In this document: positions 1 to 64,000 of the stretch, piece by piece
Layout of the letters: every line of letters begins with the position of its first letter
Position numbering within the stretch: the first letter of the stretch is position 1
From: Clostridium sp. KNHs205
GTDB lineage: Bacteria > Bacillota > Clostridia > Lachnospirales > Lachnospiraceae
DNA: 64,000 nt
Assembly: GCF_000702945.1 (NCBI RefSeq)
Contig: NZ_JNLE01000003.1
Span: forward strand, 3,519,501-3,583,500
Reading direction: 5' to 3'
Notes under the pieces: generated by a model
Database searches by the model: none
What the model was told of the DNA's origin: nothing
Seen by the model: the letters and a program-made list of their open reading frames with translations, nothing else
Program-made: the position numbers and the translations under genes

Positions 1-11
1 AGAACAGTTAC

Positions 12-41
12 TTTACAACTTCTTATGAACTTGTTTATAAT
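12..41 (+). promoter_or_regulatory. sigma-A-type promoter for the DeoR regulator
   Basis: TTTACA and a perfect TATAAT are separated by 18 bp, about 95 bp upstream of the DeoR-family start codon. Seen directly; activity is inferred. Confidence 0.6.
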
Positions 42-137
42 AGAACTTATCTAAAATTTCTATTAAAATACCAATAAAAAGGCAGCGTGTTAAAGTACAC
101 AGATGTGCTAATTATAAAAGAGAGTAGGTAGAAGACA

Positions 138-899
138 ATGCTTGCAATAGAAAGAAGAAATCAGATATTAGAAATATTGCAGAGGGATAAGAGAGTTGTA
201 GTAAGTGATTTGAGTTCAGCTTTTGAAGTGACAGAGGAAACCATCAGAAGGGATCTGGAGAAGCTTGAAAAAGAAGGCTTTGCCAGAAAAACTTATGGCG
301 GAGCAATACTGAATGAAAGTTTTAATGTAGATTTACCTTTTACCGTAAGAAAGAAAGCCAATGTATCCAATAAGGAATATATTGCAGATATTATATGTTC
401 TATGATCGAGGACGGGGATCACATTATGATGGATGCCAGTTCTACTGCTGTCTATGCGGCGAAACATCTTAAAAACAAAAAGAATATTACCTTGATTACC
501 AATTCCATTGAAATTCTTCTTGAATTATCCGAAGTAGCAGGCTGGAAAGTGCTGTCTACCGGTGGGATGCTGAAGGAAGGTTCACTTTCGCTGGTGGGTT
601 ATCAGGCAGAAAAAATGCTGGAGAATTACCATGTGGATAAAGCGGTTATTTCCTGCAAAGGTCTTGATATGGAACGGGGTATAACCGATTCAAATGAGAT
701 GGAAGCCCAGATTAAGAAGCTTATGCTGGAATCAGCCAGTACCAGGATACTTGCTGCTGACTCCTCGAAATTTGACAAGATATCCTTTACCCGTATTGGC
801 GGGCTGGATAATCTGGACTATGTTATTACAGACAAAGAACCTGCTGATACCTGGAAACAGGTATTTCAGTCAACTAAAATTTCACTTAAATATGAATAA
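138..899 (+). CDS. DeoR/GlpR-family transcriptional regulator
   Basis: A 253-aa DNA-binding repressor of the DeoR family at its usual length. Residues 1-57 form the winged helix-turn-helix, with the family signature VTEETIRRDLEKLEKEG. The rest is the DeoR sensor domain, with the DASSTAVYAA loop near residue 99 that in this family binds a phosphorylated sugar or polyol intermediate. It lies immediately upstream of, and on the same strand as, a diol-dehydratase-type glycyl radical enzyme, so it most likely controls that locus in response to a pathway intermediate. Two near-identical 21-bp boxes between the genes are candidate operators. The effector cannot be read from the sequence. Confidence 0.9.
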   Translation: MLAIERRNQILEILQRDKRVVVSDLSSAFEVTEETIRRDLEKLEKEGFARKTYGGAILNESFNVDLPFTVRKKANVSNKEYIADIICSMIEDGDHIMMDASSTAVYAAKHLKNKKNITLITNSIEILLELSEVAGWKVLSTGGMLKEGSLSLVGYQAEKMLENYHVDKAVISCKGLDMERGITDSNEMEAQIKKLMLESASTRILAADSSKFDKISFTRIGGLDNLDYVITDKEPADTWKQVFQSTKISLKYE

Positions 900-1025
900 A
901 AACACTGTAATTTTTCTTTCAAAGTATTATCTGTTTCTACTATATAAGTTTTGAATTACAGTTTTCTAATAGAAGGCAATAAAAACAGTGAAGAGATTTA
1001 ATAAGAATCACGATCCTGCAATGAG

Positions 1026-1068
1026 GTTATAAAAATACTGGCAGGATGTTATAAGAATACTGTCAGGA
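1026..1068 (+). promoter_or_regulatory. tandem 21-bp direct repeat, candidate DeoR operator
   Basis: Two copies of GTTATAARAATACTGKCAGGA start at 1026 and 1048, differing at two positions and spaced 22 bp apart (two helical turns). They lie between the DeoR gene and the glycyl radical enzyme. Regular helical phasing beside a DeoR gene suggests a regulator-binding site; this is inferred. Confidence 0.45.
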
Positions 1069-1116
1069 AGTAAGAAGGTATTATATAAACAATATAGAAA
1101 GGATAGGTTGCTTGCT

Positions 1117-1161
1117 ATGTCTGCCTTTAAGGCAGTAAGCAATGGGTATTGGCATGAATAA
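1117..1161 (+). other. possible 14-aa leader ORF overlapping the dehydratase start
   Basis: An ATG 8 bp after GGATAGG opens a 14-codon frame (MSAFKAVSNGYWHE) that ends inside the 5' end of the glycyl radical enzyme gene. The same stretch holds an imperfect inverted repeat (CTGCC-TTTAA-GGCAG flanked by TTGCT and AGCAA) that could cover the enzyme's start codon. The enzyme itself has only a weak ribosome binding site (AAGG at 1128). This would fit translational coupling, but chance is quite possible. Confidence 0.2.
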
Positions 1162-3730
1162 TGTAAAGGATAGAGAAGGCTTTCATCCTTCAAAAGAAAT
1201 TGTAAAAAGCCCACGTATTTCAATGCTTATAGAGAATTTGTATGCCTCAATGCCGGAAATTGAAGCTGACAGGGCAGTTCTTCTTACTGAAAGCTATAAA
1301 AGTACCGAAGGGGAACCGATTATCAGAAGAAGAGCAAAAGCATTTTATCATATATTAAAGAACATTCCTATTACCATACGTCCTTTAGAGCTGATAGCAG
1401 GTAGTGCTACCAAAGCACCAAGGGGCTGTCAGGTATTTCCTGAGTTCTCCTATCAGTGGCTGCTGGAGGAATTTGATACCATTGAAAAGAGAAGCGCAGA
1501 TCCTTTTTATATAGCAGAGGATACAAAAGAGACCTTAAGAAATGTTTATACATACTGGGAAGGTAAAACAACCAGTGAACTGGCAACCTCCTATATGGCA
1601 CCGGAAACAAAGCTTGCCATGGAACATAATGTATTTACCCCCGGAAACTATTTCTATAATGGTGTAGGTCACGTTACAGTAGCCTATGAAAAAGTATTGG
1701 AAAAAGGTTATGAAGGTATTAAAGGAGAAGCGGTAAAAGCATTAGCAGAACTGAAGGTATCCGATATGGATTATGGAAAACGCAGTGAATTTCTAAAAGC
1801 TGTTATTCTAAGCTGTGAAGCAGCCTGTCTCTATGCCGAACGTTATGCTGTACTGGCAAAAGAAGAAGCAGCGGCCTGCCAGGATATAAAGCGAAGAGAA
1901 GAATTGCTTCAGATAGCTAAAAACTGCAGCAGAGTTCCGAGATACAGTGCTACTTCCTTTTATGAAGCCTGCCAGTCCTTCTGGTTTGTTCAGATGCTTT
2001 TGCAGGTGGAATCAAGCGGACATTCCATATCCCCCGGAAGATTTGATCAATATATGTATCCGTATTATGAGAAGGATCTGAAAGAAGGAAAAATAAACAT
2101 AGAATTTGCCCAGGAACTGATGGATTGCATCTGGGTCAAGTTAAATGATCTGAATAAAGTTAGAGATGCAGCTTCTGCGGAAGGATTTGCAGGCTATAGT
2201 CTGTTCCAGAATCTGATAGCAGGTGGTCAGAACAGAGAAGGTATTGATGTTACAAATGATCTTTCCTATATGAGCATAGAAGCCTCCATGCATGTAATGC
2301 TCCCTCAGCCGTCATTGTCCGTCAGAGTATGGAATAAGACACCTCATGAATTTCTGGTAAAAGCTGCGAAGCTTACCAGAACAGGTATCGGGCTTCCGGC
2401 TTACTATAATGATGAGGTAGTGATACCCTCCCTGGTAAACAGAGGGCTGAGCCTAGCAGATGCCAGAGAGTACAATATCATTGGCTGTGTGGAACCCCAA
2501 AAAGCCGGTAAGACTGACGGCTGGCATGATGCTGCTTTCTTTAATATGCTACGTCCTTTGGAATTTGCCTTCCATAATGGCAGAGACAATGGCGTATTGG
2601 TTGGTGTACCTACCGGTGAAGTAGAAGAGATGAACTCTTTTGAGGAACTCTTTGAGGCTTATAAACAGCAAATGAATTATATGATAGAGCTATTGGTGAA
2701 TGCAGATAACTCCATTGATCTTGCACATAGTGAAAGATGCCCACTGCCTTATCTTTCTTCCATGGTGGAGGATTGCATCGGAAGAGGAAAAAGCGTACAG
2801 GAAGGCGGAGCCATCTATAACTTTACCGGACCGCAGGGTTTTGGTATTGCAAATATGACGGATTCTCTTTATGCCATTAAGAAACTGGTATTTGAGCAAA
2901 AGAAATATACCCTTGCTGATTTTAAAAATGCCATGGATAGTAATTTTGGACATGAAACATCCTCCTCTGAAGCAGTAAAAATATCCGCTTCAGAAGCAGA
3001 AGAAACAACAAAAGCTGTTGTAAAAAAACTGCTGGAGCAGGGAGTTAAGGTCGGAGAAAAAGAGATAAAAGAAATCCTTGCAGTTACTTTAAAAGACGGA
3101 GCTTCAGAAGTGCAGGGAAACAGATGGGAGCAACTGTTAAGTGATATAAACCAGCTGCCCAAGTTCGGTAATGACATAGAAGATGTCGATCTCTTTGCCA
3201 GGGAGATAGCCTATACCTATACGAAACCTATGGAGAATTTTAAGAATCCAAGAGGTGGTTCTTATCAGGCCGGACTATACCCCGTATCAGCCAATGTTCC
3301 TTTAGGGGCTCAGACCGGAGCTACCCCTGATGGAAGATTAAGCTGTACTCCAATTGCTGATGGTGTATCTCCGGCTTCCGGAAGAGATACCCACGGACCT
3401 ACTGCGGCAGCTAACTCCGTTGCTAAATTAGATCATTTTATTGCCTCTAACGGTACTTTATTCAATCAGAAGTTCCATCCCTCTGCTCTCAGCGGTGTCA
3501 GAGGAATCGATAACTTTATTTCACTGATAAGAGCATATTTTGATCAGAAGGGAAGTCACATGCAATTTAACGTAGTTAGCCGTGATACCCTGATGGATGC
3601 ACAGAAGAATCCTGAGAACTATAAAAATCTGGTAGTCAGAGTTGCTGGTTACAGTGCGTTGTTTACGACATTGTCCAGATCGCTGCAGGATGATATTATC
3701 GCCAGAACAGAACAGGGATTTCCGGGATAA
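1142..3730 (+). CDS. B12-independent glycerol/1,2-propanediol dehydratase (glycyl radical enzyme)
   Basis: An 862-aa pyruvate formate-lyase-like enzyme that would dehydrate a vicinal diol to an aldehyde by radical chemistry. The C-terminal glycyl-radical loop is RVAGYSALF with Gly836. The active-site motif IGCVEPQ carries Cys449 and Glu451. GWHD supplies Asp463, NGVGHVTV supplies His177, and SSGHSIS lies near residue 295. From memory, the Clostridium butyricum glycerol dehydratase uses Cys433, Glu435, Asp447, His164 and Ser282; the matching spacing and KTDGWHDAAFFN favour a diol dehydratase over choline lyase or hydroxyphenylacetate decarboxylase. The activase, shell protein and GTPase follow in one operon. 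The start is uncertain: an in-frame ATG at 1154 is an alternative. There is no evident N-terminal encapsulation extension. Substrate (propanediol or glycerol) is not decidable here. Confidence 0.88.
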   Translation: MGIGMNNVKDREGFHPSKEIVKSPRISMLIENLYASMPEIEADRAVLLTESYKSTEGEPIIRRRAKAFYHILKNIPITIRPLELIAGSATKAPRGCQVFPEFSYQWLLEEFDTIEKRSADPFYIAEDTKETLRNVYTYWEGKTTSELATSYMAPETKLAMEHNVFTPGNYFYNGVGHVTVAYEKVLEKGYEGIKGEAVKALAELKVSDMDYGKRSEFLKAVILSCEAACLYAERYAVLAKEEAAACQDIKRREELLQIAKNCSRVPRYSATSFYEACQSFWFVQMLLQVESSGHSISPGRFDQYMYPYYEKDLKEGKINIEFAQELMDCIWVKLNDLNKVRDAASAEGFAGYSLFQNLIAGGQNREGIDVTNDLSYMSIEASMHVMLPQPSLSVRVWNKTPHEFLVKAAKLTRTGIGLPAYYNDEVVIPSLVNRGLSLADAREYNIIGCVEPQKAGKTDGWHDAAFFNMLRPLEFAFHNGRDNGVLVGVPTGEVEEMNSFEELFEAYKQQMNYMIELLVNADNSIDLAHSERCPLPYLSSMVEDCIGRGKSVQEGGAIYNFTGPQGFGIANMTDSLYAIKKLVFEQKKYTLADFKNAMDSNFGHETSSSEAVKISASEAEETTKAVVKKLLEQGVKVGEKEIKEILAVTLKDGASEVQGNRWEQLLSDINQLPKFGNDIEDVDLFAREIAYTYTKPMENFKNPRGGSYQAGLYPVSANVPLGAQTGATPDGRLSCTPIADGVSPASGRDTHGPTAAANSVAKLDHFIASNGTLFNQKFHPSALSGVRGIDNFISLIRAYFDQKGSHMQFNVVSRDTLMDAQKNPENYKNLVVRVAGYSALFTTLSRSLQDDIIARTEQGFPG

Positions 3731-3799
3731 AGAAATTGTAAGAAGATGCTCTCTAACAGATAAAAGCACCAGAGCATACCGGAAAAGGGGATTTGGTTG

Positions 3800-3839
3800 G
3801 ATTCAGGAATATCAAATCAAAGTTTGATATTCACGAAAG
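3800..3839 (+). repeat. RNA-type hairpin repeat, copy 1, upstream of the activase
   Basis: Perfect 10-bp arms GAATATCAAA/TTTGATATTC around the loop TCAAAG end just before the activase ribosome binding site (GAAAGGAA). A second copy occurs at 37854-37894 upstream of an unrelated response regulator; there both arm substitutions keep pairing as G-U. Probably a small cis-acting RNA element or dispersed palindromic repeat; function unknown. Confidence 0.6.
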
Positions 3840-3847
3840 GAAATATA

Positions 3848-4633
3848 ATGACGGGAAGAATATTCGATATACAGAGATTTTCCATTCATGACGGACCCGG
3901 CATACGTACCATTGTGTTTCTGAAGGGATGTTATTTAAGATGCAGATGGTGCTGTAATCCGGAATCTCAGGAATATGGGATTGAGACCATGATGGTGGAC
4001 GGAAAGCCAAAGGTTATTGGAAAAGATGTAACCGTAGAAGAAGTAATGGAAGAGGTTATGAAGGACCTTCCTTATTACAGAAGATCCGGTGGAGGGCTTA
4101 CCCTTTCCGGAGGCGAAGCTCTCTGTCAGCCGGACTTTGCGGTGGAATTGCTGAAAACGGCAAGGGAATATGGTATAAATACAGCTATGGAAAGTACAGG
4201 TTATTCCGAGTTCTCTGTAATCGAGAGATACCTGCCCTGGCTGGATGTCTATCTGATGGACATAAAACATATGGATTCGGTTAAACATGAAGAATATACC
4301 GGAAGACCCAATGATCTGATACTTGAAAATGCCAGAAAGCTAGCGGAAAAGAGTAAAGCTAGAGAAGGGACCCGCCTGGTTATCCGTATACCGGTAATCC
4401 CGGAATTTAATGCGACAGTCAAGGAAATAAGTGAAATAGCAGAGTTTGCAAAATCACTTCCGGGAGTTACTGATTTACACCTGCTGCCCTATCATAGATT
4501 AGGTCAGGATAAGTATACCGGACTTGGCAGGGTATATAAGATGCAGCATGCTGAGCCTTTAAGTAACGAAACCATGGAGGAACTGCTCCAGGCTGCATTA
4601 AAAACAGGTCTTAATTGTCAGATTGGCGGATAA
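3848..4633 (+). CDS. glycyl-radical enzyme activating protein (radical SAM)
   Basis: A 261-aa PFL-activase-family radical SAM protein that installs the glycyl radical on the dehydratase just upstream. The [4Fe-4S]/SAM motif is Cys28-x3-Cys32-x2-Cys35 (CYLRCRWC) after FSIHDGPGIRT. SGGEAL near residue 93 is the SAM-binding GGE motif. The protein is short and lacks the two-cluster ferredoxin insert found between these motifs in many dehydratase and HPD activases, so it resembles the compact PflA form. The start is set at ATG 3848, preceded by GAAAGGAAATATA; an upstream TTG at 3797 in the same frame would be inside the hairpin repeat and has no good ribosome site. Confidence 0.9.
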   Translation: MTGRIFDIQRFSIHDGPGIRTIVFLKGCYLRCRWCCNPESQEYGIETMMVDGKPKVIGKDVTVEEVMEEVMKDLPYYRRSGGGLTLSGGEALCQPDFAVELLKTAREYGINTAMESTGYSEFSVIERYLPWLDVYLMDIKHMDSVKHEEYTGRPNDLILENARKLAEKSKAREGTRLVIRIPVIPEFNATVKEISEIAEFAKSLPGVTDLHLLPYHRLGQDKYTGLGRVYKMQHAEPLSNETMEELLQAALKTGLNCQIGG

Positions 4634-4647
4634 GGGAGGAGAAGCAG

Positions 4648-5025
4648 ATGAATTTTCAGGATATGATATCCAATGACAATAAAATGAGAATCATTCAGGA
4701 AATCGTTCCCGGCAAACAGATTACACTGGCGCATATTATTGCAGGACCGGATCAGGTTCTGTACAAAAAGCTGGGTCTGAATCCTGAAATAGATTATCAG
4801 AAAGCAGCTATAGGTATTCTTACTGTATCTCCCAGTGAAACAGCTATAATAGCAGGAGATATTGCGATTAAGACCTCTGGTGTGGAGCTGGGGTTTGTTG
4901 ATCGTTTCAGCGGTACTCTGATTGTGACTGGAAGTGTTTCGGAAGTAGAGGCTTCTCTGAAAGCGATACTGGATTATGCGGTGGAGAAATTAAATTTTTC
5001 CGTATGTGAGCTTACCAGAACATGA
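4648..5025 (+). CDS. eutS: EutS/PduU-type bacterial microcompartment shell protein
   Basis: A 125-aa circularly permuted BMC-domain shell protein. RIIQEIVPGKQITLAHIIA, SPSETAIIAGD and LGFVDRFSGTLIVTGSV follow the EutS pattern closely over the whole length. Such proteins form hexamers with a beta-barrel cap in the shell of ethanolamine or propanediol compartments. The start is ATG 4648 after GGGAGGAG; a start at 4615 would overlap the activase. It overlaps the next gene by 4 bp (ATGA). No canonical PduA-like hexamer or pentamer is encoded nearby, so it must join shell proteins made elsewhere or be vestigial. EutS versus PduU naming is not decidable. Confidence 0.9.
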   Translation: MNFQDMISNDNKMRIIQEIVPGKQITLAHIIAGPDQVLYKKLGLNPEIDYQKAAIGILTVSPSETAIIAGDIAIKTSGVELGFVDRFSGTLIVTGSVSEVEASLKAILDYAVEKLNFSVCELTRT

Positions 5026-5447
5026 AAAAGCTGATATTGATCGGAAGAAGCGAAAGTGGTAAAACAACTCTTACCCAGGCGTTAAAGGGTGAGAAGCTTC
5101 AATATGCCAAAACTCAGGCAACAGATTATATGGATATGCTGATTGATACACCCGGTGAATATGCTCAGACAAAATCTCTTGCAAGTGCACTGGCGCTCTA
5201 CGCTTATGAAGCAGACGTAGTCGGGCTGCTGCTCGGTGCTACTGAGGATTATTCCCTGTTCAGTCCCAACATAACCAGCCTTGTTAACAGAGAAGTAATA
5301 GGTATCGTGACTCAAATAGACAAATGGGAGGCTAACTGTGCCAGAGCGGGAGAATGGTTAAAACTGGCAGGCTGTCAACGGATTTTCTATGTAAGCGCAG
5401 TTACCGGTGAAGGACTTGCGGAACTAAGGCAATATCTTATGCAATAG
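5022..5447 (+). CDS. eutP: EutP/PduV-family microcompartment GTPase
   Basis: A 141-aa P-loop NTPase of the EutP/PduV family, which accompanies microcompartment operons; in Salmonella PduV has been linked to compartment positioning, and EutP has been reported as an acetate kinase. The Walker A loop is GRSESGKTTL (residues 8-17), DTPGEY is the G3 motif and TQIDKW the G4 motif. Length is typical. It overlaps the shell-protein gene by ATGA and is the last gene before a clear terminator, so the operon ends without an aldehyde dehydrogenase, alcohol dehydrogenase or phosphotransacylase. Confidence 0.88.
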   Translation: MKKLILIGRSESGKTTLTQALKGEKLQYAKTQATDYMDMLIDTPGEYAQTKSLASALALYAYEADVVGLLLGATEDYSLFSPNITSLVNREVIGIVTQIDKWEANCARAGEWLKLAGCQRIFYVSAVTGEGLAELRQYLMQ

Positions 5448-5474
5448 GATTTTAATATTTTTGAGAAATGCAGG

Positions 5475-5512
5475 AAACTCCGGGGTATAGATAAAAACCC
5501 AGGAGTTTTTTT
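5475..5512 (+). terminator. rho-independent terminator of the dehydratase operon
   Basis: A 12-bp stem with one mismatch (AAACTCCGGGGT / ACCCAGGAGTTT), loop of about 10 nt, then a T run. Confidence 0.85.
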
Positions 5513-5520
5513 AAGAATGT

Positions 5521-5549
5521 TTGCGCTTTTTCCCTTTATTTACTATAAT
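5521..5549 (+). promoter_or_regulatory. promoter for the GNAT gene
   Basis: TTGCGC, a 17-bp spacer and a perfect TATAAT, about 70 bp before the acetyltransferase start. Seen in sequence. Confidence 0.6.
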
Positions 5550-5618
5550 AGAAGATGAGTAATTTTTTTAATATGATTTGTAATAAAAAATTTAATTCAA
5601 TTCATGAGGTAGATTTAT

Positions 5619-6515
5619 ATGTACTTGAGTAATATTACTGATATCGACCACAGCTTTCTGAATGAAATGCTGAAGCTCAGTTACAGCCATAATAATCTGG
5701 GATTTGGCTTTCCCCGCGGAGATCTAAAGGATGTGGAAAATGAAATGAATGAAAACAATCAAAAGATAAATGATTGTTTTTATTTGATAAAAGACAGGGA
5801 TGAGAATCTAGGTATTATCGGATTTATGGAAATTGATGTACAAAGAGGAATAATCATTGGCCCTGTTATGAAAAACAAGTATTATACATATGAAAATATA
5901 CTCGAGAGTATAAACCAGCTTAGATATATGTATAAATATAAAGAGAAACTTATCTCCTTTGATGTATTAAAGGAAAATACACTGCTCTGTAAGGTATTAG
6001 AAGAAAATGGTTTCAAACTATCTTCCTCTCATATATCCATGAAGATGAAGCTGTATCAAAATAAGCCTTATACTATGAAACTGGATAAAGTTATTTGTTC
6101 TGCATCAAGAGAAGCTACAGATATACTTCTTCAAATTGACAAACTCTTTAAAGAAACACTGGTGGATTGGGTGGAAGAAGATGTTGATAGTTTGTATGAA
6201 TATCTTGAACAGGGATATGATATGGCTTATTTATTGCATGATGATAATGTAGCTGGCGCTATAATATGGATATGGTTTGAGGAACTTGGATATGGGCGAA
6301 TTGAGTATATCGCGGTAGCGAAATCAGAGCAAAAGAAAGGTTATGGAAGTGAACTCCTGGATTTTATACTTTCCAAACTATCAAGAACTTTGAAAAGGGA
6401 GCACTTGAATTACTTTTATCTGGATTTGGATGCAAGAAATGAAAAGGCATATAATTTATATCGAAAAAAAGGTTTTGAATTTGATTATTCAGACAATGTC
6501 TACCGGTCTTATTAA
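5619..6515 (+). CDS. GNAT-family N-acetyltransferase
   Basis: A 298-aa protein whose C-terminal half is a clear GNAT domain: IEYIAVAKSEQKKGYGSELL gives the acetyl-CoA pyrophosphate loop (Q/RxxGxG/A) and DARNEKAYNLYRKKGFEF the final strand. The N-terminal half (about 1-150) also has a GNAT-like layout (NLGIIGFMEID, then LEENGFKLSS) but no clean CoA loop, so this may be a tandem GNAT with a degenerate first copy. It is a single-gene unit with its own promoter. Substrate unknown. Confidence 0.8.
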   Translation: MYLSNITDIDHSFLNEMLKLSYSHNNLGFGFPRGDLKDVENEMNENNQKINDCFYLIKDRDENLGIIGFMEIDVQRGIIIGPVMKNKYYTYENILESINQLRYMYKYKEKLISFDVLKENTLLCKVLEENGFKLSSSHISMKMKLYQNKPYTMKLDKVICSASREATDILLQIDKLFKETLVDWVEEDVDSLYEYLEQGYDMAYLLHDDNVAGAIIWIWFEELGYGRIEYIAVAKSEQKKGYGSELLDFILSKLSRTLKREHLNYFYLDLDARNEKAYNLYRKKGFEFDYSDNVYRSY

Positions 6516-6602
6516 ATAAAGAGGTCATATTTAAGAAATCTATTATAAAGAAGTGAAAGAAATGCATATGTTAAGATTTTTATTTTAGAAAGGTGATTTA
6601 TT

Positions 6603-7382
6603 ATGAATACTATTTCATTGGGAATTTTAATTCCTTTTATAGGAACAACTCTGGGTTCAGCCTTTGTGTTCCTGCTTAAGAATCGAATCAATCCATTGGT
6701 TCAAAAAATACTCCTGGGATTTGCTTCAGGTGTAATGGTGGCTGCTTCTGTTTGGTCGCTGCTAATTCCGGCAATTGACATGTCAGAGGATATGGGAAAA
6801 CTATCATTTGTGCCGGCAATAACAGGATTTGGATTAGGTATTGCCTTTTTACTGATATTAGATAAAATTGTTCCCCATTTGCACCTTGACAGGGAAGAGC
6901 CAGAGGGAATCAGTACAACCTTTAAGAAAACCACTATGCTGGTGCTGGCTGTAACCCTTCATAATATTCCGGAGGGAATGGCAGTAGGTGTGGTATTTGC
7001 GGGATTGATGCAGGGAAATACTGACATTACCTTTGCCGGAGCTATGGCATTGGCAATCGGTATCGCTATTCAGAATGTTCCGGAAGGAGCGATCATTTCC
7101 CTTCCGCTTAAGAGTGAAGGAACCAGCAGGGGAAAAGCATTCCTATATGGTATGTCCTCTGGTATTGTAGAACCTATTGCTGCCTTGATAACAATTCTCC
7201 TGACGGGTCTGGTAGTTCCTGTGCTGCCTTATTTACTATCCTTTGCAGCAGGGGCAATGATTTATGTGGTGGTTGAAGAATTGATACCGGAAGCTTCGGA
7301 AGGAGAGCATTCCAATATCGGTACCATTGGTTTTGCTATAGGGTTTATGATCATGATGACCTTAGATGTTGCTTTAGGTTAA
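6603..7382 (+). CDS. ZIP-family divalent metal transporter
   Basis: A 259-aa integral membrane protein with about eight hydrophobic segments. HNIPEGMAVGV (about residue 120) and NVPEGAIISLPL (about residue 160) are the paired His/Asn-Pro-Glu-Gly motifs of ZIP helices IV and V that bind the metal. It closely follows the ZupT/GufA bacterial subfamily, which imports Zn and other divalent cations. The start follows a good AAAGGTG ribosome site. The AraC-type gene begins 17 bp downstream, but a functional link is not obvious. The metal cannot be read from the sequence. Confidence 0.9.
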   Translation: MNTISLGILIPFIGTTLGSAFVFLLKNRINPLVQKILLGFASGVMVAASVWSLLIPAIDMSEDMGKLSFVPAITGFGLGIAFLLILDKIVPHLHLDREEPEGISTTFKKTTMLVLAVTLHNIPEGMAVGVVFAGLMQGNTDITFAGAMALAIGIAIQNVPEGAIISLPLKSEGTSRGKAFLYGMSSGIVEPIAALITILLTGLVVPVLPYLLSFAAGAMIYVVVEELIPEASEGEHSNIGTIGFAIGFMIMMTLDVALG

Positions 7383-7399
7383 TATTTTTTGGGAAGGAA

Positions 7400-8383
7400 G
7401 TGGGCATCATTCACCAGGAACTGTTAGATAAATTAAAAGAAATAACAGAAGAAGAACAGAATATCTTATCCGGAAACAGTACGGTAGCTAGAGATCTGTA
7501 TACCAGTGAAAAGGATTTTGTCATTGACAGTAAGAAGATGCTTGCCAAAGGCAAACTCATCGATGTCAGGACACATACCCGGTTTGTACATTTTCCGAAG
7601 CATAAACATAATTATATCGAAATTATCTATATGGTAAGCGGCAGTACTACCCACATTATCAATGACAACAGTAAGGTGGTTCTAAATCAGGGAGATATGC
7701 TGTTTCTGAATCAGAATGCATACCAGGAAATACTCCCTGCAGGTTTAGAGGATATTGCCATTAACTTCATAGTTCTCACAGAATTCTTTGATGTAGCTTT
7801 TCAGATGCTGGATGGAGAGAATCTGCTGAAGAATTTTCTGGTGGACTCTCTGAGACAGGACAATAAAACCGCAGGTTATATGTACTTTAAGGTAGCAGAT
7901 GTCCTGCCGGTTCAGAATCTTATTGAAAATATGATATGGTCTATATTAAATGAGCAGGTCAACAAGAGAAAGATTAATCAGACTACCATGGGGTTATTAT
8001 TCCTTCAGCTCTTAAATTACACGGATAAAATTGAGCAGGTGGAGGATGATCCATATGATAATTATCTTACATTATCAGTATTACGCCATATAGAAGAAAA
8101 TTATCGGGACAGCAATCTGACAGTACTGGCAAAGGACTTAAATCAACCGATATATCTGCTTAGCAGACTTGTCAAACGGAGTACAGGTTATACCTATAAA
8201 GAACTTTTGCAGCGTAAACGTTTTCAGAAAGCAGTAGAGTTGCTTGGAAACACGACGCTTTCGGTTAATGATATCATATCAGCAGTTGGATATGACAATA
8301 CCAGCTATTTTCATAAGATATTCAGAGAAAAATATAATATGTCACCCAGGCAATACCGAACTATGAAGCAGCAGGAACAGTGA
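7400..8383 (+). CDS. AraC-family regulator with cupin sensor domain
   Basis: A 327-aa one-component regulator. Residues 60-130 form an AraC-ligand/cupin fold (HFPKHKHNYIEIIYMVSG, then LNQGDMLFLNQNAYQEI). The C-terminal ~100 residues carry two helix-turn-helix motifs, ending with the AraC signature SYFHKIFREKYNMSPRQYRT. The start is probably the GTG at 7400 directly after GGGAAGGAAG; the first in-frame ATG lies some 43 codons in and would cut a conserved helical N-terminus. A sugar-responsive regulator is the likely role. The deacetylase-like gene downstream is the obvious candidate target. Confidence 0.85.
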   Translation: MGIIHQELLDKLKEITEEEQNILSGNSTVARDLYTSEKDFVIDSKKMLAKGKLIDVRTHTRFVHFPKHKHNYIEIIYMVSGSTTHIINDNSKVVLNQGDMLFLNQNAYQEILPAGLEDIAINFIVLTEFFDVAFQMLDGENLLKNFLVDSLRQDNKTAGYMYFKVADVLPVQNLIENMIWSILNEQVNKRKINQTTMGLLFLQLLNYTDKIEQVEDDPYDNYLTLSVLRHIEENYRDSNLTVLAKDLNQPIYLLSRLVKRSTGYTYKELLQRKRFQKAVELLGNTTLSVNDIISAVGYDNTSYFHKIFREKYNMSPRQYRTMKQQEQ

Positions 8384-8387
8384 TGCA

Positions 8388-8435
8388 GCAGGAATCATGA
8401 AGTGGCAGGAATCATGAAACGACAGGAATCATGAA
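8388..8435 (+). repeat. three tandem 17-bp repeats between araC-type and deacetylase genes
   Basis: The core CAGGAATCATGAA recurs three times at 17-bp spacing immediately after the AraC-type stop codon. It is one of several degenerate tandem repeats in spacers of this window. Confidence 0.6.
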
Positions 8436-8476
8436 CAGCGGAAAAAAGAATATAAGAAAGATTGGGGAAAGAAAAA

Positions 8477-9292
8477 GTGGACAGTCAGGTACTTAAAAAT
8501 ATCTATATTTGTTACCCGAAAGGAAAACATAAAGTTTTAACCATGAGTTATGATGACGGAAAATTAGAGGACCGAAAGCTTATATCAATATTTAACCGTT
8601 ATGGTATCAAAGGTTCTTTTCATTTGAATTCAGGACTGGATGGAGAACAATACATTCCTTCATCAGAGTACATAGAACTTTACCGAGGTCACGAGGTATC
8701 AGCACATACCAGTACTCATCCGACCATTTCCCGTTCTCCAATAGAGCAGGTTGCCTTACAGGTACTAAAGGACAGGAAGGAATTAGAGGAAATAATGGGC
8801 TATCCGGTCAGAGGATTATCATATCCCAATGGCTCCTATTCAGAACCAATAAAAAAGCTTCTGCCTTCAATGGGAATTCGTTACGCTAGAATTGTCGGAA
8901 ATTCAGATGGTTTTGCACTACCTTCTGATTACTACGAGTGGAAAGCTACCTGTCACCATAATCATAATCTGCTTCAGCTTGGTAAGGAATTCTGTGGTCT
9001 CTTTAAGACACAATACCTTTATATGATGTATGTATGGGGGCACAGTTATGAGTTTACAATTGATAACAACTGGGAACTGATGGAAGAATTCTGCGAACTG
9101 GTGGGGGGCAGAGAGGATATATGGTATGCTACCAATATAGAAATAGTGGATTACATGGAGGCAGCTGACAGGCTTCGTTTTACAGTAGGCGGAGATAAGG
9201 TATATAATCCTTCCTATGATTCTGTCTGGATTAGTGTAAACGGCAAAGTACTGGAAATTAAAGGTGGTACAAGTGTGACACTAGACATCTAG
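8477..9292 (+). CDS. polysaccharide deacetylase (NodB-like) family protein
   Basis: About 271 aa with a NodB-homology fold. LTMSYDDGKLEDRK (near residue 25) carries the Asp-Asp metal/base pair, HEVSAHTSTHP the His-x3-His metal ligands, and GYPVRGLSYPNGSY the next conserved motif. There is no signal peptide, so it is predicted cytoplasmic, unlike cell-wall deacetylases. The last ~50 residues look like a small beta domain. Two starts compete: GTG 8477 (GGGGA 9 bp upstream, chosen) and TTG 8462, which adds five residues. It follows the AraC-type regulator and ends at a terminator. The substrate is unknown. Confidence 0.75.
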   Translation: MDSQVLKNIYICYPKGKHKVLTMSYDDGKLEDRKLISIFNRYGIKGSFHLNSGLDGEQYIPSSEYIELYRGHEVSAHTSTHPTISRSPIEQVALQVLKDRKELEEIMGYPVRGLSYPNGSYSEPIKKLLPSMGIRYARIVGNSDGFALPSDYYEWKATCHHNHNLLQLGKEFCGLFKTQYLYMMYVWGHSYEFTIDNNWELMEEFCELVGGREDIWYATNIEIVDYMEAADRLRFTVGGDKVYNPSYDSVWISVNGKVLEIKGGTSVTLDI

Positions 9293-9376
9293 TTAAACGA
9301 GTAAAAAGAAGACTGGATCTACAGGAGAAGCTTTTGTGATTTTGGTATTATTGATTTCCTGATATACTGTTATGTG

Positions 9377-9413
9377 AAAAAACAGACAAGTGTTGAATTG
9401 TCTGTTTTTTTAT
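9377..9413 (+). terminator. rho-independent terminator used as intron target
   Basis: An 11-bp stem (AAAACAGACAA / TTGTCTGTTTT) is followed by a T-rich tail that runs straight into the 5' end of the group II intron at 9415. Confidence 0.85.
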
Positions 9414-9414
9414 T

Positions 9415-11305
9415 GTGCGCCTGGCGGCGCACGTTTCTAATGGGTGAAAGTCCCTAGTCTGCCCTAGTAGTGGGAAAGACACAGCCAAGACCAAGGGTGT
9501 CGTGGGTGACTGCGAATCTGAAGGAAGGTGGAGGCAAATCTCTGGTCTGACGAACAGAAATCACATCAGGCTACAGTTAAGGATAAGACTGCAATACAAG
9601 TTAAAGTCCAATAACTACTCGGAATTAACTGTAGTAAATGTGGCAGATGGATGGAGAGAAAGAAACGTGTGGTACCCAGGGAGATCTCGTCAGCAAGTGA
9701 AAACAGAGTATGAAACTTGTAGTAACAACGAATGACGAGAAGTCAGCCGAGGTCATAGTACCATTTCAGTTGCAAATGATATGGGAAGGACTGAACTTTA
9801 GGAGGTACAAGCAATGAAAGTAACTGATAGTAGATTTAAGAACAGACAACTTCATATGGAAGACTATCTGCAAATGGTATCTGCGGAACAGAAAGAGGAT
9901 GCAGAAGTGTTCGACTACGGGAAGATTACTGAAAAGAGCGGTATCATCACAAACTATTGGATGAATAATCTCTTGGAATTGATTTTGCGAAAAGATAACC
10001 TCAACAAGGCATATAAGCGAGTGAAATCAAATAAAGGAGCAGGTGGAACGGATGGAATGCAGGTGGATGAACTTCTGCCCTACTTAAAGGAAAACCAAGA
10101 CACCTTAATTCAAGAGATAAAGGGAGGCAGATTTAAGCCAAACCCAGTTCGAAGGGTAGAAATACCAAAAGAAACAAAAGGCGAGTTCAGAAAGCTTGGA
10201 GTTCCAACCGTGGTTGACCGAGTTATCCAACAAGCAATCATACAAGAACTAACGCCTATCTACGAGGAGCAGTTCTCAGAAAACAGTTTTGGTTTTCAGC
10301 CGAAAAAAGGTGCACATGATGCACTGAAACAATGCCAAAAGAATGTAAACGAAGGCTACGTATATGTGGTTGATATGGATTTGGAAAAGTTCTTTGATAC
10401 CGTATGCCAGAGTAAGCTGATTGAGGTATTGGGAAGAACCATCAAAGATGGCAGAGTTATCTCTTTGATACATAAATACCTCAATGCTGGAGTGATAACA
10501 AAAGGGGTGTTTGAGAAAACAGAGGTCGGCATGCCACAAGGTGGACCATTAAGTCCATTGCTAAGTAATATCATGCTAAATGAGTTGGACAAGGAACTTG
10601 AAAGCAGAGGACATAGGTTTGTCCGATACGCAGATGATTGCATGATTTTCTGTAAAAGCAAAAAGAGTGCAGAAAGAACCTTGGAAAACATCATACCATT
10701 CATTGAGAAAAGGCTATTTCTGAAAGTGAATAGGAAGAAAACGCAAGTCGCGCACATCAGTAAAGTTAAATATCTTGGATATACATTCTATAGATATAGA
10801 GGTAAATGCAGATTTAGAGTACATCCGAAATCCGTAACAAAGATGAAAGACGCAATACGAAATCTGACAGACCGAAACAATGGCATGAGCAACACAGCGA
10901 GAGAAGATAAATACCAACAGTTTGTGAGAGGATGGATAGAGTACTTTAAACTCGCAGATATGAAGAATCTTCTAAAAGGCATAGATGAATGGGCTAGACG
11001 CAGAATACGAGCGGTCTATTGGAAACAGTGGAAGAAAATCAAGACAAAGTACAGAATGCTTAGAGCCATAGGATGTGAGCATTGGAGAGCCAAAGAACTT
11101 GCCTGTAGTAGAAAAGGGTACTGGCGCATGGCGCAAGTGCTGAACCAGATATTTTCTAATAAAATAATAGCCAAGCTAGGATATACATCCATGCTTGACT
11201 ATTATCTGATAGTTTATGAAAACTAAAGAACCGCCGTATACGGAACCGTACGTACGGTGGTGTGGGAGGTCGGTAGATAAAATAATTATCTACCTCCTAC
11301 CCGAT
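9415..11305 (+). mobile_element. group IIC intron with maturase, inserted behind a terminator
   Basis: A retroelement of about 1.89 kb. It starts GTGCGCC, the bacterial GUGYG 5' end. The following domain I sequence (GTGAAAGTCCCTAGTCTG, then AAGGGTGTCGTGGGTGAC and TGAAGGAAGG) resembles, from memory, the Oceanobacillus iheyensis IIC intron. Domain V lies at 11230-11261: CCGCCGTA pairs with TACGGTGG, with the CG bulge and a CGC catalytic triad. Domain VI (about 11263-11305) has a GGTAGATAA/TTATCTACC stem and a bulged A between CCT and CCC as branch point. The 3' end is placed at AT 11304-11305. Insertion just after a terminator hairpin is the IIC habit. All RNA domains and the ORF appear intact, so it may be mobile. 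Confidence 0.93.
9814..11226 (+). CDS. ltrA: group II intron reverse transcriptase/maturase
   Basis: A 470-aa intron-encoded protein. The reverse transcriptase domain spans residues ~45-315 with the catalytic FVRYADDCMIF motif near residue 270 and the upstream MPQGGPLSPLLSNIML block. A maturase/X domain follows (QQFVRGWIEYFKLADMKNLL to KQWKKIKTK). No HNH endonuclease domain is present, as usual for class C introns. It assists splicing and reverse splicing of the surrounding RNA. The start ATG follows AGGAGG by 8 bp. No frameshift or premature stop is seen. Confidence 0.95.
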   Translation: MKVTDSRFKNRQLHMEDYLQMVSAEQKEDAEVFDYGKITEKSGIITNYWMNNLLELILRKDNLNKAYKRVKSNKGAGGTDGMQVDELLPYLKENQDTLIQEIKGGRFKPNPVRRVEIPKETKGEFRKLGVPTVVDRVIQQAIIQELTPIYEEQFSENSFGFQPKKGAHDALKQCQKNVNEGYVYVVDMDLEKFFDTVCQSKLIEVLGRTIKDGRVISLIHKYLNAGVITKGVFEKTEVGMPQGGPLSPLLSNIMLNELDKELESRGHRFVRYADDCMIFCKSKKSAERTLENIIPFIEKRLFLKVNRKKTQVAHISKVKYLGYTFYRYRGKCRFRVHPKSVTKMKDAIRNLTDRNNGMSNTAREDKYQQFVRGWIEYFKLADMKNLLKGIDEWARRRIRAVYWKQWKKIKTKYRMLRAIGCEHWRAKELACSRKGYWRMAQVLNQIFSNKIIAKLGYTSMLDYYLIVYEN

Positions 11306-12508
11306 TACAAGAATAGGATAAGTCACTGGGGTAACTTTATAAATTAGCTAAGTCAGAAAAATCATTTAACGAGTCTATGGGTAATAAGAAATTTATTAAA
11401 TACATTCGGCTAATATGGACAAGCTAAAAGAAAGTAAAAAAATAAAGTAAATGGCTAAAAAAGTAAATTAGGATTTTTAACCATTTAATAAACAGATGAA
11501 AAACGAGAAAAAACGACATATTAAATACTTTGAAATGATTTACGTAAGTCATTATGCACAATGAAACAGAGGGATATTTAGCCAAACTGACAAAATGTAT
11601 AATATGTATTGAAGTAATAAGGATTATATAGTAATATTAACATATAAGTTAGAAAATAATTATTCAGGGTAAATGAAAGTAAAAAAAGATTAAATAACTT
11701 AAATTAATATAATTAATAGATAAAATTTAACTATAAAAAATGAGGTATGCTAAAGAAAAAAAGTAAAAACATAATACTAATTTCAAAAATTAACTAGATA
11801 AATTCTAATGACAGGAAATTGAAATCGATAATAAGGACTAGAATTAAGAGACACAATTCTACCAACAAAAATTAAATGGCACATTTCTAAAGACAAAAAT
11901 CAAGGACATAAATTTAAGTCAAATCAAGGACATAAATCAAGGACATAAATCAAACGACAAAATCAAGGACAAAATCTAAGGACAAAATCAAGAGTAAAAT
12001 AAACAACAAAATCAATAGACATTTCTAAGACAAAAATCAAGGACAAAAATCTAAGGGCAAAATCAAGAGCATAAATCAAACTGCAAAATCAAGAGACACA
12101 ATTCTAAGACAAAAATCAAGGGCATAATTCTACCTGCAAAATCAAACGACGTAATTCTAAGACAAAAATCAAGGACAAAAATCTAAGGACAAAATCAAGA
12201 GCATAAATCAAATTGCAAAATCAAGAGACACAATTCTAGGACAAAAATCAAGGGCATAATTCTAAGACAAAATCAAGAGCATAATTCTACCGACCAAAAA
12301 TTAAGAGACTCAATTTTAACTAAAAAGCAAGAACATAATTGTAATAAAAATCGACTGGCACAATCCTATGACAAAATTATAGCAACAACTCCATCAATGA
12401 AAATTCATACAATAAAAATCAAAGTTTGAACCTTAAAAGGTAAGACTAAGACAAACCAGCAAAATGCCTTTAAAATGATATGTTAGTTTTAGGCTTGAGG
12501 AGTGAATT
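11306..12508 (+). repeat. 1.2-kb gene-free spacer with nested A-rich repeat array
   Basis: No ORF of note. From about 11880 to 12300 the + strand is built of degenerate ~13-bp units, roughly GACAWAAATCWAG, strongly A-rich and poor in G and T. On top of this a 132-bp unit is duplicated: TTCTAAGACAAAAATCAAGG begins at 12023 and again at 12155, and the AAAATCAAGAGCATAAATCA segment at 12059 and 12191. Stops occur in all frames. It lies between the intron and the mannanase operon and may be part of that operon's leader; no clear promoter was identified. It is not a CRISPR: there are no conserved repeat/unique spacer boundaries. Confidence 0.75.
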
Positions 12509-14077
12509 ATGAAAAAGAGAAAGAAGGCTGTATTTTTAATCACCGCAGCTGTTTTGGCCGTTATGGCCACAGGGTGCACTGCTGATAGTAGTAATACTGC
12601 CGGAAAGAATGCGGAACAGAGAGATAAGGGGGAAACTGTTAGTACCTTTGTTCAGGAAACAGTGGGAGTTTACGAAGCAGAAGAGGCTGCCTGGAGCGGT
12701 AATGTTAAGGTGGTTTCCAATCCGATAATGGAGGGGTATTCGGGAAACGGATACATAGAGGGGTTTGAAGAGGATGCAGATACCTGTACCTTTACAGTTA
12801 CCATCCAGAAAGATGGTTTTTATGATTTGAATTTCAGAAGTGCAAGTAAAGGCGGAGAAAAGCACAATTATGTTAGTGTAGATGGTGAACGGCTGGGAAC
12901 AGTGTTTGTTGAAGCGGAAGATTTTACAGATGCTTATTTAACAAGGGTATATCTGGCGGCAGGAGAACATAGAATCAGTCTTTCAAAATATTGGGGTTAT
13001 ATATGGCTGGATTCTCTTGAAATTCTCACTGCAGAACCAATAGATTCCTCAATTTATAAGGTTAAGGCAGAACTGTCTGATAAGAATGCTTCAGAGGAAA
13101 CTAAGAGGTTATATAGTTATTTATGTGATATTTATGGTAAAAAATTTCTCTCCGGACAGTTTTGTGATACAGGGCAGTTTGGAAAAGAATTTCAGATTAT
13201 AAAAAAGGTTACCGGTAAGACACCGGCAGTACTGGGACTGGATTTTATTGAATATACACCTTCCAGAGCAGAAAATGGAAGCAAGGGTTATGCTACAGAT
13301 TATGCAATGGATTTTTGGGAGACCGGAGGTATCGTTACTTTCTGCTGGCACTGGAACGCACCCTCAAAATATCTGACAGGAGAATGGTACCGGGGATTTT
13401 ATGCGGATTCCACTGATATTAATCTGGAAAAGATTATGAATGGAGAGGATACCCAGGGATATGAACTGCTGATGAAGGACATTGATGCTATTGCTGAACA
13501 GCTTTTAATATTAAAAGAAGCAGGAGTTCCGATTCTCTGGAGACCTCTCCATGAAGCGAGTGGTGGCTGGTTCTGGTGGGGAGCATCCGGACCGGAAGCT
13601 TATAAGAAGCTATACATTCTGCTTTACGAAAGACTTACAGGAGAATATGGACTGAATAATCTTATTTGGGTGTGGAACGGACAGGATGCAGAGTGGTATC
13701 CAGGGGATGAATATGTAGATATAATCGGTGAGGATATCTACCCTGGAGAGAAAGTCTATACCTCACAGATATCTTCCTATCTGAATGCAGTGAAGAATTA
13801 TAGCAAGGAGAGGAAGATGGTATATCTTACGGAAAATGGATGTCTTTTTGATCCGGATCTTGCAAGGCGGGATGGAGCAATGTGGGGCATGTGGTGTACC
13901 TGGCAAGGCGAATTTGTTGCAAAAAATACTGCGATTTTCACCTTAAGCGAGCAGTATACAGAGGAGTCAATAATTAAAAAGGTATATGAAGATAAAGATG
14001 TTCTGTCCAAAGATGATCTGCCTGACTTAAGTACATATGAAATCCGCAGTAGCGACAGTGGTAAAGGGGAAAAATAA
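12509..14077 (+). CDS. secreted GH26 beta-mannanase lipoprotein with CBM35-like domain
   Basis: A 522-aa exported glycanase. The signal peptide ends in the lipobox VMATGC (Cys near residue 23), so it is anchored on the membrane's outer face. Residues ~52-175 form a CBM6/CBM35-like beta-sandwich (VYEAEEAAWSG, then YIWLDSLEIL). Residues ~190-505 form a GH26 barrel: acid/base Glu349 lies in WRPLHEASGGWFWW, nucleophile Glu442 in VYLTENGC, and the conserved FCWHWNAP precedes them. GH26 enzymes mostly hydrolyse beta-1,4-mannan. It heads the operon, after AGGAG-type ribosome binding sequence. The GH130 phosphorylase at the operon's end supports mannan or glucomannan as substrate. Confidence 0.9.
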   Translation: MKKRKKAVFLITAAVLAVMATGCTADSSNTAGKNAEQRDKGETVSTFVQETVGVYEAEEAAWSGNVKVVSNPIMEGYSGNGYIEGFEEDADTCTFTVTIQKDGFYDLNFRSASKGGEKHNYVSVDGERLGTVFVEAEDFTDAYLTRVYLAAGEHRISLSKYWGYIWLDSLEILTAEPIDSSIYKVKAELSDKNASEETKRLYSYLCDIYGKKFLSGQFCDTGQFGKEFQIIKKVTGKTPAVLGLDFIEYTPSRAENGSKGYATDYAMDFWETGGIVTFCWHWNAPSKYLTGEWYRGFYADSTDINLEKIMNGEDTQGYELLMKDIDAIAEQLLILKEAGVPILWRPLHEASGGWFWWGASGPEAYKKLYILLYERLTGEYGLNNLIWVWNGQDAEWYPGDEYVDIIGEDIYPGEKVYTSQISSYLNAVKNYSKERKMVYLTENGCLFDPDLARRDGAMWGMWCTWQGEFVAKNTAIFTLSEQYTEESIIKKVYEDKDVLSKDDLPDLSTYEIRSSDSGKGEK

Positions 14078-14107
14078 CAGCCGGGGGCGGCGGAAGGAGT
14101 AGTAAAT

Positions 14108-17107
14108 ATGATATCCAGGGCAACCTGTAAAAGAATCATGGCACTATTTTTAACAGTTGTAGTCTTACTGCCTCTGTTTCTAATAGGAGAAGTAAAGAGC
14201 TTTGCAAAGACAGAGATGACAATGGACGAATTTGATGATGTTATCAGTACCTATAATATTGATACTTCCATACCCTCCTATAAGGTCTATATGGAGGAGC
14301 ATGAAGAGGCTCATAGACCTGACCGGACAATCGAGGTTATGGCAGAAAATTATGTAAGATATGAAGAGAACAATAAAATTGCTGAACCTGAAATACACAA
14401 GAATTATGAAGGCATGGAAGGTGCCAGTGTTCTTACGGGGGAGGATTCCCTTATAGAGTTTGAGGCAGAGGTAGCGGAAACCGGATTATATAATCTCTCT
14501 GTAGTTTATTACCCGGTAGAGGGCAAGAACTCAGACATAGAACGCAGCATATTTATCGACGGAAAGCTTCCCTTTGAGGAAATGGCCTTACTTTCCTTCC
14601 CCAGAGTATGGAGCACCTATGTAAAAGATTCTTCTATAAATGAAGCTGGTGTTACTATAAAAAATTGGGAGAAGGATAATCAGGGGAATGATGTAAAACC
14701 ACAAAGTATTGAGGTACCGGAATGGCAGAGCAGATATTTGTATGACAGTAACGGCTATATAACAGAAGCCTTATCCATTTACCTTGAAAAGGGCAGTCAT
14801 ACAATTTCTGTGATTTCTTTAAAGGAGCCTATGTTAATCCGTAAATTGGTACTTAATAATGAAGGTATCACAAAATCCTATGAGGATATAAAAGCTGAAT
14901 GGGATTCTAAGGGCGGTAAGGATACAAGTGATACCAATATACGGATAGAAGCTGAATATGCCACAAAGACATCATCACAGATGCTCTACCCAAAACAGGA
15001 TCAGTCATCCCCTGCGGTTTCTCCCTCCAGTTCCAAAGAACTGCTTAACAATACCATTGGCGGGAATTCCTGGAGGCTAGTGGGGCAATGGATTGAATGG
15101 GAGTTTACAGTTCCGAAGAGCGGGTATTATTACATATCCCTGTATGATAAACAGAGTCTTTCCAGAGGTGTTCATGTTTCCAGGCGTATTACCATAGATG
15201 GAGCTGTTCCCTTTCAGGAAATGTCCGCTTATGCTTTTGATTACAGCCAGGATTGGAGAGAAGATGTGCTGTCTGATAAAGAGAATAAGGCTTATCGCTT
15301 CTATCTGTCAGAAGGACAGCATAGTCTTCGGATGGAAGTCGTATTGGGTGAATTTTCGGAGGTCGTGGGTCTTGTCAGGGATTCTGTACAGCAGCTTAAC
15401 AGCATATACAGACAGGTGATAAAGGTAATTGGTGTTAAACCGGATACCTATCGTGATTATCAGCTGTCAGCAGTTCTGCCGGAGTTGAAGGGCAAGCTTA
15501 CAGCGGCAAGGGATACGCTGAACCAGGCAATTGACGAGCTTTCAAAAGTAGCAGGAAAAAATACGGATAAGAAAGCCGTACTTTTGACCATGCGGGACCA
15601 GCTGGATAAGCTCATTGAAGACGAAGAATATTTTGTAAGAGTTATTACAGCTTATAAGATAAATGTAAGAGCCTTGGGCAATTGGATAACTCAGGCGATT
15701 AATCAGCCCCTGCAGGTAGACCGTATCAATATCTATTCACCAGATCAAAAAAATACCTACCACGGGGATTCCTTCCTTGATAAGGCTGCATTTGAAATAA
15801 AGCGGTTATTTTATTCCTTTATAGTTGATTACAACTCCATAGGAAGCGTAACTGATGATAAGGTGCAGGGAACCCAGTCCATTACCTTATGGATTGGTTC
15901 AGGACGTGATCAGGCCAATGTTATAAAGTCATTGATTGATGAAAGCTTTACCAATGAGTCGGGAATCAGTGTGAATGTACAGCTGGTGGATATGTCGACT
16001 CTGCTAAAGGCGACGCTGGTGGGAGAGGGGCCGGATGTAGCTATCCAGGTAGCAAATACCAACGGTGCTGCAGGAGCTGTGCTGAACACCGGAAATGATA
16101 CACCGGTCAACTACGGAATCCGTAATGCAGTACTTGATCTTAAGCAGTTTAAGGATGCTGATGAAATCCTTTCAAGGTTCTTAGCTGCGGCAACTACTCA
16201 GTTTACTTATGAAGATGGTGTTTATGCTTTACCGGAGACCATCACTTATCCGGTTATGTTCTACCGGAAGGATATTTTGGCCGAGATTGGAATGAAAGTT
16301 CCTTCTACCTGGGAAGAGGTAAAGGTTGCAATGGCTGTCCTTGCCAAGAATCAGATGGAATTTGGTATGCTGCCTACGGAACAGATATTTGCATCAATGC
16401 TCTATCAGAATGGCGGGGCCTATTACACAGAGAATGGAGCGGCATCTGCGCTGGATTCTGACACAGCAGTAAATACCTTTAAGGATTTCTGCGAATATTA
16501 TACGGATTATAAACTGGATAAGGAAACCAGCGTGGAAGAACGTTTCCGTACCGGTGAGTGTCCGATTATGATAGCGGATTACACCACCTACAATAATTTT
16601 GCAGTATCGGCGCCGGATATAGCAGGGCTCTGGAGCTTTACCCAGATACCCGGAACTGTAAAAGCGGATGGTACAGTGGATCATTCCGTAGCAAGCACTG
16701 GCCTTGCCAGTATGATTATGGCAGATACCGTAAATCCAGAGGCTAGCTGGGAATTCTTGAAATGGTGGACCAGTGAGGATACACAGACTCAGTATGGCCG
16801 TGAAATGGAGGGGCTGATGGGTTCTGCAGCGAGAGTTCCGACAGCCAATTATGAAGCCTTTTTAAATATGCCCTGGCCTGTGGATGATTTCGAGGCTTTA
16901 CAGGAATCCATGAAATGGGTGAAAGGTATTCCCCAGGTACCTGGTGGTTATTATTCCTGGCGAAATGTTTACAATGCATTTTTTAAGGTGGTAACCAATA
17001 CGGATACAGCTTTGCCAAGAGAAGAACTGATGGATAAGATCATCTATGTAAATGCGGAGATTACATACAAACGGGAAGAGCTTGAACTGGATGGCAAGAG
17101 AAAATAA
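14108..17107 (+). CDS. 999-aa extracellular solute-binding protein fused to carbohydrate-binding-like domains
   Basis: An exported protein with an N-terminal signal (hydrophobic run ALFLTVVVLLPLFLIG) but no lipobox. Two beta-sandwich, CBM6/35-like segments are suggested at ~75-250 and ~275-430; the second starts IRIEAEYA and contains WRLVGQWIEWEF. A helical stretch follows (~440-560). Residues ~590-960 are a family 1 solute-binding domain (ITLWIGSGRDQANVIKSLIDESF, YALPETITYPVMFYRKD). Ordinary binding proteins are 400-550 aa, so this is a fusion of glycan-binding and transport-receptor functions. It precedes the permease pair it presumably serves. Ligand inferred to be manno-oligosaccharide. 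Confidence 0.8.
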   Translation: MISRATCKRIMALFLTVVVLLPLFLIGEVKSFAKTEMTMDEFDDVISTYNIDTSIPSYKVYMEEHEEAHRPDRTIEVMAENYVRYEENNKIAEPEIHKNYEGMEGASVLTGEDSLIEFEAEVAETGLYNLSVVYYPVEGKNSDIERSIFIDGKLPFEEMALLSFPRVWSTYVKDSSINEAGVTIKNWEKDNQGNDVKPQSIEVPEWQSRYLYDSNGYITEALSIYLEKGSHTISVISLKEPMLIRKLVLNNEGITKSYEDIKAEWDSKGGKDTSDTNIRIEAEYATKTSSQMLYPKQDQSSPAVSPSSSKELLNNTIGGNSWRLVGQWIEWEFTVPKSGYYYISLYDKQSLSRGVHVSRRITIDGAVPFQEMSAYAFDYSQDWREDVLSDKENKAYRFYLSEGQHSLRMEVVLGEFSEVVGLVRDSVQQLNSIYRQVIKVIGVKPDTYRDYQLSAVLPELKGKLTAARDTLNQAIDELSKVAGKNTDKKAVLLTMRDQLDKLIEDEEYFVRVITAYKINVRALGNWITQAINQPLQVDRINIYSPDQKNTYHGDSFLDKAAFEIKRLFYSFIVDYNSIGSVTDDKVQGTQSITLWIGSGRDQANVIKSLIDESFTNESGISVNVQLVDMSTLLKATLVGEGPDVAIQVANTNGAAGAVLNTGNDTPVNYGIRNAVLDLKQFKDADEILSRFLAAATTQFTYEDGVYALPETITYPVMFYRKDILAEIGMKVPSTWEEVKVAMAVLAKNQMEFGMLPTEQIFASMLYQNGGAYYTENGAASALDSDTAVNTFKDFCEYYTDYKLDKETSVEERFRTGECPIMIADYTTYNNFAVSAPDIAGLWSFTQIPGTVKADGTVDHSVASTGLASMIMADTVNPEASWEFLKWWTSEDTQTQYGREMEGLMGSAARVPTANYEAFLNMPWPVDDFEALQESMKWVKGIPQVPGGYYSWRNVYNAFFKVVTNTDTALPREELMDKIIYVNAEITYKREELELDGKRK

Positions 17108-17120
17108 CGGAGGGAAAGAG

Positions 17121-18080
17121 ATGACTGAACATAATAATAATTCCCAGGTAAATGTATCCCAGAAGGCTCTGGAAATAGCAAGAAAACAAGGAACTTTGAG
17201 ATACCGGATTAAAAAGAGCAAAGCTTCTTATCTGATGCTGGCTCCCTACTTTATATTATTTTTCTTCTTTACTGTGCTTCCGGTGGTTATGAGTATTGCC
17301 TTTAGCTTTACATATTATAATATGCTGGAGCTGCCGGAATTCATAGGCTGGAAGAATTACATAAAGCTTTTCCTTGAGGATGATATATTCTTAAAATCCT
17401 TAAAGAATACACTAATACTGGCTGTAATCACCGGTCCAGTAAGTTATTTTCTTTGTCTTTTATTTGCATGGATAATTAATGAGTTCAAAGGCTGGCTGCG
17501 TGCTTTTCTGACCTTAATCTTTTATGCACCAAGTATCTGCGGTAATGCCTATGTGGTGTGGGCCTTGATTCTGTCAGGAGACCGGTACGGATATTTAAAC
17601 GGTCTGCTTATGGATCTTGGTATTTTGGATCAGGCAATCGTATGGATGAAGACAGAAAAATATGTGCTTCCTTTCCTGATCGTGGTACAGCTTTGGTTAA
17701 GTCTTGGAACGGGCTTCCTGGCTTTTATAGCAGGTCTTCAGACCGTAGATAAATCTCTTTATGAAGCAGCAGCACTGGATGGGGTTAAAAATCGCTGGCA
17801 GGAGCTGTGGTATGTGACATTACCTGCCATGAAGCCTCAGCTTATGTTCGGTGCGGTAATGCAGATCACACAATCCTTTGCCATAGCAGACGTCTCCATA
17901 CAGCTGGCAGGTAATCCTTCCGTTAACTACTCCGGAACTACAGTAGTTACCCATTTGCTTGATTATGGTACGGTACGTTTTGAGATGGGGTATGCCTCTG
18001 CAATTGCAACGGTACTGTTTCTTTTGATGATAGGTACGAACTTGCTGGTACAGAAGGGATTAAGGAGGGTAGGAGAATGA
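17121..18080 (+). CDS. sugar ABC transporter permease (MalF-type), system 1
   Basis: About 319 aa with six predicted membrane segments and the permease EAA loop (LYEAAALDGVKNRWQELWYVTLP, near residue 225) that contacts the ATPase. It belongs to the binding-protein-dependent CUT1-type family. The start is ATG 17121 after GGAGGGA; an earlier in-frame ATG would run into the solute-binding gene. The stop overlaps the next permease by 4 bp. No ATPase is encoded in the operon, so a shared MsmK/UgpC-type ATPase encoded elsewhere is expected. Confidence 0.9.
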   Translation: MTEHNNNSQVNVSQKALEIARKQGTLRYRIKKSKASYLMLAPYFILFFFFTVLPVVMSIAFSFTYYNMLELPEFIGWKNYIKLFLEDDIFLKSLKNTLILAVITGPVSYFLCLLFAWIINEFKGWLRAFLTLIFYAPSICGNAYVVWALILSGDRYGYLNGLLMDLGILDQAIVWMKTEKYVLPFLIVVQLWLSLGTGFLAFIAGLQTVDKSLYEAAALDGVKNRWQELWYVTLPAMKPQLMFGAVMQITQSFAIADVSIQLAGNPSVNYSGTTVVTHLLDYGTVRFEMGYASAIATVLFLLMIGTNLLVQKGLRRVGE

Positions 18081-18958
18081 TGAAGAAGCTGAAATTACGT
18101 TTATTCAGGCCAAGAGAAAAGCGGTTGAATCGCTCCATGGCAGGTAATTCCTTATTATTTTTCATTATGGCTGTCTGTGGTGTGGCAATGATGCTGCCGC
18201 TTATCATGGTAATCAACAATTTCTTAAAACCCTTGGATGAGTTATATCAATTTCCACCAAAAATATTTGTGAGGAACCCAACCCTGGTAAATATTTCTGA
18301 CTTATTTACCTTAATGAATGATTCCTGGGTTCCATTCTCAAGATACATATTAAATACGGTTATTATCACAGGCGGAGGAATGCTTGGGCATGTAATTATT
18401 GCATCCCTGGCAGCCTATCCTCTTGCTAAGCATGATTTTCCGGGAAAGAATTTACTATTTCATCTGGTAGTGCTGTCTATGATGTTTTCCTGGACAGTAA
18501 CCCAGACACCTCAGTATATGATCATTTCCTGGCTCCATATCAATAACAGCTACTGGGCATTGATTCTGCCTGCCTGTTCTTTCGGTATGGGCCTTTACCT
18601 GATGAAGCAGTTTATGGAACAGCTTCCGGATTCTCTTATGGAATCCGCCAGACTTGATGGTGCAAGCGAATGGCAGATTTATTGGAGGATCGTAATGCCG
18701 AATGTGAAGCCTGCCTGGCTTACGCTAGCTATCTTTCAGTTTCAGCAGATGTGGGGAAATACCGGCAGTACTTTCCTTCGAGATGAGAGTCTTAAGCCTC
18801 TGCAATTTGCCTTACAGCAGATTTCTGCAGGCGGAATGGCAAGAGCAGGAGCCGCGGCTGCAGTAACCTTTATAATTGCCGCAGTTCCCATAACATTTTT
18901 CCTTATATGTCAGAAGAATATCCTGGAAACTATGACATCATCCGGAATGAAAGATTAA
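18077..18958 (+). CDS. carbohydrate ABC transporter permease (MalG-type), system 1
   Basis: A 293-aa partner permease with six predicted membrane segments and an EAA-type loop (LMESARLDGASEWQIYWRIVMP). It starts with ATGATG overlapping the stop of the MalF-type gene. It pairs with that permease and the 999-aa binding protein to form importer 1 in the cytoplasmic membrane. An NHL-repeat gene starts 15 bp downstream with a GGGGGTG ribosome site, so the operon continues. Confidence 0.9.
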   Translation: MMKKLKLRLFRPREKRLNRSMAGNSLLFFIMAVCGVAMMLPLIMVINNFLKPLDELYQFPPKIFVRNPTLVNISDLFTLMNDSWVPFSRYILNTVIITGGGMLGHVIIASLAAYPLAKHDFPGKNLLFHLVVLSMMFSWTVTQTPQYMIISWLHINNSYWALILPACSFGMGLYLMKQFMEQLPDSLMESARLDGASEWQIYWRIVMPNVKPAWLTLAIFQFQQMWGNTGSTFLRDESLKPLQFALQQISAGGMARAGAAAAVTFIIAAVPITFFLICQKNILETMTSSGMKD

Positions 18959-18973
18959 TAGGGGGTGTAAAGG

Positions 18974-20461
18974 ATGAAACATATTAGAATATCACACAAG
19001 ATCATATCCCTATGTCTGACTGTGCTCCTGCTTACGGTTTTTGCAGGAGAAGAAGTTAAGGCTTCCAAACTTCCCTATGATACCTATAATTACGATTACC
19101 GCGAATATGTCCATTTTACTCCGGCAGCCTTTGTTCCGGCTGGAACCATACGCGGGGAGCAGCTGACTTATCAGGGAGTGGCTGTGGGAAAGTTTCTAAC
19201 ACCCCAGGATATCTGCCAGACAAGCGATGGCAGGGTCTATGTGGCTGATACGGGGAATAACCGGATTGTTGTGTTGGATAAGGATATGAAAAAAGCTGTA
19301 AATGTTATAACGTCCTTTAATAACGGCGGAAAAGAGGATACCTTTAATCAACCCTATGGTGTCAGTGTTTCCGAAAAAGGACAGATATACATAGCAGATT
19401 CCCAAAACCGCCGGATCGTTGTGCTGAACCAGGATGGTACTTTGGTTAAGATTGTAGAGAATCCTCAGTCAGAGAGCTTAGAAGAAGGTTATGTCTTTAT
19501 ACCGCTAAAAATAACGGTTGATTATGCAGACAGAATCTATGTTATTGCTCAAAATATGTTCGAGGGCATTATGGTATTTGAAGCAGACGGTAATTTTTCA
19601 AGCTTCTTTGGTACCATAAAGGTTGAAATAAGTCTCTGGGAGAAATTCTGGAAGAGAATTGCAACAAAAGAAGAGCGTTCCAAGCAGCAGTTATATATAC
19701 CCACAGAGTTTACCGGCATTGACATCGATCCGGAGGGGTTTGTATACGCATCCAATATCGACTCTACAGGTGTGCAGGGGGTTAGAAGATTAAATCCCAA
19801 AGGTGAAGATGTCATAAAAAAAGGTGCCAATAAAAATGTGGGAGGTGATCTTTGGATTGCCGGTTCTACAGATTATTCAGGACCTTCTCAGTTTACAGAT
19901 GTAGTTTACAGGGATAATGGCATATATTCCTGCCTGGACCGTAAGAGAGGACGTATTATTACCTATGACCATGAAGGAAATCTGCTTTATATTTTTGGCG
20001 GCCTGGGCACTCAGGAAGGCACATTCTCCATGCCTGTGGCTGTGGAGGACATTGGAGGGAATCTTGCAGTCCTTGATGCCAATAGAGGAGAAATTATATG
20101 CTTTTCAGTAACGGAATACGGAAGGCTCATCGATGAAGCAGTAGCACTTCGTTTTGACGGCAACGAAGCAGAGGCTGTGGCTTTATGGCGCAGAGTGCTG
20201 GAACTTGATGAGAATAATGAACTTGCCAATACAGGTATCGGAAAAGCTTATCTTACGGCAGGGGATTATGACCTGGCAATGAAATATCTAAGACTTGGTA
20301 TGAACCGTGACTACTATTCCATAGCCTATAAGCGATTTCGTAATAGTGTTCTGATAGATAATGCAAGTTATTTTCTTACTGGCATTGCAGTACTCATCGT
20401 TGGTTTAAAAGGCTTTAAATATGTAAGGAATAGAAAGAAGGGGGTTAACATAAATGGGTAA
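18974..20461 (+). CDS. membrane-anchored NHL beta-propeller protein with TPR segment
   Basis: A 495-aa exported protein. The signal peptide covers residues 1-30. Residues ~60-375 carry several NHL repeats (ICQTSDGRVYVADTGNNRIVVLD and YGVSVSEKGQIYIADSQNRRIVVLN are two) predicted to fold as a beta-propeller. Residues ~385-445 look like one or two TPR-type helical repeats (EAVALWRRVLELDENNELANTGIG). A membrane segment sits near the C-terminus, followed by a basic tail, so the propeller faces outside. It overlaps the next gene by 8 bp. NHL propellers bind protein, RNA or glycans; here a scaffold or glycan-binding partner of the transporters is a guess. Confidence 0.8.
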   Translation: MKHIRISHKIISLCLTVLLLTVFAGEEVKASKLPYDTYNYDYREYVHFTPAAFVPAGTIRGEQLTYQGVAVGKFLTPQDICQTSDGRVYVADTGNNRIVVLDKDMKKAVNVITSFNNGGKEDTFNQPYGVSVSEKGQIYIADSQNRRIVVLNQDGTLVKIVENPQSESLEEGYVFIPLKITVDYADRIYVIAQNMFEGIMVFEADGNFSSFFGTIKVEISLWEKFWKRIATKEERSKQQLYIPTEFTGIDIDPEGFVYASNIDSTGVQGVRRLNPKGEDVIKKGANKNVGGDLWIAGSTDYSGPSQFTDVVYRDNGIYSCLDRKRGRIITYDHEGNLLYIFGGLGTQEGTFSMPVAVEDIGGNLAVLDANRGEIICFSVTEYGRLIDEAVALRFDGNEAEAVALWRRVLELDENNELANTGIGKAYLTAGDYDLAMKYLRLGMNRDYYSIAYKRFRNSVLIDNASYFLTGIAVLIVGLKGFKYVRNRKKGVNING

Positions 20462-21086
20462 ATATTTTTCAAAAGAAAAATGGAATTATATGTTTTACAC
20501 CATTTCTCATCCCATGGACGGCTACTATTGGATTCGCCATGAAAATAGAGGAAGTGTTCCCCTTGCAATACTTATGGTAATCCTGTTTTCCGCTTGTTTT
20601 AGTGCAAACCGTTTACTTGCCAGTTTTGTGGTAAGTGATATAGATCCCAGATCCGTGGATAGTTATTACGAATTTTTAGGTGTCCTTGCCTTTTATGCCT
20701 TGATATGTGTCAGCAACTGGTCTGTGACATGTCTGATGAACGGTGAGGGCAGAATGAAGGATATAGCTATAGCAGTCGGCTACAGTACGGTACCCATGAG
20801 CACGGTGCTGGCTGCCGGTACCTTAATCAGCTGGTTCATTGCTGATGATGAACAGCCTTTCTATGTATTGCTCCTGGGGGGAGGAATTGCATTCGGTATC
20901 CTTTTAATGCTGATTGGTATTATGCAGGTACATAACTATTCTTTGGGAAAAACCTTAGGTACCTTATTTATCACCTTTTTAGCTATGCTGGTAATCATCT
21001 TTCTGCTGTTGCTGTTATCAAATCTTCTGGGCATGGTAGTGACATTTATTCGGAGTATCTACACAGAGATAATATTTAGAACTTAG
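20454..21086 (+). CDS. Yip1-family multi-pass membrane protein
   Basis: A 210-aa protein with five or so hydrophobic segments. The Yip1-type pattern is visible: MFYTISHPMDGYYWIRHENRGS before the first membrane helix, then a block with VGYSTVPMSTVL. Bacterial Yip1 proteins have no established function. The gene sits between the NHL/TPR and DUF5696-like genes with tight spacing (8-bp overlap upstream, 11 bp downstream), which implies obligate co-expression. A role in assembling the large envelope proteins around it is conceivable but unsupported. Confidence 0.75.
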   Translation: MGKYFSKEKWNYMFYTISHPMDGYYWIRHENRGSVPLAILMVILFSACFSANRLLASFVVSDIDPRSVDSYYEFLGVLAFYALICVSNWSVTCLMNGEGRMKDIAIAVGYSTVPMSTVLAAGTLISWFIADDEQPFYVLLLGGGIAFGILLMLIGIMQVHNYSLGKTLGTLFITFLAMLVIIFLLLLLSNLLGMVVTFIRSIYTEIIFRT

Positions 21087-21097
21087 GAGGCGTAAGC

Positions 21098-23707
21098 ATG
21101 AAGACTTTAATAAAGAAGCAAAACCGTCGGCCCTTCAGCCTGATAAAGAAAATCGTGCTTTGTATCTTGAGTACTGTACTGGTAGTTGGAATAATCTATC
21201 TGATCTATTATGCCATTCATTACCTGGCTTACGACAAGTACAGGGATTATCTGACAAGTTACGATTATGAAACCGGAGAAGAGTACCAACCGGTGAAAGA
21301 AAATAAAACAGACGTACCAGGAATGGAACTGGTATGTGAAAATGAATATTTAAAGCTGTATACGGATACTGCCACCGCTGCCGTTGCAATCTATGATAAG
21401 AGAAATGGAGAAATAAGTTACTCCAATCCGACCGATGCGGAGGAGGATGGTATCGCTAATGATGCCAATATGAATTATCTGAAATCCCAATTAATCGTAA
21501 ATTATTATAATCCGGAAGTGAAATCCGGTACCTATGATTCCTACAGCATGGCGGTAGAAAAAGGACAGATAACCGTTGAAAGCCTTAAAAATGGTCTTCG
21601 TTACATCTATCGTCTGGGGGATTTCAATAGCAGCAAAACCGGTATCATCCCAATATATATTACCCGGGAAAAGTTGGAGGAAATCAGAGGAAAGCTTTCT
21701 GAGAAGGATTCTGTTTCCTTAGAAAGATATTACATAGAAAGTACTGCTACAAAGGGTATGCTTGAACTTAACGGAGTTGTTAAGAAGAATCCGAAAACTA
21801 TCAAAAAAATTCAGGAATGGCTTGCTAATATTGGCTGGACGAATGAGGATTATGAAGAACAGATGGAACTTGCAGGGGTTGAAACCATTCTTCCGATTTC
21901 CTTTCAGATTCCTTTGGAATACAGGCTTACGGAAGATGGCTTAAAGGTATCCATTCCAGTGTCTGCAATTGAGGAATATGGCGGCGGTTCTATATACCGG
22001 ATTCAGTTACTGCGTTATATGGCAGCTGCGAATACAACAGAAAATGGTTATATGGTTGTACCAAATGGTTCCGGTTCTTTGATTGATTTTAATAACGGCA
22101 AGATTGCAGCAGCCTCTTATTCGCAATATGTCTATGACATTGATCCGTTGGCTGCAAATTATACGACTACAGAGAACAGTATAAGTGCTAAACTACCGTT
22201 GTTTGGAATTTGCAGAGAGAAGTCCTCTGTCCTTGCAACCATTGAAAGCGGAGCAAGTCTTTCAGTGATAACAGCCGGAATTTCCGGTGTATATAACGAA
22301 TATAACTATGCATATCCAACCTTTGTGCTTCGTACAGCCGATAATCTCAGGATGTTTGGAAATACCAGCCAGGACGTATTAGTACTGGAGCCAGAACTAT
22401 ATGATGCCAATCTGGAAGTAATGTATACCTTCCTGACAGAAGAATATAAGGGTTATGCAGGCCTTGCAGGTTATTACAGAGAAAAGCTGATAGCTGAAGG
22501 AGTACTTACTCCGGGCTCTCAAACGGGAGATATTCCTTTTTATTATGATGTTATCAGCGGTGTAAAGGAAACGGCTCATTTTCTTGGAAAACAGTATCTG
22601 CATACCTTTTCCATGACTACTTTTGATCAGGCTGCCAGGATATCTGAGGAACTTTCAGCTCAGGGAATAAACAACCAGGTGATGAATCTGCAAGGTTGGT
22701 TTAACGGCGGGTATTATCATAATACAGCTGACAAGATAAAGATTCCAGGGAAACTTGGAGGGAAATCAGAGTTAGAAAACCTGAGCAAAACCCTGAAAAA
22801 AAATGGCGGAAGGTTATACGCCGATGTTGCCTTACAACAGATAACCTATGCAGATAAGGATTTTAACTATAATGCAGAGGCTTCTAAGTATTACGGAGCA
22901 GGATATGTGGTAGCCTTAGGGCAGGTAAATCCTGCAACCTTAAGAAGCACTTCAAGTCTTGGATATATGGAGACAGTATACAATTTGCTCTCTCCCAGAT
23001 ATCTGCCCAGATACGTGAGCAAATTTGCTGAAGAAATGAATGCTTATGATATAGAGGGTATCTCCTTAAGAGATCTTGGAAATATAGTTTATTCAGACAA
23101 AAAACGTAGGAATATAATCGACAGGGAAGAAGCCCTAAAAGTGGTGTTGGGACAGCTTGACCTATTAAAAGGTACGGGTAAGAAGCTCATGACCAATAGT
23201 GCCAATGATTATAGCTTTGGGTATAGTTCAGATATTATTAATGTACCCATTGAACAGAATAATTTCCTCATTGTAGATGAACGGATTCCTCTTTATGAAA
23301 TGATTCTGCACGGTAGTATTCCCTATTCTACAGAGCTGTTAAATTATGAGGACAAGGAAGGTATGAAGGAAACCGTACTTAAAATGATTGAAAGTGGTGC
23401 TGCGCCTCATTATATTTTCACCTGGGAAGAGTCAAACAAGATGAAGAATACCGGTTTAAACAGGTATTATGCGACTACTTTCGGAGTTTGGAAGGCAGAT
23501 GCAATTGCAATATACAAGCAGGTAAACGAACCATTAAGCCAGGTAAGGGGTTCTGTGATGCAGAATCATGAAATTCTCTCAAACGGTGTAAGAAAGGTTA
23601 CTTATGACAATGGCACCGTAATCTATATCAACTACAGTGATGAAGTACAGCTGACAGATGGGTATGAGATACCGGCAAAAGGCTATAGATTGGAGGGGAC
23701 GAAATGA
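21098..23707 (+). CDS. DUF5696-like membrane-anchored protein, possible glycoside hydrolase fold
   Basis: An 869-aa protein anchored by one N-terminal membrane helix (residues ~17-43), with the rest outside. Residues ~75-470 are rich in beta strands. Residues ~480-780 look like a (beta/alpha)8 barrel: YADVALQQITYADKDF, VVALGQVNPATLRS, EGISLRDLGNIVYSD, then TWEES. The last ~60 residues (RKVTYDNGTVIYINYSDEV) resemble the small C-terminal beta domain of several glycoside hydrolases. The family assignment to DUF5696 is from recalled gene order and composition. A beta-sandwich plus barrel plus beta-domain plan recalls GH101/GH129-like enzymes; this is inference. It ends 4 bp into the next permease gene. 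Confidence 0.65.
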   Translation: MKTLIKKQNRRPFSLIKKIVLCILSTVLVVGIIYLIYYAIHYLAYDKYRDYLTSYDYETGEEYQPVKENKTDVPGMELVCENEYLKLYTDTATAAVAIYDKRNGEISYSNPTDAEEDGIANDANMNYLKSQLIVNYYNPEVKSGTYDSYSMAVEKGQITVESLKNGLRYIYRLGDFNSSKTGIIPIYITREKLEEIRGKLSEKDSVSLERYYIESTATKGMLELNGVVKKNPKTIKKIQEWLANIGWTNEDYEEQMELAGVETILPISFQIPLEYRLTEDGLKVSIPVSAIEEYGGGSIYRIQLLRYMAAANTTENGYMVVPNGSGSLIDFNNGKIAAASYSQYVYDIDPLAANYTTTENSISAKLPLFGICREKSSVLATIESGASLSVITAGISGVYNEYNYAYPTFVLRTADNLRMFGNTSQDVLVLEPELYDANLEVMYTFLTEEYKGYAGLAGYYREKLIAEGVLTPGSQTGDIPFYYDVISGVKETAHFLGKQYLHTFSMTTFDQAARISEELSAQGINNQVMNLQGWFNGGYYHNTADKIKIPGKLGGKSELENLSKTLKKNGGRLYADVALQQITYADKDFNYNAEASKYYGAGYVVALGQVNPATLRSTSSLGYMETVYNLLSPRYLPRYVSKFAEEMNAYDIEGISLRDLGNIVYSDKKRRNIIDREEALKVVLGQLDLLKGTGKKLMTNSANDYSFGYSSDIINVPIEQNNFLIVDERIPLYEMILHGSIPYSTELLNYEDKEGMKETVLKMIESGAAPHYIFTWEESNKMKNTGLNRYYATTFGVWKADAIAIYKQVNEPLSQVRGSVMQNHEILSNGVRKVTYDNGTVIYINYSDEVQLTDGYEIPAKGYRLEGTK

Positions 23708-24636
23708 ATGGAAAAAAAAGAATGACGCTTCTCCAAAAACGAAAGATGACAGGACTTTTATTTATTCTGCCCTGGTTTGTGGGATTTCTGGTCTTTTATG
23801 TGAGATCCATACTTCTGGCAGGACAGTTTGCCTTTTCTGAACTAAATATGGATGCGGTGAATGGCGGTTACAGTCTTACAAATGTCGGCTGGGAGAACTT
23901 CCGCTATGCCTTCCGTGTCCACGGCACTTTTAAACAGATACTTACGACTTCAGTACTGGATATGCTGGTGGATGTTCCATTAATTACTTTTTTCAGCTTA
24001 TTTATGGCAATACTGCTCAACAAAAAATTTAAGGGAAGAACCATTGTAAGAGCGATTTTCTTTCTGCCAATTATCCTGAACTCCGGAGCAATTACCGCAG
24101 CCATGGAATTATCTGCTCAGATGATGCAAGGGGGAATTTCGTCCCAGGCAGCAGAGATGTTATCGTCATCTGCCTCAGCCGGCTCTACCCTTGCTCTGGA
24201 TATGGACTTTTTTATCGATATGTTCATGAATCTGGGTCTTCCGGTGACGTTAATCGGTTATATTATAACTGCTGTTGCCCGTATCAATGATATCATTGCA
24301 GCTTCCGGTGTGCAGATAATAATCTTTATTGCTGCATTGCAGTCCATACCGGGTTCTATGTACGAGGTGGCAAAGATTGAAGGGGCTACCGGATATGAAA
24401 CCTTTTGGAAGATTACTTTTCCTATGGTAATGCCACATATCATAACCAACGTGGTATACACCATAGTAGACAGCTTCACGGAAAGCGGAGTGGTTGATCT
24501 GGCCTATAAAACAGCATTTAACGAATTTAACTATGGACTGAGCAGTGTCTTCAGTCTGGTATCAACCATAATCACCTGTATTATTCTGGTAACAGTCTGC
24601 GGGCTGATACAGAAGCGTACTTTCTACTACAATTGA
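23704..24636 (+). CDS. sugar ABC transporter permease, system 2
   Basis: A 310-aa CUT1-type permease with six predicted membrane helices. The EAA-type loop reads MYEVAKIEGATGYETFWKITFP near residue 220. It overlaps the DUF5696-like gene by ATGA and precedes a second permease by 18 bp. It is a separate transporter pair from that at 17.1-19.0 kb; the two MalF-type proteins differ clearly in sequence. An insert of ~35 residues rich in Ser/Ala/Met (QMMQGGISSQAAEMLSSSAS) between helices is unusual for the family. Confidence 0.88.
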   Translation: MNGKKRMTLLQKRKMTGLLFILPWFVGFLVFYVRSILLAGQFAFSELNMDAVNGGYSLTNVGWENFRYAFRVHGTFKQILTTSVLDMLVDVPLITFFSLFMAILLNKKFKGRTIVRAIFFLPIILNSGAITAAMELSAQMMQGGISSQAAEMLSSSASAGSTLALDMDFFIDMFMNLGLPVTLIGYIITAVARINDIIAASGVQIIIFIAALQSIPGSMYEVAKIEGATGYETFWKITFPMVMPHIITNVVYTIVDSFTESGVVDLAYKTAFNEFNYGLSSVFSLVSTIITCIILVTVCGLIQKRTFYYN

Positions 24637-24654
24637 GGAAAGGAGAAGCATATC

Positions 24655-25647
24655 ATGATAAAAAATTCTGCCTTAACAGATGGTTTCCTTAGGCTTAAAG
24701 CTATAGCAAGTGACAAAGATCAGGGTAAAAGCCTTCTTAGTAATGTAAAGAAGTTCCTGATCAGTGTATCAAGAATTGCCATATTGATTGGAGTTGGATA
24801 TGTAATCCTGTCGCCAGTCATCGGCATGATAGTAAACTCCATTTCCTCAGATCGGGATGCTTACAATCCAATGGTATTTGTATTACCGCAATTTCCAACG
24901 CTGGAAAGGTACCGGCTTGTTTATGAGTCCCTTGATTATCTGCCTACCATGGCAAGGGATCTCCTTTACACCTTATCCCTGATGCTGCTGCAAATTCTTG
25001 TATGCTCTATGGTGGGATATGGTTTTGCAAGATTTGATTTTCCTTTTAAGAAGCTTTTGTTTGGCTGTGTGGTGGTGATGATCGTTATCCCTGTACACAC
25101 AATTATGTTGCCGTTATACATAACCTTCCGACAGTTTGATCCATTTGGCATTGCCACTGCACTAACAGGTTCGTCGATTAACCTCATGGGTACCCCGGTC
25201 CCTATGTATATTATGACAGCTCTGGGGTGCGGGTTGAGGTCAGGTTTATATATTTATATCTTCAATCAATTTTTCAGAGGGCTTCCCAAGGAAATAGAGG
25301 AGGCAGCATTTGTAGATGGTGCAGGCGTTTGGTATACCTATTTTAAGATTATGCTGGTAAACGCTACACCGGCTGTCATAACCGTAGCAGTGTTCTCAAT
25401 GGTATGGCAGTTCAATGATACTTTTTTTGCGAAGTTATTTTTGATTAGTGAGGATGTGGTAATCAGTAAAAAGATCTCTATTTTGCAGGCAACCATAGCA
25501 AACGATTATAAGATCCTGGATACAGCCATACAGGAATTATATCTGAATGCCGGCATTATATTAGTTATCTTGCCTATATTGATTATCTATCTGTTACTAC
25601 AGAGATACTTTATAGAGGGTGTGGAGAGAAGCGGTATTGTGGGGTAG
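24655..25647 (+). CDS. carbohydrate ABC transporter permease, system 2
   Basis: A 330-aa MalG-type permease with an EAA loop (EIEEAAFVDGAGVWYTYFKIML). A cytoplasmic N-terminal extension of ~40 residues precedes the first helix. The ATG follows AAAGGAG. It pairs with the permease just upstream, and the solute receptor is probably the lipoprotein at 27.6 kb. Confidence 0.88.
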   Translation: MIKNSALTDGFLRLKAIASDKDQGKSLLSNVKKFLISVSRIAILIGVGYVILSPVIGMIVNSISSDRDAYNPMVFVLPQFPTLERYRLVYESLDYLPTMARDLLYTLSLMLLQILVCSMVGYGFARFDFPFKKLLFGCVVVMIVIPVHTIMLPLYITFRQFDPFGIATALTGSSINLMGTPVPMYIMTALGCGLRSGLYIYIFNQFFRGLPKEIEEAAFVDGAGVWYTYFKIMLVNATPAVITVAVFSMVWQFNDTFFAKLFLISEDVVISKKISILQATIANDYKILDTAIQELYLNAGIILVILPILIIYLLLQRYFIEGVERSGIVG

Positions 25648-25701
25648 TTTTCTCTTGCCTGGAAGCTATTAACTTTTATCTTAAAAGGAGGAGTGAAAAA
25701 G

Positions 25702-27561
25702 GTGAAGAACAAAAAAATTTTAGCCTGCCTGCTGGTGGGCACCATGGCTTTGGCTTTGGTGGGCTGTAAAGGTGACGGTACGAAGAAAACGGATGCAGAT
25801 GTAAAGAACGAGATTGTTCAGGAAGTGACCTCTACACCGGAACCGGAGACAGAGCCTGTTCAGGAAACGGTAACGGCAAGCCTGGATTTTGAAGACGGTA
25901 ATATGGGGTTTGTTTCTTTGTATACCCAGTCTGCTGATGCAGATAATTCGGAACTGTCAATTGTAGATTACAACGGAAGTAAAGCTCTGCAGGTAAAGAA
26001 TATGGAGGGAAAGGTTCCTTATGTTGGATTTGATGCTACCAGCCTGCTGGGAGCTGATGTTACGAAAGTGGCTGCTTTGGAGATGACTATCGGAACAGCA
26101 TATGGTAACGGCAGTTTCAGTGCTTCTTCCGGAAATATTCTTACCTGGACCGGTGAAAAGCTTGAAGAGACCAAATATGACTGGTCTGTATATCTGGATA
26201 CCAAAAATCCAAACAAAGCAGTTGCGAAGCTGGATACCGGAAAAGAGTTCATAGCAGATGCCGGCAATATCTTTATTATATGCCTTAAGACAGATAATGG
26301 CGTAACAGAAGGAAATGGAAATGCTACCATGTATATCGATGATATCCGTTTCCTGGATGCTTCCGGTAATGTATTGACAGCAAACAGCTCAGTTGCTTTT
26401 GCTCCGCCCAAAGGCTTTGAAAGTACAGGTATCGATCTGTCCAATCTGGCAGCAGTTACAAATGCCGTGAACTTTGAAGGATTTGCTTGTACGGGAGCCG
26501 GCTGGGCACAGAACGGTTTTGAAATGCCGAAGGAAATAATCGATGCTTTGGTACCCGGTTCTGTAGTGGAAATTGAGTATACCAGTGAAAATGGTGATAT
26601 GTGGCTGGTTATTCCCGGAGCAGCTGCAGGTTGGATGAGAGTCGGAGATGGTACCAATAGTAAAGCTTATATTAACAACTCTAAAAACGTTGCGCAGATT
26701 ACCTATGAGCAGATAGCTGAGTTCTGCGGAGAAGACAAAGCTGCCTGGGGTACTACCATGCAATGTGAGGCTTCCGGTGCCTGGGAAGTTTACAGTGTGA
26801 AGGTTGGCACAAAATCAACGGTATATGGTTTATCCAATCCGGTGGAATTCAAAGATTTCGCCTGCAAAGCAGATGCCTGGGCACAGAGTGGTTTTGACAT
26901 GCCCCAGGAAATTGTAGATGCCCTGGTACCTGGTTCCGTTGTTGAAGTAAGTTATACCAGTGAATCCGGCAAGCTGTGGTTAGTAATACCCGGAGCAGCC
27001 GCTGGCTGGATGAGAGTTGGTGATGGTACCAATGGTTCAGCTGTAAGTTATAATGGCAAGAGTTACATTACCTACGAACAGATTGCAGAATTCTGCGGTG
27101 AGGATAAGTCTGCCTGGGGTCTTACAATGCAGTGCGAATCCGATACGCCCTGGGAAGTATATGGTGTAAGGGTAGGAACAGCTTCTGCCATGAACATGCT
27201 GAACAATGTGGTGGAATTTAAAGATTTCGCCTGCAAAGCAGATGCCTGGGCTCAAAATGGCTTTGATATGCCTCAGGAAATCCTGGATGCCTTAGTACCA
27301 GGTTCAGTAGTTTCTGTTAAATACACCAGTGAATCAGGAAAACTGTGGCTGGTAATGCCGGGAGCGGCGGCAGGCTGGATGAGAGTTGGTGATGGTACCA
27401 ATGGGCAGGCAGCAAACAGTGATGGAATTGCTCAAATAACCTATGAACAGATTGCAAAGTTCTGCGGAGAAGACAAATCCACCTGGGGAACTGTGATGCA
27501 ATGTGAATCGGATACGCCCTGGGAAGTATACAGCGTAAGCGTAGGCCAGGCCGCTAAATAA
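25702..27561 (+). CDS. lipoprotein with three ~124-aa tandem glycan-binding-like repeats
   Basis: About 619 aa. The signal peptide ends with the lipobox LALVGC. Residues ~55-230 form a beta-rich domain (LDFEDGNMGFV at the start, ATMYIDDIRFLD at the end) typical of carbohydrate-binding modules. Three tandem repeats follow (nucleotides ~26467, 26842 and 27211 onward), each with WAQ-GF-MP-EI-DALVPGS, WLV-PGAAAGWMRVGDGTN and ITYEQIA-FCGEDK. Repeats 2 and 3 are near-identical even in DNA, suggesting recent duplication. Each repeat has several Trp. No catalytic or solute-binding fold is seen, so a surface glycan-capture role is inferred. GTG 25702 (10 bp after GGAGG) is preferred over GTG 25693, which lies too close. 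Confidence 0.75.
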   Translation: MKNKKILACLLVGTMALALVGCKGDGTKKTDADVKNEIVQEVTSTPEPETEPVQETVTASLDFEDGNMGFVSLYTQSADADNSELSIVDYNGSKALQVKNMEGKVPYVGFDATSLLGADVTKVAALEMTIGTAYGNGSFSASSGNILTWTGEKLEETKYDWSVYLDTKNPNKAVAKLDTGKEFIADAGNIFIICLKTDNGVTEGNGNATMYIDDIRFLDASGNVLTANSSVAFAPPKGFESTGIDLSNLAAVTNAVNFEGFACTGAGWAQNGFEMPKEIIDALVPGSVVEIEYTSENGDMWLVIPGAAAGWMRVGDGTNSKAYINNSKNVAQITYEQIAEFCGEDKAAWGTTMQCEASGAWEVYSVKVGTKSTVYGLSNPVEFKDFACKADAWAQSGFDMPQEIVDALVPGSVVEVSYTSESGKLWLVIPGAAAGWMRVGDGTNGSAVSYNGKSYITYEQIAEFCGEDKSAWGLTMQCESDTPWEVYGVRVGTASAMNMLNNVVEFKDFACKADAWAQNGFDMPQEILDALVPGSVVSVKYTSESGKLWLVMPGAAAGWMRVGDGTNGQAANSDGIAQITYEQIAKFCGEDKSTWGTVMQCESDTPWEVYSVSVGQAAK

Positions 27562-27599
27562 TGGCAAGACAAGGGGACATTGAAGGAGGATATGGAATA

Positions 27600-29057
27600 A
27601 TGAAAAATTTGAAAAAAGTAATAGCTCTTTGCTTATCTGTTATGATGGTCGTATCAATGTTTGGATGCAGTAAAAAGACTGAGAAAGACACTCCCTCCAG
27701 CAGCGAAGTCACAGAAAGTGCCACAGAAGTACCTACAACAGAACCTGTGAACAATACTGGTGAAAAAAGAACAATCAATATTGGTACCTGGTGGATACAA
27801 TACTATGACAGTTCCCATAAGTCCGTAGAGGATGATCCCTCGTATTCAGGTTTGGATGTAGCACATTTGAAATTTGATAATGTAAAAAAGATTCATGATA
27901 AATACAATGTAGATTTCTTCTGGAAAAACCTGACTTATGCAGGAGTTCAGGAATCTATTAATAATTCCATTCTTGCAGGTACACCTGATTGTGATATTTA
28001 CCTGGTAGAGCTGGCGTTTGGTATACCGGCAGCACTTAACGGTCTGGCTACTGATATGAAAACTGTTCTTCCGGCGGATAACGATCTCTTTACCACACAA
28101 AAGAATATAACTTACCTGGATCTGGGTGACGGTAAAGCGACACTGCTAAAGAGGGTAGAAGCAGCTTCTACGATAGAAGCAACCTATCCCTTAGGCTTTA
28201 ATATACAGATGCTGGAAGATAATAACCTGGAAGATCCCAGAAAATTATATGAGCGAGGAGAGTGGACCTGGGATAAATTCATCGAATATTGTAAGGTACT
28301 GACAAAGGATTCGGATGGAGACGGTCAGACAGATCAATATGGCTATTGCGGTTTCCAAAATGAGACCTTCGAGCAGCTGCTTATGAGTAACGGTGCACAT
28401 GTTGCGGCAACCAAAAAAGAGGAGCTTTCTTCTGCGGCAACGGGTGAAGCTCTGCAGATGATGTCAGATATGTACAATGTATATAATGTTGCCTATCCTT
28501 ATGATTTTGAAAGCGGCGACGACGCTACCACCATGAGGGGACAGTACCGTGAAGGAAATATCGGTTTCTTTCCTATTGCAGCATGGATTGCAGCAGATAA
28601 GGCAGATTATGACTACTCAGGTGCAAACGGCTCTACCCTTGCATTTGATACGGCCTATGTTCAGTGGCCGGTAGGTCCTTCCGGTAATAAGGATACCAAT
28701 GCCGGTAAAGTATCAGCAGGTGAATACTATATTATACCTGCAGGGGTAAAAGATCCGGAAACAGTTTACAACGTGCTTTATGATATGTGGAACTGGTATG
28801 ACGGAGATACTTCTGTTCGAGATGATGAAGAGACTCTGTATTGGTGGTATGCAGTTACTGCTTCTGATGAAACCTTACAGAATGAGAATTTCTCCATTAT
28901 GGAAGATGTCGGCAGAAGAGAAACCTTTGAGCTTTGGAATCAGCTGGGTATCTCTTACGATCTTCACTCTCTGATCAAAGGGGAGACCACACCTGCACAG
29001 TTCCAGGAAACCTATAAACAGCAGGTACAGGATGCACTTGATGCCTATTTTAAGTAA
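27600..29057 (+). CDS. ABC transporter extracellular solute-binding lipoprotein
   Basis: About 485 aa. The lipobox is MVVSMFGC. After a Ser/Thr/Glu-rich linker comes a family 1 solute-binding fold (INIGTWWIQYYDSS, CDIYLVELAFGIPAAL, EEPRKLY-type ERGEWTWDKFIEYCKVLTKDSDGDG). DSDGDGQTD resembles a Ca-binding loop. It is the probable receptor for permease pair 2. The start is ATG 27600 after AGGAGG at 9-bp spacing; an in-frame ATG at 27561 directly abuts the previous stop without a ribosome site. Ligand inferred from context to be an oligosaccharide. Confidence 0.88.
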   Translation: MKNLKKVIALCLSVMMVVSMFGCSKKTEKDTPSSSEVTESATEVPTTEPVNNTGEKRTINIGTWWIQYYDSSHKSVEDDPSYSGLDVAHLKFDNVKKIHDKYNVDFFWKNLTYAGVQESINNSILAGTPDCDIYLVELAFGIPAALNGLATDMKTVLPADNDLFTTQKNITYLDLGDGKATLLKRVEAASTIEATYPLGFNIQMLEDNNLEDPRKLYERGEWTWDKFIEYCKVLTKDSDGDGQTDQYGYCGFQNETFEQLLMSNGAHVAATKKEELSSAATGEALQMMSDMYNVYNVAYPYDFESGDDATTMRGQYREGNIGFFPIAAWIAADKADYDYSGANGSTLAFDTAYVQWPVGPSGNKDTNAGKVSAGEYYIIPAGVKDPETVYNVLYDMWNWYDGDTSVRDDEETLYWWYAVTASDETLQNENFSIMEDVGRRETFELWNQLGISYDLHSLIKGETTPAQFQETYKQQVQDALDAYFK

Positions 29058-29099
29058 GTAATTTATTATATCGGAAACAGTAGTTAAATTTCTGATAAA

Positions 29100-29155
29100 G
29101 CAGCGGCTGCGCTGCCGTATACAAATAGAAATTACAGGGCGGGGTGCCGCCCTGT
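29100..29155 (+). promoter_or_regulatory. two GC-rich hairpins between binding protein and phosphorylase
   Basis: GCAGCG-GCTG-CGCTGC (29100-29115) and ACAGGGCGG-GGTG-CCGCCCTGT (29134-29155, 9 bp perfect) sit in a 120-bp gap. The second is followed by only AAAAAGG, not a T run, so an mRNA-stabilising or processing role is more likely than full termination. They are very GC-rich for this window. Confidence 0.6.
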
Positions 29156-29178
29156 AAAAAGGTAGAATGGAGGAATTT

Positions 29179-30201
29179 ATGAGCGATTTAAAAATGATAG
29201 CTCCTGCGGTGCCAAATGTTCCCTGGCAGGAACGTCCGGCAGGGTTAAAGGATGCCCCGGTTTGGAGATATACAGAAAATCCAATCATTGGACGTAATCC
29301 CGTAAAAGGCGTTGCCAGAATATTTAACAGTGCGGTCATGCCTTATGGGGATGAATTTATTGGTGTTTTCCGCGGTGAGCAGACGAACGGTATTCCTTAT
29401 ATCTACCTGGGTAGAAGTAAGGATGCCATTCACTGGGATTTTGATGAGAATAAAATACCTTTTGTGGATAGTGAGGGTAAATCCTTTATGCCGCTATATG
29501 CCTATGACCCAAGACTGGTAAAGGTAGAGGATACCTATTACATCATTTGGTGTCAGGATTTTTACGGTGCGGCAATCGGTATGGCTAAAACAAAGGATTT
29601 TGAAAGCTTTGAAAGAGTGGAAAATCCATTTCTGCCTTATAATCGAAATGCAGTGCTGTTTCCCCGGAAAATCAACGGAAATTTTGTTATGTTAAGCAGA
29701 CCCTCTGACAGCGGGCATACACCTTTTGGTGATATCTTTGTTAGTGAAAGTCCGGATCTCACTTTTTGGGGTAAACACAGACATGTTATGGGAAGAGGCA
29801 GTAACTGGTGGGAATCCTTAAAAATTGGCAGCGGTGCAACTCCTATTGAGACCAGTGAAGGTTGGCTTTTGTTCTACCATGGGGTAAGCGGTACCTGTAA
29901 TGGCTATGTATACAGCATTGGCGGAGCAATTCTGGATCTTGAGAATCCCTCCATCGTAAAGTATCGTTGTGAGACCTTCCTGCTTACGCCGGAGGAGTGG
30001 TATGAAGAGAGAGGATTTGTTCCCAATGTAATTTTTCCTTGTGCTACCATTCATGATTCAGAGTCTGGAAAGATTGCCATTTACTATGGTTCAGCAGATA
30101 GTTATGTCGGTCTGGCCTTCACCAAATTTGATGAAATCATAGCCTATATCAAGGAACATAGCAATGTATCCGCAAGTGATACGGAAGTTGGTAACAGATA
30201 G
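29179..30201 (+). CDS. GH130 beta-mannoside phosphorylase
   Basis: A 340-aa cytoplasmic five-bladed-propeller enzyme that would cleave beta-1,4-mannosides with phosphate to release mannose 1-phosphate. The catalytic Asp110 lies in YAYDPRLVKVEDTYYIIW. Phosphate-site and propeller motifs are present (NRNAVLFPRKINGNFVMLSRP, SDSGHTPFGDI, KIGSGATPIET, WLLFYHG). No signal peptide. The RRIFNS-like VARIFNSAV start and length favour the mannooligosaccharide phosphorylase branch (GH130_2) rather than mannosylglucose phosphorylase, but this is recalled, not tested. ATG 29179 (5 bp after GGAGG) is preferred to ATG 29167. Last gene of the operon. Confidence 0.88.
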   Translation: MSDLKMIAPAVPNVPWQERPAGLKDAPVWRYTENPIIGRNPVKGVARIFNSAVMPYGDEFIGVFRGEQTNGIPYIYLGRSKDAIHWDFDENKIPFVDSEGKSFMPLYAYDPRLVKVEDTYYIIWCQDFYGAAIGMAKTKDFESFERVENPFLPYNRNAVLFPRKINGNFVMLSRPSDSGHTPFGDIFVSESPDLTFWGKHRHVMGRGSNWWESLKIGSGATPIETSEGWLLFYHGVSGTCNGYVYSIGGAILDLENPSIVKYRCETFLLTPEEWYEERGFVPNVIFPCATIHDSESGKIAIYYGSADSYVGLAFTKFDEIIAYIKEHSNVSASDTEVGNR

Positions 30202-30202
30202 A

Positions 30203-30252
30203 AGCGTAGTGTAATAGAGAGGCTAGTGTAATTGAGAAGCTAGTGTAATAAT
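30203..30252 (+). repeat. three tandem 17-bp repeats after the phosphorylase gene
   Basis: The core AGCTAGTGTAATTGAG recurs at 30203, 30220 and 30237 with a few changes. Same 17-bp period as the array at 8388. Confidence 0.55.
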
Positions 30253-30273
30253 AATTAGTTCTAAAATAATAGT

Positions 30274-30322
30274 AAGGGGTTTTGCAAAATAGATCAGGTG
30301 TCTATGGAGCAAAATCCTTTTT
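30274..30322 (+). terminator. rho-independent terminator of the mannan operon
   Basis: AAGGGGTTTTGC pairs with GCAAAATCCTT across a ~23-nt loop and is followed by TTTTCT. Confidence 0.7.
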
Positions 30323-30561
30323 CTGTATATGCTCAACTTTCTTTTTATTAATTTGCTTTTCCTTGCGATAGCATTAATCTATATAGGTGTATTCGTTCTT
30401 TGTGTTTTGTGGAATATACCTGCACTCATAGAGAAACAAGCCTTATAACTTTGAATTATGATTTATGAATATTATGATTTATGAATGTTTCAATAAATGT
30501 ATATGGAAGAAGTGAATACTAATTTTCATTCGTTATTTGATTAGATGTTTATAAAAATATA

Positions 30562-30590
30562 TTGACTTATTGTAATTGCGTGATTATAAT
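30562..30590 (+). promoter_or_regulatory. near-consensus promoter for the ArsR/DUF2087 operon
   Basis: TTGACT, 17 bp, TATAAT. This predicts a transcript with a ~200-nt leader before the 135-aa protein gene. Confidence 0.8.
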
Positions 30591-30641
30591 GACAGTAATT
30601 TCTCAATTACTTTAAAAATCAATTAAGGAGTGTTGTTAACC

Positions 30642-30743
30642 TTGCTGGGTGGCATGGGGTTCCCGACCCCATGCCACCCGTCGGGTGCTCGGTGCGAATG
30701 GTCAAGTGCATATTTATTAGGTATTTATGGCCGTAGATATTAA
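30642..30743 (+). other. GC-rich hairpin and possible 33-aa leader ORF
   Basis: Inside the ~200-nt leader a perfect 14-bp inverted repeat (GGGTGGCATGGGGT / ACCCCATGCCACCC, loop TCCCG, 30647-30679) stands out in AT-rich surroundings. The same stretch is open from a TTG at 30642 (11 bp after AAGGAG) to TAA 30743, encoding LGGMGFPTPCHPSGARCEWS and a further 14 residues. It could be a leader peptide, a structured leader RNA or a short inserted element. Coding status is unproven. Confidence 0.4.
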
Positions 30744-30795
30744 TAGCACCCTAAAATTTAAATACAAATTATAAAAAAGTTGGAACGGAGGCAAC

Positions 30796-31203
30796 ATGGA
30801 GGTATTGAAAAGTACAGAAATCACAAAGTACCGCAAAGTGATGGAAGAAGAAAAAGAGAGAATCATATCCAATGTTAATTATTTGCAGAAAGATAACCGG
30901 GAGGATGAGGCGGTTTTTGAAAAAATCAGACTGAATGTCTATAACATCTTTCTCTCCTGTTTACAGGCCAGCATTAATAAATTGGATAAGGAAAGAGATT
31001 TTTATGATTCAAATTATATGACAGGACTAAAGACCGAGTATCTTGCCTGTATTGAGAGGATAAGTATGCCATGGAAAGAAAAACTTTCCTTCGCAGAAAA
31101 TCATGACATTACAGAAGACAGATTAATTGAAACGATTAAACTTGAAACAGCTGCCGCTATTAAGTCTCTGTTTCTACAAAGTTTAGAAGGAGCAGAGTTA
31201 TGA
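30796..31203 (+). CDS. hypothetical 135-aa protein
   Basis: I do not recognise this family. It is acidic/basic mixed, helical and has no membrane segment or signal. It begins after GGAGG (5 bp spacing) and its stop overlaps the ArsR-type start (TTATGA), so it is co-translated with that regulator. A small partner or sensor subunit of the regulator is possible. Confidence 0.75.
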   Translation: MEVLKSTEITKYRKVMEEEKERIISNVNYLQKDNREDEAVFEKIRLNVYNIFLSCLQASINKLDKERDFYDSNYMTGLKTEYLACIERISMPWKEKLSFAENHDITEDRLIETIKLETAAAIKSLFLQSLEGAEL

Positions 31204-31754
31204 CAGAAGAGCAGGTTATCAAGTTATTAAAATGTCTCTCTGATAAATCCAGGCTTCAGATTGTAAAAAACCTGGTCAAGGAACCCATGTATGTAGAACT
31301 TCTGGCAGAAAGGCTTGATCTGACACCTCCAACAGTATCTTTTCATTTAAAGAAATTAATGGACAGCGGGCTGGTGACTTCTGAGAAAGAGCAATACTAT
31401 ATGATATACCACGTGAATAGGGAGGTGTTTGGTAATACACTGGAGGAACTGATATTAAGTAAAGCTACTGAAAATGAAGCTGAAATGGAGAGGGAGCTGA
31501 AATATCGGAACAAAATTATCAACAGCTTCTTTGAGAGAGGGAAACTTAAAAGCATACCGGTGCAAAAGGAGAAACGTAAGATAATTCTAAATAAGCTGGC
31601 AGATAGATTTGAATATAAAAGAGAATATAAAGAGAAAGAAGTCAATCTTATATTGGCGGATTTTCATGATGACTTTTGTACCTTGCGTAAATATATGGTA
31701 GAAGAAGGTTTATTTGAACGGGTAAATAACAGCTATAAACGAAAAGAAAAGTAA
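31200..31754 (+). CDS. ArsR-family regulator with C-terminal DUF2087 domain
   Basis: A 184-aa protein. Residues 1-85 form an ArsR-type winged helix (LLKCLSDKSRLQIVKNLVKEPMYVELLAERLDLTPPTVSFHLKKLMDSGLV). Residues ~115-180 match the DUF2087 pattern (KRKIILNKLADRF, EVNLILADFHDDFCTLRKYMVEEGLFER), found fused to such regulators. There is no Cys pair typical of metal-sensing ArsR proteins. It overlaps the 135-aa gene by 4 bp. The signal sensed is unknown. Confidence 0.85.
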   Translation: MTEEQVIKLLKCLSDKSRLQIVKNLVKEPMYVELLAERLDLTPPTVSFHLKKLMDSGLVTSEKEQYYMIYHVNREVFGNTLEELILSKATENEAEMERELKYRNKIINSFFERGKLKSIPVQKEKRKIILNKLADRFEYKREYKEKEVNLILADFHDDFCTLRKYMVEEGLFERVNNSYKRKEK

Positions 31755-31805
31755 GAAAGACAATTTTTGAACTGCTGATTAAGAAATTACTGTGAATTCC
31801 AAACA

Positions 31806-31834
31806 TTGTTAATTCATTGCCATTCTGTTATACT
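31806..31834 (+). promoter_or_regulatory. promoter for the patatin-like gene
   Basis: TTGTTA, 17 bp, TATACT, 44 bp upstream of the start codon. Confidence 0.6.
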
Positions 31835-31878
31835 TTATGTTAAAAGATAACAATACTATAAGCAAAGGAGTGACTTAA

Positions 31879-32712
31879 ATGTCTGGAATCATTTTAGAAG
31901 GCGGAACCTTCCGCCCTATATTCAGTGCCGGTATTATGGATGCTTTATTAGAACATGAAATTTTGTTTCCCTACTGCATCGGTGTTTCAGCTGGCATAAG
32001 CTTTGGGTATTCCTATGTGTCTAAACAAAAAGGCAGGAACCTGGATATACTTCTTAACTTCAGAAAAGACAAGCGATATATAGGTACAAGAAATTTAATT
32101 AAATACAAAAGTCTCTTTGGACTGGACTTCGTTTACGATGAAATACCTAATAAGCTACATCCTTTTGATTGGGATACCTTTAACCAATACGACGGAAAAG
32201 TGGTGGTGGGTGTAACCAATGCCAATACCGGAAAAGTCGAATATTTGGATGGTAAAGATACGGATAAGAAATGTACTGTATTACAGGCCACCTGTGCTAT
32301 GCCAATGTTCTTTCCAGCGATTAATTGGAAAGAAAATCTGTATTATGATGGTGGACTCACTGATTCCATACCTATTAGAAAAGCTATTGCTGACGGCAAT
32401 GAGAAAAATCTTATTATATTGACAAGACCAAAGGGTTATCAAAGAATACTGGGAAACGACAGTAAGATTGCTATGAGGATGCTGCGTAATAAATATCCTG
32501 CAATGGTAGAGGTATTAAGAGACAGGCCCAAAATGTATAATGAAACCGTTGCATTTTGTGAAGAGCTCGAAAAGCAAGGAAAAGCTGTAATATTAAGACC
32601 TGAATACCCAATTGAAAGCCTGGAAAAAGATTTGGATACCCTGGAAAAGAATTACCGCCATGGTTATGATATGGCTGTAAGTAAGATAAAAGAAATTGAG
32701 AAGCTTCTGTAA
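31879..32712 (+). CDS. patatin-like phospholipase family protein
   Basis: A 277-aa predicted serine acyl hydrolase. The nucleophile motif is GVSAG with Ser37, and the catalytic Asp157 is in YYDGGLTDSIP, giving the Ser-Asp dyad of patatins. EGGTFRPIFSAGIMDAL replaces the usual G-G-x-R/K-G oxyanion loop and keeps Gly-Gly. It has no signal peptide, so is predicted cytoplasmic. Similar proteins are common in Firmicutes (YjjU-like group) with unclear substrate. It has its own promoter and follows AAAGGAG. Confidence 0.85.
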   Translation: MSGIILEGGTFRPIFSAGIMDALLEHEILFPYCIGVSAGISFGYSYVSKQKGRNLDILLNFRKDKRYIGTRNLIKYKSLFGLDFVYDEIPNKLHPFDWDTFNQYDGKVVVGVTNANTGKVEYLDGKDTDKKCTVLQATCAMPMFFPAINWKENLYYDGGLTDSIPIRKAIADGNEKNLIILTRPKGYQRILGNDSKIAMRMLRNKYPAMVEVLRDRPKMYNETVAFCEELEKQGKAVILRPEYPIESLEKDLDTLEKNYRHGYDMAVSKIKEIEKLL

Positions 32713-32876
32713 GATTATACAGTGAAGTTTTTATAATTAAACAGTAGCCTCTTTAAATTGTGTGGTGATGGCTCTTAAAATTGTACTGTGAAGCTTCTTT
32801 AATATATCAATTGTATTAAATAATAATACTTTGAAATTATATTCTCAAAAGTGAACTTATACATTTTTGTTATTTA

Positions 32877-32938
32877 GAAAAATCCATGTATCAACGTTTA
32901 GACTGGTTATTTAGCCATAACGTGATCCATGGATTTTA
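32877..32938. terminator. convergent hairpin terminator between patatin-like and aldo/keto reductase genes
   Basis: AAAATCCATG pairs with CATGGATTTT, with extended imperfect pairing inside (TATCAACG / CGTGAT). It lies between converging genes and has short T tracts on both strands, so may serve both. Confidence 0.6.
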
Positions 32939-32966
32939 TAGGTTGAACATTCAACAAAGAGCTGTC

Positions 32967-34064
32967 TTAAGCTCCTTTTGAAATTTCAGCCAGACGGTCA
33001 ATAATGGGTAAGTGCTGGGTACATAACTTTTCACATTTTCCGCATTTAATACATTCAGCTGCCATTTCTACAGGTATATGCCAATGATAGTTAATTCTGT
33101 CGTACATATTATTTCCGAGAAGTTTTTCATTATAGGCATCCATGAATTTAGGAATATCTATATCTTTTGGACAGTGTTTGCAATAAGCACAGCCGGTGCA
33201 AAGGTTATTTAAGGCAACGCCTTTATTTTCATATTCCTCAAAGATTTCCTTTGCAGGCCTTTCCTTCAGATTTTCTACTGCCTTACAGGCATCATCCACA
33301 TGTTCTTTGGTAGTACATCCGGAAAGGGTTATGGTGATTTCCTTATGGGATGCCACAAAGTTAAGGGCAGCCTGTGCAACCGTCAGATCAGTCCCCTCGG
33401 CAAGGTATTCGAAGGTTTTGGGATTATTAGGAATTAAACCGCCGCCTAAGGGGTTCATTACAACTACACCCATACCTTTTTCATGAGCAGCTGTAATACC
33501 GGTTTGACGAAAACGATAGTTTAAAGCGTTATACCCAATTAACATTCCCCTGAATTTATCAGCGGCAACAGCATCCTCAAGTTCATTCCCCTGCATATGA
33601 GAAGAAAAAACAATGTTTCGAATAAGTCCTTCACTTTTTGCCTCTTCAAAGAAACCATAAAGAGACTCACACTGGCTTTCAAAAGAGTTCAGATTCAGAA
33701 CACACCACAGATGATAAAAGTCAAGATAATCCACTTTTAATCTGCTTAAGGTAGTTTCAAGCCTGCTGCGAAAAGCATCTCTGGTACTTTTTCCTCCTAT
33801 GGTACCCAGATTGGTCTTGGAAGATATGTAGTAGCTGTCTCTGGGCAGTTGGGATAGTGCAAGTCCTGTTATCATTTCACTTTTATCATTACAATAAAAA
33901 GGTGCAGTATCAAAATAGTTTATGCCTTTTTCATGGGCATATAAAACAACTTCTGAACATTTTTCGTAGAGTTCTTCTTTTACATCCTCATCGTCATAGC
34001 GCATACAACCCATGCCTATGGCAGATACTTTCATATCAGTATTACCGTATTGCTTGTAGTACAT
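32967..34064 (-). CDS. aldo/keto reductase with C-terminal ferredoxin-like [4Fe-4S] domain
   Basis: A 365-aa oxidoreductase. Residues ~1-270 form the AKR barrel (YGNTDMKVSAIGMGCMRY at the start, NYFDTAPFYCNDKSE with the catalytic Asp and Tyr, DYLDFYHLW). The C-terminus carries CTGCAYCKHCPK and CIKCGKCEKLC, eight cysteines typical of the ferredoxin-like module in anaerobe AKRs. Likely an NAD(P)H-dependent carbonyl reductase with electron input through the clusters. It reads on the minus strand from a GGAGG site. A MITE-like element ends only 26 bp upstream of its start codon, so its promoter may have been displaced or replaced. Confidence 0.9.
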   Translation of the reverse strand: MYYKQYGNTDMKVSAIGMGCMRYDDEDVKEELYEKCSEVVLYAHEKGINYFDTAPFYCNDKSEMITGLALSQLPRDSYYISSKTNLGTIGGKSTRDAFRSRLETTLSRLKVDYLDFYHLWCVLNLNSFESQCESLYGFFEEAKSEGLIRNIVFSSHMQGNELEDAVAADKFRGMLIGYNALNYRFRQTGITAAHEKGMGVVVMNPLGGGLIPNNPKTFEYLAEGTDLTVAQAALNFVASHKEITITLSGCTTKEHVDDACKAVENLKERPAKEIFEEYENKGVALNNLCTGCAYCKHCPKDIDIPKFMDAYNEKLLGNNMYDRINYHWHIPVEMAAECIKCGKCEKLCTQHLPIIDRLAEISKGA

Positions 34065-34089
34065 TTTCTACCTCCGTCTGATTAGGACA

Positions 34090-34250
34090 TGTCTGAAAAT
34101 TCATAGTACTGAACTGAATAACTCACTTTGCGGTATTCTTGGCAGTAATTCAGGGAACATAGCACAATACATCATCTCGCGATTTGCTGCATTGTACGAA
34201 TTTATCCCACGAAATGGAGCCTCCAGCACAGTAAAAGTAGTTCTCAGACA
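34090..34250. mobile_element. 161-bp MITE-like element
   Basis: It begins TGTCTGAAAATTCATAGTAC and ends in the imperfect inverse (reverse complement TGTCTGAGAACTACTTTTAC); roughly 16 of the outer 25 positions match, with 9 of the first 10 identical. TG...CA ends are typical of IS-derived elements. It encodes no transposase. No convincing target duplication was seen. A matching autonomous element is not in this window. Confidence 0.5.
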
Positions 34251-34546
34251 CACCTTAGATTTCCTGATCAACAAATTTGCATAAGAATCTTTCATTCTAT
34301 AAGTTGAATTTCAGTTTGCCTCTTCCGTTTATAAAAAGGCCTGGTTATTAATGCTATATAGGGCAACTTATAGTATCAATAATAGTATAACATATAAATA
34401 AAAAAAATCTCAATGGAGAATATGATACTAAAAGCCACTTCAGACGGTAAGTAAAGGACTTTCTCTTTTACCAGAATAGTAGTATAATGAAGAAAAAGTA
34501 CAAGCAGTATTATTGTGAAGGAAATTAAGAGAGGGAATGAACGGAA
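34251..34546. other. AT-rich spacer with 10-bp inverted repeat
   Basis: CTATAAGTTG (34297) and CAACTTATAG (34364) form perfect 10-bp arms 57 nt apart. A TATAAT at 34483 could be the -10 of the following gene, but its -35 is poor. No ORF seen. Confidence 0.4.
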
Positions 34547-35059
34547 ATGATAAAAAAGAAAACGAATAAAACAGAAGCCTTACGAGAATCAAACAACGAA
34601 AAAAAAGTAGAATATAGCACAAAAAAAGCTGGCATAAGCAAAACGAATACTACCGGTAATAAATTATCAAAAAGCAATAGTAATAAAAAAAGCAGCAACT
34701 CTGCAGCTATAACCGATTGGTTTTTTATGAGTAAACAGGAAGTAACAGCAAAAGATATAGCGCAGCATTTACAGCCCCTAAACCTTGGAGAATTGGATTT
34801 GTGGGAGGAACTGAATATACTTGCTCTGGAAATGGGAGATAAAAACAGTATTGATTTTGAAGGTTTGGCAGGTGGGTTCAAAAGTAAAGAGGATATTGCA
34901 TTTATGAATCAACATGGGTTTGTAACTGTATTTACAGTAACCGTTAGTGAGGACAGTACATTAATACGTGGGGTTTTTGATGAAATTCTTAAGCAATTCT
35001 CCGGTGCCTTCTGTGTGGATACGGAGGATTTCAAGCCATACATTATGAGCAGGGAGTAA
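34547..35059 (+). CDS. hypothetical protein with Lys/Ser/Asn-rich N-terminus
   Basis: 170 aa, family not recognised. Residues 1-55 are low-complexity and strongly basic (SKSNSNKKSSNSAA). The rest (ITDWFFMSKQEVTAKDIAQHL to the end) looks like a compact alpha/beta domain. No signal peptide or membrane helix. It precedes the three-component sensor genes by 63 bp in the same direction and could be co-transcribed. The spacer contains AGAAGGAAGGGC twice, the second copy serving as the next gene's ribosome site. Confidence 0.6.
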   Translation: MIKKKTNKTEALRESNNEKKVEYSTKKAGISKTNTTGNKLSKSNSNKKSSNSAAITDWFFMSKQEVTAKDIAQHLQPLNLGELDLWEELNILALEMGDKNSIDFEGLAGGFKSKEDIAFMNQHGFVTVFTVTVSEDSTLIRGVFDEILKQFSGAFCVDTEDFKPYIMSRE

Positions 35060-35122
35060 TGACAGACAGCTTGAGAGAAGGAAGGGCTCGCTGTAGATTC
35101 AGATAGAAGGAAGGGCGCAAAA

Positions 35123-36130
35123 GTGAAAATGTTACGGGGAATATTTGGCTTATTGTTTGGCATGCTCCTGTTTCTTCTGGTTATGTTTGGGCAGCTTTTA
35201 TTCAGAGACGATAAGAGTAACGATGCAATCAGCAATAAAAATGATGCCAGGTTTCATATACAGATACTTGTTCAGAATACGGACGAATACTTTTGGACTA
35301 ATTTCAAAGACGGTGCAAAGGATGCTTCGGAAGAAATGAAAGTTCATACTGAATTTGTACCTATCACCGGTAAAGACGGTGAAGTGATACAGGACGCTGT
35401 TGAGAAGGGTATCTATGCAGGGGTTGACGGAATTGCCTTAAAACCCGCTGATGCTATCGGAACCGGTGAGATTGCAGAGGAAGCAAGAGTAAAAGGTATT
35501 CCTCTGGTGGTATATGAGAATGACAGTTATAACATATCAGGGGTACCAACAGTAGCCTCAAACAGTTATACTATCGGTTCAATGGCTGGTAAGATGGCAG
35601 CGGAGGCAGTGGGTAAAGGTGCGAAAGCAGTAGTTATAATGAATGAAGCCGGAGAAGAAGGAGATGTACTGTACAGAAATTTAAGTATACAGGGGATTAC
35701 AGAGGCTTTTTCTGTAAATGATGTACAGCTGGAAGAAATCTATACCTTAAAGCAAAATATGTTTGATGCAGAGAAAGTGACTTACTCGATTATTTCAAAA
35801 CATAAGGATGCAGATGTCATTATATGCCTTGACGAAAAAAGCACACCCGGTGTTGCACAGGTATTGGTAGATAACAATCTGGTAGGAGATATTAAGCTTG
35901 TAGGTTACGGCAGTATGCCTCTAACCCTTGATTATGTTGAAAGAGGGGTTGTCTATGGAACAGTATGCCCCAATGCTTATGAGATTGGGTATTATACAGT
36001 GAAACAGCTGGCGCAGGTATTAAACGGTGTGCAGATCAGTGACTATAAGAGTACACCGCTTTATACCATAGATGCCTCTAATGTGGCTGATTATAATAAT
36101 CAGATTACAGGACAGGCAGGTGAGGAATGA
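35123..36130 (+). CDS. membrane-anchored sugar-binding sensor protein (XylFII-like)
   Basis: A 335-aa periplasmic-binding-protein-like receptor held by an uncleaved N-terminal helix (GIFGLLFGMLLFLLVMFGQLL) with no lipobox. Residues ~45-320 form a type 1 binding fold (FHIQILVQNTDEYFWTNFKDGAKDA, DGIALKPADA, VASNSYTIGSMAGKMAAEA). It overlaps the following LytS/YesM-type kinase by ATGA. In Clostridium beijerinckii the arrangement XylFII-LytS-YesN senses extracellular xylose and switches on the xylose transporter; the gene order here fits that model. GTG 35123 follows GAAGGAAGGG. Ligand identity is inferred. Confidence 0.82.
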   Translation: MKMLRGIFGLLFGMLLFLLVMFGQLLFRDDKSNDAISNKNDARFHIQILVQNTDEYFWTNFKDGAKDASEEMKVHTEFVPITGKDGEVIQDAVEKGIYAGVDGIALKPADAIGTGEIAEEARVKGIPLVVYENDSYNISGVPTVASNSYTIGSMAGKMAAEAVGKGAKAVVIMNEAGEEGDVLYRNLSIQGITEAFSVNDVQLEEIYTLKQNMFDAEKVTYSIISKHKDADVIICLDEKSTPGVAQVLVDNNLVGDIKLVGYGSMPLTLDYVERGVVYGTVCPNAYEIGYYTVKQLAQVLNGVQISDYKSTPLYTIDASNVADYNNQITGQAGEE

Positions 36131-37707
36131 AAGAAAGAGGTAAAGCAGACAGAAAAGGAAGTAATAAAATATACCGTAAATTAAGCATTAAAGTCAGCGG
36201 CAAGGAAAGAATAGATCTGTCCTACCGCACCAAACTTACCAGTTTCTTTCTGCTGGCGACCGCTATTACCATATTGGTGGGCTTGTATAATTACATCTCC
36301 TCCCAAATGTTGATGCAGGATATGACTGATCTGCTGAATAAGAGCCAGGAGCTAACTGCTTTGTACAAGGAAGTGGATGAGATACAAAGTGATCTTGAGG
36401 TCTATTTATCCACCAGAAGTTCAGACAGTCTTCAGTCCTTTTATAATCACAGCAATTCTATCAGTTACAATAACAGTATTTTAAAAGCGGATACCGACTA
36501 TACAGACCGTGGTGTAAGGATAACAAATCTTACAGGTATGATCGATCATTATCTTAAAATACTGGATGAAACCATTGTTGACAAAAGAAACCGTAAAATA
36601 AGTGATTACACTGCCGGTTATCAGCAGGCAGTAAAAGAATATAATTACATCGGCAGTTATATCAAGGAAATTATGAGTACTGATTTAAGCGACAGTGCTG
36701 AAAAATATATTGATATACGAAGAGAAGCTGATAAAAGTTCAATTCTAAGTTATGCCATGTTTGGCATAAGTTTTGCACTGATTCTTGTGCTAATCGTTCT
36801 GTTCAGTTATGAGATCACAAGACCGATCACAAAATTGTCAGCTTATGCCAAGGAAGTATCCTCCGGTAATTTTGAAGTGGATATATCGGAGGAAGGCACC
36901 AGCAGTGAGATAAGGGTACTATACAGGGCTTTTGGTAAAATGACCAGAAGTATTAAGAAATATATCAATGAGCTGAAGGAAAAAGAAAGACTTGAAAGAG
37001 TACTAATCCAGGAGAAATATGATAATCTCAAGATGAAAAATGCCCTGCATGAAGCGGAGCTGCTGGCACTGCAGTCTCAGGTCAATCCACATTTCATCTT
37101 CAATTCTATCAATATTGGAGCAAAGGTAGCCATGCTTCAGGGAGACAGTGTGACTTGTGAATACCTTGAAAATTTCGCGGATATTTTTCGGTATAACTTA
37201 AAGGGTCTGGACTATAATGCGACTTTATCCGATGAAGTGAACAATGTTATGGCATATATGAGCTTATTAACTACCAGGTTTGGTGATTTCATCGAATTTC
37301 GCACGGACATTCCGGAGGATCCGGAGATAAAGGATTTTATAATCCCAAGAATGACTCTTCAGCCACTGACAGAAAATGCCTATATCCATGGAATCAGCAA
37401 ACTGGAAGAGGGAGGAATCATTGAATTAAGCGTTCGAAAAGAAAAGGAGAGAGTAATAATTATAGTCTCCAATTCCGGTGATCATTTCCCCGAGGAAGCA
37501 ATTCAGCTGATTCTGAACCGTAAATGGAAACATGAGAAAAACGAAAAGCAAAAAGGTCATACCACCGGTATCGGAATGGATAATGTGTTAAAAAGACTGA
37601 GGCTGTTTTACGATGATTATAATGTTATGAATATCATTAGTAAAGACGGGGTAACCAAAGTTATTTTGTCACTGCCTTTTGTAAATCGCAGAGAGGAAGA
37701 AATGTAG
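36127..37707 (+). CDS. sensor histidine kinase, LytS/YesM type
   Basis: A 526-aa two-helix membrane kinase. Helices lie near residues 35-55 and 205-227 around an extracellular helical region of ~150 residues that could dock the binding protein encoded upstream. A HAMP segment (RPITKLSAYAKEVSSGNFEV) and a coiled-coil linker follow. The His_kinase domain carries the phosphoacceptor in SQVNPHFIFNSI, and the ATPase domain has LQPLTENAYIHGI and GIGMDNVKRL-type boxes (TTGIGMDNVLKRL). It overlaps the upstream gene by 4 bp. Predicted to phosphorylate the YesN-type regulator downstream. Confidence 0.92.
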   Translation: MKERGKADRKGSNKIYRKLSIKVSGKERIDLSYRTKLTSFFLLATAITILVGLYNYISSQMLMQDMTDLLNKSQELTALYKEVDEIQSDLEVYLSTRSSDSLQSFYNHSNSISYNNSILKADTDYTDRGVRITNLTGMIDHYLKILDETIVDKRNRKISDYTAGYQQAVKEYNYIGSYIKEIMSTDLSDSAEKYIDIRREADKSSILSYAMFGISFALILVLIVLFSYEITRPITKLSAYAKEVSSGNFEVDISEEGTSSEIRVLYRAFGKMTRSIKKYINELKEKERLERVLIQEKYDNLKMKNALHEAELLALQSQVNPHFIFNSINIGAKVAMLQGDSVTCEYLENFADIFRYNLKGLDYNATLSDEVNNVMAYMSLLTTRFGDFIEFRTDIPEDPEIKDFIIPRMTLQPLTENAYIHGISKLEEGGIIELSVRKEKERVIIIVSNSGDHFPEEAIQLILNRKWKHEKNEKQKGHTTGIGMDNVLKRLRLFYDDYNVMNIISKDGVTKVILSLPFVNRREEEM

Positions 37708-37853
37708 CCGTTGGTAATTAAACGGTAAACTGCATGTAGCTGTTTTGGAAATCAGAAATAATTTCTGCTCACATTTCTTTTTGAGCTTTATCTAAAGATA
37801 ACAGTGGCAGGTATAAGTTTAGGTTGAAAAAAGAAAAAGCGTTTTCAACTACA

Positions 37854-37894
37854 GATTCAGGAATGTCAGATCAAAGATTTGATATTCACGAAAG
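37854..37894 (+). repeat. RNA-type hairpin repeat, copy 2, upstream of the yesN-type gene
   Basis: The same element as at 3800-3839. The arms are GAATGTCAGA and TTTGATATTC; the two A-to-G changes in the left arm turn A-U into G-U pairs, so the RNA helix is kept. The loop begins TCAAAG in both. It ends just before the ribosome binding site of the response regulator. Confidence 0.6.
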
Positions 37895-37905
37895 AGGTTA
37901 ACAGG

Positions 37906-39504
37906 ATGTATAAAGTATTAGTAGTTGATGATGAACCCATAGCAGCAGAGTCTGTTATATATATGCTAAACAGGAATTTTGAAGAAATAGAAATCGTAGG
38001 CAGTGCACGCTCGGGAAAAGATGCAATTGAAAAGGCTTACAATCTCCATCCGGATATTATTATAATGGATATAAATATGCCCGGTATCAACGGCTTAGAG
38101 GCAATAAAGCAAATAAAAGCCTCTAATTCCAATGTGAGTTTTATTGTCATTTCTGCCTTTGATTATTTTGATTATGCTGTGGAAGCAGTAGCACTGGGCG
38201 TTGTGGAGTATCTGCTAAAACCTGTTAAGGAAGCAAAGCTAAAGGAGACCATGGCAATTACTCTGGAGCAGATTCGTGTCCGCAAGCAGAATATTCAGAA
38301 GAATCTGGAACAGCAGGAAAGAATGGAGATGATAATTCCTGTTCTGGAGAACGGCTTTATGAATTCATTGTGTCTTTATAACGGCGGAGCGGAGGAACTT
38401 AAGAACTACTGCCAGCTCTTTGGCATACCAAAAGGCAGCGGTTATGTAATGGCAATTGAATTAGGTCAGAAAAAGAGCAGAAAGATAGAGAACAAAATCG
38501 GTGCCGGTGTATACGGCGATAAAATGTACGGCGAATATAAGAAAATCATACAGTCAAGGCTTAAAGCCATTGTTGGACCAATTATGCTTAACCGTATTAT
38601 TGTATATGTTTTTGAGGAGAATGACGCTGAAGAATATGAGCTTAAGAAGCATTCCGTTGAGGAAGCAGGAAGAATACTCGAGAGAGCAATAAGAATCTAT
38701 CCGGATATCTATATTGGTATCGGCCGGTATTACAGCTCTATTGAAGAAGCCAGGAAATCCTATCAGGAATCCCTGTTTGCTCTGGGGGTATTAACCGGTG
38801 AAAAAGAAAGTAAAGAAGCGCAGATTCTCCATGTTGATGATATACTGGACAGGGTTGAGTACTCAGAAAGTGATTATGAAGAACAGTTGGAAGAGATCTA
38901 TCTTCATGCAGCAGAGCAGGAAGAAGAGGGAGTACTGGTGACCTTTGAAGAGGTATTTAACCGGATGACCAGAGATAATTCCATGAGCTTTGAAAGTATC
39001 AAAAACAGCATGATTGGGCTGGTAACAGGCTTTGCTGCCCGCTGGAAAAATGCAGCAGGTAATTATTATGATGTATTAAAGGATATTATCGGGACGGAAC
39101 AAAAGGAAGTACTTTACGCAATCAGCAGGAGTTTCCTGGAACGAACAGTTAAGCGTCTGGCAGAAGGAAGACAGCTTAAGGCAAATACTATAATTGAAAA
39201 AGCGAACCGTTATATGGAGATGAATTTCGCCAGAGAAATTTCTTTAGAGGAGGTAGCCAGAGAAGTAAATTTAAGTCCTTATTATTTCAGCAGGTTCTAT
39301 AAAGAAGAGGCAGGTATTAATTTCAGCGACAGACTGACAGAAATTCGTATGGATAAGGCAAAGGAACTGCTGCGAAAGGATGAATATTCCATTAAGGATG
39401 TCTGTTATATGACAGGCTATATGGAACCGAACTATTTTTCAAAGATATTTAAAAAGGTAACCGGTGTCACTCCCACAGAATATAAAAAACTGTTTGGGAA
39501 TTAA
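37906..39504 (+). CDS. response regulator, REC plus AraC-type output (YesN-like)
   Basis: A 532-aa transcription activator. Residues 1-120 form the receiver, with phospho-Asp in IIIMDINMPG and the conserved Lys in YLLKPVKEAK. A long middle region with a GGDEF-like degenerate sensor region typical of YesN proteins follows. The C-terminal ~100 residues form the AraC helix-turn-helix pair, ending FSKIFKKVTGVTPTEYKK. ATG 37906 is chosen over an upstream start at 37879 because the sequence MYKVLVVDDEP begins the receiver and AAAGAGG precedes it. It presumably responds to the kinase upstream and activates sugar-uptake genes such as those at 45.1 kb. Confidence 0.9.
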   Translation: MYKVLVVDDEPIAAESVIYMLNRNFEEIEIVGSARSGKDAIEKAYNLHPDIIIMDINMPGINGLEAIKQIKASNSNVSFIVISAFDYFDYAVEAVALGVVEYLLKPVKEAKLKETMAITLEQIRVRKQNIQKNLEQQERMEMIIPVLENGFMNSLCLYNGGAEELKNYCQLFGIPKGSGYVMAIELGQKKSRKIENKIGAGVYGDKMYGEYKKIIQSRLKAIVGPIMLNRIIVYVFEENDAEEYELKKHSVEEAGRILERAIRIYPDIYIGIGRYYSSIEEARKSYQESLFALGVLTGEKESKEAQILHVDDILDRVEYSESDYEEQLEEIYLHAAEQEEEGVLVTFEEVFNRMTRDNSMSFESIKNSMIGLVTGFAARWKNAAGNYYDVLKDIIGTEQKEVLYAISRSFLERTVKRLAEGRQLKANTIIEKANRYMEMNFAREISLEEVAREVNLSPYYFSRFYKEEAGINFSDRLTEIRMDKAKELLRKDEYSIKDVCYMTGYMEPNYFSKIFKKVTGVTPTEYKKLFGN

Positions 39505-39519
39505 GGAGGAGGTATAAGG

Positions 39520-40569
39520 ATGAAGAAGCACTTATGGGGAAGAGCTTTGAGTTTTATCCTTGTTTTAACGTTATTGATGTCAGGAACGGGATGTGAAAAA
39601 CGAACAGAGAAGGATATACGGCCTGAAAAGGATGATAAGATTGTGGTTGGGTTTTCTCTTGGGACACTGATGGAAGACAGATGGATCAGGGACAGGGATA
39701 TCTTCATTTCGAAAGCGGAGCAGGAAGGTATCGAAGTAATCGTAAATAATGCCAACAAGGATTCTGATTTACAATATGAACAGGTTAAAACCATGCTGAG
39801 CCAGGGAATTGATGTGCTTGTAATAGCACCAAATGACAGTGTATCAGAAGCAAAATGTGTAAAAGCGGCCAAAGAAGAGAAGGTACCGGTCATCTCTTAT
39901 GACAGACTGGTGTCAAATAGCAATGTAGATGTCTATATATCCTTTGATAATCACCAGGTGGGGCAGATTATGGCTGAATATCTGACGGAAAATGTTCCCC
40001 GGGGCGGGTATATTATACTTGGCGGTTCTGAAAACGACAGCAACAGCAAGATGCTTTATGAGGGGGCAATGTCTGTATTGCAGCCCTTTATAGACAAAGG
40101 CGATATTGAAATTCTGGATCAGACCTGGATTGATGGCTGGATCAGAGAAAGTGCTTATGATTTTATGAGAGAAGAGCTGAAAAGCTATAAAGATAAAGTA
40201 AAGGCAGTAATCTGCGGTAATGATTCCCTGGCCTGGGGAGCAATTGATGCTCTGTCTGAGGCGCAGATAGCAGAGCAGGTACAGGTTACCGGCCAGGATG
40301 CAGATCTGGTTGCCTGCCAGAGAATCGTTACAGGGAAACAGGCACTTACTGTTTATAAGCCCATAAAGGATCTGGTGGAAAAAACTGTTGAGGTCTGCAT
40401 TGCTTTAAAGAATGGAGATGAGATTCAGAGTGACGGTTATATTGATGATGGAAATTATAAGGTACCGTATATTTATATAGGGGTTCAGGCTGTGACAAAG
40501 GATAATATTGATGAAACGGTTATCAAAGATGGATTTCATTTGTATGAGGATGTTTATCAGACAGAATAA
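39520..40569 (+). CDS. XylF-like sugar-binding lipoprotein
   Basis: A 349-aa type 1 periplasmic-binding lipoprotein with lipobox MSGTGC. The fold is like D-xylose-binding XylF and ChvE: VVGFSLGTLMEDRWIRDRDIF at the start, VLVIAPNDSVSEAKCVKAAKEEKVPVISYDRL, YISFDNHQVGQIMAEYL, GQDADLVACQRIVTGKQALTVYKP. It lies 15 bp after the regulator gene with an AGGAGG site, so belongs to the sensor operon. It could be a second receptor of the sensor or the binding protein of the transporter encoded at 46.5 kb. No transporter gene follows directly. Confidence 0.85.
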   Translation: MKKHLWGRALSFILVLTLLMSGTGCEKRTEKDIRPEKDDKIVVGFSLGTLMEDRWIRDRDIFISKAEQEGIEVIVNNANKDSDLQYEQVKTMLSQGIDVLVIAPNDSVSEAKCVKAAKEEKVPVISYDRLVSNSNVDVYISFDNHQVGQIMAEYLTENVPRGGYIILGGSENDSNSKMLYEGAMSVLQPFIDKGDIEILDQTWIDGWIRESAYDFMREELKSYKDKVKAVICGNDSLAWGAIDALSEAQIAEQVQVTGQDADLVACQRIVTGKQALTVYKPIKDLVEKTVEVCIALKNGDEIQSDGYIDDGNYKVPYIYIGVQAVTKDNIDETVIKDGFHLYEDVYQTE

Positions 40570-40619
40570 AGAATGGGAATTGAACTTTTTGTGAAATGAT
40601 ATAGGTTGTGGCAGCGGAC

Positions 40620-40851
40620 GATGATTTAAAGCTCTGTTTATTCATTTTGTTATTCGAGAACCCATATTCCACTAAAGCGGCAGAAGCTGTTCATAGCAGG
40701 TACAACAGTGCCAAACTCGCTGCTGCTTTGTGGTCGTGAAAGGTTTTTGAGCTCAGACAGTGGCACTGTTGCACCTTTTCACAGTTTCTGCAGCTTAAGT
40801 GTCATATGGAACCTCTCAATACAAAATTCTTAAACAGAGCTTTAAATCATC
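40620..40851. repeat. 232-bp near-palindrome with 21-bp perfect terminal inverted repeats
   Basis: The outer 21 bp at 40620-40640 and 40831-40851 (GATGATTTAAAGCTCTGTTT plus A, and its inverse) are perfect inverted copies. Inside, about 80% of the next ~80 bp still pair, including AGGTACAACAGTGCCA against AGGTGCAACAGTGCCA. The whole unit would fold as one long hairpin. It has no ORF and no clear target duplication. MITE-like element or structured RNA. Confidence 0.7.
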
Positions 40852-40987
40852 TGGTTATTTGCTATATGAAAGTCTGTATGGATTGAGGTTGATCAACTGT
40901 ATTCAACTTGTATATAATTGCAATTGATGCGAAATAAATATATTTGGGATGAAAAAATAATGAATTTTTAGTAAACCAGAAGGGGAT

Positions 40988-41089
40988 ATGGCTATAAATA
41001 TTGTTTTAAATGTACTTGGTGTTTATAAGGAAAAAGATAAAGAGGAATATGATAGTATTCATTTATATAAGTTTGGAAGGATGGATTAG
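40988..41089 (+). CDS. possible 33-aa small protein
   Basis: ATG preceded by AGAAGGGGAT opens a 33-codon frame: MAINIVLNVLGVYKEKDKEE, then YDSIHLYKFGRMD. A short hydrophobic start is followed by a charged tail. It lies between the palindrome and an OmpR-type regulator, in its direction. Without comparative data it may be chance. Confidence 0.25.
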   Translation: MAINIVLNVLGVYKEKDKEEYDSIHLYKFGRMD

Positions 41090-41174
41090 TCAGAAATTCT
41101 ATGATTTATGAATTTACAGAGGATTTCATGAACTATTTATCATTTGTTTATTGGTAATTTGGGAGGATACATAG

Positions 41175-41864
41175 ATGGCACATATTTTAGTGGTTGAAGA
41201 CGATGCGGATATTAACAGGATTTTATGCAGATATCTTGAGAAAGAGAATTATGAGACGACAGCTGCTTTTTCGGGATCGGAGGCGAAGCTTCTGCTGTCG
41301 GTGAAGTCCTTTGACTTAATTCTGCTGGATTTGATGCTTCCCGGTATAAATGGGGAGGAGCTGGTCGCTGATATCAGAAAATCTTCTTTTGTTCCTATTA
41401 TGATTATTTCGGCTAAGAGTGCCTTGGAAGATAGAGTGAAGCTGTTAAAATCGGGTGCGGATGATTATCTTGTAAAACCTTTTGAGAGAGAGGAGGTTCT
41501 TGCCAGGGTGGATGCTCTTCTTAGGAGGAGCAGGGATTTTGCAGTTAAGATTCCTGATAAGAATGAGATTTCGTTTAAGCAATTGACGATGAGACCTGTT
41601 TCCAGGGAAGTCTTTGTAAAAGGAAATCTTATCGGACTTACTTCTCATGAATACGAAATTCTAAACCTGCTATTAAAGTATCCGGAACGGGTTTTTACAA
41701 AAGAACAGCTTTATCAGGATATCTGGAAGAGTGGATATTATGGTGAGGATAATACGATTAATGTCCATATCAGTAATATACGTAAGAAAATTAAAGACTT
41801 TGATGAGGATTCTTATATTAAAACCGTTTGGGGTATTGGATTTAAGCTGGATACTGCTTTATAA
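41175..41864 (+). CDS. OmpR-family response regulator
   Basis: A 229-aa regulator. The receiver (1-118) has the acidic pair EDDAD, phospho-Asp in LILLDLMLPG and KPF. The C-terminal winged helix reads LTSHEYEILNLLLKYPERVFTKEQLYQDIW, then NVHISNIRKKI. Layout with a downstream ABC ATPase, permease and short-extracellular-loop histidine kinase matches BceRS-BceAB-type modules for peptide-antibiotic sensing and resistance, although the permease is small. Confidence 0.92.
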   Translation: MAHILVVEDDADINRILCRYLEKENYETTAAFSGSEAKLLLSVKSFDLILLDLMLPGINGEELVADIRKSSFVPIMIISAKSALEDRVKLLKSGADDYLVKPFEREEVLARVDALLRRSRDFAVKIPDKNEISFKQLTMRPVSREVFVKGNLIGLTSHEYEILNLLLKYPERVFTKEQLYQDIWKSGYYGEDNTINVHISNIRKKIKDFDEDSYIKTVWGIGFKLDTAL

Positions 41865-42010
41865 GGAAAGCTTAGCACTATTTTGCATCTTTATACTTTC
41901 TTTAAACTTTTTTAAGTACTTGTTTAAATCAGATAAGTATACTGATTACTGTAAACAAGACAGTTTCCAATGGAAGAATCAAGAGAGAAAGAATAGAGAG
42001 GAGCAATAAA

Positions 42011-42934
42011 GTGCAGGAAGTAATATTAGCTACAAGAAATCTTACGAAAAAATATAATAATATAGCTGCAGTGAGTGATATCAATCTGGAAGTTAAGCAG
42101 GGGCAGATTTATGGAATTGTAGGAAAGAACGGTGCGGGTAAGACTACCTTACTCCGTATGATTACAGGGCAGTCTTATGCAACAGAAGGTGGGATGGTAC
42201 TGTTTGGTGCAAGTACAGAAGCAGATTTATGCAAGGAGAGGAAAAGAATCGGTGCGATTATTGAAACCCCTAGTTTCTATTCCTATATGTCAGGTAAAGA
42301 CAATCTGGAATATTACCGTATACAAAGAGGTATTCCCGGCAAGCAATGTGTTGCGGAGGCTTTGGAGGAAGTCGGTCTTACAGAGGCCGCCAATAAAAAA
42401 TATAAGAGTTATTCCTTAGGTATGAAACAGAGACTGGGACTTGCCCTGGCACTTATGAACAGACCGGAGTTACTCTTACTGGATGAGCCGATTAATGGTC
42501 TTGACCCTTTCGGTATCGTTGAAATCCGTAATCTTCTTTTTAAACTCAATCAGGAAAAGAACATTACAATAGTAATATCCAGTCATATATTAAGTGAACT
42601 TTCAAATCTTGTTAATTATTATGGTTTTATTGATAACGGTAAATTAATAAAGCAGCTCTCGGCAGAAGACTTATCCAAGGAATGCAATAAATATATTGAA
42701 CTTAAAGTAGACAATGTAGAGCGAATGACCGCTCTTTTAGAAACGAAATTAAATTGCCACTCCTACAAGTTAACACCGGATTATGCTATTCATATTTATG
42801 AGTATCTCGATCAACCGAAAAAGATTAGTGAACTGGCTGTTACAAACGGCATAGGCCTTCTGTCCCTGATGGTGAAGGAGATTAATCTTGAGAATTATTT
42901 TATACAGCTGGTGGGAGGAGAAAGTAATGATTAG
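42011..42934 (+). CDS. ABC transporter ATP-binding protein (BcrA-like)
   Basis: A 307-aa ATPase. Walker A is GKNGAGKTTLL (about residue 39), the signature is YSLGMKQRLGLA, Walker B LLLLDEPINGLDP, and a C-terminal extension follows. It resembles bacitracin/lantibiotic-type exporters. The GTG start follows GAGGAG. Its last 8 bp overlap the permease gene. Likely operates with that permease under the OmpR-type regulator. Confidence 0.92.
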   Translation: MQEVILATRNLTKKYNNIAAVSDINLEVKQGQIYGIVGKNGAGKTTLLRMITGQSYATEGGMVLFGASTEADLCKERKRIGAIIETPSFYSYMSGKDNLEYYRIQRGIPGKQCVAEALEEVGLTEAANKKYKSYSLGMKQRLGLALALMNRPELLLLDEPINGLDPFGIVEIRNLLFKLNQEKNITIVISSHILSELSNLVNYYGFIDNGKLIKQLSAEDLSKECNKYIELKVDNVERMTALLETKLNCHSYKLTPDYAIHIYEYLDQPKKISELAVTNGIGLLSLMVKEINLENYFIQLVGGESND

Positions 42935-43706
42935 TTATATTAAAAGTGAATATTTCCGCATTTTTCGCAATAAATGGACCTATCTTTTTATTTTGCTGTG
43001 TTCAGGTTTATTAGTCAGTTCCAATGTAGTCCTGACAATGGTAAAGGCTTCCGAGAAAAACTTTCCTTATGCAACGACAAAGTTTGCCTTAAGTATGTTC
43101 TACAGTAATTTTCCTATAGTGTTTATCTTATGTATAGCAATAACAGCCATGGTTTTTGGAAATGAGCATACAAATCATACCATGAAGAACAGTGTATCCT
43201 ACGGTATTTCCAGAGGTGATATATTTTTTGGCAAGTTAATAGTTGAAGTTGTATATTCCATCCTGGCTTTTGTAATTATTGGAGCCTTAGATATCGGCTT
43301 TGCTTACCTGCTCCTTGACAATTCCGGTGTGGACTATATGTTGCTTCTGCTAAAAGCTTGTGCGGCAGCGTTTCCATTATTCTTAGTTGCTATAGCAATT
43401 ACCAACAGTTTTTTATTTACTATTGAGAGTACAGGGGCAAGTAATGCAGCTTCCGTGGGATTACTCCTGGCATTCCCTTTAGTATGCAATATGTTAGGTA
43501 TGAAATTTACATTTTTTATGGAACTGGCAAAGCTTCTTCCATGGAATATGATTTATTATCTTGGATTTGATATGGAAAAGTTTCAGCCCATACTTTTATG
43601 GGGAGGAAGAAACGGGTATGGGTACTACTGGCTAATAGCTTGCGTTGAGATAATTATTGTTTCTGTAATAGGTTTTGTATTGTTTAAAAAGAAAGAAATT
43701 AAGTAA
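42927..43706 (+). CDS. ABC-2-type permease (lantibiotic-exporter-like)
   Basis: A 259-aa membrane protein with six predicted helices (WTYLFILLCSGLLVSSNVVL is the first) and the ABC-2 pattern GNEHTNHTMKNSVSYGISRGDIFFGKL in the first cytoplasmic loop. ATG 42927 with GGGAGGAG upstream is preferred to an earlier start. It forms an exporter with the ATPase upstream. Substrate unknown; a peptide antibiotic is suggested by the neighbouring two-component genes. Confidence 0.85.
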   Translation: MISYIKSEYFRIFRNKWTYLFILLCSGLLVSSNVVLTMVKASEKNFPYATTKFALSMFYSNFPIVFILCIAITAMVFGNEHTNHTMKNSVSYGISRGDIFFGKLIVEVVYSILAFVIIGALDIGFAYLLLDNSGVDYMLLLLKACAAAFPLFLVAIAITNSFLFTIESTGASNAASVGLLLAFPLVCNMLGMKFTFFMELAKLLPWNMIYYLGFDMEKFQPILLWGGRNGYGYYWLIACVEIIIVSVIGFVLFKKKEIK

Positions 43707-43725
43707 CAGAACGGAGGTAAGCAAA

Positions 43726-44625
43726 TTGAATTATATTTTAATGGTTTTAGTATTTATCATAATTTTTCTTATTGCTTACCTTTTCTTACTGTTTAAGGCC
43801 TTATCCGAAGCGGCAAATCAAATGGATGAGATAGAGAAGAACCCTGAGAGAAACAGACAATTAAAAGGAATACCAACGATTCCAAGACTTGAAAAGCTTT
43901 TCTTTAAAATCAATACCATATATACAGCAAGGCAGAAGGAAAGAATAGTTTACCAGCTTAACGAGACGAAAATACGGCAGGAGATTGAGAACATCTCCCA
44001 TGACTTAAGAACACCACTTACTTCAATACTGGGTTATCTGGATTTAGTCCAGGACAGTGCTTCCCTAAAGGAGCAGGAAGAGTATCTTGGAATTATCAGA
44101 AACAGAGCACGGCTGTTACAGGGATTTATTGAGAATTTTTATGAAATTTCCCGTTTGGAAGCCAATGATTATCCAATGGAACCGGAGGTTATAAAAGTCA
44201 AAGGAATGCTTACGGATACCCTAGTAGCCTATTATCATGAGTTTGATAAAAAACACATGGAGGTATCTGTCGAGCTTGGGGAGATGGACACTTATATTAT
44301 TGCTGACAGGATTCAGTTTGGAAGAGTGTTAAATAATCTTATACAGAACGCGCTAAAATATGGGGATGAGAAGTTCATACTGAAACAGTTTATCAGAGAG
44401 AACCAGTGTGTCATCAAGTTTATAAATGATAAGAACAAACTGACAGAAAATGAGCTGAGGAATATATTTGAACGTTTTTATACGGGAGATCAGTCACGGA
44501 GTAATCATAGCACTGGCTTGGGACTGACCATAACTAAGCTTTTGGTTGAGAAGATGAAAGGGTCCATCGAAGCCAGGTTTGAAGGAGAGTATTTTGTTGT
44601 GGAACTTAGCTGGTTTATAAAATGA
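43726..44625 (+). CDS. sensor histidine kinase (HAMP-less, short N-terminal anchor)
   Basis: A 299-aa kinase with a single N-terminal helix (ILMVLVFIIIFLIAYLFLLF). HisKA has the phosphoacceptor in ENISHDLRTPLTSILGYLDL. HATPase boxes are LNNLIQNALKYGD, NIFERFYTGDQS and STGLGLTITKLLVEKMKGSI. The start is TTG 43726, 8 bp after GGAGG; an ATG five codons on is the alternative. The tiny sensor region is typical of intramembrane-sensing kinases that read the activity of a partner ABC transporter. Last gene of the module. Confidence 0.9.
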   Translation: MNYILMVLVFIIIFLIAYLFLLFKALSEAANQMDEIEKNPERNRQLKGIPTIPRLEKLFFKINTIYTARQKERIVYQLNETKIRQEIENISHDLRTPLTSILGYLDLVQDSASLKEQEEYLGIIRNRARLLQGFIENFYEISRLEANDYPMEPEVIKVKGMLTDTLVAYYHEFDKKHMEVSVELGEMDTYIIADRIQFGRVLNNLIQNALKYGDEKFILKQFIRENQCVIKFINDKNKLTENELRNIFERFYTGDQSRSNHSTGLGLTITKLLVEKMKGSIEARFEGEYFVVELSWFIK

Positions 44626-44758
44626 CAAATTACTAATGGTAAAACAAAACTGTCGTTGTAGTGACGGCAGTATTCTATATCTAAAATGTACCCCGAAATA
44701 AAAGGCTCATTTTGAATGTTTATAAATAAAACCAGAGCATGATGAAAATAAATGCATG

Positions 44759-44802
44759 AACAACTCTTTTCTTACTTTTTAGTTGAAGGAGTTGTTTTTT
44801 TT
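44759..44802 (+). terminator. terminator after the two-component/ABC module
   Basis: AACAACTC pairs with GAGTTGTT across a ~20-nt loop, then an eight-T run. The remaining spacer to 45141 is AT-rich and shows no ORF or recognised RNA; TTGTTA near 45018 is a possible -35 without a convincing partner. Confidence 0.75.
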
Positions 44803-45141
44803 AATTACTTCTGAAATTTTTACAATTCTATATGACTCTAATATTATATTTTATAATTCTTGCTAGTTCCAGCGCTTACTTTTGTTTATTATCTAATTTT
44901 GAAAAAGGGTAATAGTAAAATTTTGCTCAATAAAAAATAGGAAAGCAAAATAATATCATTCATCCTTTTAAAACAAAACAATACCGCAATATAGTAATAA
45001 TATACAACAATACAGTTCATTGTTAAAAATATTTGTATATTGTAACATATAGGTGTAACGAAACGGCAGAGCACACCGCAAAAAGTGAGTGCGGGATGCA
45101 ATTGCTAAAACTATATAATATTAGAAGGGCGGATTGTATTT

Positions 45142-46251
45142 ATGAAAAAAATGTTGGCAGTACTTCTTTGTATGGTGATGGTATTTTCACTGGCAGGATG
45201 CAGCGGGGGCAGCACAAGTACAAGCGGTAAAGGAAAAGTAGACGTAGGAATCGTTCTTCCTACCAAGGATGAACCAAGATGGCTTCAGGATAAGGAGAAA
45301 TTCGAGTCTGTTATCAAAGATACAAACTATTCAGTAGAAGTATTATTCAGCCAGGGATCTTCAGCAAATGAGAAAACAAATGTTGAAACCTTAATAGCTA
45401 AAGGAATCAAAGTATTGATCATCTGTGCACATGACGGTGCAGCAGCTGCTGCCAGTGTAGAAGCAGCAAAAGCAGCAGGCGTAACTGTAATCGCATATGA
45501 CAGATTAATTACAGGAACAGATGCAGTTGATTATTATGTAACCTTTGACAGTGTTGCAGTAGGTGAAGCAATGGGTAAGTATTTAGCTGATAATGCTACC
45601 GGTCAGGGTAACCCCCTTTACCTGTATGCAGGAGCAGCTACAGATAACAACGCATTCCTTTTCTTCCAGGGTGCATGGAACATTTTACAGCCTAAGATCG
45701 CTGACGGAACCTTCGTTATAAAGAATTCCGCTGAAGCAACCGGAGTTCAGGGCAGCAAAGAACTTACCCGTGATCAGCTGGCTGCTATTATCGGACAGGT
45801 AACCACGAACTGGGATTTCAATGAAGCAAAATCCAAGGCTGAAGCACATTTAACAGCAGTAAGTGCAGCAGATAAAGGAAAATGTTACGTTTTAGCTCCT
45901 AATGACGGTACAGCACGTTCCATCGCAGATGTTTTCGCAGCTGATTCCGATGTTTCTGAATATTTCATTACAGGTCAGGATAGTGAAAAAGCATCCGTAC
46001 AGTATGTAATCGATGGAAAGCAGTCCATGACAGTATTTAAAGATACACGTACACTTGCCAGTGATGCTATGGGTATGGCAATCACAGTTATGGAAGGTAA
46101 AGAGCCTCAGACAGATTCAACTTATAACAATGAGAAAGTTGATGTAAAAGCAAAACAGACACCTATCATCGTTGTTACAAAGGATAATGTAAAAGAAGCA
46201 TTAATCGATTCCGGATATTATAAAGAGTCTGATTTTACAGGATTAAAATAA
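45142..46251 (+). CDS. chvE: multiple-monosaccharide ABC transporter binding lipoprotein (ChvE-like)
   Basis: A 369-aa lipoprotein with lipobox MVFSLAGC. The mature part is a ChvE/XylF-type sugar-binding fold (VGIVLPTKDEPRWLQDKEKFESVI, LIICAHDGAAAAASVEAAKAAGVTVIAYDRLI, FITGQDSEKASVQYVIDGKQSMTVF). The set with MmsA-like ATPase and MmsB-like permease downstream takes up xylose, arabinose, galactose or glucose in known cases. A hairpin after the gene may raise its expression relative to the two membrane components. It is a likely target of the YesN-type regulator. Confidence 0.9.
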   Translation: MKKMLAVLLCMVMVFSLAGCSGGSTSTSGKGKVDVGIVLPTKDEPRWLQDKEKFESVIKDTNYSVEVLFSQGSSANEKTNVETLIAKGIKVLIICAHDGAAAAASVEAAKAAGVTVIAYDRLITGTDAVDYYVTFDSVAVGEAMGKYLADNATGQGNPLYLYAGAATDNNAFLFFQGAWNILQPKIADGTFVIKNSAEATGVQGSKELTRDQLAAIIGQVTTNWDFNEAKSKAEAHLTAVSAADKGKCYVLAPNDGTARSIADVFAADSDVSEYFITGQDSEKASVQYVIDGKQSMTVFKDTRTLASDAMGMAITVMEGKEPQTDSTYNNEKVDVKAKQTPIIVVTKDNVKEALIDSGYYKESDFTGLK

Positions 46252-46260
46252 TCTGATTTA

Positions 46261-46333
46261 ACCGGTAAAAGGCATGGCAGTATAAAAAGACCTTAATGTA
46301 AATTATACACCCTTCCTTTTACCGGTATTTTAT
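46261..46333 (+). promoter_or_regulatory. perfect 12-bp hairpin between chvE and mmsA
   Basis: ACCGGTAAAAGG (46261) and CCTTTTACCGGT (46315) pair perfectly over a 42-nt loop, followed by ATTTTATT. It may be a partial terminator or an mRNA 3'-end stabiliser allowing more binding protein than ATPase/permease. Confidence 0.6.
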
Positions 46334-46484
46334 TGACTGAGTTTATTACTGGTCAAGTGATACGGCGTTAATACAAAGGCAAATCACTATTTTCAACCAG
46401 TCCAACATAAATTTGTAGCATAAATAAGGAATTAAAAGAAGATATAGAAGAAGCAACAACCAGAACGAAAATCAGAACAGAAAG

Positions 46485-48023
46485 ATGGGTGAAAAAATGA
46501 GTGACTATATTTTAGAAATGCGGAATATTGTCAAGGAGTTTCCCGGTGTGAAAGCTTTGAGCAATGTGAATTTCAAAGTGCAGCGCGGTGAGATTCATTG
46601 CCTTGTCGGTGAAAACGGAGCCGGCAAGTCCACCCTCATGAAGGTATTATCAGGGGTATACCCTTACGGCACCTATGGCGGTGATATAGTTTATAACAAT
46701 GAAACAGTGCAGTTTAAATCAATAGCAGACAGTGAAAGTGCAGGAATAGCCATTATTTATCAGGAATTGGCGTTGATTCCTGAACTTAGTGTGTACGAGA
46801 ACATTTATTTTGGTCACGAAATAATGGAAGGTAAGGTCATTAATTGGAACCAGACCATCGTTGAAGCAGCAAAAATGCTGAAGAAAGTAAGACTGAATAT
46901 CAATCCTTCCACAAAAATCAAGGATCTGGGCGTAGGTAACAGGCAATTGGTGGAGATCGCCAAAGCCTTGAGTAAAAATGTAAAGCTTCTAATTCTGGAT
47001 GAACCTACAGCTGCTTTAAATGAGGATGACAGTGCCAACCTGCTGGATCTTTTAAGAGAATTAAAAGAGCAGGGGGTAACAAGCATTATGATATCCCACA
47101 AATTAAAAGAGATTGTTTCCATAGCCGACACGGTTACTGTTTTAAGAGATGGCTCCACTATCTGTTCCATGGATGCGAAAGAACAGAAGATTACAGAACA
47201 GGAAATCATCAAGTATATGGTGGGAAGAGAAATCGAAAATATCTATCCGAAAAGGGAAAAGTACCAGGACGGTGAGGTATGCCTGGAGGTAAAGAACTGG
47301 ACGGTATATGATCCGGAATCAGACAGGGAAATTCTCCATGATGTTAATATAAATGTTCGTAAGGGTGAAATTGTAGGTATTGCAGGCCTTATGGGTGCAG
47401 GAAGAACGGAGTTCGCCTTAAGTGTCTTTGGTAATACACCAGGTTATAAGATAACAAATGGTCAAATTAAAATAAACGGAGCCGAGAAGCGTTTAAACCA
47501 CCCCAAAGCTGCCATGGATGCAGGAATTGCCTATGTTACAGAGGACAGAAAAGGCAACGGTCTTGTACTGATCCAGGACATTAAATACAACACCACCATA
47601 GCCAACCTCGGAAAGCTGACAGAGGGTCTGGTTATTAACGAAAACGAAGAAATCAACGTTGCAAATGATTTTAAGAAATCCATTGGTATAAAGGCTCCAT
47701 CAATCAAACAGATTGTAGGAAATCTAAGCGGTGGAAATCAACAGAAAGTATCCCTGGCAAAATGGCTTTTTGTCGGTCCTAAAGTATTGATACTGGATGA
47801 GCCTACCAGAGGAATTGACGTAGGTGCAAAATTTGAGATTTATTCCTTAATGAATCGACTGGTAGAACAGGGTATGAGTATTATCATGATTTCTTCTGAG
47901 CTTCTTGAGGTACTCGGTATGAGTGACAGAATCTATGTTATGTCTGAAGGAACCATAACAGGGGAAGTCACTGCAGAAGAAGCAACTGAGCAAAAAGTCA
48001 TGGCAATGGCCACAAGAGTATAA
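46485..48023 (+). CDS. mmsA: multiple-monosaccharide ABC transporter ATPase (MmsA/GguA type)
   Basis: A 512-aa tandem ATPase of the CUT2 family. The first domain has Walker [12 protein letters not shown] and Walker [12 protein letters not shown]. The second has a degenerate P loop [11 protein letters not shown], signature [15 protein letters not shown] and Walker [16 protein letters not shown]. This full/degenerate pairing is normal for XylG, MglA and GguA. ATG 46497 (four codons on) is an alternative start; neither has a strong ribosome site. Confidence 0.93.
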
Positions 48024-48046
48024 AGAGGGGTAAAGGAGGTATACGT

Positions 48047-49243
48047 ATGAAAGAAAACACAAAGACAAAGATATCCCTGGGCAGTGAGATAGGAACCATG
48101 CTCAAAAGCAATGTAAGAGATTATGCAATGTATATTGCTTTGGTGGTAATCTTCATCTTTTTTGGATTCAGGACGAATGGTTTGTTCCTGTCCTCCAGAA
48201 ATTTAACGGATCTTATTAATCAGACGGGTTATGTGGCAGTGCTTGCTATTGGTATGACTATTATTCTTATTATTAAGCATATAGATTTGTCAGTAGGTTA
48301 TGTTGCCGGATTTTTGGGAGCAGTTGCTGCAATTCTAATGAAGAGCGGATTAAACGTCTGGGTAGTAATACCAATCATCCTATGTCTTGGTATTGCAGTC
48401 GGCATCTACCAGGGCTTTCTGGTTGCAAAAATTGGTGTTCCAGCTTTCGTAACTACTTTAGCAGGTATGTTCATCTTTAGAGGACTTCTGTCATTAGTAA
48501 CCCAAGGCACAGGAACCATTATTGTTGATGATCCGACCTTTAAGGCTTTATCAAACGGTTTCATTCCGGACATTATATCTGGTGGAAGTATTCATATCCT
48601 AACCATTATAATCGGTATTGCTGCTGTTGTGCTTATGACCTACAGCCAGATTAAAGCCAGAAACAATATGCAGAAATACAATTTTGAAGTAAGCTCCACT
48701 CCAATATTTTTATCAAAGATCGTGTTTATTTCAATTATCATTATTGTTATAGTTACCATGTTAGCAGGCTATAAAGGTATTCCCTGGACCGCTGTAATCG
48801 TTGGAATTGTTCTGGTTATCTATAACTTTATGTTAAATAAGACGAAACTCGGCAGATATATTTATGGAATCGGCGGTAATGCTGAAGCGGCAGAGCTTTC
48901 AGGTGTAAATGTTAAGAAGATTACTTTCTTTGCCTTTGCTTCCATGAGTATGCTTGCAGCACTTGCAGGAATCCTGTATACTTCAAGGCTTTCCTCCGCT
49001 TCTCCTCAGGCGGGACTAGGCTTCGAGCTGGATGCCATTGCATCTTCCTACATCGGCGGTGTTTCTGTAAACGGAGGTATCGGAAGAGTTACCAATACAA
49101 TAATCGGTGCACTTGTAATCATGTCCCTGACCAACGGTATGAACCTTATGGGTGTGGATGTATCGTTCCAGTATATTGTTAAAGGTGTCATCTTTATCAT
49201 TGCGGTAGCTTTTGATGTAAGAACAAGAGGTAAAAGAAAATAA
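48047..49243 (+). CDS. mmsB: multiple-monosaccharide ABC transporter permease (MmsB/GguB type)
   Basis: A 398-aa permease with about ten membrane helices, the length typical of XylH/GguB rather than the shorter RbsC. Conserved stretches include IDLSVGYVAGFLGAVAAILM, GVPAFVTTLAGMFIFRGL and AYIGGVSVNGG-like SSYIGGVSVNGGIGRV. It follows mmsA by 23 bp with AAAGGAGG. Completes the ChvE-MmsA-MmsB importer. Confidence 0.93.
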   Translation: MKENTKTKISLGSEIGTMLKSNVRDYAMYIALVVIFIFFGFRTNGLFLSSRNLTDLINQTGYVAVLAIGMTIILIIKHIDLSVGYVAGFLGAVAAILMKSGLNVWVVIPIILCLGIAVGIYQGFLVAKIGVPAFVTTLAGMFIFRGLLSLVTQGTGTIIVDDPTFKALSNGFIPDIISGGSIHILTIIIGIAAVVLMTYSQIKARNNMQKYNFEVSSTPIFLSKIVFISIIIIVIVTMLAGYKGIPWTAVIVGIVLVIYNFMLNKTKLGRYIYGIGGNAEAAELSGVNVKKITFFAFASMSMLAALAGILYTSRLSSASPQAGLGFELDAIASSYIGGVSVNGGIGRVTNTIIGALVIMSLTNGMNLMGVDVSFQYIVKGVIFIIAVAFDVRTRGKRK

Positions 49244-49264
49244 GTTTTAATGGACGAAACGAAT

Positions 49265-49317
49265 AAGTTCCTGGCTTGTGGCATGCCTAATTGTAGAATT
49301 GCCACAAGCAGGAACTT
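49265..49317 (+). terminator. long hairpin after mmsB, probable terminator
   Basis: AAGTTCCTG(G)CTTGTGGCA pairs with TGCCACAAGCAGGAACTT with one bulge; a short ATATTTAATTT tail follows. Confidence 0.7.
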
Positions 49318-49391
49318 ATATTTAATTTCTTAAGTATTGATATAAAAGTATATATTTCAATATAAAAAGTCGTATCAATATAAAATTGGAG

Positions 49392-49420
49392 TTGAATTAT
49401 TACGAAAAGCATGGTAATAT
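49392..49420 (+). promoter_or_regulatory. candidate promoter of the rsgA leader
   Basis: TTGAAT, 17 bp, TAATAT. Implies a ~365-nt transcribed leader before rsgA. Confidence 0.45.
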
Positions 49421-49464
49421 ATGTTTATTAATTCTGTTTTTCAGAAACGAAAGGAGTTTATTAA

Positions 49465-49503
49465 ATGAAAAAGAATACTTTATCTGAGGTATCTGTAATA
49501 TAA
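49465..49503 (+). other. 12-aa leader peptide ORF
   Basis: A strong AAAGGAG with 8-bp spacing precedes ATG; the frame encodes MKKNTLSEVSVI and stops. It is located at the 5' end of a hairpin-rich leader, as expected of a leader peptide, although no run of one regulatory codon is present. Confidence 0.45.
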
Positions 49504-49551
49504 AACTGAATATGGGCGCAGCGCTGATTGCATAGGGAATGTACCCTTTTT

Positions 49552-49716
49552 TTCAGTGTGCCAAAAAGTAACCTTTCGTGAACACTGAAGCTTTTGTTTC
49601 GCAATATATGCAATGATGTCAGCACACTTTAGGGTGTGTTATTTTTATGCAATTTTGCCAGATCAACCGCAGTATCAGCCATGAACGGCTGCTTGCTGCG
49701 GTATTTTTGCGCCTTT
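49552..49716 (+). promoter_or_regulatory. structured rsgA leader with competing hairpins and two terminator-like stems
   Basis: TCAGTGT (49553-49559) can pair with ACACTGA (49582-49588). Overlapping AGTGTGC (49555-49561) can instead pair with GCACACT (49622-49628). AGCACAC (49621-49627) can also pair with GTGTGTT (49634-49640), followed by ATTTTTA, a terminator shape. A second compound stem (ACCGCAG 49666 / CTGCGGT 49696, with CAGCC-GGCTG nested) is followed by ATTTTT and a seven-T run. The exclusive pairings are the layout of an attenuator; the ligand or signal is unknown. Confidence 0.5.
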
Positions 49717-49791
49717 TTTTAACAGAAAGGAGTGATAGTTACGATTACTTTAACAACGAAACAAACAGTACAAACCATTATCGGAGGAAAT

Positions 49792-50853
49792 ATGAAGTTA
49801 ACAGACTACGGCTTTATGCCGGAATATTATTTAGCGAACTCACAGGGGATTTATGCAAGAGTTACTGCTGTGCATAAAGAAAGTTATACCCTTATTACGG
49901 AGCAGGGCGAATGCTTTGCAAAACTAAAAGCCAGTGTCTATTACAATAATTGCACGGAGGAATTCCCTACCACAGGTGATTTTGTAGAGATTCAGTACAA
50001 TAAGCTGGGAGACAGTCTTATCTTAAAGACCTTAAAACGCATTTCAAAGTTTTCCAGAAATGATTTCTCTGGGCATGCTGCAGGATATGTAAAAACCATT
50101 AAAGAGCAGACGGTAGCTGCTAATTTTGACTATGTATTTATCATGCAATCTCTTAACCACGATCTGAATCCTAAACGATTGGAGAGATATTTAACCCAGG
50201 CATGGCAGTCAGGGGCAAAGCCTGTTGTAGTTCTGACAAAGGCAGATCTGGCAGAAGACTTTTCAGATTACCTAGCTTTAGCCAGAAAAACTGCTCCAAG
50301 GGTAGAGGTTCACGCAGTCAGTGCCAAAACTGGATACGGAATAGAGGGACTTACAGATTATCTTGAGAAAGGTAAGACCATTGTATTTCTAGGATCTTCC
50401 GGTGTTGGAAAATCAAGTCTTGTCAATGTGTTAGCGGGCAAAGAGGTGATGTCCGTTAATGAAATTCGTGAAGATGACAGCAAAGGAAGACACACAACTA
50501 CCCACCGTCAGTTGATCAGATTGGACAGCGGCGTGATTATTATTGATACTCCCGGTATGCGTGAACTTGGTATGTGGAATGTTTCCGAAGGGTTAAGCGA
50601 AAGCTTTTCGGATGTAGAACAATACGTAGGACAATGCAGATTTTCAGATTGTAAGCATCAAAGTGAACCTGGTTGCGCGATAAAAGCAGCAATGAAGAAC
50701 GGAGCTCTGACCAAGGAGCGTTGGGCAAGCTATCAGTCCTTAACAAAAGAAACTGCCTTTGTTGATAATAAAGCAGCCTATTTGCGAAAGAAAGATCAGC
50801 AGCATGTAGCTATTAAGATAAGAGAACGGCAGAAGAAAAAAGGGGGAGTGTGA
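49792..50853 (+). CDS. rsgA: ribosome small-subunit-dependent GTPase RsgA
   Basis: A 353-aa circularly permuted GTPase involved in 30S maturation. Order seen: N-terminal OB-like region, G4 TKADL (about residue 145), G5 SAKTG, G1 GSSGVGKSSLVN (about 202), G3 DTPGMRELG, then the Zn motif CRFSDCKHQSEPGC. Length and order are standard. ATG 49792 follows CGGAGG; upstream in-frame starts to 49732 have no support. The long structured leader is unusual for this housekeeping gene. Confidence 0.93.
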   Translation: MKLTDYGFMPEYYLANSQGIYARVTAVHKESYTLITEQGECFAKLKASVYYNNCTEEFPTTGDFVEIQYNKLGDSLILKTLKRISKFSRNDFSGHAAGYVKTIKEQTVAANFDYVFIMQSLNHDLNPKRLERYLTQAWQSGAKPVVVLTKADLAEDFSDYLALARKTAPRVEVHAVSAKTGYGIEGLTDYLEKGKTIVFLGSSGVGKSSLVNVLAGKEVMSVNEIREDDSKGRHTTTHRQLIRLDSGVIIIDTPGMRELGMWNVSEGLSESFSDVEQYVGQCRFSDCKHQSEPGCAIKAAMKNGALTKERWASYQSLTKETAFVDNKAAYLRKKDQQHVAIKIRERQKKKGGV

Positions 50854-50913
50854 AAATAAGGCAATTTATTTTTTTGATTGGAGCGCTAAACCGCTTATGG
50901 AGGTTATTACAAA

Positions 50914-51882
50914 ATGATTCTTACAAATTTTACAAATAAGTATTTAGAACAGGCAATGAGCCTGGTAAAACAGAATTACAAAGAGGAAAGGCAATTCGTT
51001 TTAAGTCTTCCGGAGAATACTATTATTCCGGACTTGTCAGATTTGGCAGACAATAACCTGGGTGTGGCAGCTTTAGAAGGTGAGCGTCTGCTTGGATTTC
51101 TTTGCTGTTATGAGCCTTGGGAGAATGCTTTTGGAACAAAAGCAAGGGGAATCTTTTCACCTCTCCATGGCCATGGTGCATTGGGAGGTGATAAAGAACT
51201 GATTTACCGTTTGCTATATCAAAAGGCAGCAGAAAATTGGATAAAGCAGGATATTACTTATCATACAATTTCACTTTATGCTCATGATGAGCAGGTAAAA
51301 AAAGCATTTTTCACCTATGGTTTTGGTTTAAGATGCATAGATGCAATCAGAAATATGGAAAAAATAGCAGACATTCAAAGTACCAAAATAACAATTAAGC
51401 GGTTAGAACAAGGAGACATTCCTAAAATCAGACCTTTACGGGAACAACTGTCTATTCATTTAAGTGAAAGTCCCTGCTTCCTTTATTCATCAGAGCAAGA
51501 ATTTCAAAGTTGGCTTTCAAGAGCTGAAATGAGAAATTCGATAATATATGCTGGGTTTGAGGAAGAGGAAATCATTGCATATATTGAAGTGATGCATGGG
51601 GGAGAGAATTTTGTTACTGAGAATACTGATATGATGAGTATTTGCGGTGCATATTGTCTGCCGAAAAGACGAGGTGAGGGAATTATTCAGAACTTGTTAA
51701 ATGCCGTGATGGAGGAGTTTGCCAGGGAAGGTTATCAGCAGCTTGGAGTGGATTATGAAAGTTTTAATCCCACTGCTTACAGGTTTTGGAACAAGTACTT
51801 TAAACCCTATACCAACAGCGTTACACGAAGGATTGATGAGAAAATATTAACTAAGAGAAAAGAGGGATATTATGACCTATAA
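50914..51882 (+). CDS. GNAT-family acetyltransferase, possible double domain
   Basis: A 322-aa protein. The C-terminal half (~150-310) is a GNAT fold: ICGAYCLPKRRGEGIIQNLLNAVMEEF gives the CoA loop and YESFNPTAYRFWNKYFKPYTNSV the end. The N-terminal half has an early GNAT-like layout (NNLGVAALEGERLLGFLCCYEPW). It overlaps the phosphotransferase gene downstream by 11 bp, so the two are translationally linked; an acetyltransferase plus kinase pair recalls antibiotic-modifying pairs, but the substrate is unknown. Confidence 0.82.
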   Translation: MILTNFTNKYLEQAMSLVKQNYKEERQFVLSLPENTIIPDLSDLADNNLGVAALEGERLLGFLCCYEPWENAFGTKARGIFSPLHGHGALGGDKELIYRLLYQKAAENWIKQDITYHTISLYAHDEQVKKAFFTYGFGLRCIDAIRNMEKIADIQSTKITIKRLEQGDIPKIRPLREQLSIHLSESPCFLYSSEQEFQSWLSRAEMRNSIIYAGFEEEEIIAYIEVMHGGENFVTENTDMMSICGAYCLPKRRGEGIIQNLLNAVMEEFAREGYQQLGVDYESFNPTAYRFWNKYFKPYTNSVTRRIDEKILTKRKEGYYDL

Positions 51883-52960
51883 TGAAGTTATTAGAACCTA
51901 CGCTGCTGATTTGCTTCCCTTAATAATTGAGAGATATGGTTTGGAGGGATATGAAATTACACATATTAAAGCACATGTTGGAGGCAGAAATATCGCATAC
52001 AACTGTGAGATCGAAGCTGGAGAGGCTAAAATTATCAGAATCATATATTTAAAGGACAGAAGCCTTAAGGATATATTAGGGGAAACAGAATATATCAGAT
52101 ATCTATTTGAAAATGGGGGCAGTGTCTCGAATGTACTTAGTTCAGAAAAAGGGAATCTTGTGGAAGAGATTACTGTCAAGGGTCATACCTTTTATGTAAG
52201 CCTGTTTGCTAAAGCAAAGGGAATGCAGCTGGCAGACAATAATTATCAGTACAGAGAAGGGGTTCCTCTAAGTGAATATTTTTACAACTGCGGTAAGGTG
52301 CTTGGAAAGCTGCATCAATTATCAATGGATTATACTCCTGTTCATAGACGGTATAGCTTCTTCGATAAATACAATGCTGATTATATCAATAAACTCATAC
52401 CCGACTCTTATACTTTGCTAAAAGAGAAGATGACGGGATATCTGAAGACTTTGGAAGAATTGGACCAGAGCCATGAGACTTTTGGTATGGTACATTTTGA
52501 CTACAGTGATGGTAATTTTATGATAGATTACAATACGGGGAATATAACTGTTTATGATTTTGATAATTCCTGTTACTGCTGGTATATGTACGAACTTGCT
52601 AATCTCTGGGTACATGGAGTAGGTTGGGTGCAATTTGAACCGGAGGTAAGTAAGCGCAAGAAATTTATGGCCGAATATTTTGAAACAGTTCTCAGAGGCT
52701 ATCGTTCAGAGATGCAAATAGAAGATTCTATGTTGGATAAATTGCCTTTGTTTATACAGGTTACACTTATCGAAGGTATAATTGATACTTTTGAGGTGCT
52801 GCTGTACCAGGAGGAAGAGTTAAAAATTGATGAATTGTTGGCTTATGATATCAAATGCATGGAAGAAGATATTCTCTACCGGGGATTTTTCGATGAAATT
52901 TATTCCTGTGAAGAACCCTTTGAGTATGAGGAAGGAATAAATGGCATTAAGAATAAATAG
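51872..52960 (+). CDS. aminoglycoside/choline-kinase-like phosphotransferase
   Basis: A 362-aa APH-fold kinase. The catalytic loop is MVHFDYSDGNFMID (His-x-Asp-x4-Asn), followed by the metal-binding VYDFDNSCYCWYMYELA. The N-lobe has the INTERNAL lysine-type segment AKIIRIIYLKD. Members phosphorylate small molecules such as homoserine, choline or spectinomycin. It is coupled to the GNAT gene upstream. Ribosome site AGAGGGA. Substrate unknown. Confidence 0.85.
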   Translation: MTYNEVIRTYAADLLPLIIERYGLEGYEITHIKAHVGGRNIAYNCEIEAGEAKIIRIIYLKDRSLKDILGETEYIRYLFENGGSVSNVLSSEKGNLVEEITVKGHTFYVSLFAKAKGMQLADNNYQYREGVPLSEYFYNCGKVLGKLHQLSMDYTPVHRRYSFFDKYNADYINKLIPDSYTLLKEKMTGYLKTLEELDQSHETFGMVHFDYSDGNFMIDYNTGNITVYDFDNSCYCWYMYELANLWVHGVGWVQFEPEVSKRKKFMAEYFETVLRGYRSEMQIEDSMLDKLPLFIQVTLIEGIIDTFEVLLYQEEELKIDELLAYDIKCMEEDILYRGFFDEIYSCEEPFEYEEGINGIKNK

Positions 52961-52964
52961 AATA

Positions 52965-53036
52965 CAAACAAATAGCTTAACGAATAAATAGCGTAACGAA
53001 TAAATAGCATAAAAAGCATAACTAATAAATAGTTTA
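52965..53036 (+). repeat. degenerate ~16-bp tandem repeats (AACGAATAAATAGCRT)
   Basis: About four imperfect copies directly after the phosphotransferase stop codon. Confidence 0.5.
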
Positions 53037-53107
53037 AGATGAAAAAGCATAAAAGAATAATTGCAAAGAAAATGAAACTAATCGAAAAATTACATTAATG
53101 AAATGGT

Positions 53108-53146
53108 AAAAGGTGGAATTTGATTTTGTTATTCCACCTTTTATTA
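53108..53146 (+). terminator. terminator for the GNAT/phosphotransferase genes
   Basis: Perfect AAAAGGTGGAAT / ATTCCACCTTTT stem, 11-nt loop, T-rich end. Confidence 0.85.
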
Positions 53147-53335
53147 CTACAAAGTGTATTCTGCTATTTTTGCTATTTTTGTCTGTTATTTTTGAATAAG
53201 TTCTTTCTGAGGATTAGCTCTAATGAAAGTTATTAATAAGGAAATTCTGATGTTACTTTTTCTAATACATCTGCTAATATAATTAATATGGAATATCTCA
53301 TGTGATATAGCTGAGGATTTCTGCGTTTGCTTATC

Positions 53336-53520
53336 TTTAAGTGTTTTGCTATTCTTTAAATGTCTTGCTTATCTTTAAGTGCTTTGCTACTCTTTAAGTG
53401 TTTTGCTACTCTTTAAATGTCTTGCTTATCTTTAAGTATTTTACTATTCTTTAAGTATTTTACTATTCTTTAAGTGTTTTACTATTCTTTAAGTGTTTTG
53501 CTATTCTTTAAGTGTTTTGA
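53336..53520. repeat. 9.7 copies of a 19-bp tandem repeat downstream of the GH5 gene
   Basis: Units of TTTAAGTGTTTTGCTATTC follow each other without spacers; variants TTTAAATGTCTTGCTTATC and TTTAAGTATTTTACTATTC recur in order. The array ends 25 bp from the GH5 stop codon on the opposite strand. Confidence 0.9.
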
Positions 53521-53544
53521 TCTTGAAGTTACTTTCTGTTATGT

Positions 53545-54822
53545 TTATTCCAGACCACTCATTAAGGCTTCAACAATTTCGGGATAATGGAAGCTATGTG
53601 TTCTTCTATTGAGCAACCCAAACAGCTCACCGCTGCCGCTTACGGCACCGTTATCCCACCAGATACAGGGAATACCCTTTTCATTCGCTGACTTTACATA
53701 GAAGTTTGCCCAGGCTGTACGTTGCTCCAGATTGTCTTTGTTAACAGCGCCGAATTCTCCGAGTATGACAGGGTATCCTTTAGAGAGAAAATAGCGGTCT
53801 ATGTTGTCCATTAAGCTTGTAATCGCACCAGTATCCGATTTGTTATTAAGACTCCACTTAGAAGTTCCGGCAGTATTTAAGGCAAAATCATAAGGTGTAT
53901 AAGCATGAATGGACACTATGATTTTATCGTCCTTTGGTAAATTAAAGTTATCCCAGGCAGAGGTAGAAGAGGTGGCTGCATATGGGGGGATCATTAGATG
54001 TCTTAAGGGATTGTTGCCTCCTGAACTGCGGATGGTGTTAACAAATGCTTCATTGAAATGATTTACGACTTCCTGGCCTTCTTTATCTCCGCCATTCCAC
54101 TCATTGGCTGTACCTTTTTGACGTGGCTCATTTAATCCCTCAAAAATTAAATGCTCATCATAGTTCTGGAAACGGCCTGCAATCTGCTTCCAGACCTTTG
54201 TCAAAATATCTATTGCTGCAGCTTCATTGTCATAAGAAGGGAAAAGCCATTCTTCATGATGAAGGTTCAAAATAACAAACATGCCATTTTCAATGCCATA
54301 ATCGACAATCTCCTGAACTCTGTCAAGCCAGGCATTATCAATGACATAATCCGGTGCTGCTCCAAGATGTTTTTCCCAGGTAGTCGGGATCCTAAGAGTG
54401 TTAAAGCCTCCTTGTTTAATCGCATCAATCATGGCTTTGTCTGTCTTAGGATTACCCCAGGAAGTCTCAGAGGAAAGTCCGGATCCGCCGGTGGCATCCA
54501 TTGTATTTCCCAGATTCCAGCCAATTTTTATTTCTTTCACCAGCTTGATGGAAGGAATATCACGTATTGGAGAAGGACTTCCGGTTACTTGAGTTTCTCC
54601 TTCTTTTGTTGGTGCTGCCTCTGCTGTAATACTGGGCGTAGCTTCAGTTGAAGGCTCTGCTGCGGGCTCAGTAACTGTATTGGTTGCAGGAGAATTCTTA
54701 GAGTTGCCATTGCTTGTAGAAATAACCTCTTCATTTGTATTTGCATTATTTTTACCGCAAGCAGATAACACCAACAAGACTAGCAGTATAATGCTAAGTA
54801 ACTTTAGTTTCCCTTTATTCAT
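53545..54822 (-). CDS. secreted GH5 endoglucanase lipoprotein
   Basis: A 425-aa exported glycanase. The lipobox is LVLSAC (Cys near residue 22). A ~70-residue Thr/Glu/Pro-rich linker spans to about residue 90. The GH5 barrel follows: KIGWNLGNTMDA at its start, LRIPTTWEKH, LNLHHEEWLFPSYDN, acid/base Glu232 in FEGLNEPR, SIHAYTPYDFA, nucleophile Glu356 in VILGEFGAVN, then IPCIWWDNG. Pattern fits GH5 subfamily 4-like endoglucanases (beta-1,4-glucan or xyloglucan); the subfamily is recalled. No binding module is present. It stands alone on the minus strand with a promoter flanked by repeat boxes. Confidence 0.9.
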   Translation of the reverse strand: MNKGKLKLLSIILLVLLVLSACGKNNANTNEEVISTSNGNSKNSPATNTVTEPAAEPSTEATPSITAEAAPTKEGETQVTGSPSPIRDIPSIKLVKEIKIGWNLGNTMDATGGSGLSSETSWGNPKTDKAMIDAIKQGGFNTLRIPTTWEKHLGAAPDYVIDNAWLDRVQEIVDYGIENGMFVILNLHHEEWLFPSYDNEAAAIDILTKVWKQIAGRFQNYDEHLIFEGLNEPRQKGTANEWNGGDKEGQEVVNHFNEAFVNTIRSSGGNNPLRHLMIPPYAATSSTSAWDNFNLPKDDKIIVSIHAYTPYDFALNTAGTSKWSLNNKSDTGAITSLMDNIDRYFLSKGYPVILGEFGAVNKDNLEQRTAWANFYVKSANEKGIPCIWWDNGAVSGSGELFGLLNRRTHSFHYPEIVEALMSGLE

Positions 54823-54860
54823 TTACTATATAACCTCCCATTGAATTTAGTATTACAAAT

Positions 54861-54901
54861 AGGATACCACGTTAAATAATTATTTACAATATATACCACG
54901 T
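54861..54901 (-). promoter_or_regulatory. GH5 promoter with two ACGTGGTAT boxes
   Basis: On the minus strand TTGTAA (54884-54889), 17 bp, TATCCT (54861-54866). ACGTGGTAT occurs twice, 29 bp apart: one copy overlaps the -10, the other lies just upstream of the -35 and is part of the palindrome CCACGTGG. Candidate repressor-binding boxes. Confidence 0.5.
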
Positions 54902-55001
54902 GGAGAAATATATGGTTGAGTATAAGTATGATGGTATCGTTTTTTAAAACTTTGTGGTATAATAAAGTAACTAAATTATTTGAATATACAGGAGGTACGA
55001 A

Positions 55002-55346
55002 ATGATAATCTCAATTAGTTGTTGGTTTCTTGGCTTAATATTTGTAGTATTAGGTATTATTGCTGGAAAGAGTAAGAAACCCGCAGGCATCTATTCAAAT
55101 ATTAAAGCCCCTGGTAAAGAGGAAATAAATGACTTAAAAGCATACAATAAAGCTGTAGGAAGATTGATAATGGGGTACGGCATTCTTCAGATTATGATGG
55201 GAGTGTTATTAATAAAAACCGGAGAAAAAAGTGCTGGTCTGGTCATGACTTTCTCTTTCTTTTTCGGCGGGATTGTTATGATGATTATTTATGAGATAGC
55301 AATAGGAAATAAATATATTAATAGAAAAACTGGGAGGCATAATTGA
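55002..55346 (+). CDS. small membrane protein of unknown function
   Basis: 114 aa with three hydrophobic segments (ISCWFLGLIFVVLGIIAG, LIMGYGILQIMMGVLLI, LVMTFSFFFGGIVMMIIYEIAI). It resembles DUF3784-type small membrane proteins in layout but I cannot assign it. Start after AGGAGG; stop overlaps the next start (TTGA). TATAAT at 54958 may be its -10. Confidence 0.7.
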   Translation: MIISISCWFLGLIFVVLGIIAGKSKKPAGIYSNIKAPGKEEINDLKAYNKAVGRLIMGYGILQIMMGVLLIKTGEKSAGLVMTFSFFFGGIVMMIIYEIAIGNKYINRKTGRHN

Positions 55347-55699
55347 GAACAAGAGAAGAAGTAATCAAATATTGCAAATCATTGGAAGAGGTATATGAGG
55401 ATTACCCTTTTCATGATTCTAACTGGACAGTGATGAGGTGCAAAGGGAATAAAAAGATGTTTGCCTGTATATATGAAAGGTATGAAAACATATGGGTAAA
55501 TGTAAAAGTTGATACAGAATGGATAGAATTTTGGCGCAATGCCTGGCCGTCAGTGGTTCCGGCTTATCATATGAACAAGGATCACTGGAATTCCCTGATT
55601 CTGGATGGTGTAATTCCGGAGGAAGATATTAAGCGTATGATTTTAGAAAGTTATGATTTGGTAAAACCAAAAAGTAAAAAGCAAAAGACTAAATCATAA
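55343..55699 (+). CDS. MmcQ/YjbR-family protein
   Basis: A 118-aa protein of the MmcQ/YjbR family, which has a DNA-binding-like CyaY fold: REEVIKYCKSLEEVYEDYPF at the start, VNVKVDTEWIEFWRNAWPSVVPAYHMNKDHWNSLIL in the middle. TTG start 5 bp after GGGAGG, overlapping the upstream stop. A basic tail of ~10 residues ends the protein. Function is not established for the family. Confidence 0.85.
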   Translation: MRTREEVIKYCKSLEEVYEDYPFHDSNWTVMRCKGNKKMFACIYERYENIWVNVKVDTEWIEFWRNAWPSVVPAYHMNKDHWNSLILDGVIPEEDIKRMILESYDLVKPKSKKQKTKS

Positions 55700-55757
55700 G
55701 TAAATGAATGTAGATTTATCAGGTTGTTTTTTATCATTATTTTGTATAAAAATTATA

Positions 55758-55786
55758 TTGACAAATAGATACAAATTGAATATACT
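55758..55786 (+). promoter_or_regulatory. trp operon promoter
   Basis: Perfect TTGACA, 17-bp spacer, TATACT; the T-box leader follows. Confidence 0.85.
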
Positions 55787-55792
55787 TAAGAA

Positions 55793-56078
55793 AATTAAAC
55801 GAATAAACCGATGAACAAGAGAAGTAAGTAAAGAAATGCCTTACAGAGAGTCGCTTAATGGTGGAAGAGCGGCAGAGCAGAGATTACTGAATGGACTTGT
55901 GAGGGTGGCTCGAAAGCAGTGAATATATTTGCAAGTAGACGTCAACGGGAACCTCAACCGTTATCAACGAGGTGTATATGATAGTATACAAACAGAGTGG
56001 ATGCAACAGCATCAATTTGGGTGGTACCGCAGAGCGTAGTCTTTGTCCCTTTTAGAGTAGGGATGAGGGCTTTTTTTA
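55793..56078 (+). promoter_or_regulatory. tryptophan T-box riboswitch
   Basis: The T-box core TTTGGGTGGTACCGCAGAG lies at 56016-56034. Stem I precedes it; TGG (Trp) at 55892-55894 within CTGAATGGACTTG is the probable specifier codon. A terminator stem follows (AGTCTTTGTCCCT / AGGGATGAGGGCT with G-U pairs, 56038-56071) and a seven-T run. Uncharged tRNA-Trp would stabilise the antiterminator and let transcription continue into trpE. Confidence 0.92.
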
Positions 56079-56200
56079 TTGCTTTTTTCCTGAAATCACA
56101 TGGTTTGTATCTGGCAGTAATTGGGAACCTTATTTTAAAATACCGGACTTATCGGTATAGGAACCTGTTAATAATCAGGAACCTTATGAAGGAGGAGTTT

Positions 56201-57658
56201 ATGAAAACTGTTTATGAAGAACTGGAGCAATATGAGAAGGATTACAGCATTATACCTGTTTGCAGGGAAACACTCTCGGATATGATTACACCTATTATTC
56301 TTCTGCAAAAACTGGCACAGGCAGGCGATAATTACTTTCTGTTAGAGAGTGTGGAAGGTGGAGAACACTTCGGAAGATATTCCTTTCTGGGACAGAATCC
56401 ATCTATACGTCTTTCTTGTAAGAACAATATTGTTACGAAGAAAACCGGCAATATTGCTGAAGCTTTGAAAGAAACGCCATTTGATGCACTCAGGAAGCTG
56501 CTTATGGAGTATAAAGCACCAAGAATTGAAGGGTTACCCACCTTTACCGGGGGATTGGTCGGCTATTTCTCTTATGAGATGATTGGTTATACAGAACCAA
56601 AACTGAACTTAAAGAAAAGTGATTTTAATGATTATGATCTTTCACTCTTTGATAAGGTAATTGTTTTTGATCATTTAAAACAAAAGATTTTACTAATTGC
56701 CAATTATCGCAGTGCTGAAGGAAAAAATGGCTACGAAAAAGCCCTTGCTGATATCGAGGATATGAGAGAAAAGATTTTTGCACCGGTAAAGCTTTCTAAG
56801 CTAAAACCGGCAAGCATTGGTGAATTCAAGTGTAATACCTCAAAAGAGAGATATCTTGAAATGGTTGAAAGAACAAGGCAGTATATCAGAGAAGGAGATA
56901 TTTTTCAGGGTGTTATATCAAGAAGGTTTGAAGCGGAATATAAAGGAAGCCTCTTGAATGCTTACAGAGTCCTTCGTACAACAAACCCATCACCCTATAT
57001 GTATTTTATCCAGAGTGAGGATTTACAGATTGCAGGTGTCTCACCGGAAACTATGATCAAATTGGAGAATGGAAAGCTTACCACCTTTCCGGTAGCAGGT
57101 ACCAGGCCAAGGGGTAAAACAAAAGAAGAGGATGACAGGCTGGAGAGAGAACTGCTGGCAGATGAAAAAGAATTATCCGAACACAATATGTTAGTAGATC
57201 TGGCAAGGAATGATGTAGGGCGAATAGCTGAATACGGCAGCGTTAAAGTTGAGAATTATATGCAGATACACAGGTTTTCAAAGGTAATGCATATAGCCTC
57301 TGTAGTGACCGGTACCCTGAGACAGGAGAAAGATAGCTGTGATACCATCAGTGCTCTGTTACCGGCAGGAACCCTGTCCGGTGCGCCTAAGTTCAGAGCC
57401 TGTGAGATTATAGATGAACTGGAAGCTGAGGCCAGAGGTGTATATGGCGGAGCCATTGGTTATCTTGATTTTTCGGGTAATCTGGATGTATGTATTGCTA
57501 TCCGTACAGCCGTTAAAAAAGGCGATATGGTATATGTCCAGGCGGGAGCAGGAGTGGTTGCTGACAGTGTACCAGAGCTGGAATATGAAGAATGTGCCAA
57601 TAAAGCAGGAGCAGTAATAGAGGCCATCAAACAAGCAGGGGAGGTGCAGGAACTATGA
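56201..57658 (+). CDS. trpE: anthranilate synthase component I
   Basis: A 485-aa chorismate-using synthase subunit. LLESVEGGEHFGRYSFLG is the N-terminal tryptophan-binding region (LLES type), so feedback inhibition is expected. The catalytic part includes IREGDIFQGVISRRF, NPSPYMYF, VAGTRPRG, DEKELSEHNMLVDLARND, LPAGTLSGAPK and QAGAGVVADS. ATG 56201 follows GGAGGAG; an in-frame start upstream would fall inside the T-box. It overlaps trpG by ATGA, giving stoichiometric subunits. Confidence 0.96.
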   Translation: MKTVYEELEQYEKDYSIIPVCRETLSDMITPIILLQKLAQAGDNYFLLESVEGGEHFGRYSFLGQNPSIRLSCKNNIVTKKTGNIAEALKETPFDALRKLLMEYKAPRIEGLPTFTGGLVGYFSYEMIGYTEPKLNLKKSDFNDYDLSLFDKVIVFDHLKQKILLIANYRSAEGKNGYEKALADIEDMREKIFAPVKLSKLKPASIGEFKCNTSKERYLEMVERTRQYIREGDIFQGVISRRFEAEYKGSLLNAYRVLRTTNPSPYMYFIQSEDLQIAGVSPETMIKLENGKLTTFPVAGTRPRGKTKEEDDRLERELLADEKELSEHNMLVDLARNDVGRIAEYGSVKVENYMQIHRFSKVMHIASVVTGTLRQEKDSCDTISALLPAGTLSGAPKFRACEIIDELEAEARGVYGGAIGYLDFSGNLDVCIAIRTAVKKGDMVYVQAGAGVVADSVPELEYEECANKAGAVIEAIKQAGEVQEL

Positions 57659-58284
57659 TACTATTGATTGATAATTACGACAGTTTTTCTTATAATCTGG
57701 TTCAATTGATCGGAGCTATTTTAAAGGAAAGAGACCTTCAATTGAACCAAATGAACCATCTGGGTGTTATAAAGGGTCAGGAGGCAGAAGAAATTAAAGT
57801 AGTGCGTAATGATGAACTGACCATAGAGGATATTAAAGAACTTCATCCAAGCCACATCATATTATCTCCCGGTCCCGGAAGACCCATGGAGGCAGGAATC
57901 TGTGAGGAAGCAGTCAGAGCTCTCAAGGGAATTTATCCGATTCTCGGTGTATGCTTAGGTCATCAGGGAATTTGTGAAGCTTTTGGGGGTACCATTACTT
58001 ATGCTGATACCCTGATGCATGGCAAGCAGAGCAAGGTTAGGCTTGATACAAAAAGTGCCTTATTCCAAGGACTGGAGGAGGAAGTGCTGGTGGGACGGTA
58101 TCATTCTCTGGCAGCAGAGCAGCGGACTTTGCCAGAAGAACTGCAAGTAATTGCAAATGCAGCTGATGGTGACATTATGGCAGTAAAACACAGGGATTAT
58201 GAAATATACGGAGTACAGTTTCATCCGGAATCAGTTTTGACACCAAAGGGAAGAATAATGATGGAAAATTTTCTGAATATATAA
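57655..58284 (+). CDS. trpG: anthranilate synthase component II (glutamine amidotransferase)
   Basis: A 209-aa class I amidotransferase that passes ammonia to TrpE. DNYDSFSYNLVQ opens the protein, SPGPGRP and GVCLGHQGI (catalytic Cys) follow, and QFHPESVLTP carries the His-Glu pair. An insertion of ~20 residues after QLIGAI (KERDLQLNQMNHLGVIKGQE) makes it slightly longer than the usual ~190 aa. It may also serve folate synthesis, as in Bacillus, but no pab gene is here. Confidence 0.95.
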   Translation: MILLIDNYDSFSYNLVQLIGAILKERDLQLNQMNHLGVIKGQEAEEIKVVRNDELTIEDIKELHPSHIILSPGPGRPMEAGICEEAVRALKGIYPILGVCLGHQGICEAFGGTITYADTLMHGKQSKVRLDTKSALFQGLEEEVLVGRYHSLAAEQRTLPEELQVIANAADGDIMAVKHRDYEIYGVQFHPESVLTPKGRIMMENFLNI

Positions 58285-58417
58285 TGAACCCCTTACGTCG
58301 TTGACGAATACGCAACCATTAGTGAAAACAGCGGATGTAGAAAAATTAAGTTTATATAAGGTACAGGAACAAAAGGCTAATGCAAATGTAGGAACAGACC
58401 ATTAAGGAGGAGAAAGG

Positions 58418-59425
58418 ATGATCAAGGAAGCAATCTATAAGTTAACCTGTAAGGAAGACCTGCCCTATGAAACTGCGGAGAGTGTTATGGATGAAATCAT
58501 GAGCGGTGAAGCATCGGATATCCACATCGGAGCTTATCTGACAGCTCTTCGTATGAAAGGGGAAACCATTGAAGAAATTACTGCAAGTGCAGCCGGGATG
58601 AGAAAACACTGTGTCAGGCTTCTTCACAATATGGATGTATTGGAGATTGTAGGAACCGGAGGAGATGAAGCCTTTACCTTTAATATCTCCACCACTTCAG
58701 CCCTTGTAGTATCAGCGGCAGGAATACCGGTCGCTAAACACGGAAACCGTAGTGTTTCCAGTAAATGCGGTGCGGCAGATGTTTTAGAAGCCCTGGGGGT
58801 CAACATTATGATAAGCCCTGCAAAAAACGCAGAAATTCTCTCGGAGATCGGAATCTGTTTTATGTTTGCGCAGACCTATCATACTGCTATGAAATATGTG
58901 GCCCCTGTCAGAAGGGAGCTGGGAATACGCACAATTTTTAATATTCTAGGACCGCTTTCCAATCCTGCAGGTGCGAATATGCAGCTTCTTGGAGTCTTTG
59001 ATGAGAAGCTGGTAGAACCTCTTGCACAGGTATTAAATAAGCTTGGTGTGAAACGGGCGATGGTAGTACATGGCAGAGATGGAATAGATGAGATATCCTT
59101 AAGTGCACCGACCTATTGCTGTGAAATCAGGGATGGAAAGCTTACCACCTATGTATTGGAACCGGAGCAGTTCGGACTAAATAAATGTAAAAAAGAGGAC
59201 CTGGTAGGCGGAGGTCCGTCAGAAAATGCAGAAATTGCAAAGGCAATTCTGGCAGGTGAAAAGGGACCGAAGCGAGATGCAGTAGTCTTAAATACTGCCG
59301 CATGTATCTATATTGTAAAGGATAATATCAGCTTTAAGGAAGCGGTGAAGCTGGCGGAAGATACCATTGACAGCGGTAAGGCAATGAGGCAGCTGGAGGA
59401 ATTTATAAGCCTCTCAAACAATTAG
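58418..59425 (+). CDS. trpD: anthranilate phosphoribosyltransferase
   Basis: 335 aa, normal length. The PRPP-binding GTGGDEAFTFNISTTSALV and KHGNRSVSSKCGAADVLEALG motifs are present, then GIRTIFNILGPLSNPA. It adds ribose phosphate to anthranilate. It is separated from trpG by 133 bp with no evident gene or terminator, and has AAGGAGG upstream. Confidence 0.96.
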   Translation: MIKEAIYKLTCKEDLPYETAESVMDEIMSGEASDIHIGAYLTALRMKGETIEEITASAAGMRKHCVRLLHNMDVLEIVGTGGDEAFTFNISTTSALVVSAAGIPVAKHGNRSVSSKCGAADVLEALGVNIMISPAKNAEILSEIGICFMFAQTYHTAMKYVAPVRRELGIRTIFNILGPLSNPAGANMQLLGVFDEKLVEPLAQVLNKLGVKRAMVVHGRDGIDEISLSAPTYCCEIRDGKLTTYVLEPEQFGLNKCKKEDLVGGGPSENAEIAKAILAGEKGPKRDAVVLNTAACIYIVKDNISFKEAVKLAEDTIDSGKAMRQLEEFISLSNN

Positions 59426-59442
59426 ACAGAGGAGACAGGAAT

Positions 59443-60225
59443 ATGATTCTGGACAACATTGTAGCAGCAACAAAAATAAGGGTAGAAAAGGATAAGGAAA
59501 GAGTCTCTTTTGAAGTGATGCAAAAGGAGGCACTTAAGCTGCCTGTAGATACCGGTTTTCCATTTGAAGCAGCATTAAGAACAGAGGATATAACATTTAT
59601 TTGTGAAGTGAAAAAAGCCTCCCCTTCTAAAGGTGTCATGGCAGAAGATTTCCCTTATGCAGACATTGCAAAAGAATATGAAAAAGCTGGTGCAGGCTGT
59701 ATATCAGTATTAACGGAACCGGATTTTTTTCTTGGCAGTGATAATTACTTAACTGAAATAAGAAAAGTGGTATCCATACCCCTTTTAAGAAAAGATTTTA
59801 TTGTGGATGCCTACCAGATATATCAGGCGAAAACCCTTGGTGCAGATGCAATCCTGTTGATATGTGCCATTTTAAGTCAGAAAGAACTGGAAGAATATCT
59901 TAACCTAAGCCGTGAACTGGGGCTTTCTGCGCTGGTGGAAGCACACGATGAAGCAGAGGTTTTTATGGCGGTAAAGGCACGAGCTGCTATTATTGGCGTT
60001 AACAACAGAGATTTAAAGACCTTTGAGGTAGATATCAGAACCAGTGAAAAACTAAGAAAACTAGTGCCTGAGAATATCCTTTTTGTTGCAGAAAGCGGAA
60101 TTAAGACCGCTGATGATATGAAAGTATTAAAGGAAGCTGGTGTAAATGGTGTTCTTATTGGCGAGACTTTTATGAAAAGCTGCGATAAAAAAGCTGCGCT
60201 GGCTGAACTTAGAGGGGATATCTAA
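59443..60225 (+). CDS. trpC: indole-3-glycerol-phosphate synthase
   Basis: 260 aa. FICEVKKASPSKGVM, ISVLTEPDFFLGSDNYL, LLRKDFIVDAYQIYQAKTLGADAILLI and GVNNRDLKTFEVD are family motifs with the catalytic Lys/Glu residues. A standalone enzyme, not fused to TrpF. It shares TAATG with trpF. Confidence 0.96.
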   Translation: MILDNIVAATKIRVEKDKERVSFEVMQKEALKLPVDTGFPFEAALRTEDITFICEVKKASPSKGVMAEDFPYADIAKEYEKAGAGCISVLTEPDFFLGSDNYLTEIRKVVSIPLLRKDFIVDAYQIYQAKTLGADAILLICAILSQKELEEYLNLSRELGLSALVEAHDEAEVFMAVKARAAIIGVNNRDLKTFEVDIRTSEKLRKLVPENILFVAESGIKTADDMKVLKEAGVNGVLIGETFMKSCDKKAALAELRGDI

Positions 60226-60845
60226 TGACAAAGGTTAAGATCTGCGGTTTGCGGAGAGAGGAAGACATTCAGATAGTAAATAAATATCTTCCGGATTACA
60301 TCGGATTTGTATTCGCTGACAGTAAACGGAAAATCACAAGGGAAGAAGCTCATAGGTTGAAAAGTAAGTTGGATGAGAGAATTCTTTCTGTTGGAGTATT
60401 TGTCAATGCTCCTATTGAGGAAATTGCAGCTTTGGTTAAAGCTGAGATAATCAATGGCATTCAACTTCATGGAGATGAGGATGAGAATTACATGAATACT
60501 CTGCGAAGTAGGATAAAGGAAGCTGTACCAATTATAAAAGCACTTAGAGCGACTAAGGAAGAGGATATTAACAATGGCCGAAAGTTACCGGCAGATTATT
60601 TTCTTCTTGATACTTATTCTGCTGAACATTACGGCGGTATAGGAAAAACCTTTGACTGGAATATAGTACCGGAGGATTTTGGGAGATTTTATCTGGCTGG
60701 TGGATTGAATAGCTGTAATGTAACCAAGGCTATTGAAATGCTGCATCCCTATTGTGTGGATATTAGCAGCGGAGTGGAAACAAAAGGTTATAAAAATGAA
60801 AAAAAGGTAATGGAATTTATTGCAGCAGTACGGGCAAGCAGGTAG
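60225..60845 (+). CDS. trpF: phosphoribosylanthranilate isomerase
   Basis: 206 aa. KVKICGLRREEDI supplies the catalytic Cys, GIQLHGDED and LLDTYSAEHYGGIGKTFDW the catalytic Asp and phosphate loop, AGGLNSCNV and DISSGVETKGYKN the C-terminal phosphate site. Follows trpC with a one-base overlap of stop and start. Confidence 0.95.
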   Translation: MTKVKICGLRREEDIQIVNKYLPDYIGFVFADSKRKITREEAHRLKSKLDERILSVGVFVNAPIEEIAALVKAEIINGIQLHGDEDENYMNTLRSRIKEAVPIIKALRATKEEDINNGRKLPADYFLLDTYSAEHYGGIGKTFDWNIVPEDFGRFYLAGGLNSCNVTKAIEMLHPYCVDISSGVETKGYKNEKKVMEFIAAVRASR

Positions 60846-61245
60846 AACTGAAAATTAAAGAAATAACCGGGCTATAGAATTGTATTTAGAGGCAGTATAA
60901 TTAGAGATATAATATAGCAGTGGAACATAATTGCTTACAAAAAATAAAAACAGAAAATAGAAACTGTATTAAAGTATATAAGATATATTTAAGAAAAAGC
61001 AGGTGTATCTGATGTTTGTATATATAAAGTTGCAAACTCATTATATACAAATTGCTTAGTTGAAAGAATTGTAGTTGAAAGAATTGTAATAGAATGAAAT
61101 ATAAAAGAAAGAAAATATAAGAAAATATAACAGAAAGAAAATAAAATAGAAAGGATACCGCAATTTAGTTTACAGCTTTAAAAAGCGGCAGATGCGTCCT
61201 TAGTTTTGTTACAACGAACGGTTAAAGGCGTATCAGGGTAGAACA
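60846..61245 (+). other. 400-bp spacer between trpF and trpB
   Basis: No ORF. A perfect 10-bp inverted repeat, TTTGTATATA / TATATACAAA, lies at 61015-61051. From ~61050 to 61155 the + strand is almost pure A/G with repeated TTGAAAGAATTGTA and AGAAAATATA motifs. No terminator was found. A separate promoter for trpBA is possible but none is clear. Confidence 0.6.
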
Positions 61246-62430
61246 ATGAAAAAAGGCAGATTTGGTGAGTTCGGAGGTCAGTATGTTCCGGAAACTCTTA
61301 TGAATGCAGTAGCAGAGGTGGAAAAAGCCTATGAATATTATAAAAATGATCCGGGTTATGTGTCAGAGCTGGAGACATTATACCGTGAATATGCAGGAAG
61401 GCCGTCAAGGCTATATTATGCAGAAAAGATGACAAAAGATCTGGGTGGTGCAAAGATATATCTGAAAAGAGAGGATTTGAATCATACCGGTTCCCATAAG
61501 ATCAATAATGTATTAGGGCAGGTGCTTCTTGCAAAAAAAATGGGTAAGACCAGGGTTATTGCAGAAACAGGAGCCGGGCAGCATGGTGTGGCAACAGCAA
61601 CGGCAGCAGCACTTATGGGACTTGAATGTGATATTTTTATGGGCAAGGAAGACACGGACAGACAGGTATTGAATGTATACCGAATGGAACTCTTAGGAGC
61701 CAGGGTACATCCTGTGACCAGCGGTACCCAGACCTTAAAGGATGCTGTAAATGAGACCATGAGGGAATGGACCAGAAGGGTAGACGACACTCTGTATGTT
61801 CTTGGCTCAGTAATGGGTCCTCATCCCTTTCCTACAATAGTAAGGGACTTTCAGAAAATCATAGGCAGGGAGATCAAGAGCCAGCTCAAGGAAAAGGAGG
61901 GCAGGCTTCCGTATGCGGTAATCGCCTGTGTTGGCGGCGGCAGCAATGCTATGGGTGCCTTCTATGAATTCATAGAAGATTCTGAAGTTCAGCTCATTGG
62001 ATGTGAGGCTGCCGGTCTTGGTGTTGACAACCCTAAGAATGCGGCGACGATTGCAAACGGTACGGAAGGGATCTTCCATGGCATGAAGTCTATCTTTTGT
62101 CAGGATGAAGACGGACAGATAGCGCCGGTTTACTCCATATCCGCCGGCCTTGACTATCCTGGAATCGGTCCGGAGCATGCCATGCTTTATAAGACAGGAA
62201 GAGCCTCCTATGTACCTGTTACAGATGAAGAGGCGGTTAAAGCTTTTGAATATCTGTCACGGACAGAAGGAATTATTCCTGCCATTGAAAGTGCACATGC
62301 TGTTGCCTATGCAAGAAAATTAGCACCGAAAATGGACAAGGAGAAAATAATAGTAATCAATATATCCGGACGTGGTGATAAGGATGTAGCTGCAATCGCA
62401 AGATACAGGGGGGTAAATATTCATGAGTAG
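61246..62430 (+). CDS. trpB: tryptophan synthase beta subunit
   Basis: 394 aa, canonical TrpB1. [16 protein letters not shown] opens it; [15 protein letters not shown] contains the PLP lysine, [14 protein letters not shown] and the GGGSNAMG phosphate loop follow. Overlaps trpA by 8 bp. The ribosome site is weak (CAGGGTAGA). Confidence 0.97.
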
Positions 62431-63199
62431 AATTCAGAATGCATTTAAGCAGGGAAAAGCATTTATCAGTTTTGTAACAGGAGGAGATCCTGACCTGGAA
62501 ACCACAGAAAAATTAATTGTTGCAATGGAAGCAGCAGGAGCAGACCTTATAGAAATTGGAATTCCTTTCTCTGATCCAATTGCGGAAGGCGCAGTTATTC
62601 AGGAAGCAAACGAAAGAGCATTATCTGCAGGTTGTACCACGGATAAGCTCTTTGATATGGTAAAAGGAGTAAGAGGAAAGGTAAGTGTACCGCTGGTTTA
62701 TCTGACTTATATCAATCCAATTTATACCTATGGTAAGGACAGATTCTTTAAAAGGTGTGTGGAATGCGGTATAGATGGAATTATTGTTCCGGATCTGCCC
62801 TTTGAAGAGAAGGAAGAGCTGGAAGTGGATTGTTTAAAATATGGAGTGGATTTGATTTCCCTGATTGCCCCCACCTCTAATGACCGAATCCGTATGATAG
62901 CAGAACAGGCAACAGGCTTCATTTACTGTGTTTCTTCTATGGGGGTAACAGGTGTAAGGTCGGAAATCAAGACTGATATCAGCTCCATGATTTCCATGGT
63001 ACGCGAGGTAACCTCTACACCCTGCGCCGTAGGCTTTGGAATCTCAACACCTGACCAGGCAAGGGAATTTGCAGCTGTCTCTGATGGAGCTATTGTTGGC
63101 AGTGCAATTGTGAAAATCATTTCACAATATGGTAAGGACAGCATAAAACCTGTAGCTGATTATGTCAGGGAGATGAAAGAAGCAGTGAGGAAAGCTTAA
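62423..63199 (+). CDS. trpA: tryptophan synthase alpha subunit
   Basis: 258 aa. [26 protein letters not shown] (catalytic Glu near residue 39; the usual DG is EG here, with Asp catalysis at [12 protein letters not shown]), and [11 protein letters not shown] match the family. Forms the alpha2-beta2 complex with TrpB. Last trp gene. Confidence 0.95.
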
Positions 63200-63297
63200 A
63201 ATACATGGCTTTACGATTACAGGTAACTGTAATTTTTATGAACATATAACGAATGATTGGTAACATATTTTTAAAAGTATAATGCGAGGAAATTGCT

Positions 63298-63329
63298 AAA
63301 AGGAGGGAAAACAAGTCCCTCTTTTTTTT
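63298..63329 (+). terminator. trp operon terminator
   Basis: AAAAGGAGGGA pairs with TCCCTCTTTTT, then eight Ts. The region from here to 63637 shows no other feature. Confidence 0.88.
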
Positions 63330-63637
63330 GCTACCACTTATAAAATAAAAGTGGTTGGGTAATATGAAAATACTAAATTCTTAAATAAGGGTTTGGTTTT
63401 GAAAAAAGGTTTTAGGCAATAAAGCCTGTTGAATTTTGTTTTTGCGTATAAGCATATGGCAAATATTATAAATAATCAGAAGGAAAAACAAAGAAAAGCA
63501 ACGTTATGAACATAATTTTCGGTAATCTGTATGGATTTCTCTACATTTTTATTGAAGAATGCCTAAAAGTGTTATAAGGTAATAATGGAGACTGGTATTA
63601 GAAATATTACAACGGGGAAAGATTTTGGAGGTTTATT

Positions 63638-64000
63638 ATGTTTGAAGTATTACTGGTGGATGATGAGGCTTTGGTTCGTGACGCCATAAGTACCAACATG
63701 AAATGGGAAGAGCTTGGGTATCATTTGGCTGGAACCTGTAAGAATGGCAAGGAAGCAATGGAATTTCTAGCAATACATAAGGTTGAATTGGTAATAACGG
63801 ATATCTGCATGCCTTTTGTTGACGGACTGGAGCTTGCCAGATATATCTACGAAAAGCATACAGATACCAGGACGATTATATTAAGCGGATATAATGAATT
63901 TGAATATGCAAAGACGGCGGTTAAGTACCAGGTGGTAGAATATGTACTTAAGCCTGTTACGGTAGCTGAGTTAAATGAGATTCTCTTAAGAGTAAAAGAA
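63638..64000 (+). CDS. response regulator receiver (YesN-like), cut by the window edge
   Basis: The first 121 residues of a new gene after GGAGG: MFEVLLVDDEALVRDAISTN, then phospho-Asp in VITDICMPFVDGLEL, the conserved Ser in IILSGYNEFEYA, and Lys in YVLKPVTVAEL. The GYNEFEYA-type sequence is characteristic of YesN-family regulators with AraC output, so the missing part probably holds a helix-turn-helix domain. Confidence 0.88.
   Translation, partial: MFEVLLVDDEALVRDAISTNMKWEELGYHLAGTCKNGKEAMEFLAIHKVELVITDICMPFVDGLELARYIYEKHTDTRTIILSGYNEFEYAKTAVKYQVVEYVLKPVTVAELNEILLRVKE

Follow-up and report, generated by a model that had tools for sequence, protein, structure and literature searches.

The locus analysed here raises the question of why three proteins, with NHL/TPR, Yip1 and DUF5696 domains, are encoded between two pairs of CUT1 permeases. 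Holding of polysaccharide fragments and their hand-over to importers in Gram-positive gut and soil bacteria are less understood than the SusCD systems, and we know of no proven role of Yip1 and TPR domains in transport. The window, which is the whole stretch of 64,000 nucleotides of Clostridium sp. KNHs205 that was analysed, contains the following genes:

12509..14077, + strand: GH26 mannanase-type lipoprotein with CBM35 (PF02156 1.1e-71, PF16990 2e-19); substrate accessory outside the core
14108..17107, + strand: SBP1, 999 aa, with an N-terminal anchor (one hydrophobic segment), CBM-like domains (two GH115_C stretches, beta-sandwich, 2.6e-7), a helical-looking spacer and a C-terminal solute-binding domain (SBP_bac_8/1)
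17121..18080 (listed ORF start 17052), + strand: permA, CUT1 permease of MalF/UgpA type with EAA loop (PF00528 2.6e-12; ribosome-binding site)
18077..18958, + strand: permB, CUT1 permease of MalG/UgpE type with EAA loop (PF00528 3.6e-15)
18974..20461, + strand: NHL propeller and TPR protein with signal segment and C-terminal transmembrane segment (NHL 1.1e-15, above cut-off; TPR by profile; hydropathy); core triad
20454..21086, + strand: Yip1-domain multi-pass membrane protein (PF04893 2e-10); core triad
21098..23707, + strand: DUF5696 protein of GH129/GH101 type by sequence profile, with N-terminal transmembrane anchor and eroded catalytic pair D659/N700 (PF18952 1e-188); core triad
23704..24636, + strand: permC, CUT1 permease, triad partner, its ATG overlapping the DUF5696 stop (PF00528 1.1e-6)
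24655..25647, + strand: permD, CUT1 permease, triad partner (PF00528 3.1e-13)
25693..27561, + strand: lipoprotein with three CBM65 domains (PF18259 4.5e-73, 3 stretches); substrate accessory
27600..29057 (listed ORF start 27561), + strand: SBP2, solute-binding lipoprotein (SBP_bac_1 7e-6; 6rjy 6.3e-16; ribosome-binding site)
29179..30201 (listed ORF start 29167), + strand: GH130 phosphorylase (PF04041 2.1e-69); substrate accessory

Ten genes, all on the plus strand, lie between 14108 and 29057, with the GH26 and CBM35 gene upstream and the GH130 gene downstream, and the NHL/TPR, Yip1 and DUF5696 genes are located between the permA/permB and permC/permD pairs. The gene set that a sequence-only reading had placed between GH26 and GH130 was confirmed by Pfam and ORF inspection, as were the claimed overlaps or few-base gaps of the triad with the permeases, which extend from SBP1 through permD when the revised starts are included (those of permA, SBP2 and GH130 were revised by eye from ribosome-binding sites and are the more likely ones). 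The protein which had been called DUF5696-like proved to be DUF5696 itself, with a PF18952 score of 629 bits against a gathering score of 25.6, and the triple-repeat lipoprotein carries three CBM65 domains (243 bits, above the gathering score).

The cassette is present in four copies with the same gene order in the KNHs205 genome, and all four DUF5696 genes and all four Yip1 genes of the genome are found inside them; DUF5696 of the other three cassettes is 22-27% identical to the window copy. A total of 135 loci outside KNHs205 were compared, 80 named and 55 phylum loci, a locus being testable where its contig was long enough. The gene order is repeated in both sets as far as the contigs reach, although in some of the 55 phylum loci SBP1-permA-permB has moved or is lacking; this recurrence takes the arrangement beyond chance. 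Yip1 adjoins DUF5696 in 79 of 79 testable named loci and 52 of 54 phylum loci, and in both misses (L121 and L170) the Yip1 ORF is in place next to overlong ORF calls. NHL is present in the triad position in all testable loci (72/72 named, 54/54 phylum), permD likewise (72/72 and 52/52), and permC is adjacent in 77/77 named and 52/53 phylum loci, the sole miss being again L170 with its overlong ORF calls. The core order is not absolute, since permC/permD of L256 lie upstream of SBP1 and not behind DUF5696.

Strong DUF5696 matches were found in 43 of 200 sampled genomes of the host family and in 37 of 398 genomes of the phylum, own genome included; strong cassette-type Yip1 matches occur in the identical set of 37 genomes. 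Five expanded genomes of 2-3 Mb possess 8 to 22 DUF5696 matches each, and when the 35 Yip1 matches listed for them were read by eye, 34 had a DUF5696 match just downstream. The triad is locked to permC/permD: the neighbourhood survey, which asked whether the three proteins are mostly apart from transporters, found them with this pair wherever testable, two overlong ORF calls being allowed for. The proposal of a conserved unit at the membrane that belongs with CUT1 transporters is thereby supported. Similar sets had been suggested for Paenibacillus and Lachnospiraceae, and the cassette was seen in both (P. cellulosilyticus for the former). A scan of viral contigs found no relative. Distance matrices of eight components from 93 complete cassettes correlate at 0.92-0.97, and those of SBP2 at 0.85-0.94; such values reflect joint inheritance rather than contact and were not used as proof.

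The NHL/TPR protein has hydrophobic segments at residues 4-28 and 458-478. Single-sequence Pfam matches to TPR were all below cut-offs, and a profile from the four paralogues matches designed TPR proteins in PDB at residues 382-436. The Yip1 protein scores 41.2 bits against a gathering score of 28.6 and is multi-pass by hydropathy. NHL and Yip1 form one polypeptide in 35 phylum loci, in the KNHs205 paralogue L006 and in P. cellulosilyticus.

All four permeases match PF00528. A pattern search recovered the EAA-type motif in permA, permB and permD; it missed permC, where a similar stretch, YEVAKIEGA, was recognized by eye. Extracytoplasmic solute-binding proteins for a CUT1 importer are present as SBP1 and SBP2. 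In PDB, SBP2 has a single match at E<=0.01, to an arabino-oligosaccharide-binding protein (6rjy). SBP2 is the least conserved component and correlates least with the rest, so that its pairing with permC/permD is only presumed. SBP1 homologues are found in 37 of 37 genomes with strong DUF5696, one of them cut by the contig, and also in three genomes that lack a DUF5696 match. Of 44 testable phylum loci, six have SBP1-permA-permB solely on the downstream side and nine do not have it within the 20 kb retrieved, and core copies outnumber SBP1 in the five expanded genomes (11/4, 10/4, 8/4, 11/6 and 22/10, fragments included). SBP1-permA-permB is a separable second module. The description of the locus as a dual transporter is not supported in the sense of one obligate unit: the triad is locked to permC/permD, while the other module can move, be absent from the 20 kb examined or occur in fewer copies.

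To our knowledge, classical CUT1 systems have no NHL/TPR, Yip1 or DUF5696 subunits. No ATPase gene lies in the operon; one PF17912 match, of MalK/MsmX type, was found in the genome (97.9% complete) at C5:1517344, and this single ATPase probably energises the cassette permeases. Passages of PMC8579813 on CUT1 importers, e.g. of Caldicellulosiruptor, B. subtilis and S. pneumoniae, describe an ATPase, MsmX or MsmK, that is encoded elsewhere and common to several importers, and report that deletion of msmK gave the predicted phenotypes. The classical MsmX-type importers described there resemble the cassette in having permease pairs and binding proteins with no linked ATPase. In a text search, the words NHL and Yip1 were absent from five papers on C. 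bescii (PMC12710961, PMC8579813, PMC12838199, PMC5865380, PMC12096829).

By sequence profile, DUF5696 is a relative of GH129/GH101. Comparison with nine GH129-type proteins gave 99.0% in hhalign (E 4.2e-18) over 468 columns, which span the beta-domain, the barrel and the C-terminal domain. Other comparisons are weaker: the direct match of the DUF5696 profile to PDB reaches only E 0.015, and single GH129 proteins gave 70.6% over the C-terminal part (L176) and 0.2% (L175). The intermediates L246 and L247 match PF18952 at 4.9e-53 and 1.5e-48. In a quick tree a single clade holds the cassette copies, separate from the GH129 rows (SH-aLRT 98). The cassette protein thus shares the 468 aligned columns with the alpha-N-acetylgalactosaminidases of GH129/GH101 (NagBb, PDB 5wzn; EngBF, 2zxq), and differs from them in its N-terminal hydrophobic anchor, seen in the window copy, its own clade and the loss of most aligned active-site residues. 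Kinship to GH36, which weak PF18952 matches had first suggested, was dropped after six weak-match places from other genomes were checked. Four were assigned by Pfam to alpha-amylase, DUF6259 (twice) and GH129, and the other two were hand-picked ORFs judged from their first 60 residues only. Weak matches also occur in the control genomes of Thermotoga maritima and Lactococcus lactis.

The catalytic Asp/Glu of GH129, which we take to be D435/E478 in NagBb, are aligned as a D/E pair in 9 of 9 GH129 homologues versus 6 of 150 cassette copies. Placement of the Asp differs by one column between hhalign and the MAFFT joint alignment; the latter was used because the residues flanking Asp in L246 and L247 match. 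The window copy has D659 and N700 at these positions, with Asn at the acid/base position, where Glu is found in only 18 of 150 copies. His365 and His449 (L248 numbering), invariant in GH129, are kept in none of the 150. The "trimming" activity once proposed for this locus is doubtful, since the aligned pair is mostly lost. Other residues are widely kept, namely D659 (107/150), His738, which corresponds to GH129 His519 (119/150), and an acid at both 576 and 659 (95/150), so that a re-purposed active site is possible, window clade included.

GH26, CBM65 and GH130 belong to the clade of the window copy and not to the core. A GH26-related ORF is present in 49 of 80 named loci, 5 of 55 phylum loci and none of the three own paralogous loci (short contigs count as misses), the CBM65 lipoprotein in 55/80 and 0/55, and GH130 in 34/80 and 1/55; none of these three genes was found in the other three KNHs205 cassette loci. 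Mannan specificity of the whole unit is not upheld, as it rests with these accessories. CBM65 presumably binds glucan or xyloglucan, and the CBM65 lipoprotein has no match among PDB chains (phmmer, E<=0.01). Flanking proteins of various cassettes, picked by eye, match GH10/GH43, GH35, GH8, GH3 and pectate lyase.

We give about an even chance to the reading that the cassette serves oligosaccharide uptake as a conserved module in Gram-positive bacteria, with a scaffold, a pseudo-glycosidase DUF5696 and swappable accessories. Its core would be the CUT1 importer permC/permD, in many cases with an SBP2-type protein close by. Attached to this importer would be a membrane scaffold, made up of the TM-anchored NHL propeller/TPR and Yip1 proteins (sometimes one protein), and the anchored DUF5696. 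The second importer module, with its anchored SBP1 carrying domains of glycan-binding type, would usually lie beside this core, and the substrate would be set by swappable hydrolases and CBM proteins, here GH26, 3xCBM65 and GH130, which point to beta-mannan or glucomannan. The polymer would be cut by surface GH26 and the chains held at the cell by the CBM65 lipoprotein and SBP1. DUF5696, mostly without an intact catalytic pair, may bind and present oligosaccharides to the permease, acting as a mostly non-catalytic subunit of an MsmX-type ABC importer. Import through one or both permease pairs, powered by a common MsmX/UgpC-type ATPase, would be followed by intracellular phosphorolysis by GH130.

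An unlikely alternative is that DUF5696 is an active membrane-bound glycosidase which trims side chains before import through a re-purposed pair such as D576 and D659. This is in line with its GH129 kinship, the frequent pair of acids at 576 and 659, the invariance of D576, R658, D659, D667 and R676 in 59 orthologue rows and the canonical D/E pair of six copies, including L007 of the own genome. However, the acid/base Glu is rare and replaced by Asn in the window, 19 of 150 copies, among them L006 of the own genome, have neither acid at 576/659, and the neighbours of DUF5696 are of mannan, xylan, galactoside and pectin type alike, which fits poorly to a substrate-specific enzyme.

It is quite improbable that the triad is a sensor or an assembly and quality-control device, with propeller and TPR outside and Yip1 in the membrane, which regulates or builds importers and does not handle sugar. 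Modules of the NHL and TPR kinds usually mediate protein contacts, and such a role would suit the Yip1 membrane domain, its fusion to NHL and a linkage to permC/permD tighter than that to SBP1-permA-permB. However, the triad also includes DUF5696, which is large, related to glycosidases and probably extracellular, and Pfam assigned a signalling domain to none of the three proteins. We regard as very improbable that the locus is merely a pair of ordinary CUT1 importers, each with its own specificity, in a shared operon with hitch-hiking surface proteins. The mobility of SBP1-permA-permB and the other gene order of L256 would agree with it, but hitch-hiking hardly accounts for a gene order that is almost fixed across four clades within a single genome and across many genus groups, for the frequent fusions, or for the identical genome sets of DUF5696 and cassette Yip1.

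A further-reaching proposal extends the uptake-module reading and is put forward tentatively, at somewhat less than an even chance: the cassette may define a distinct ABC importer class, in which permC/permD would have two obligate extra components, the NHL/TPR-Yip1 scaffold and a GH129-type protein that is catalytically dead. Such a docking machine on the Gram-positive cell surface could be coupled to another importer, and an exchange of SBP2, CBM and hydrolase genes would direct it to different glycans. If the uptake-module reading is right, the three proteins that currently carry the annotations 'NHL repeat', 'YIP1 family' and 'DUF5696' would be subunits of a widespread glycan importer, PF18952 would gain a function, and a glycosidase relative would have been retired into transport. 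In agreement with the view that the unit has not been described, no earlier description of an NHL-Yip1-DUF5696-CUT1 cassette was found among the literature matches listed, judged by titles and abstracts.

In Bacteroidetes, SusC/SusD-type surface capture and uptake are encoded with swappable hydrolases. The likeness of the cassette to them is one of analogy only, and no SusC/SusD-type protein was seen among its Pfam matches. The beta-mannan locus of Roseburia intestinalis resembles the cassette in its GH26 mannanase, a binding protein with two permeases and GH130 phosphorylases, but the passage of PMC6385246 that describes it names a single binding protein and a single pair of permeases; a word search of its main text found neither 'NHL' and 'Yip1' nor 'hypothetical' and 'unknown function'. 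Two observations speak against the uptake-module reading: the divergent cassettes L164, L169 and L172 have few carbohydrate genes by eye, and the neighbours of the P. cellulosilyticus cassette are LLM flavin oxidoreductases, not glycosidases. The ugpC gene that precedes the latter cassette is in its favour.

The open reading frames and domains that the sequence-only reading had claimed for 14108-29057 were borne out by ORF and domain reading. The cassette and its flanking genes are arranged 5' to 3' on the plus strand as follows:

GH26 gene with CBM35, before the cassette
SBP1, solute-binding protein of 999 aa, first gene of the cassette
permA (likely start 17121) and permB, a CUT1 permease pair
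NHL/TPR protein (NHL)
Yip1 protein
DUF5696 protein, matching PF18952 at E 1e-188
permC and permD, another CUT1 permease pair
lipoprotein of three CBM65 domains (CBM65x3; PF18259, E 4.5e-73), between permD and SBP2
SBP2, solute-binding protein, likely start 27600
29132-29157, GC-rich hairpin of 11 pairs, between SBP2 and GH130
GH130 gene, after the cassette, likely start 29179

Likely starts were assigned by eye from ribosome-binding sites. Hydropathy displays a single N-terminal hydrophobic segment in both SBP1 and DUF5696, a signal segment and a C-terminal TM segment in NHL, and several TM segments in Yip1, and thus the large soluble portions of these proteins are probably outside the cell. 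The hairpin was terminator-like in the scan on the minus strand only, so it may serve as an mRNA-stabilising or processing element on the plus strand.

The best named relative of the window DUF5696 comes from an Anaerocolumna MAG (92% identity), and three further DUF5696 genes of the 6.36 Mb host genome showed 25-28% identity to the window copy in a search of that genome. Up to 20 kb was read around each of these genes, and the order SBP1-permA-permB-NHL-Yip1-DUF5696-permC-permD-SBP2 is repeated in all three paralogous loci (L005, L006 and L007), with NHL and Yip1 joined in a single 685-aa ORF in L006. All four Yip1 Pfam matches of the host genome lie within these cassettes. Their neighbours differ, namely GH26 and GH130 in the window, GH10 and GH43 in L005, and GH35 in L007. 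The four copies fall in four separate groups of a 116-row tree constructed by a quick method, in which the joining of L007 with L258, a locus from the host family, was flagged as a long-branch join. Their separation indicates that the four copies are not recent duplicates.

The gene set described by the sequence-only reading is real and far more conserved than that reading could know. In a scan of genome contigs at least 515 relatives came up, of which the top 80 make up the named loci; being the closest relatives, they are a biased sample. As far as contig ends permit the test, Yip1 adjoins DUF5696 in 79/79 of them, NHL upstream in 72/72, permC adjacent in 77/77, permD present in 72/72, and SBP1 upstream in 59/59. 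For the phylum, 398 genomes were drawn evenly and at most three candidates were scored per genome; PF18952 had any match in 46 and a strong match (E<1e-100) in 37, counted manually with the window's own genome included. All 55 strong listed matches outside the own genome were read, and the raw counts are 52/54 for adjacent Yip1, 54/54 for upstream NHL, 52/53 for permC and 52/52 for permD. Overlong ORF calls in L121 and L170 account for the misses, with a Yip1 ORF in proper position in both and permC likewise in L170. Fusion of NHL with Yip1 was found in 35 of the 55 phylum loci versus 0/79 named loci. A 4-base overlap is the commonest DUF5696-permC gap in both sets. Among 44 phylum loci testable for SBP1, it is upstream in 29, downstream only in 6, and missing from the stretch read in 9.

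A Yip1 profile was built from 18 cassette proteins and run on the 398 genomes. It matched strongly, with a best E of at most 7.2e-40, in 37 genomes, identical to the 37 with strong DUF5696; since most of the profile came from cassettes in those very genomes, what is informative is that the 361 others lack a strong match. The next match has an E value of 5.4e-11, and 14 other genomes have weaker ones. In five many-copy genomes, comparison of the listings placed a DUF5696 match just downstream of 34/35 listed Yip1 matches, the lone exception being on contig 104 of G135. DUF5696 and SBP1 matches number 11 and 6 in G040, 11 and 4 in G062, 22 and 10 in G082, 10 and 4 in G135, and 8 and 4 in G165, all fragmented assemblies whose counts include fragments, G082 most. 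SBP1 was found in 37/37 strong-DUF5696 genomes (the G103 copy is cut by the contig). Three genomes have SBP1 but no DUF5696 match: G104 and G154, where it is near contig ends, and G080, where it is partial; five more genomes (G007, G054, G093, G127, G157) match over the solute-binding domain only. Thus NHL-Yip1-DUF5696 is tied to permC/permD, with SBP1-permA-permB as a frequent but separable companion. The dual transporter of the sequence-only reading consists of two modules. The five genomes carry 8 to 22 DUF5696 matches in 2-3 Mb, versus 4 in the 6.36 Mb host.

The host family was surveyed in 200 genomes, with any match in 79 and a strong one (E<1e-90, manual count) in 43, own genome included. 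Strong rows from other genomes number 71 by manual count; ten of them, mostly low-scoring, were read together with ten of the short divergent ones. The ten full-length loci (L256-L265) all possess SBP1, permA, permB, NHL, Yip1, DUF5696, permC and permD, in the usual order in 9/10. Of the cassettes seen, only L256 has its core genes arranged differently, as permC-permD-SBP1-permA-permB-NHL-Yip1-DUF5696, and no cassette gene follows DUF5696. Near the ten short homologues (L246-L255, 560-719 aa), no NHL, Yip1 or full SBP1 was found; the DUF5696-like ORF of L255 was unrecognised by the HMM used. A cassette was also seen in a MAG labelled Anaerolineaceae (L012), with DUF5696 54% identical to the window copy, which may reflect transfer or mis-binning.

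A PDB profile search with DUF5696 gave a weak match (E 0.015) to NagBb, a GH129 enzyme (PDB 5wzn), and profile comparisons with single GH129 relatives were weak or null. Nine short homologues aligned jointly match NagBb at E 1.1e-264; two of them, from L246 and L247, match PF18952 at 4.9e-53 and 1.5e-48, and a profile comparison between 59 DUF5696 proteins and the nine gave 99.0% probability (E 4.2e-18, 468 columns). Together these matches place DUF5696, by sequence, in the GH129/GH101 superfamily. The L246 (8976-10655) and L247 (8927-10678) proteins are intermediates between GH129 enzymes and DUF5696. Both retain the catalytic pair and lie outside any cassette, and they may be living relatives of the ancestor.

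We take D435 and E478 of NagBb to be the catalytic pair. Both, and W398, fall in place on the printed NagBb chain by manual count. According to PMC8106489, Trp398 is the stacking platform. Among 150 cassette DUF5696 proteins aligned jointly with nine GH129-type homologues, 107 retain the Asp, 18 the Glu and 6 both (L007, L121, L122, L124, L126, L158); the homologues have both residues in 9/9. The window copy has D659 and N700 at these positions. Other GH129-invariant polar residues are lost (L248 numbering: His365 0/150, His449 0/150, Asp370 3/150), and the Gly/Trp/Pro scaffold is largely retained. We read the family from these residues as mostly non-catalytic. However, His519 is kept in 119/150, acids at 576 and 659 occur together in 95/150, and across 138 copies weighted conservation is 93% for D667 and 97% for E765, contrary to a purely dead protein; a re-purposed active site is possible in some clades.

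Accessory genes were counted by BLASTP (E<=1e-10), with short contigs scored as misses. Relatives of GH26, CBM65x3 and GH130 occur in 49, 55 and 34 of the 80 named loci, but in only 5, 0 and 1 of the 55 phylum loci and in 0/3 own paralogous loci, and the mannan genes are therefore accessories of the window copy's clade. In Butyrivibrio fibrisolvens pNP243, the cassette adjoins GH43. The cassette on a Paenibacillus cellulosilyticus plasmid (L245) is preceded by a ugpC ATPase and has several LLM-class flavin oxidoreductases and additional binding proteins around it; this setting suggests a substrate other than plant polysaccharide and cautions that some cassettes may not be devoted to plant glycans. 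The host genome has one PF17912 (MalK/MsmX-type) match, on another contig. When this ATPase and the Paenibacillus ugpC were used as BLAST queries on the loci up to L245, the only match was the gene of P. cellulosilyticus. MsmK/MsmX ATPases are shared among CUT1 importers, according to PMC8579813.

We infer the function of the cassette from genomic context alone. The gene set is best understood as a CUT1 importer that has gained three additional surface and membrane proteins, one of them a glycosidase relative that is mostly dead, together with a second importer that is optional. No description of DUF5696, or of Yip1, NHL and an ABC transporter together, was found in literature covering few subscription journals, so one may exist elsewhere; papers that came up in broader searches look unrelated from their titles and the opening of their abstracts. 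The term 'YIP1 family protein' occurs in a bacteriocin paper (PMC10707071).

Upstream of the cassette, a complete-looking group II intron (9500-11300; Rfam D1-D4 and catalytic matches), with a reverse transcriptase/maturase at 9814-11226, separates the GH26 gene from a gene pair for a polysaccharide deacetylase and an AraC-type regulator. Downstream, 35123-49243 encodes a histidine kinase, response regulators and Peripla_BP_4 proteins, then a separate monosaccharide-type ABC importer (binding protein 45142, double ATPase 46485, BPD_transp_2 permease 48047). A GH5 cellulase-family gene lies at 53545-54822 on the minus strand, opposite to the cassette.
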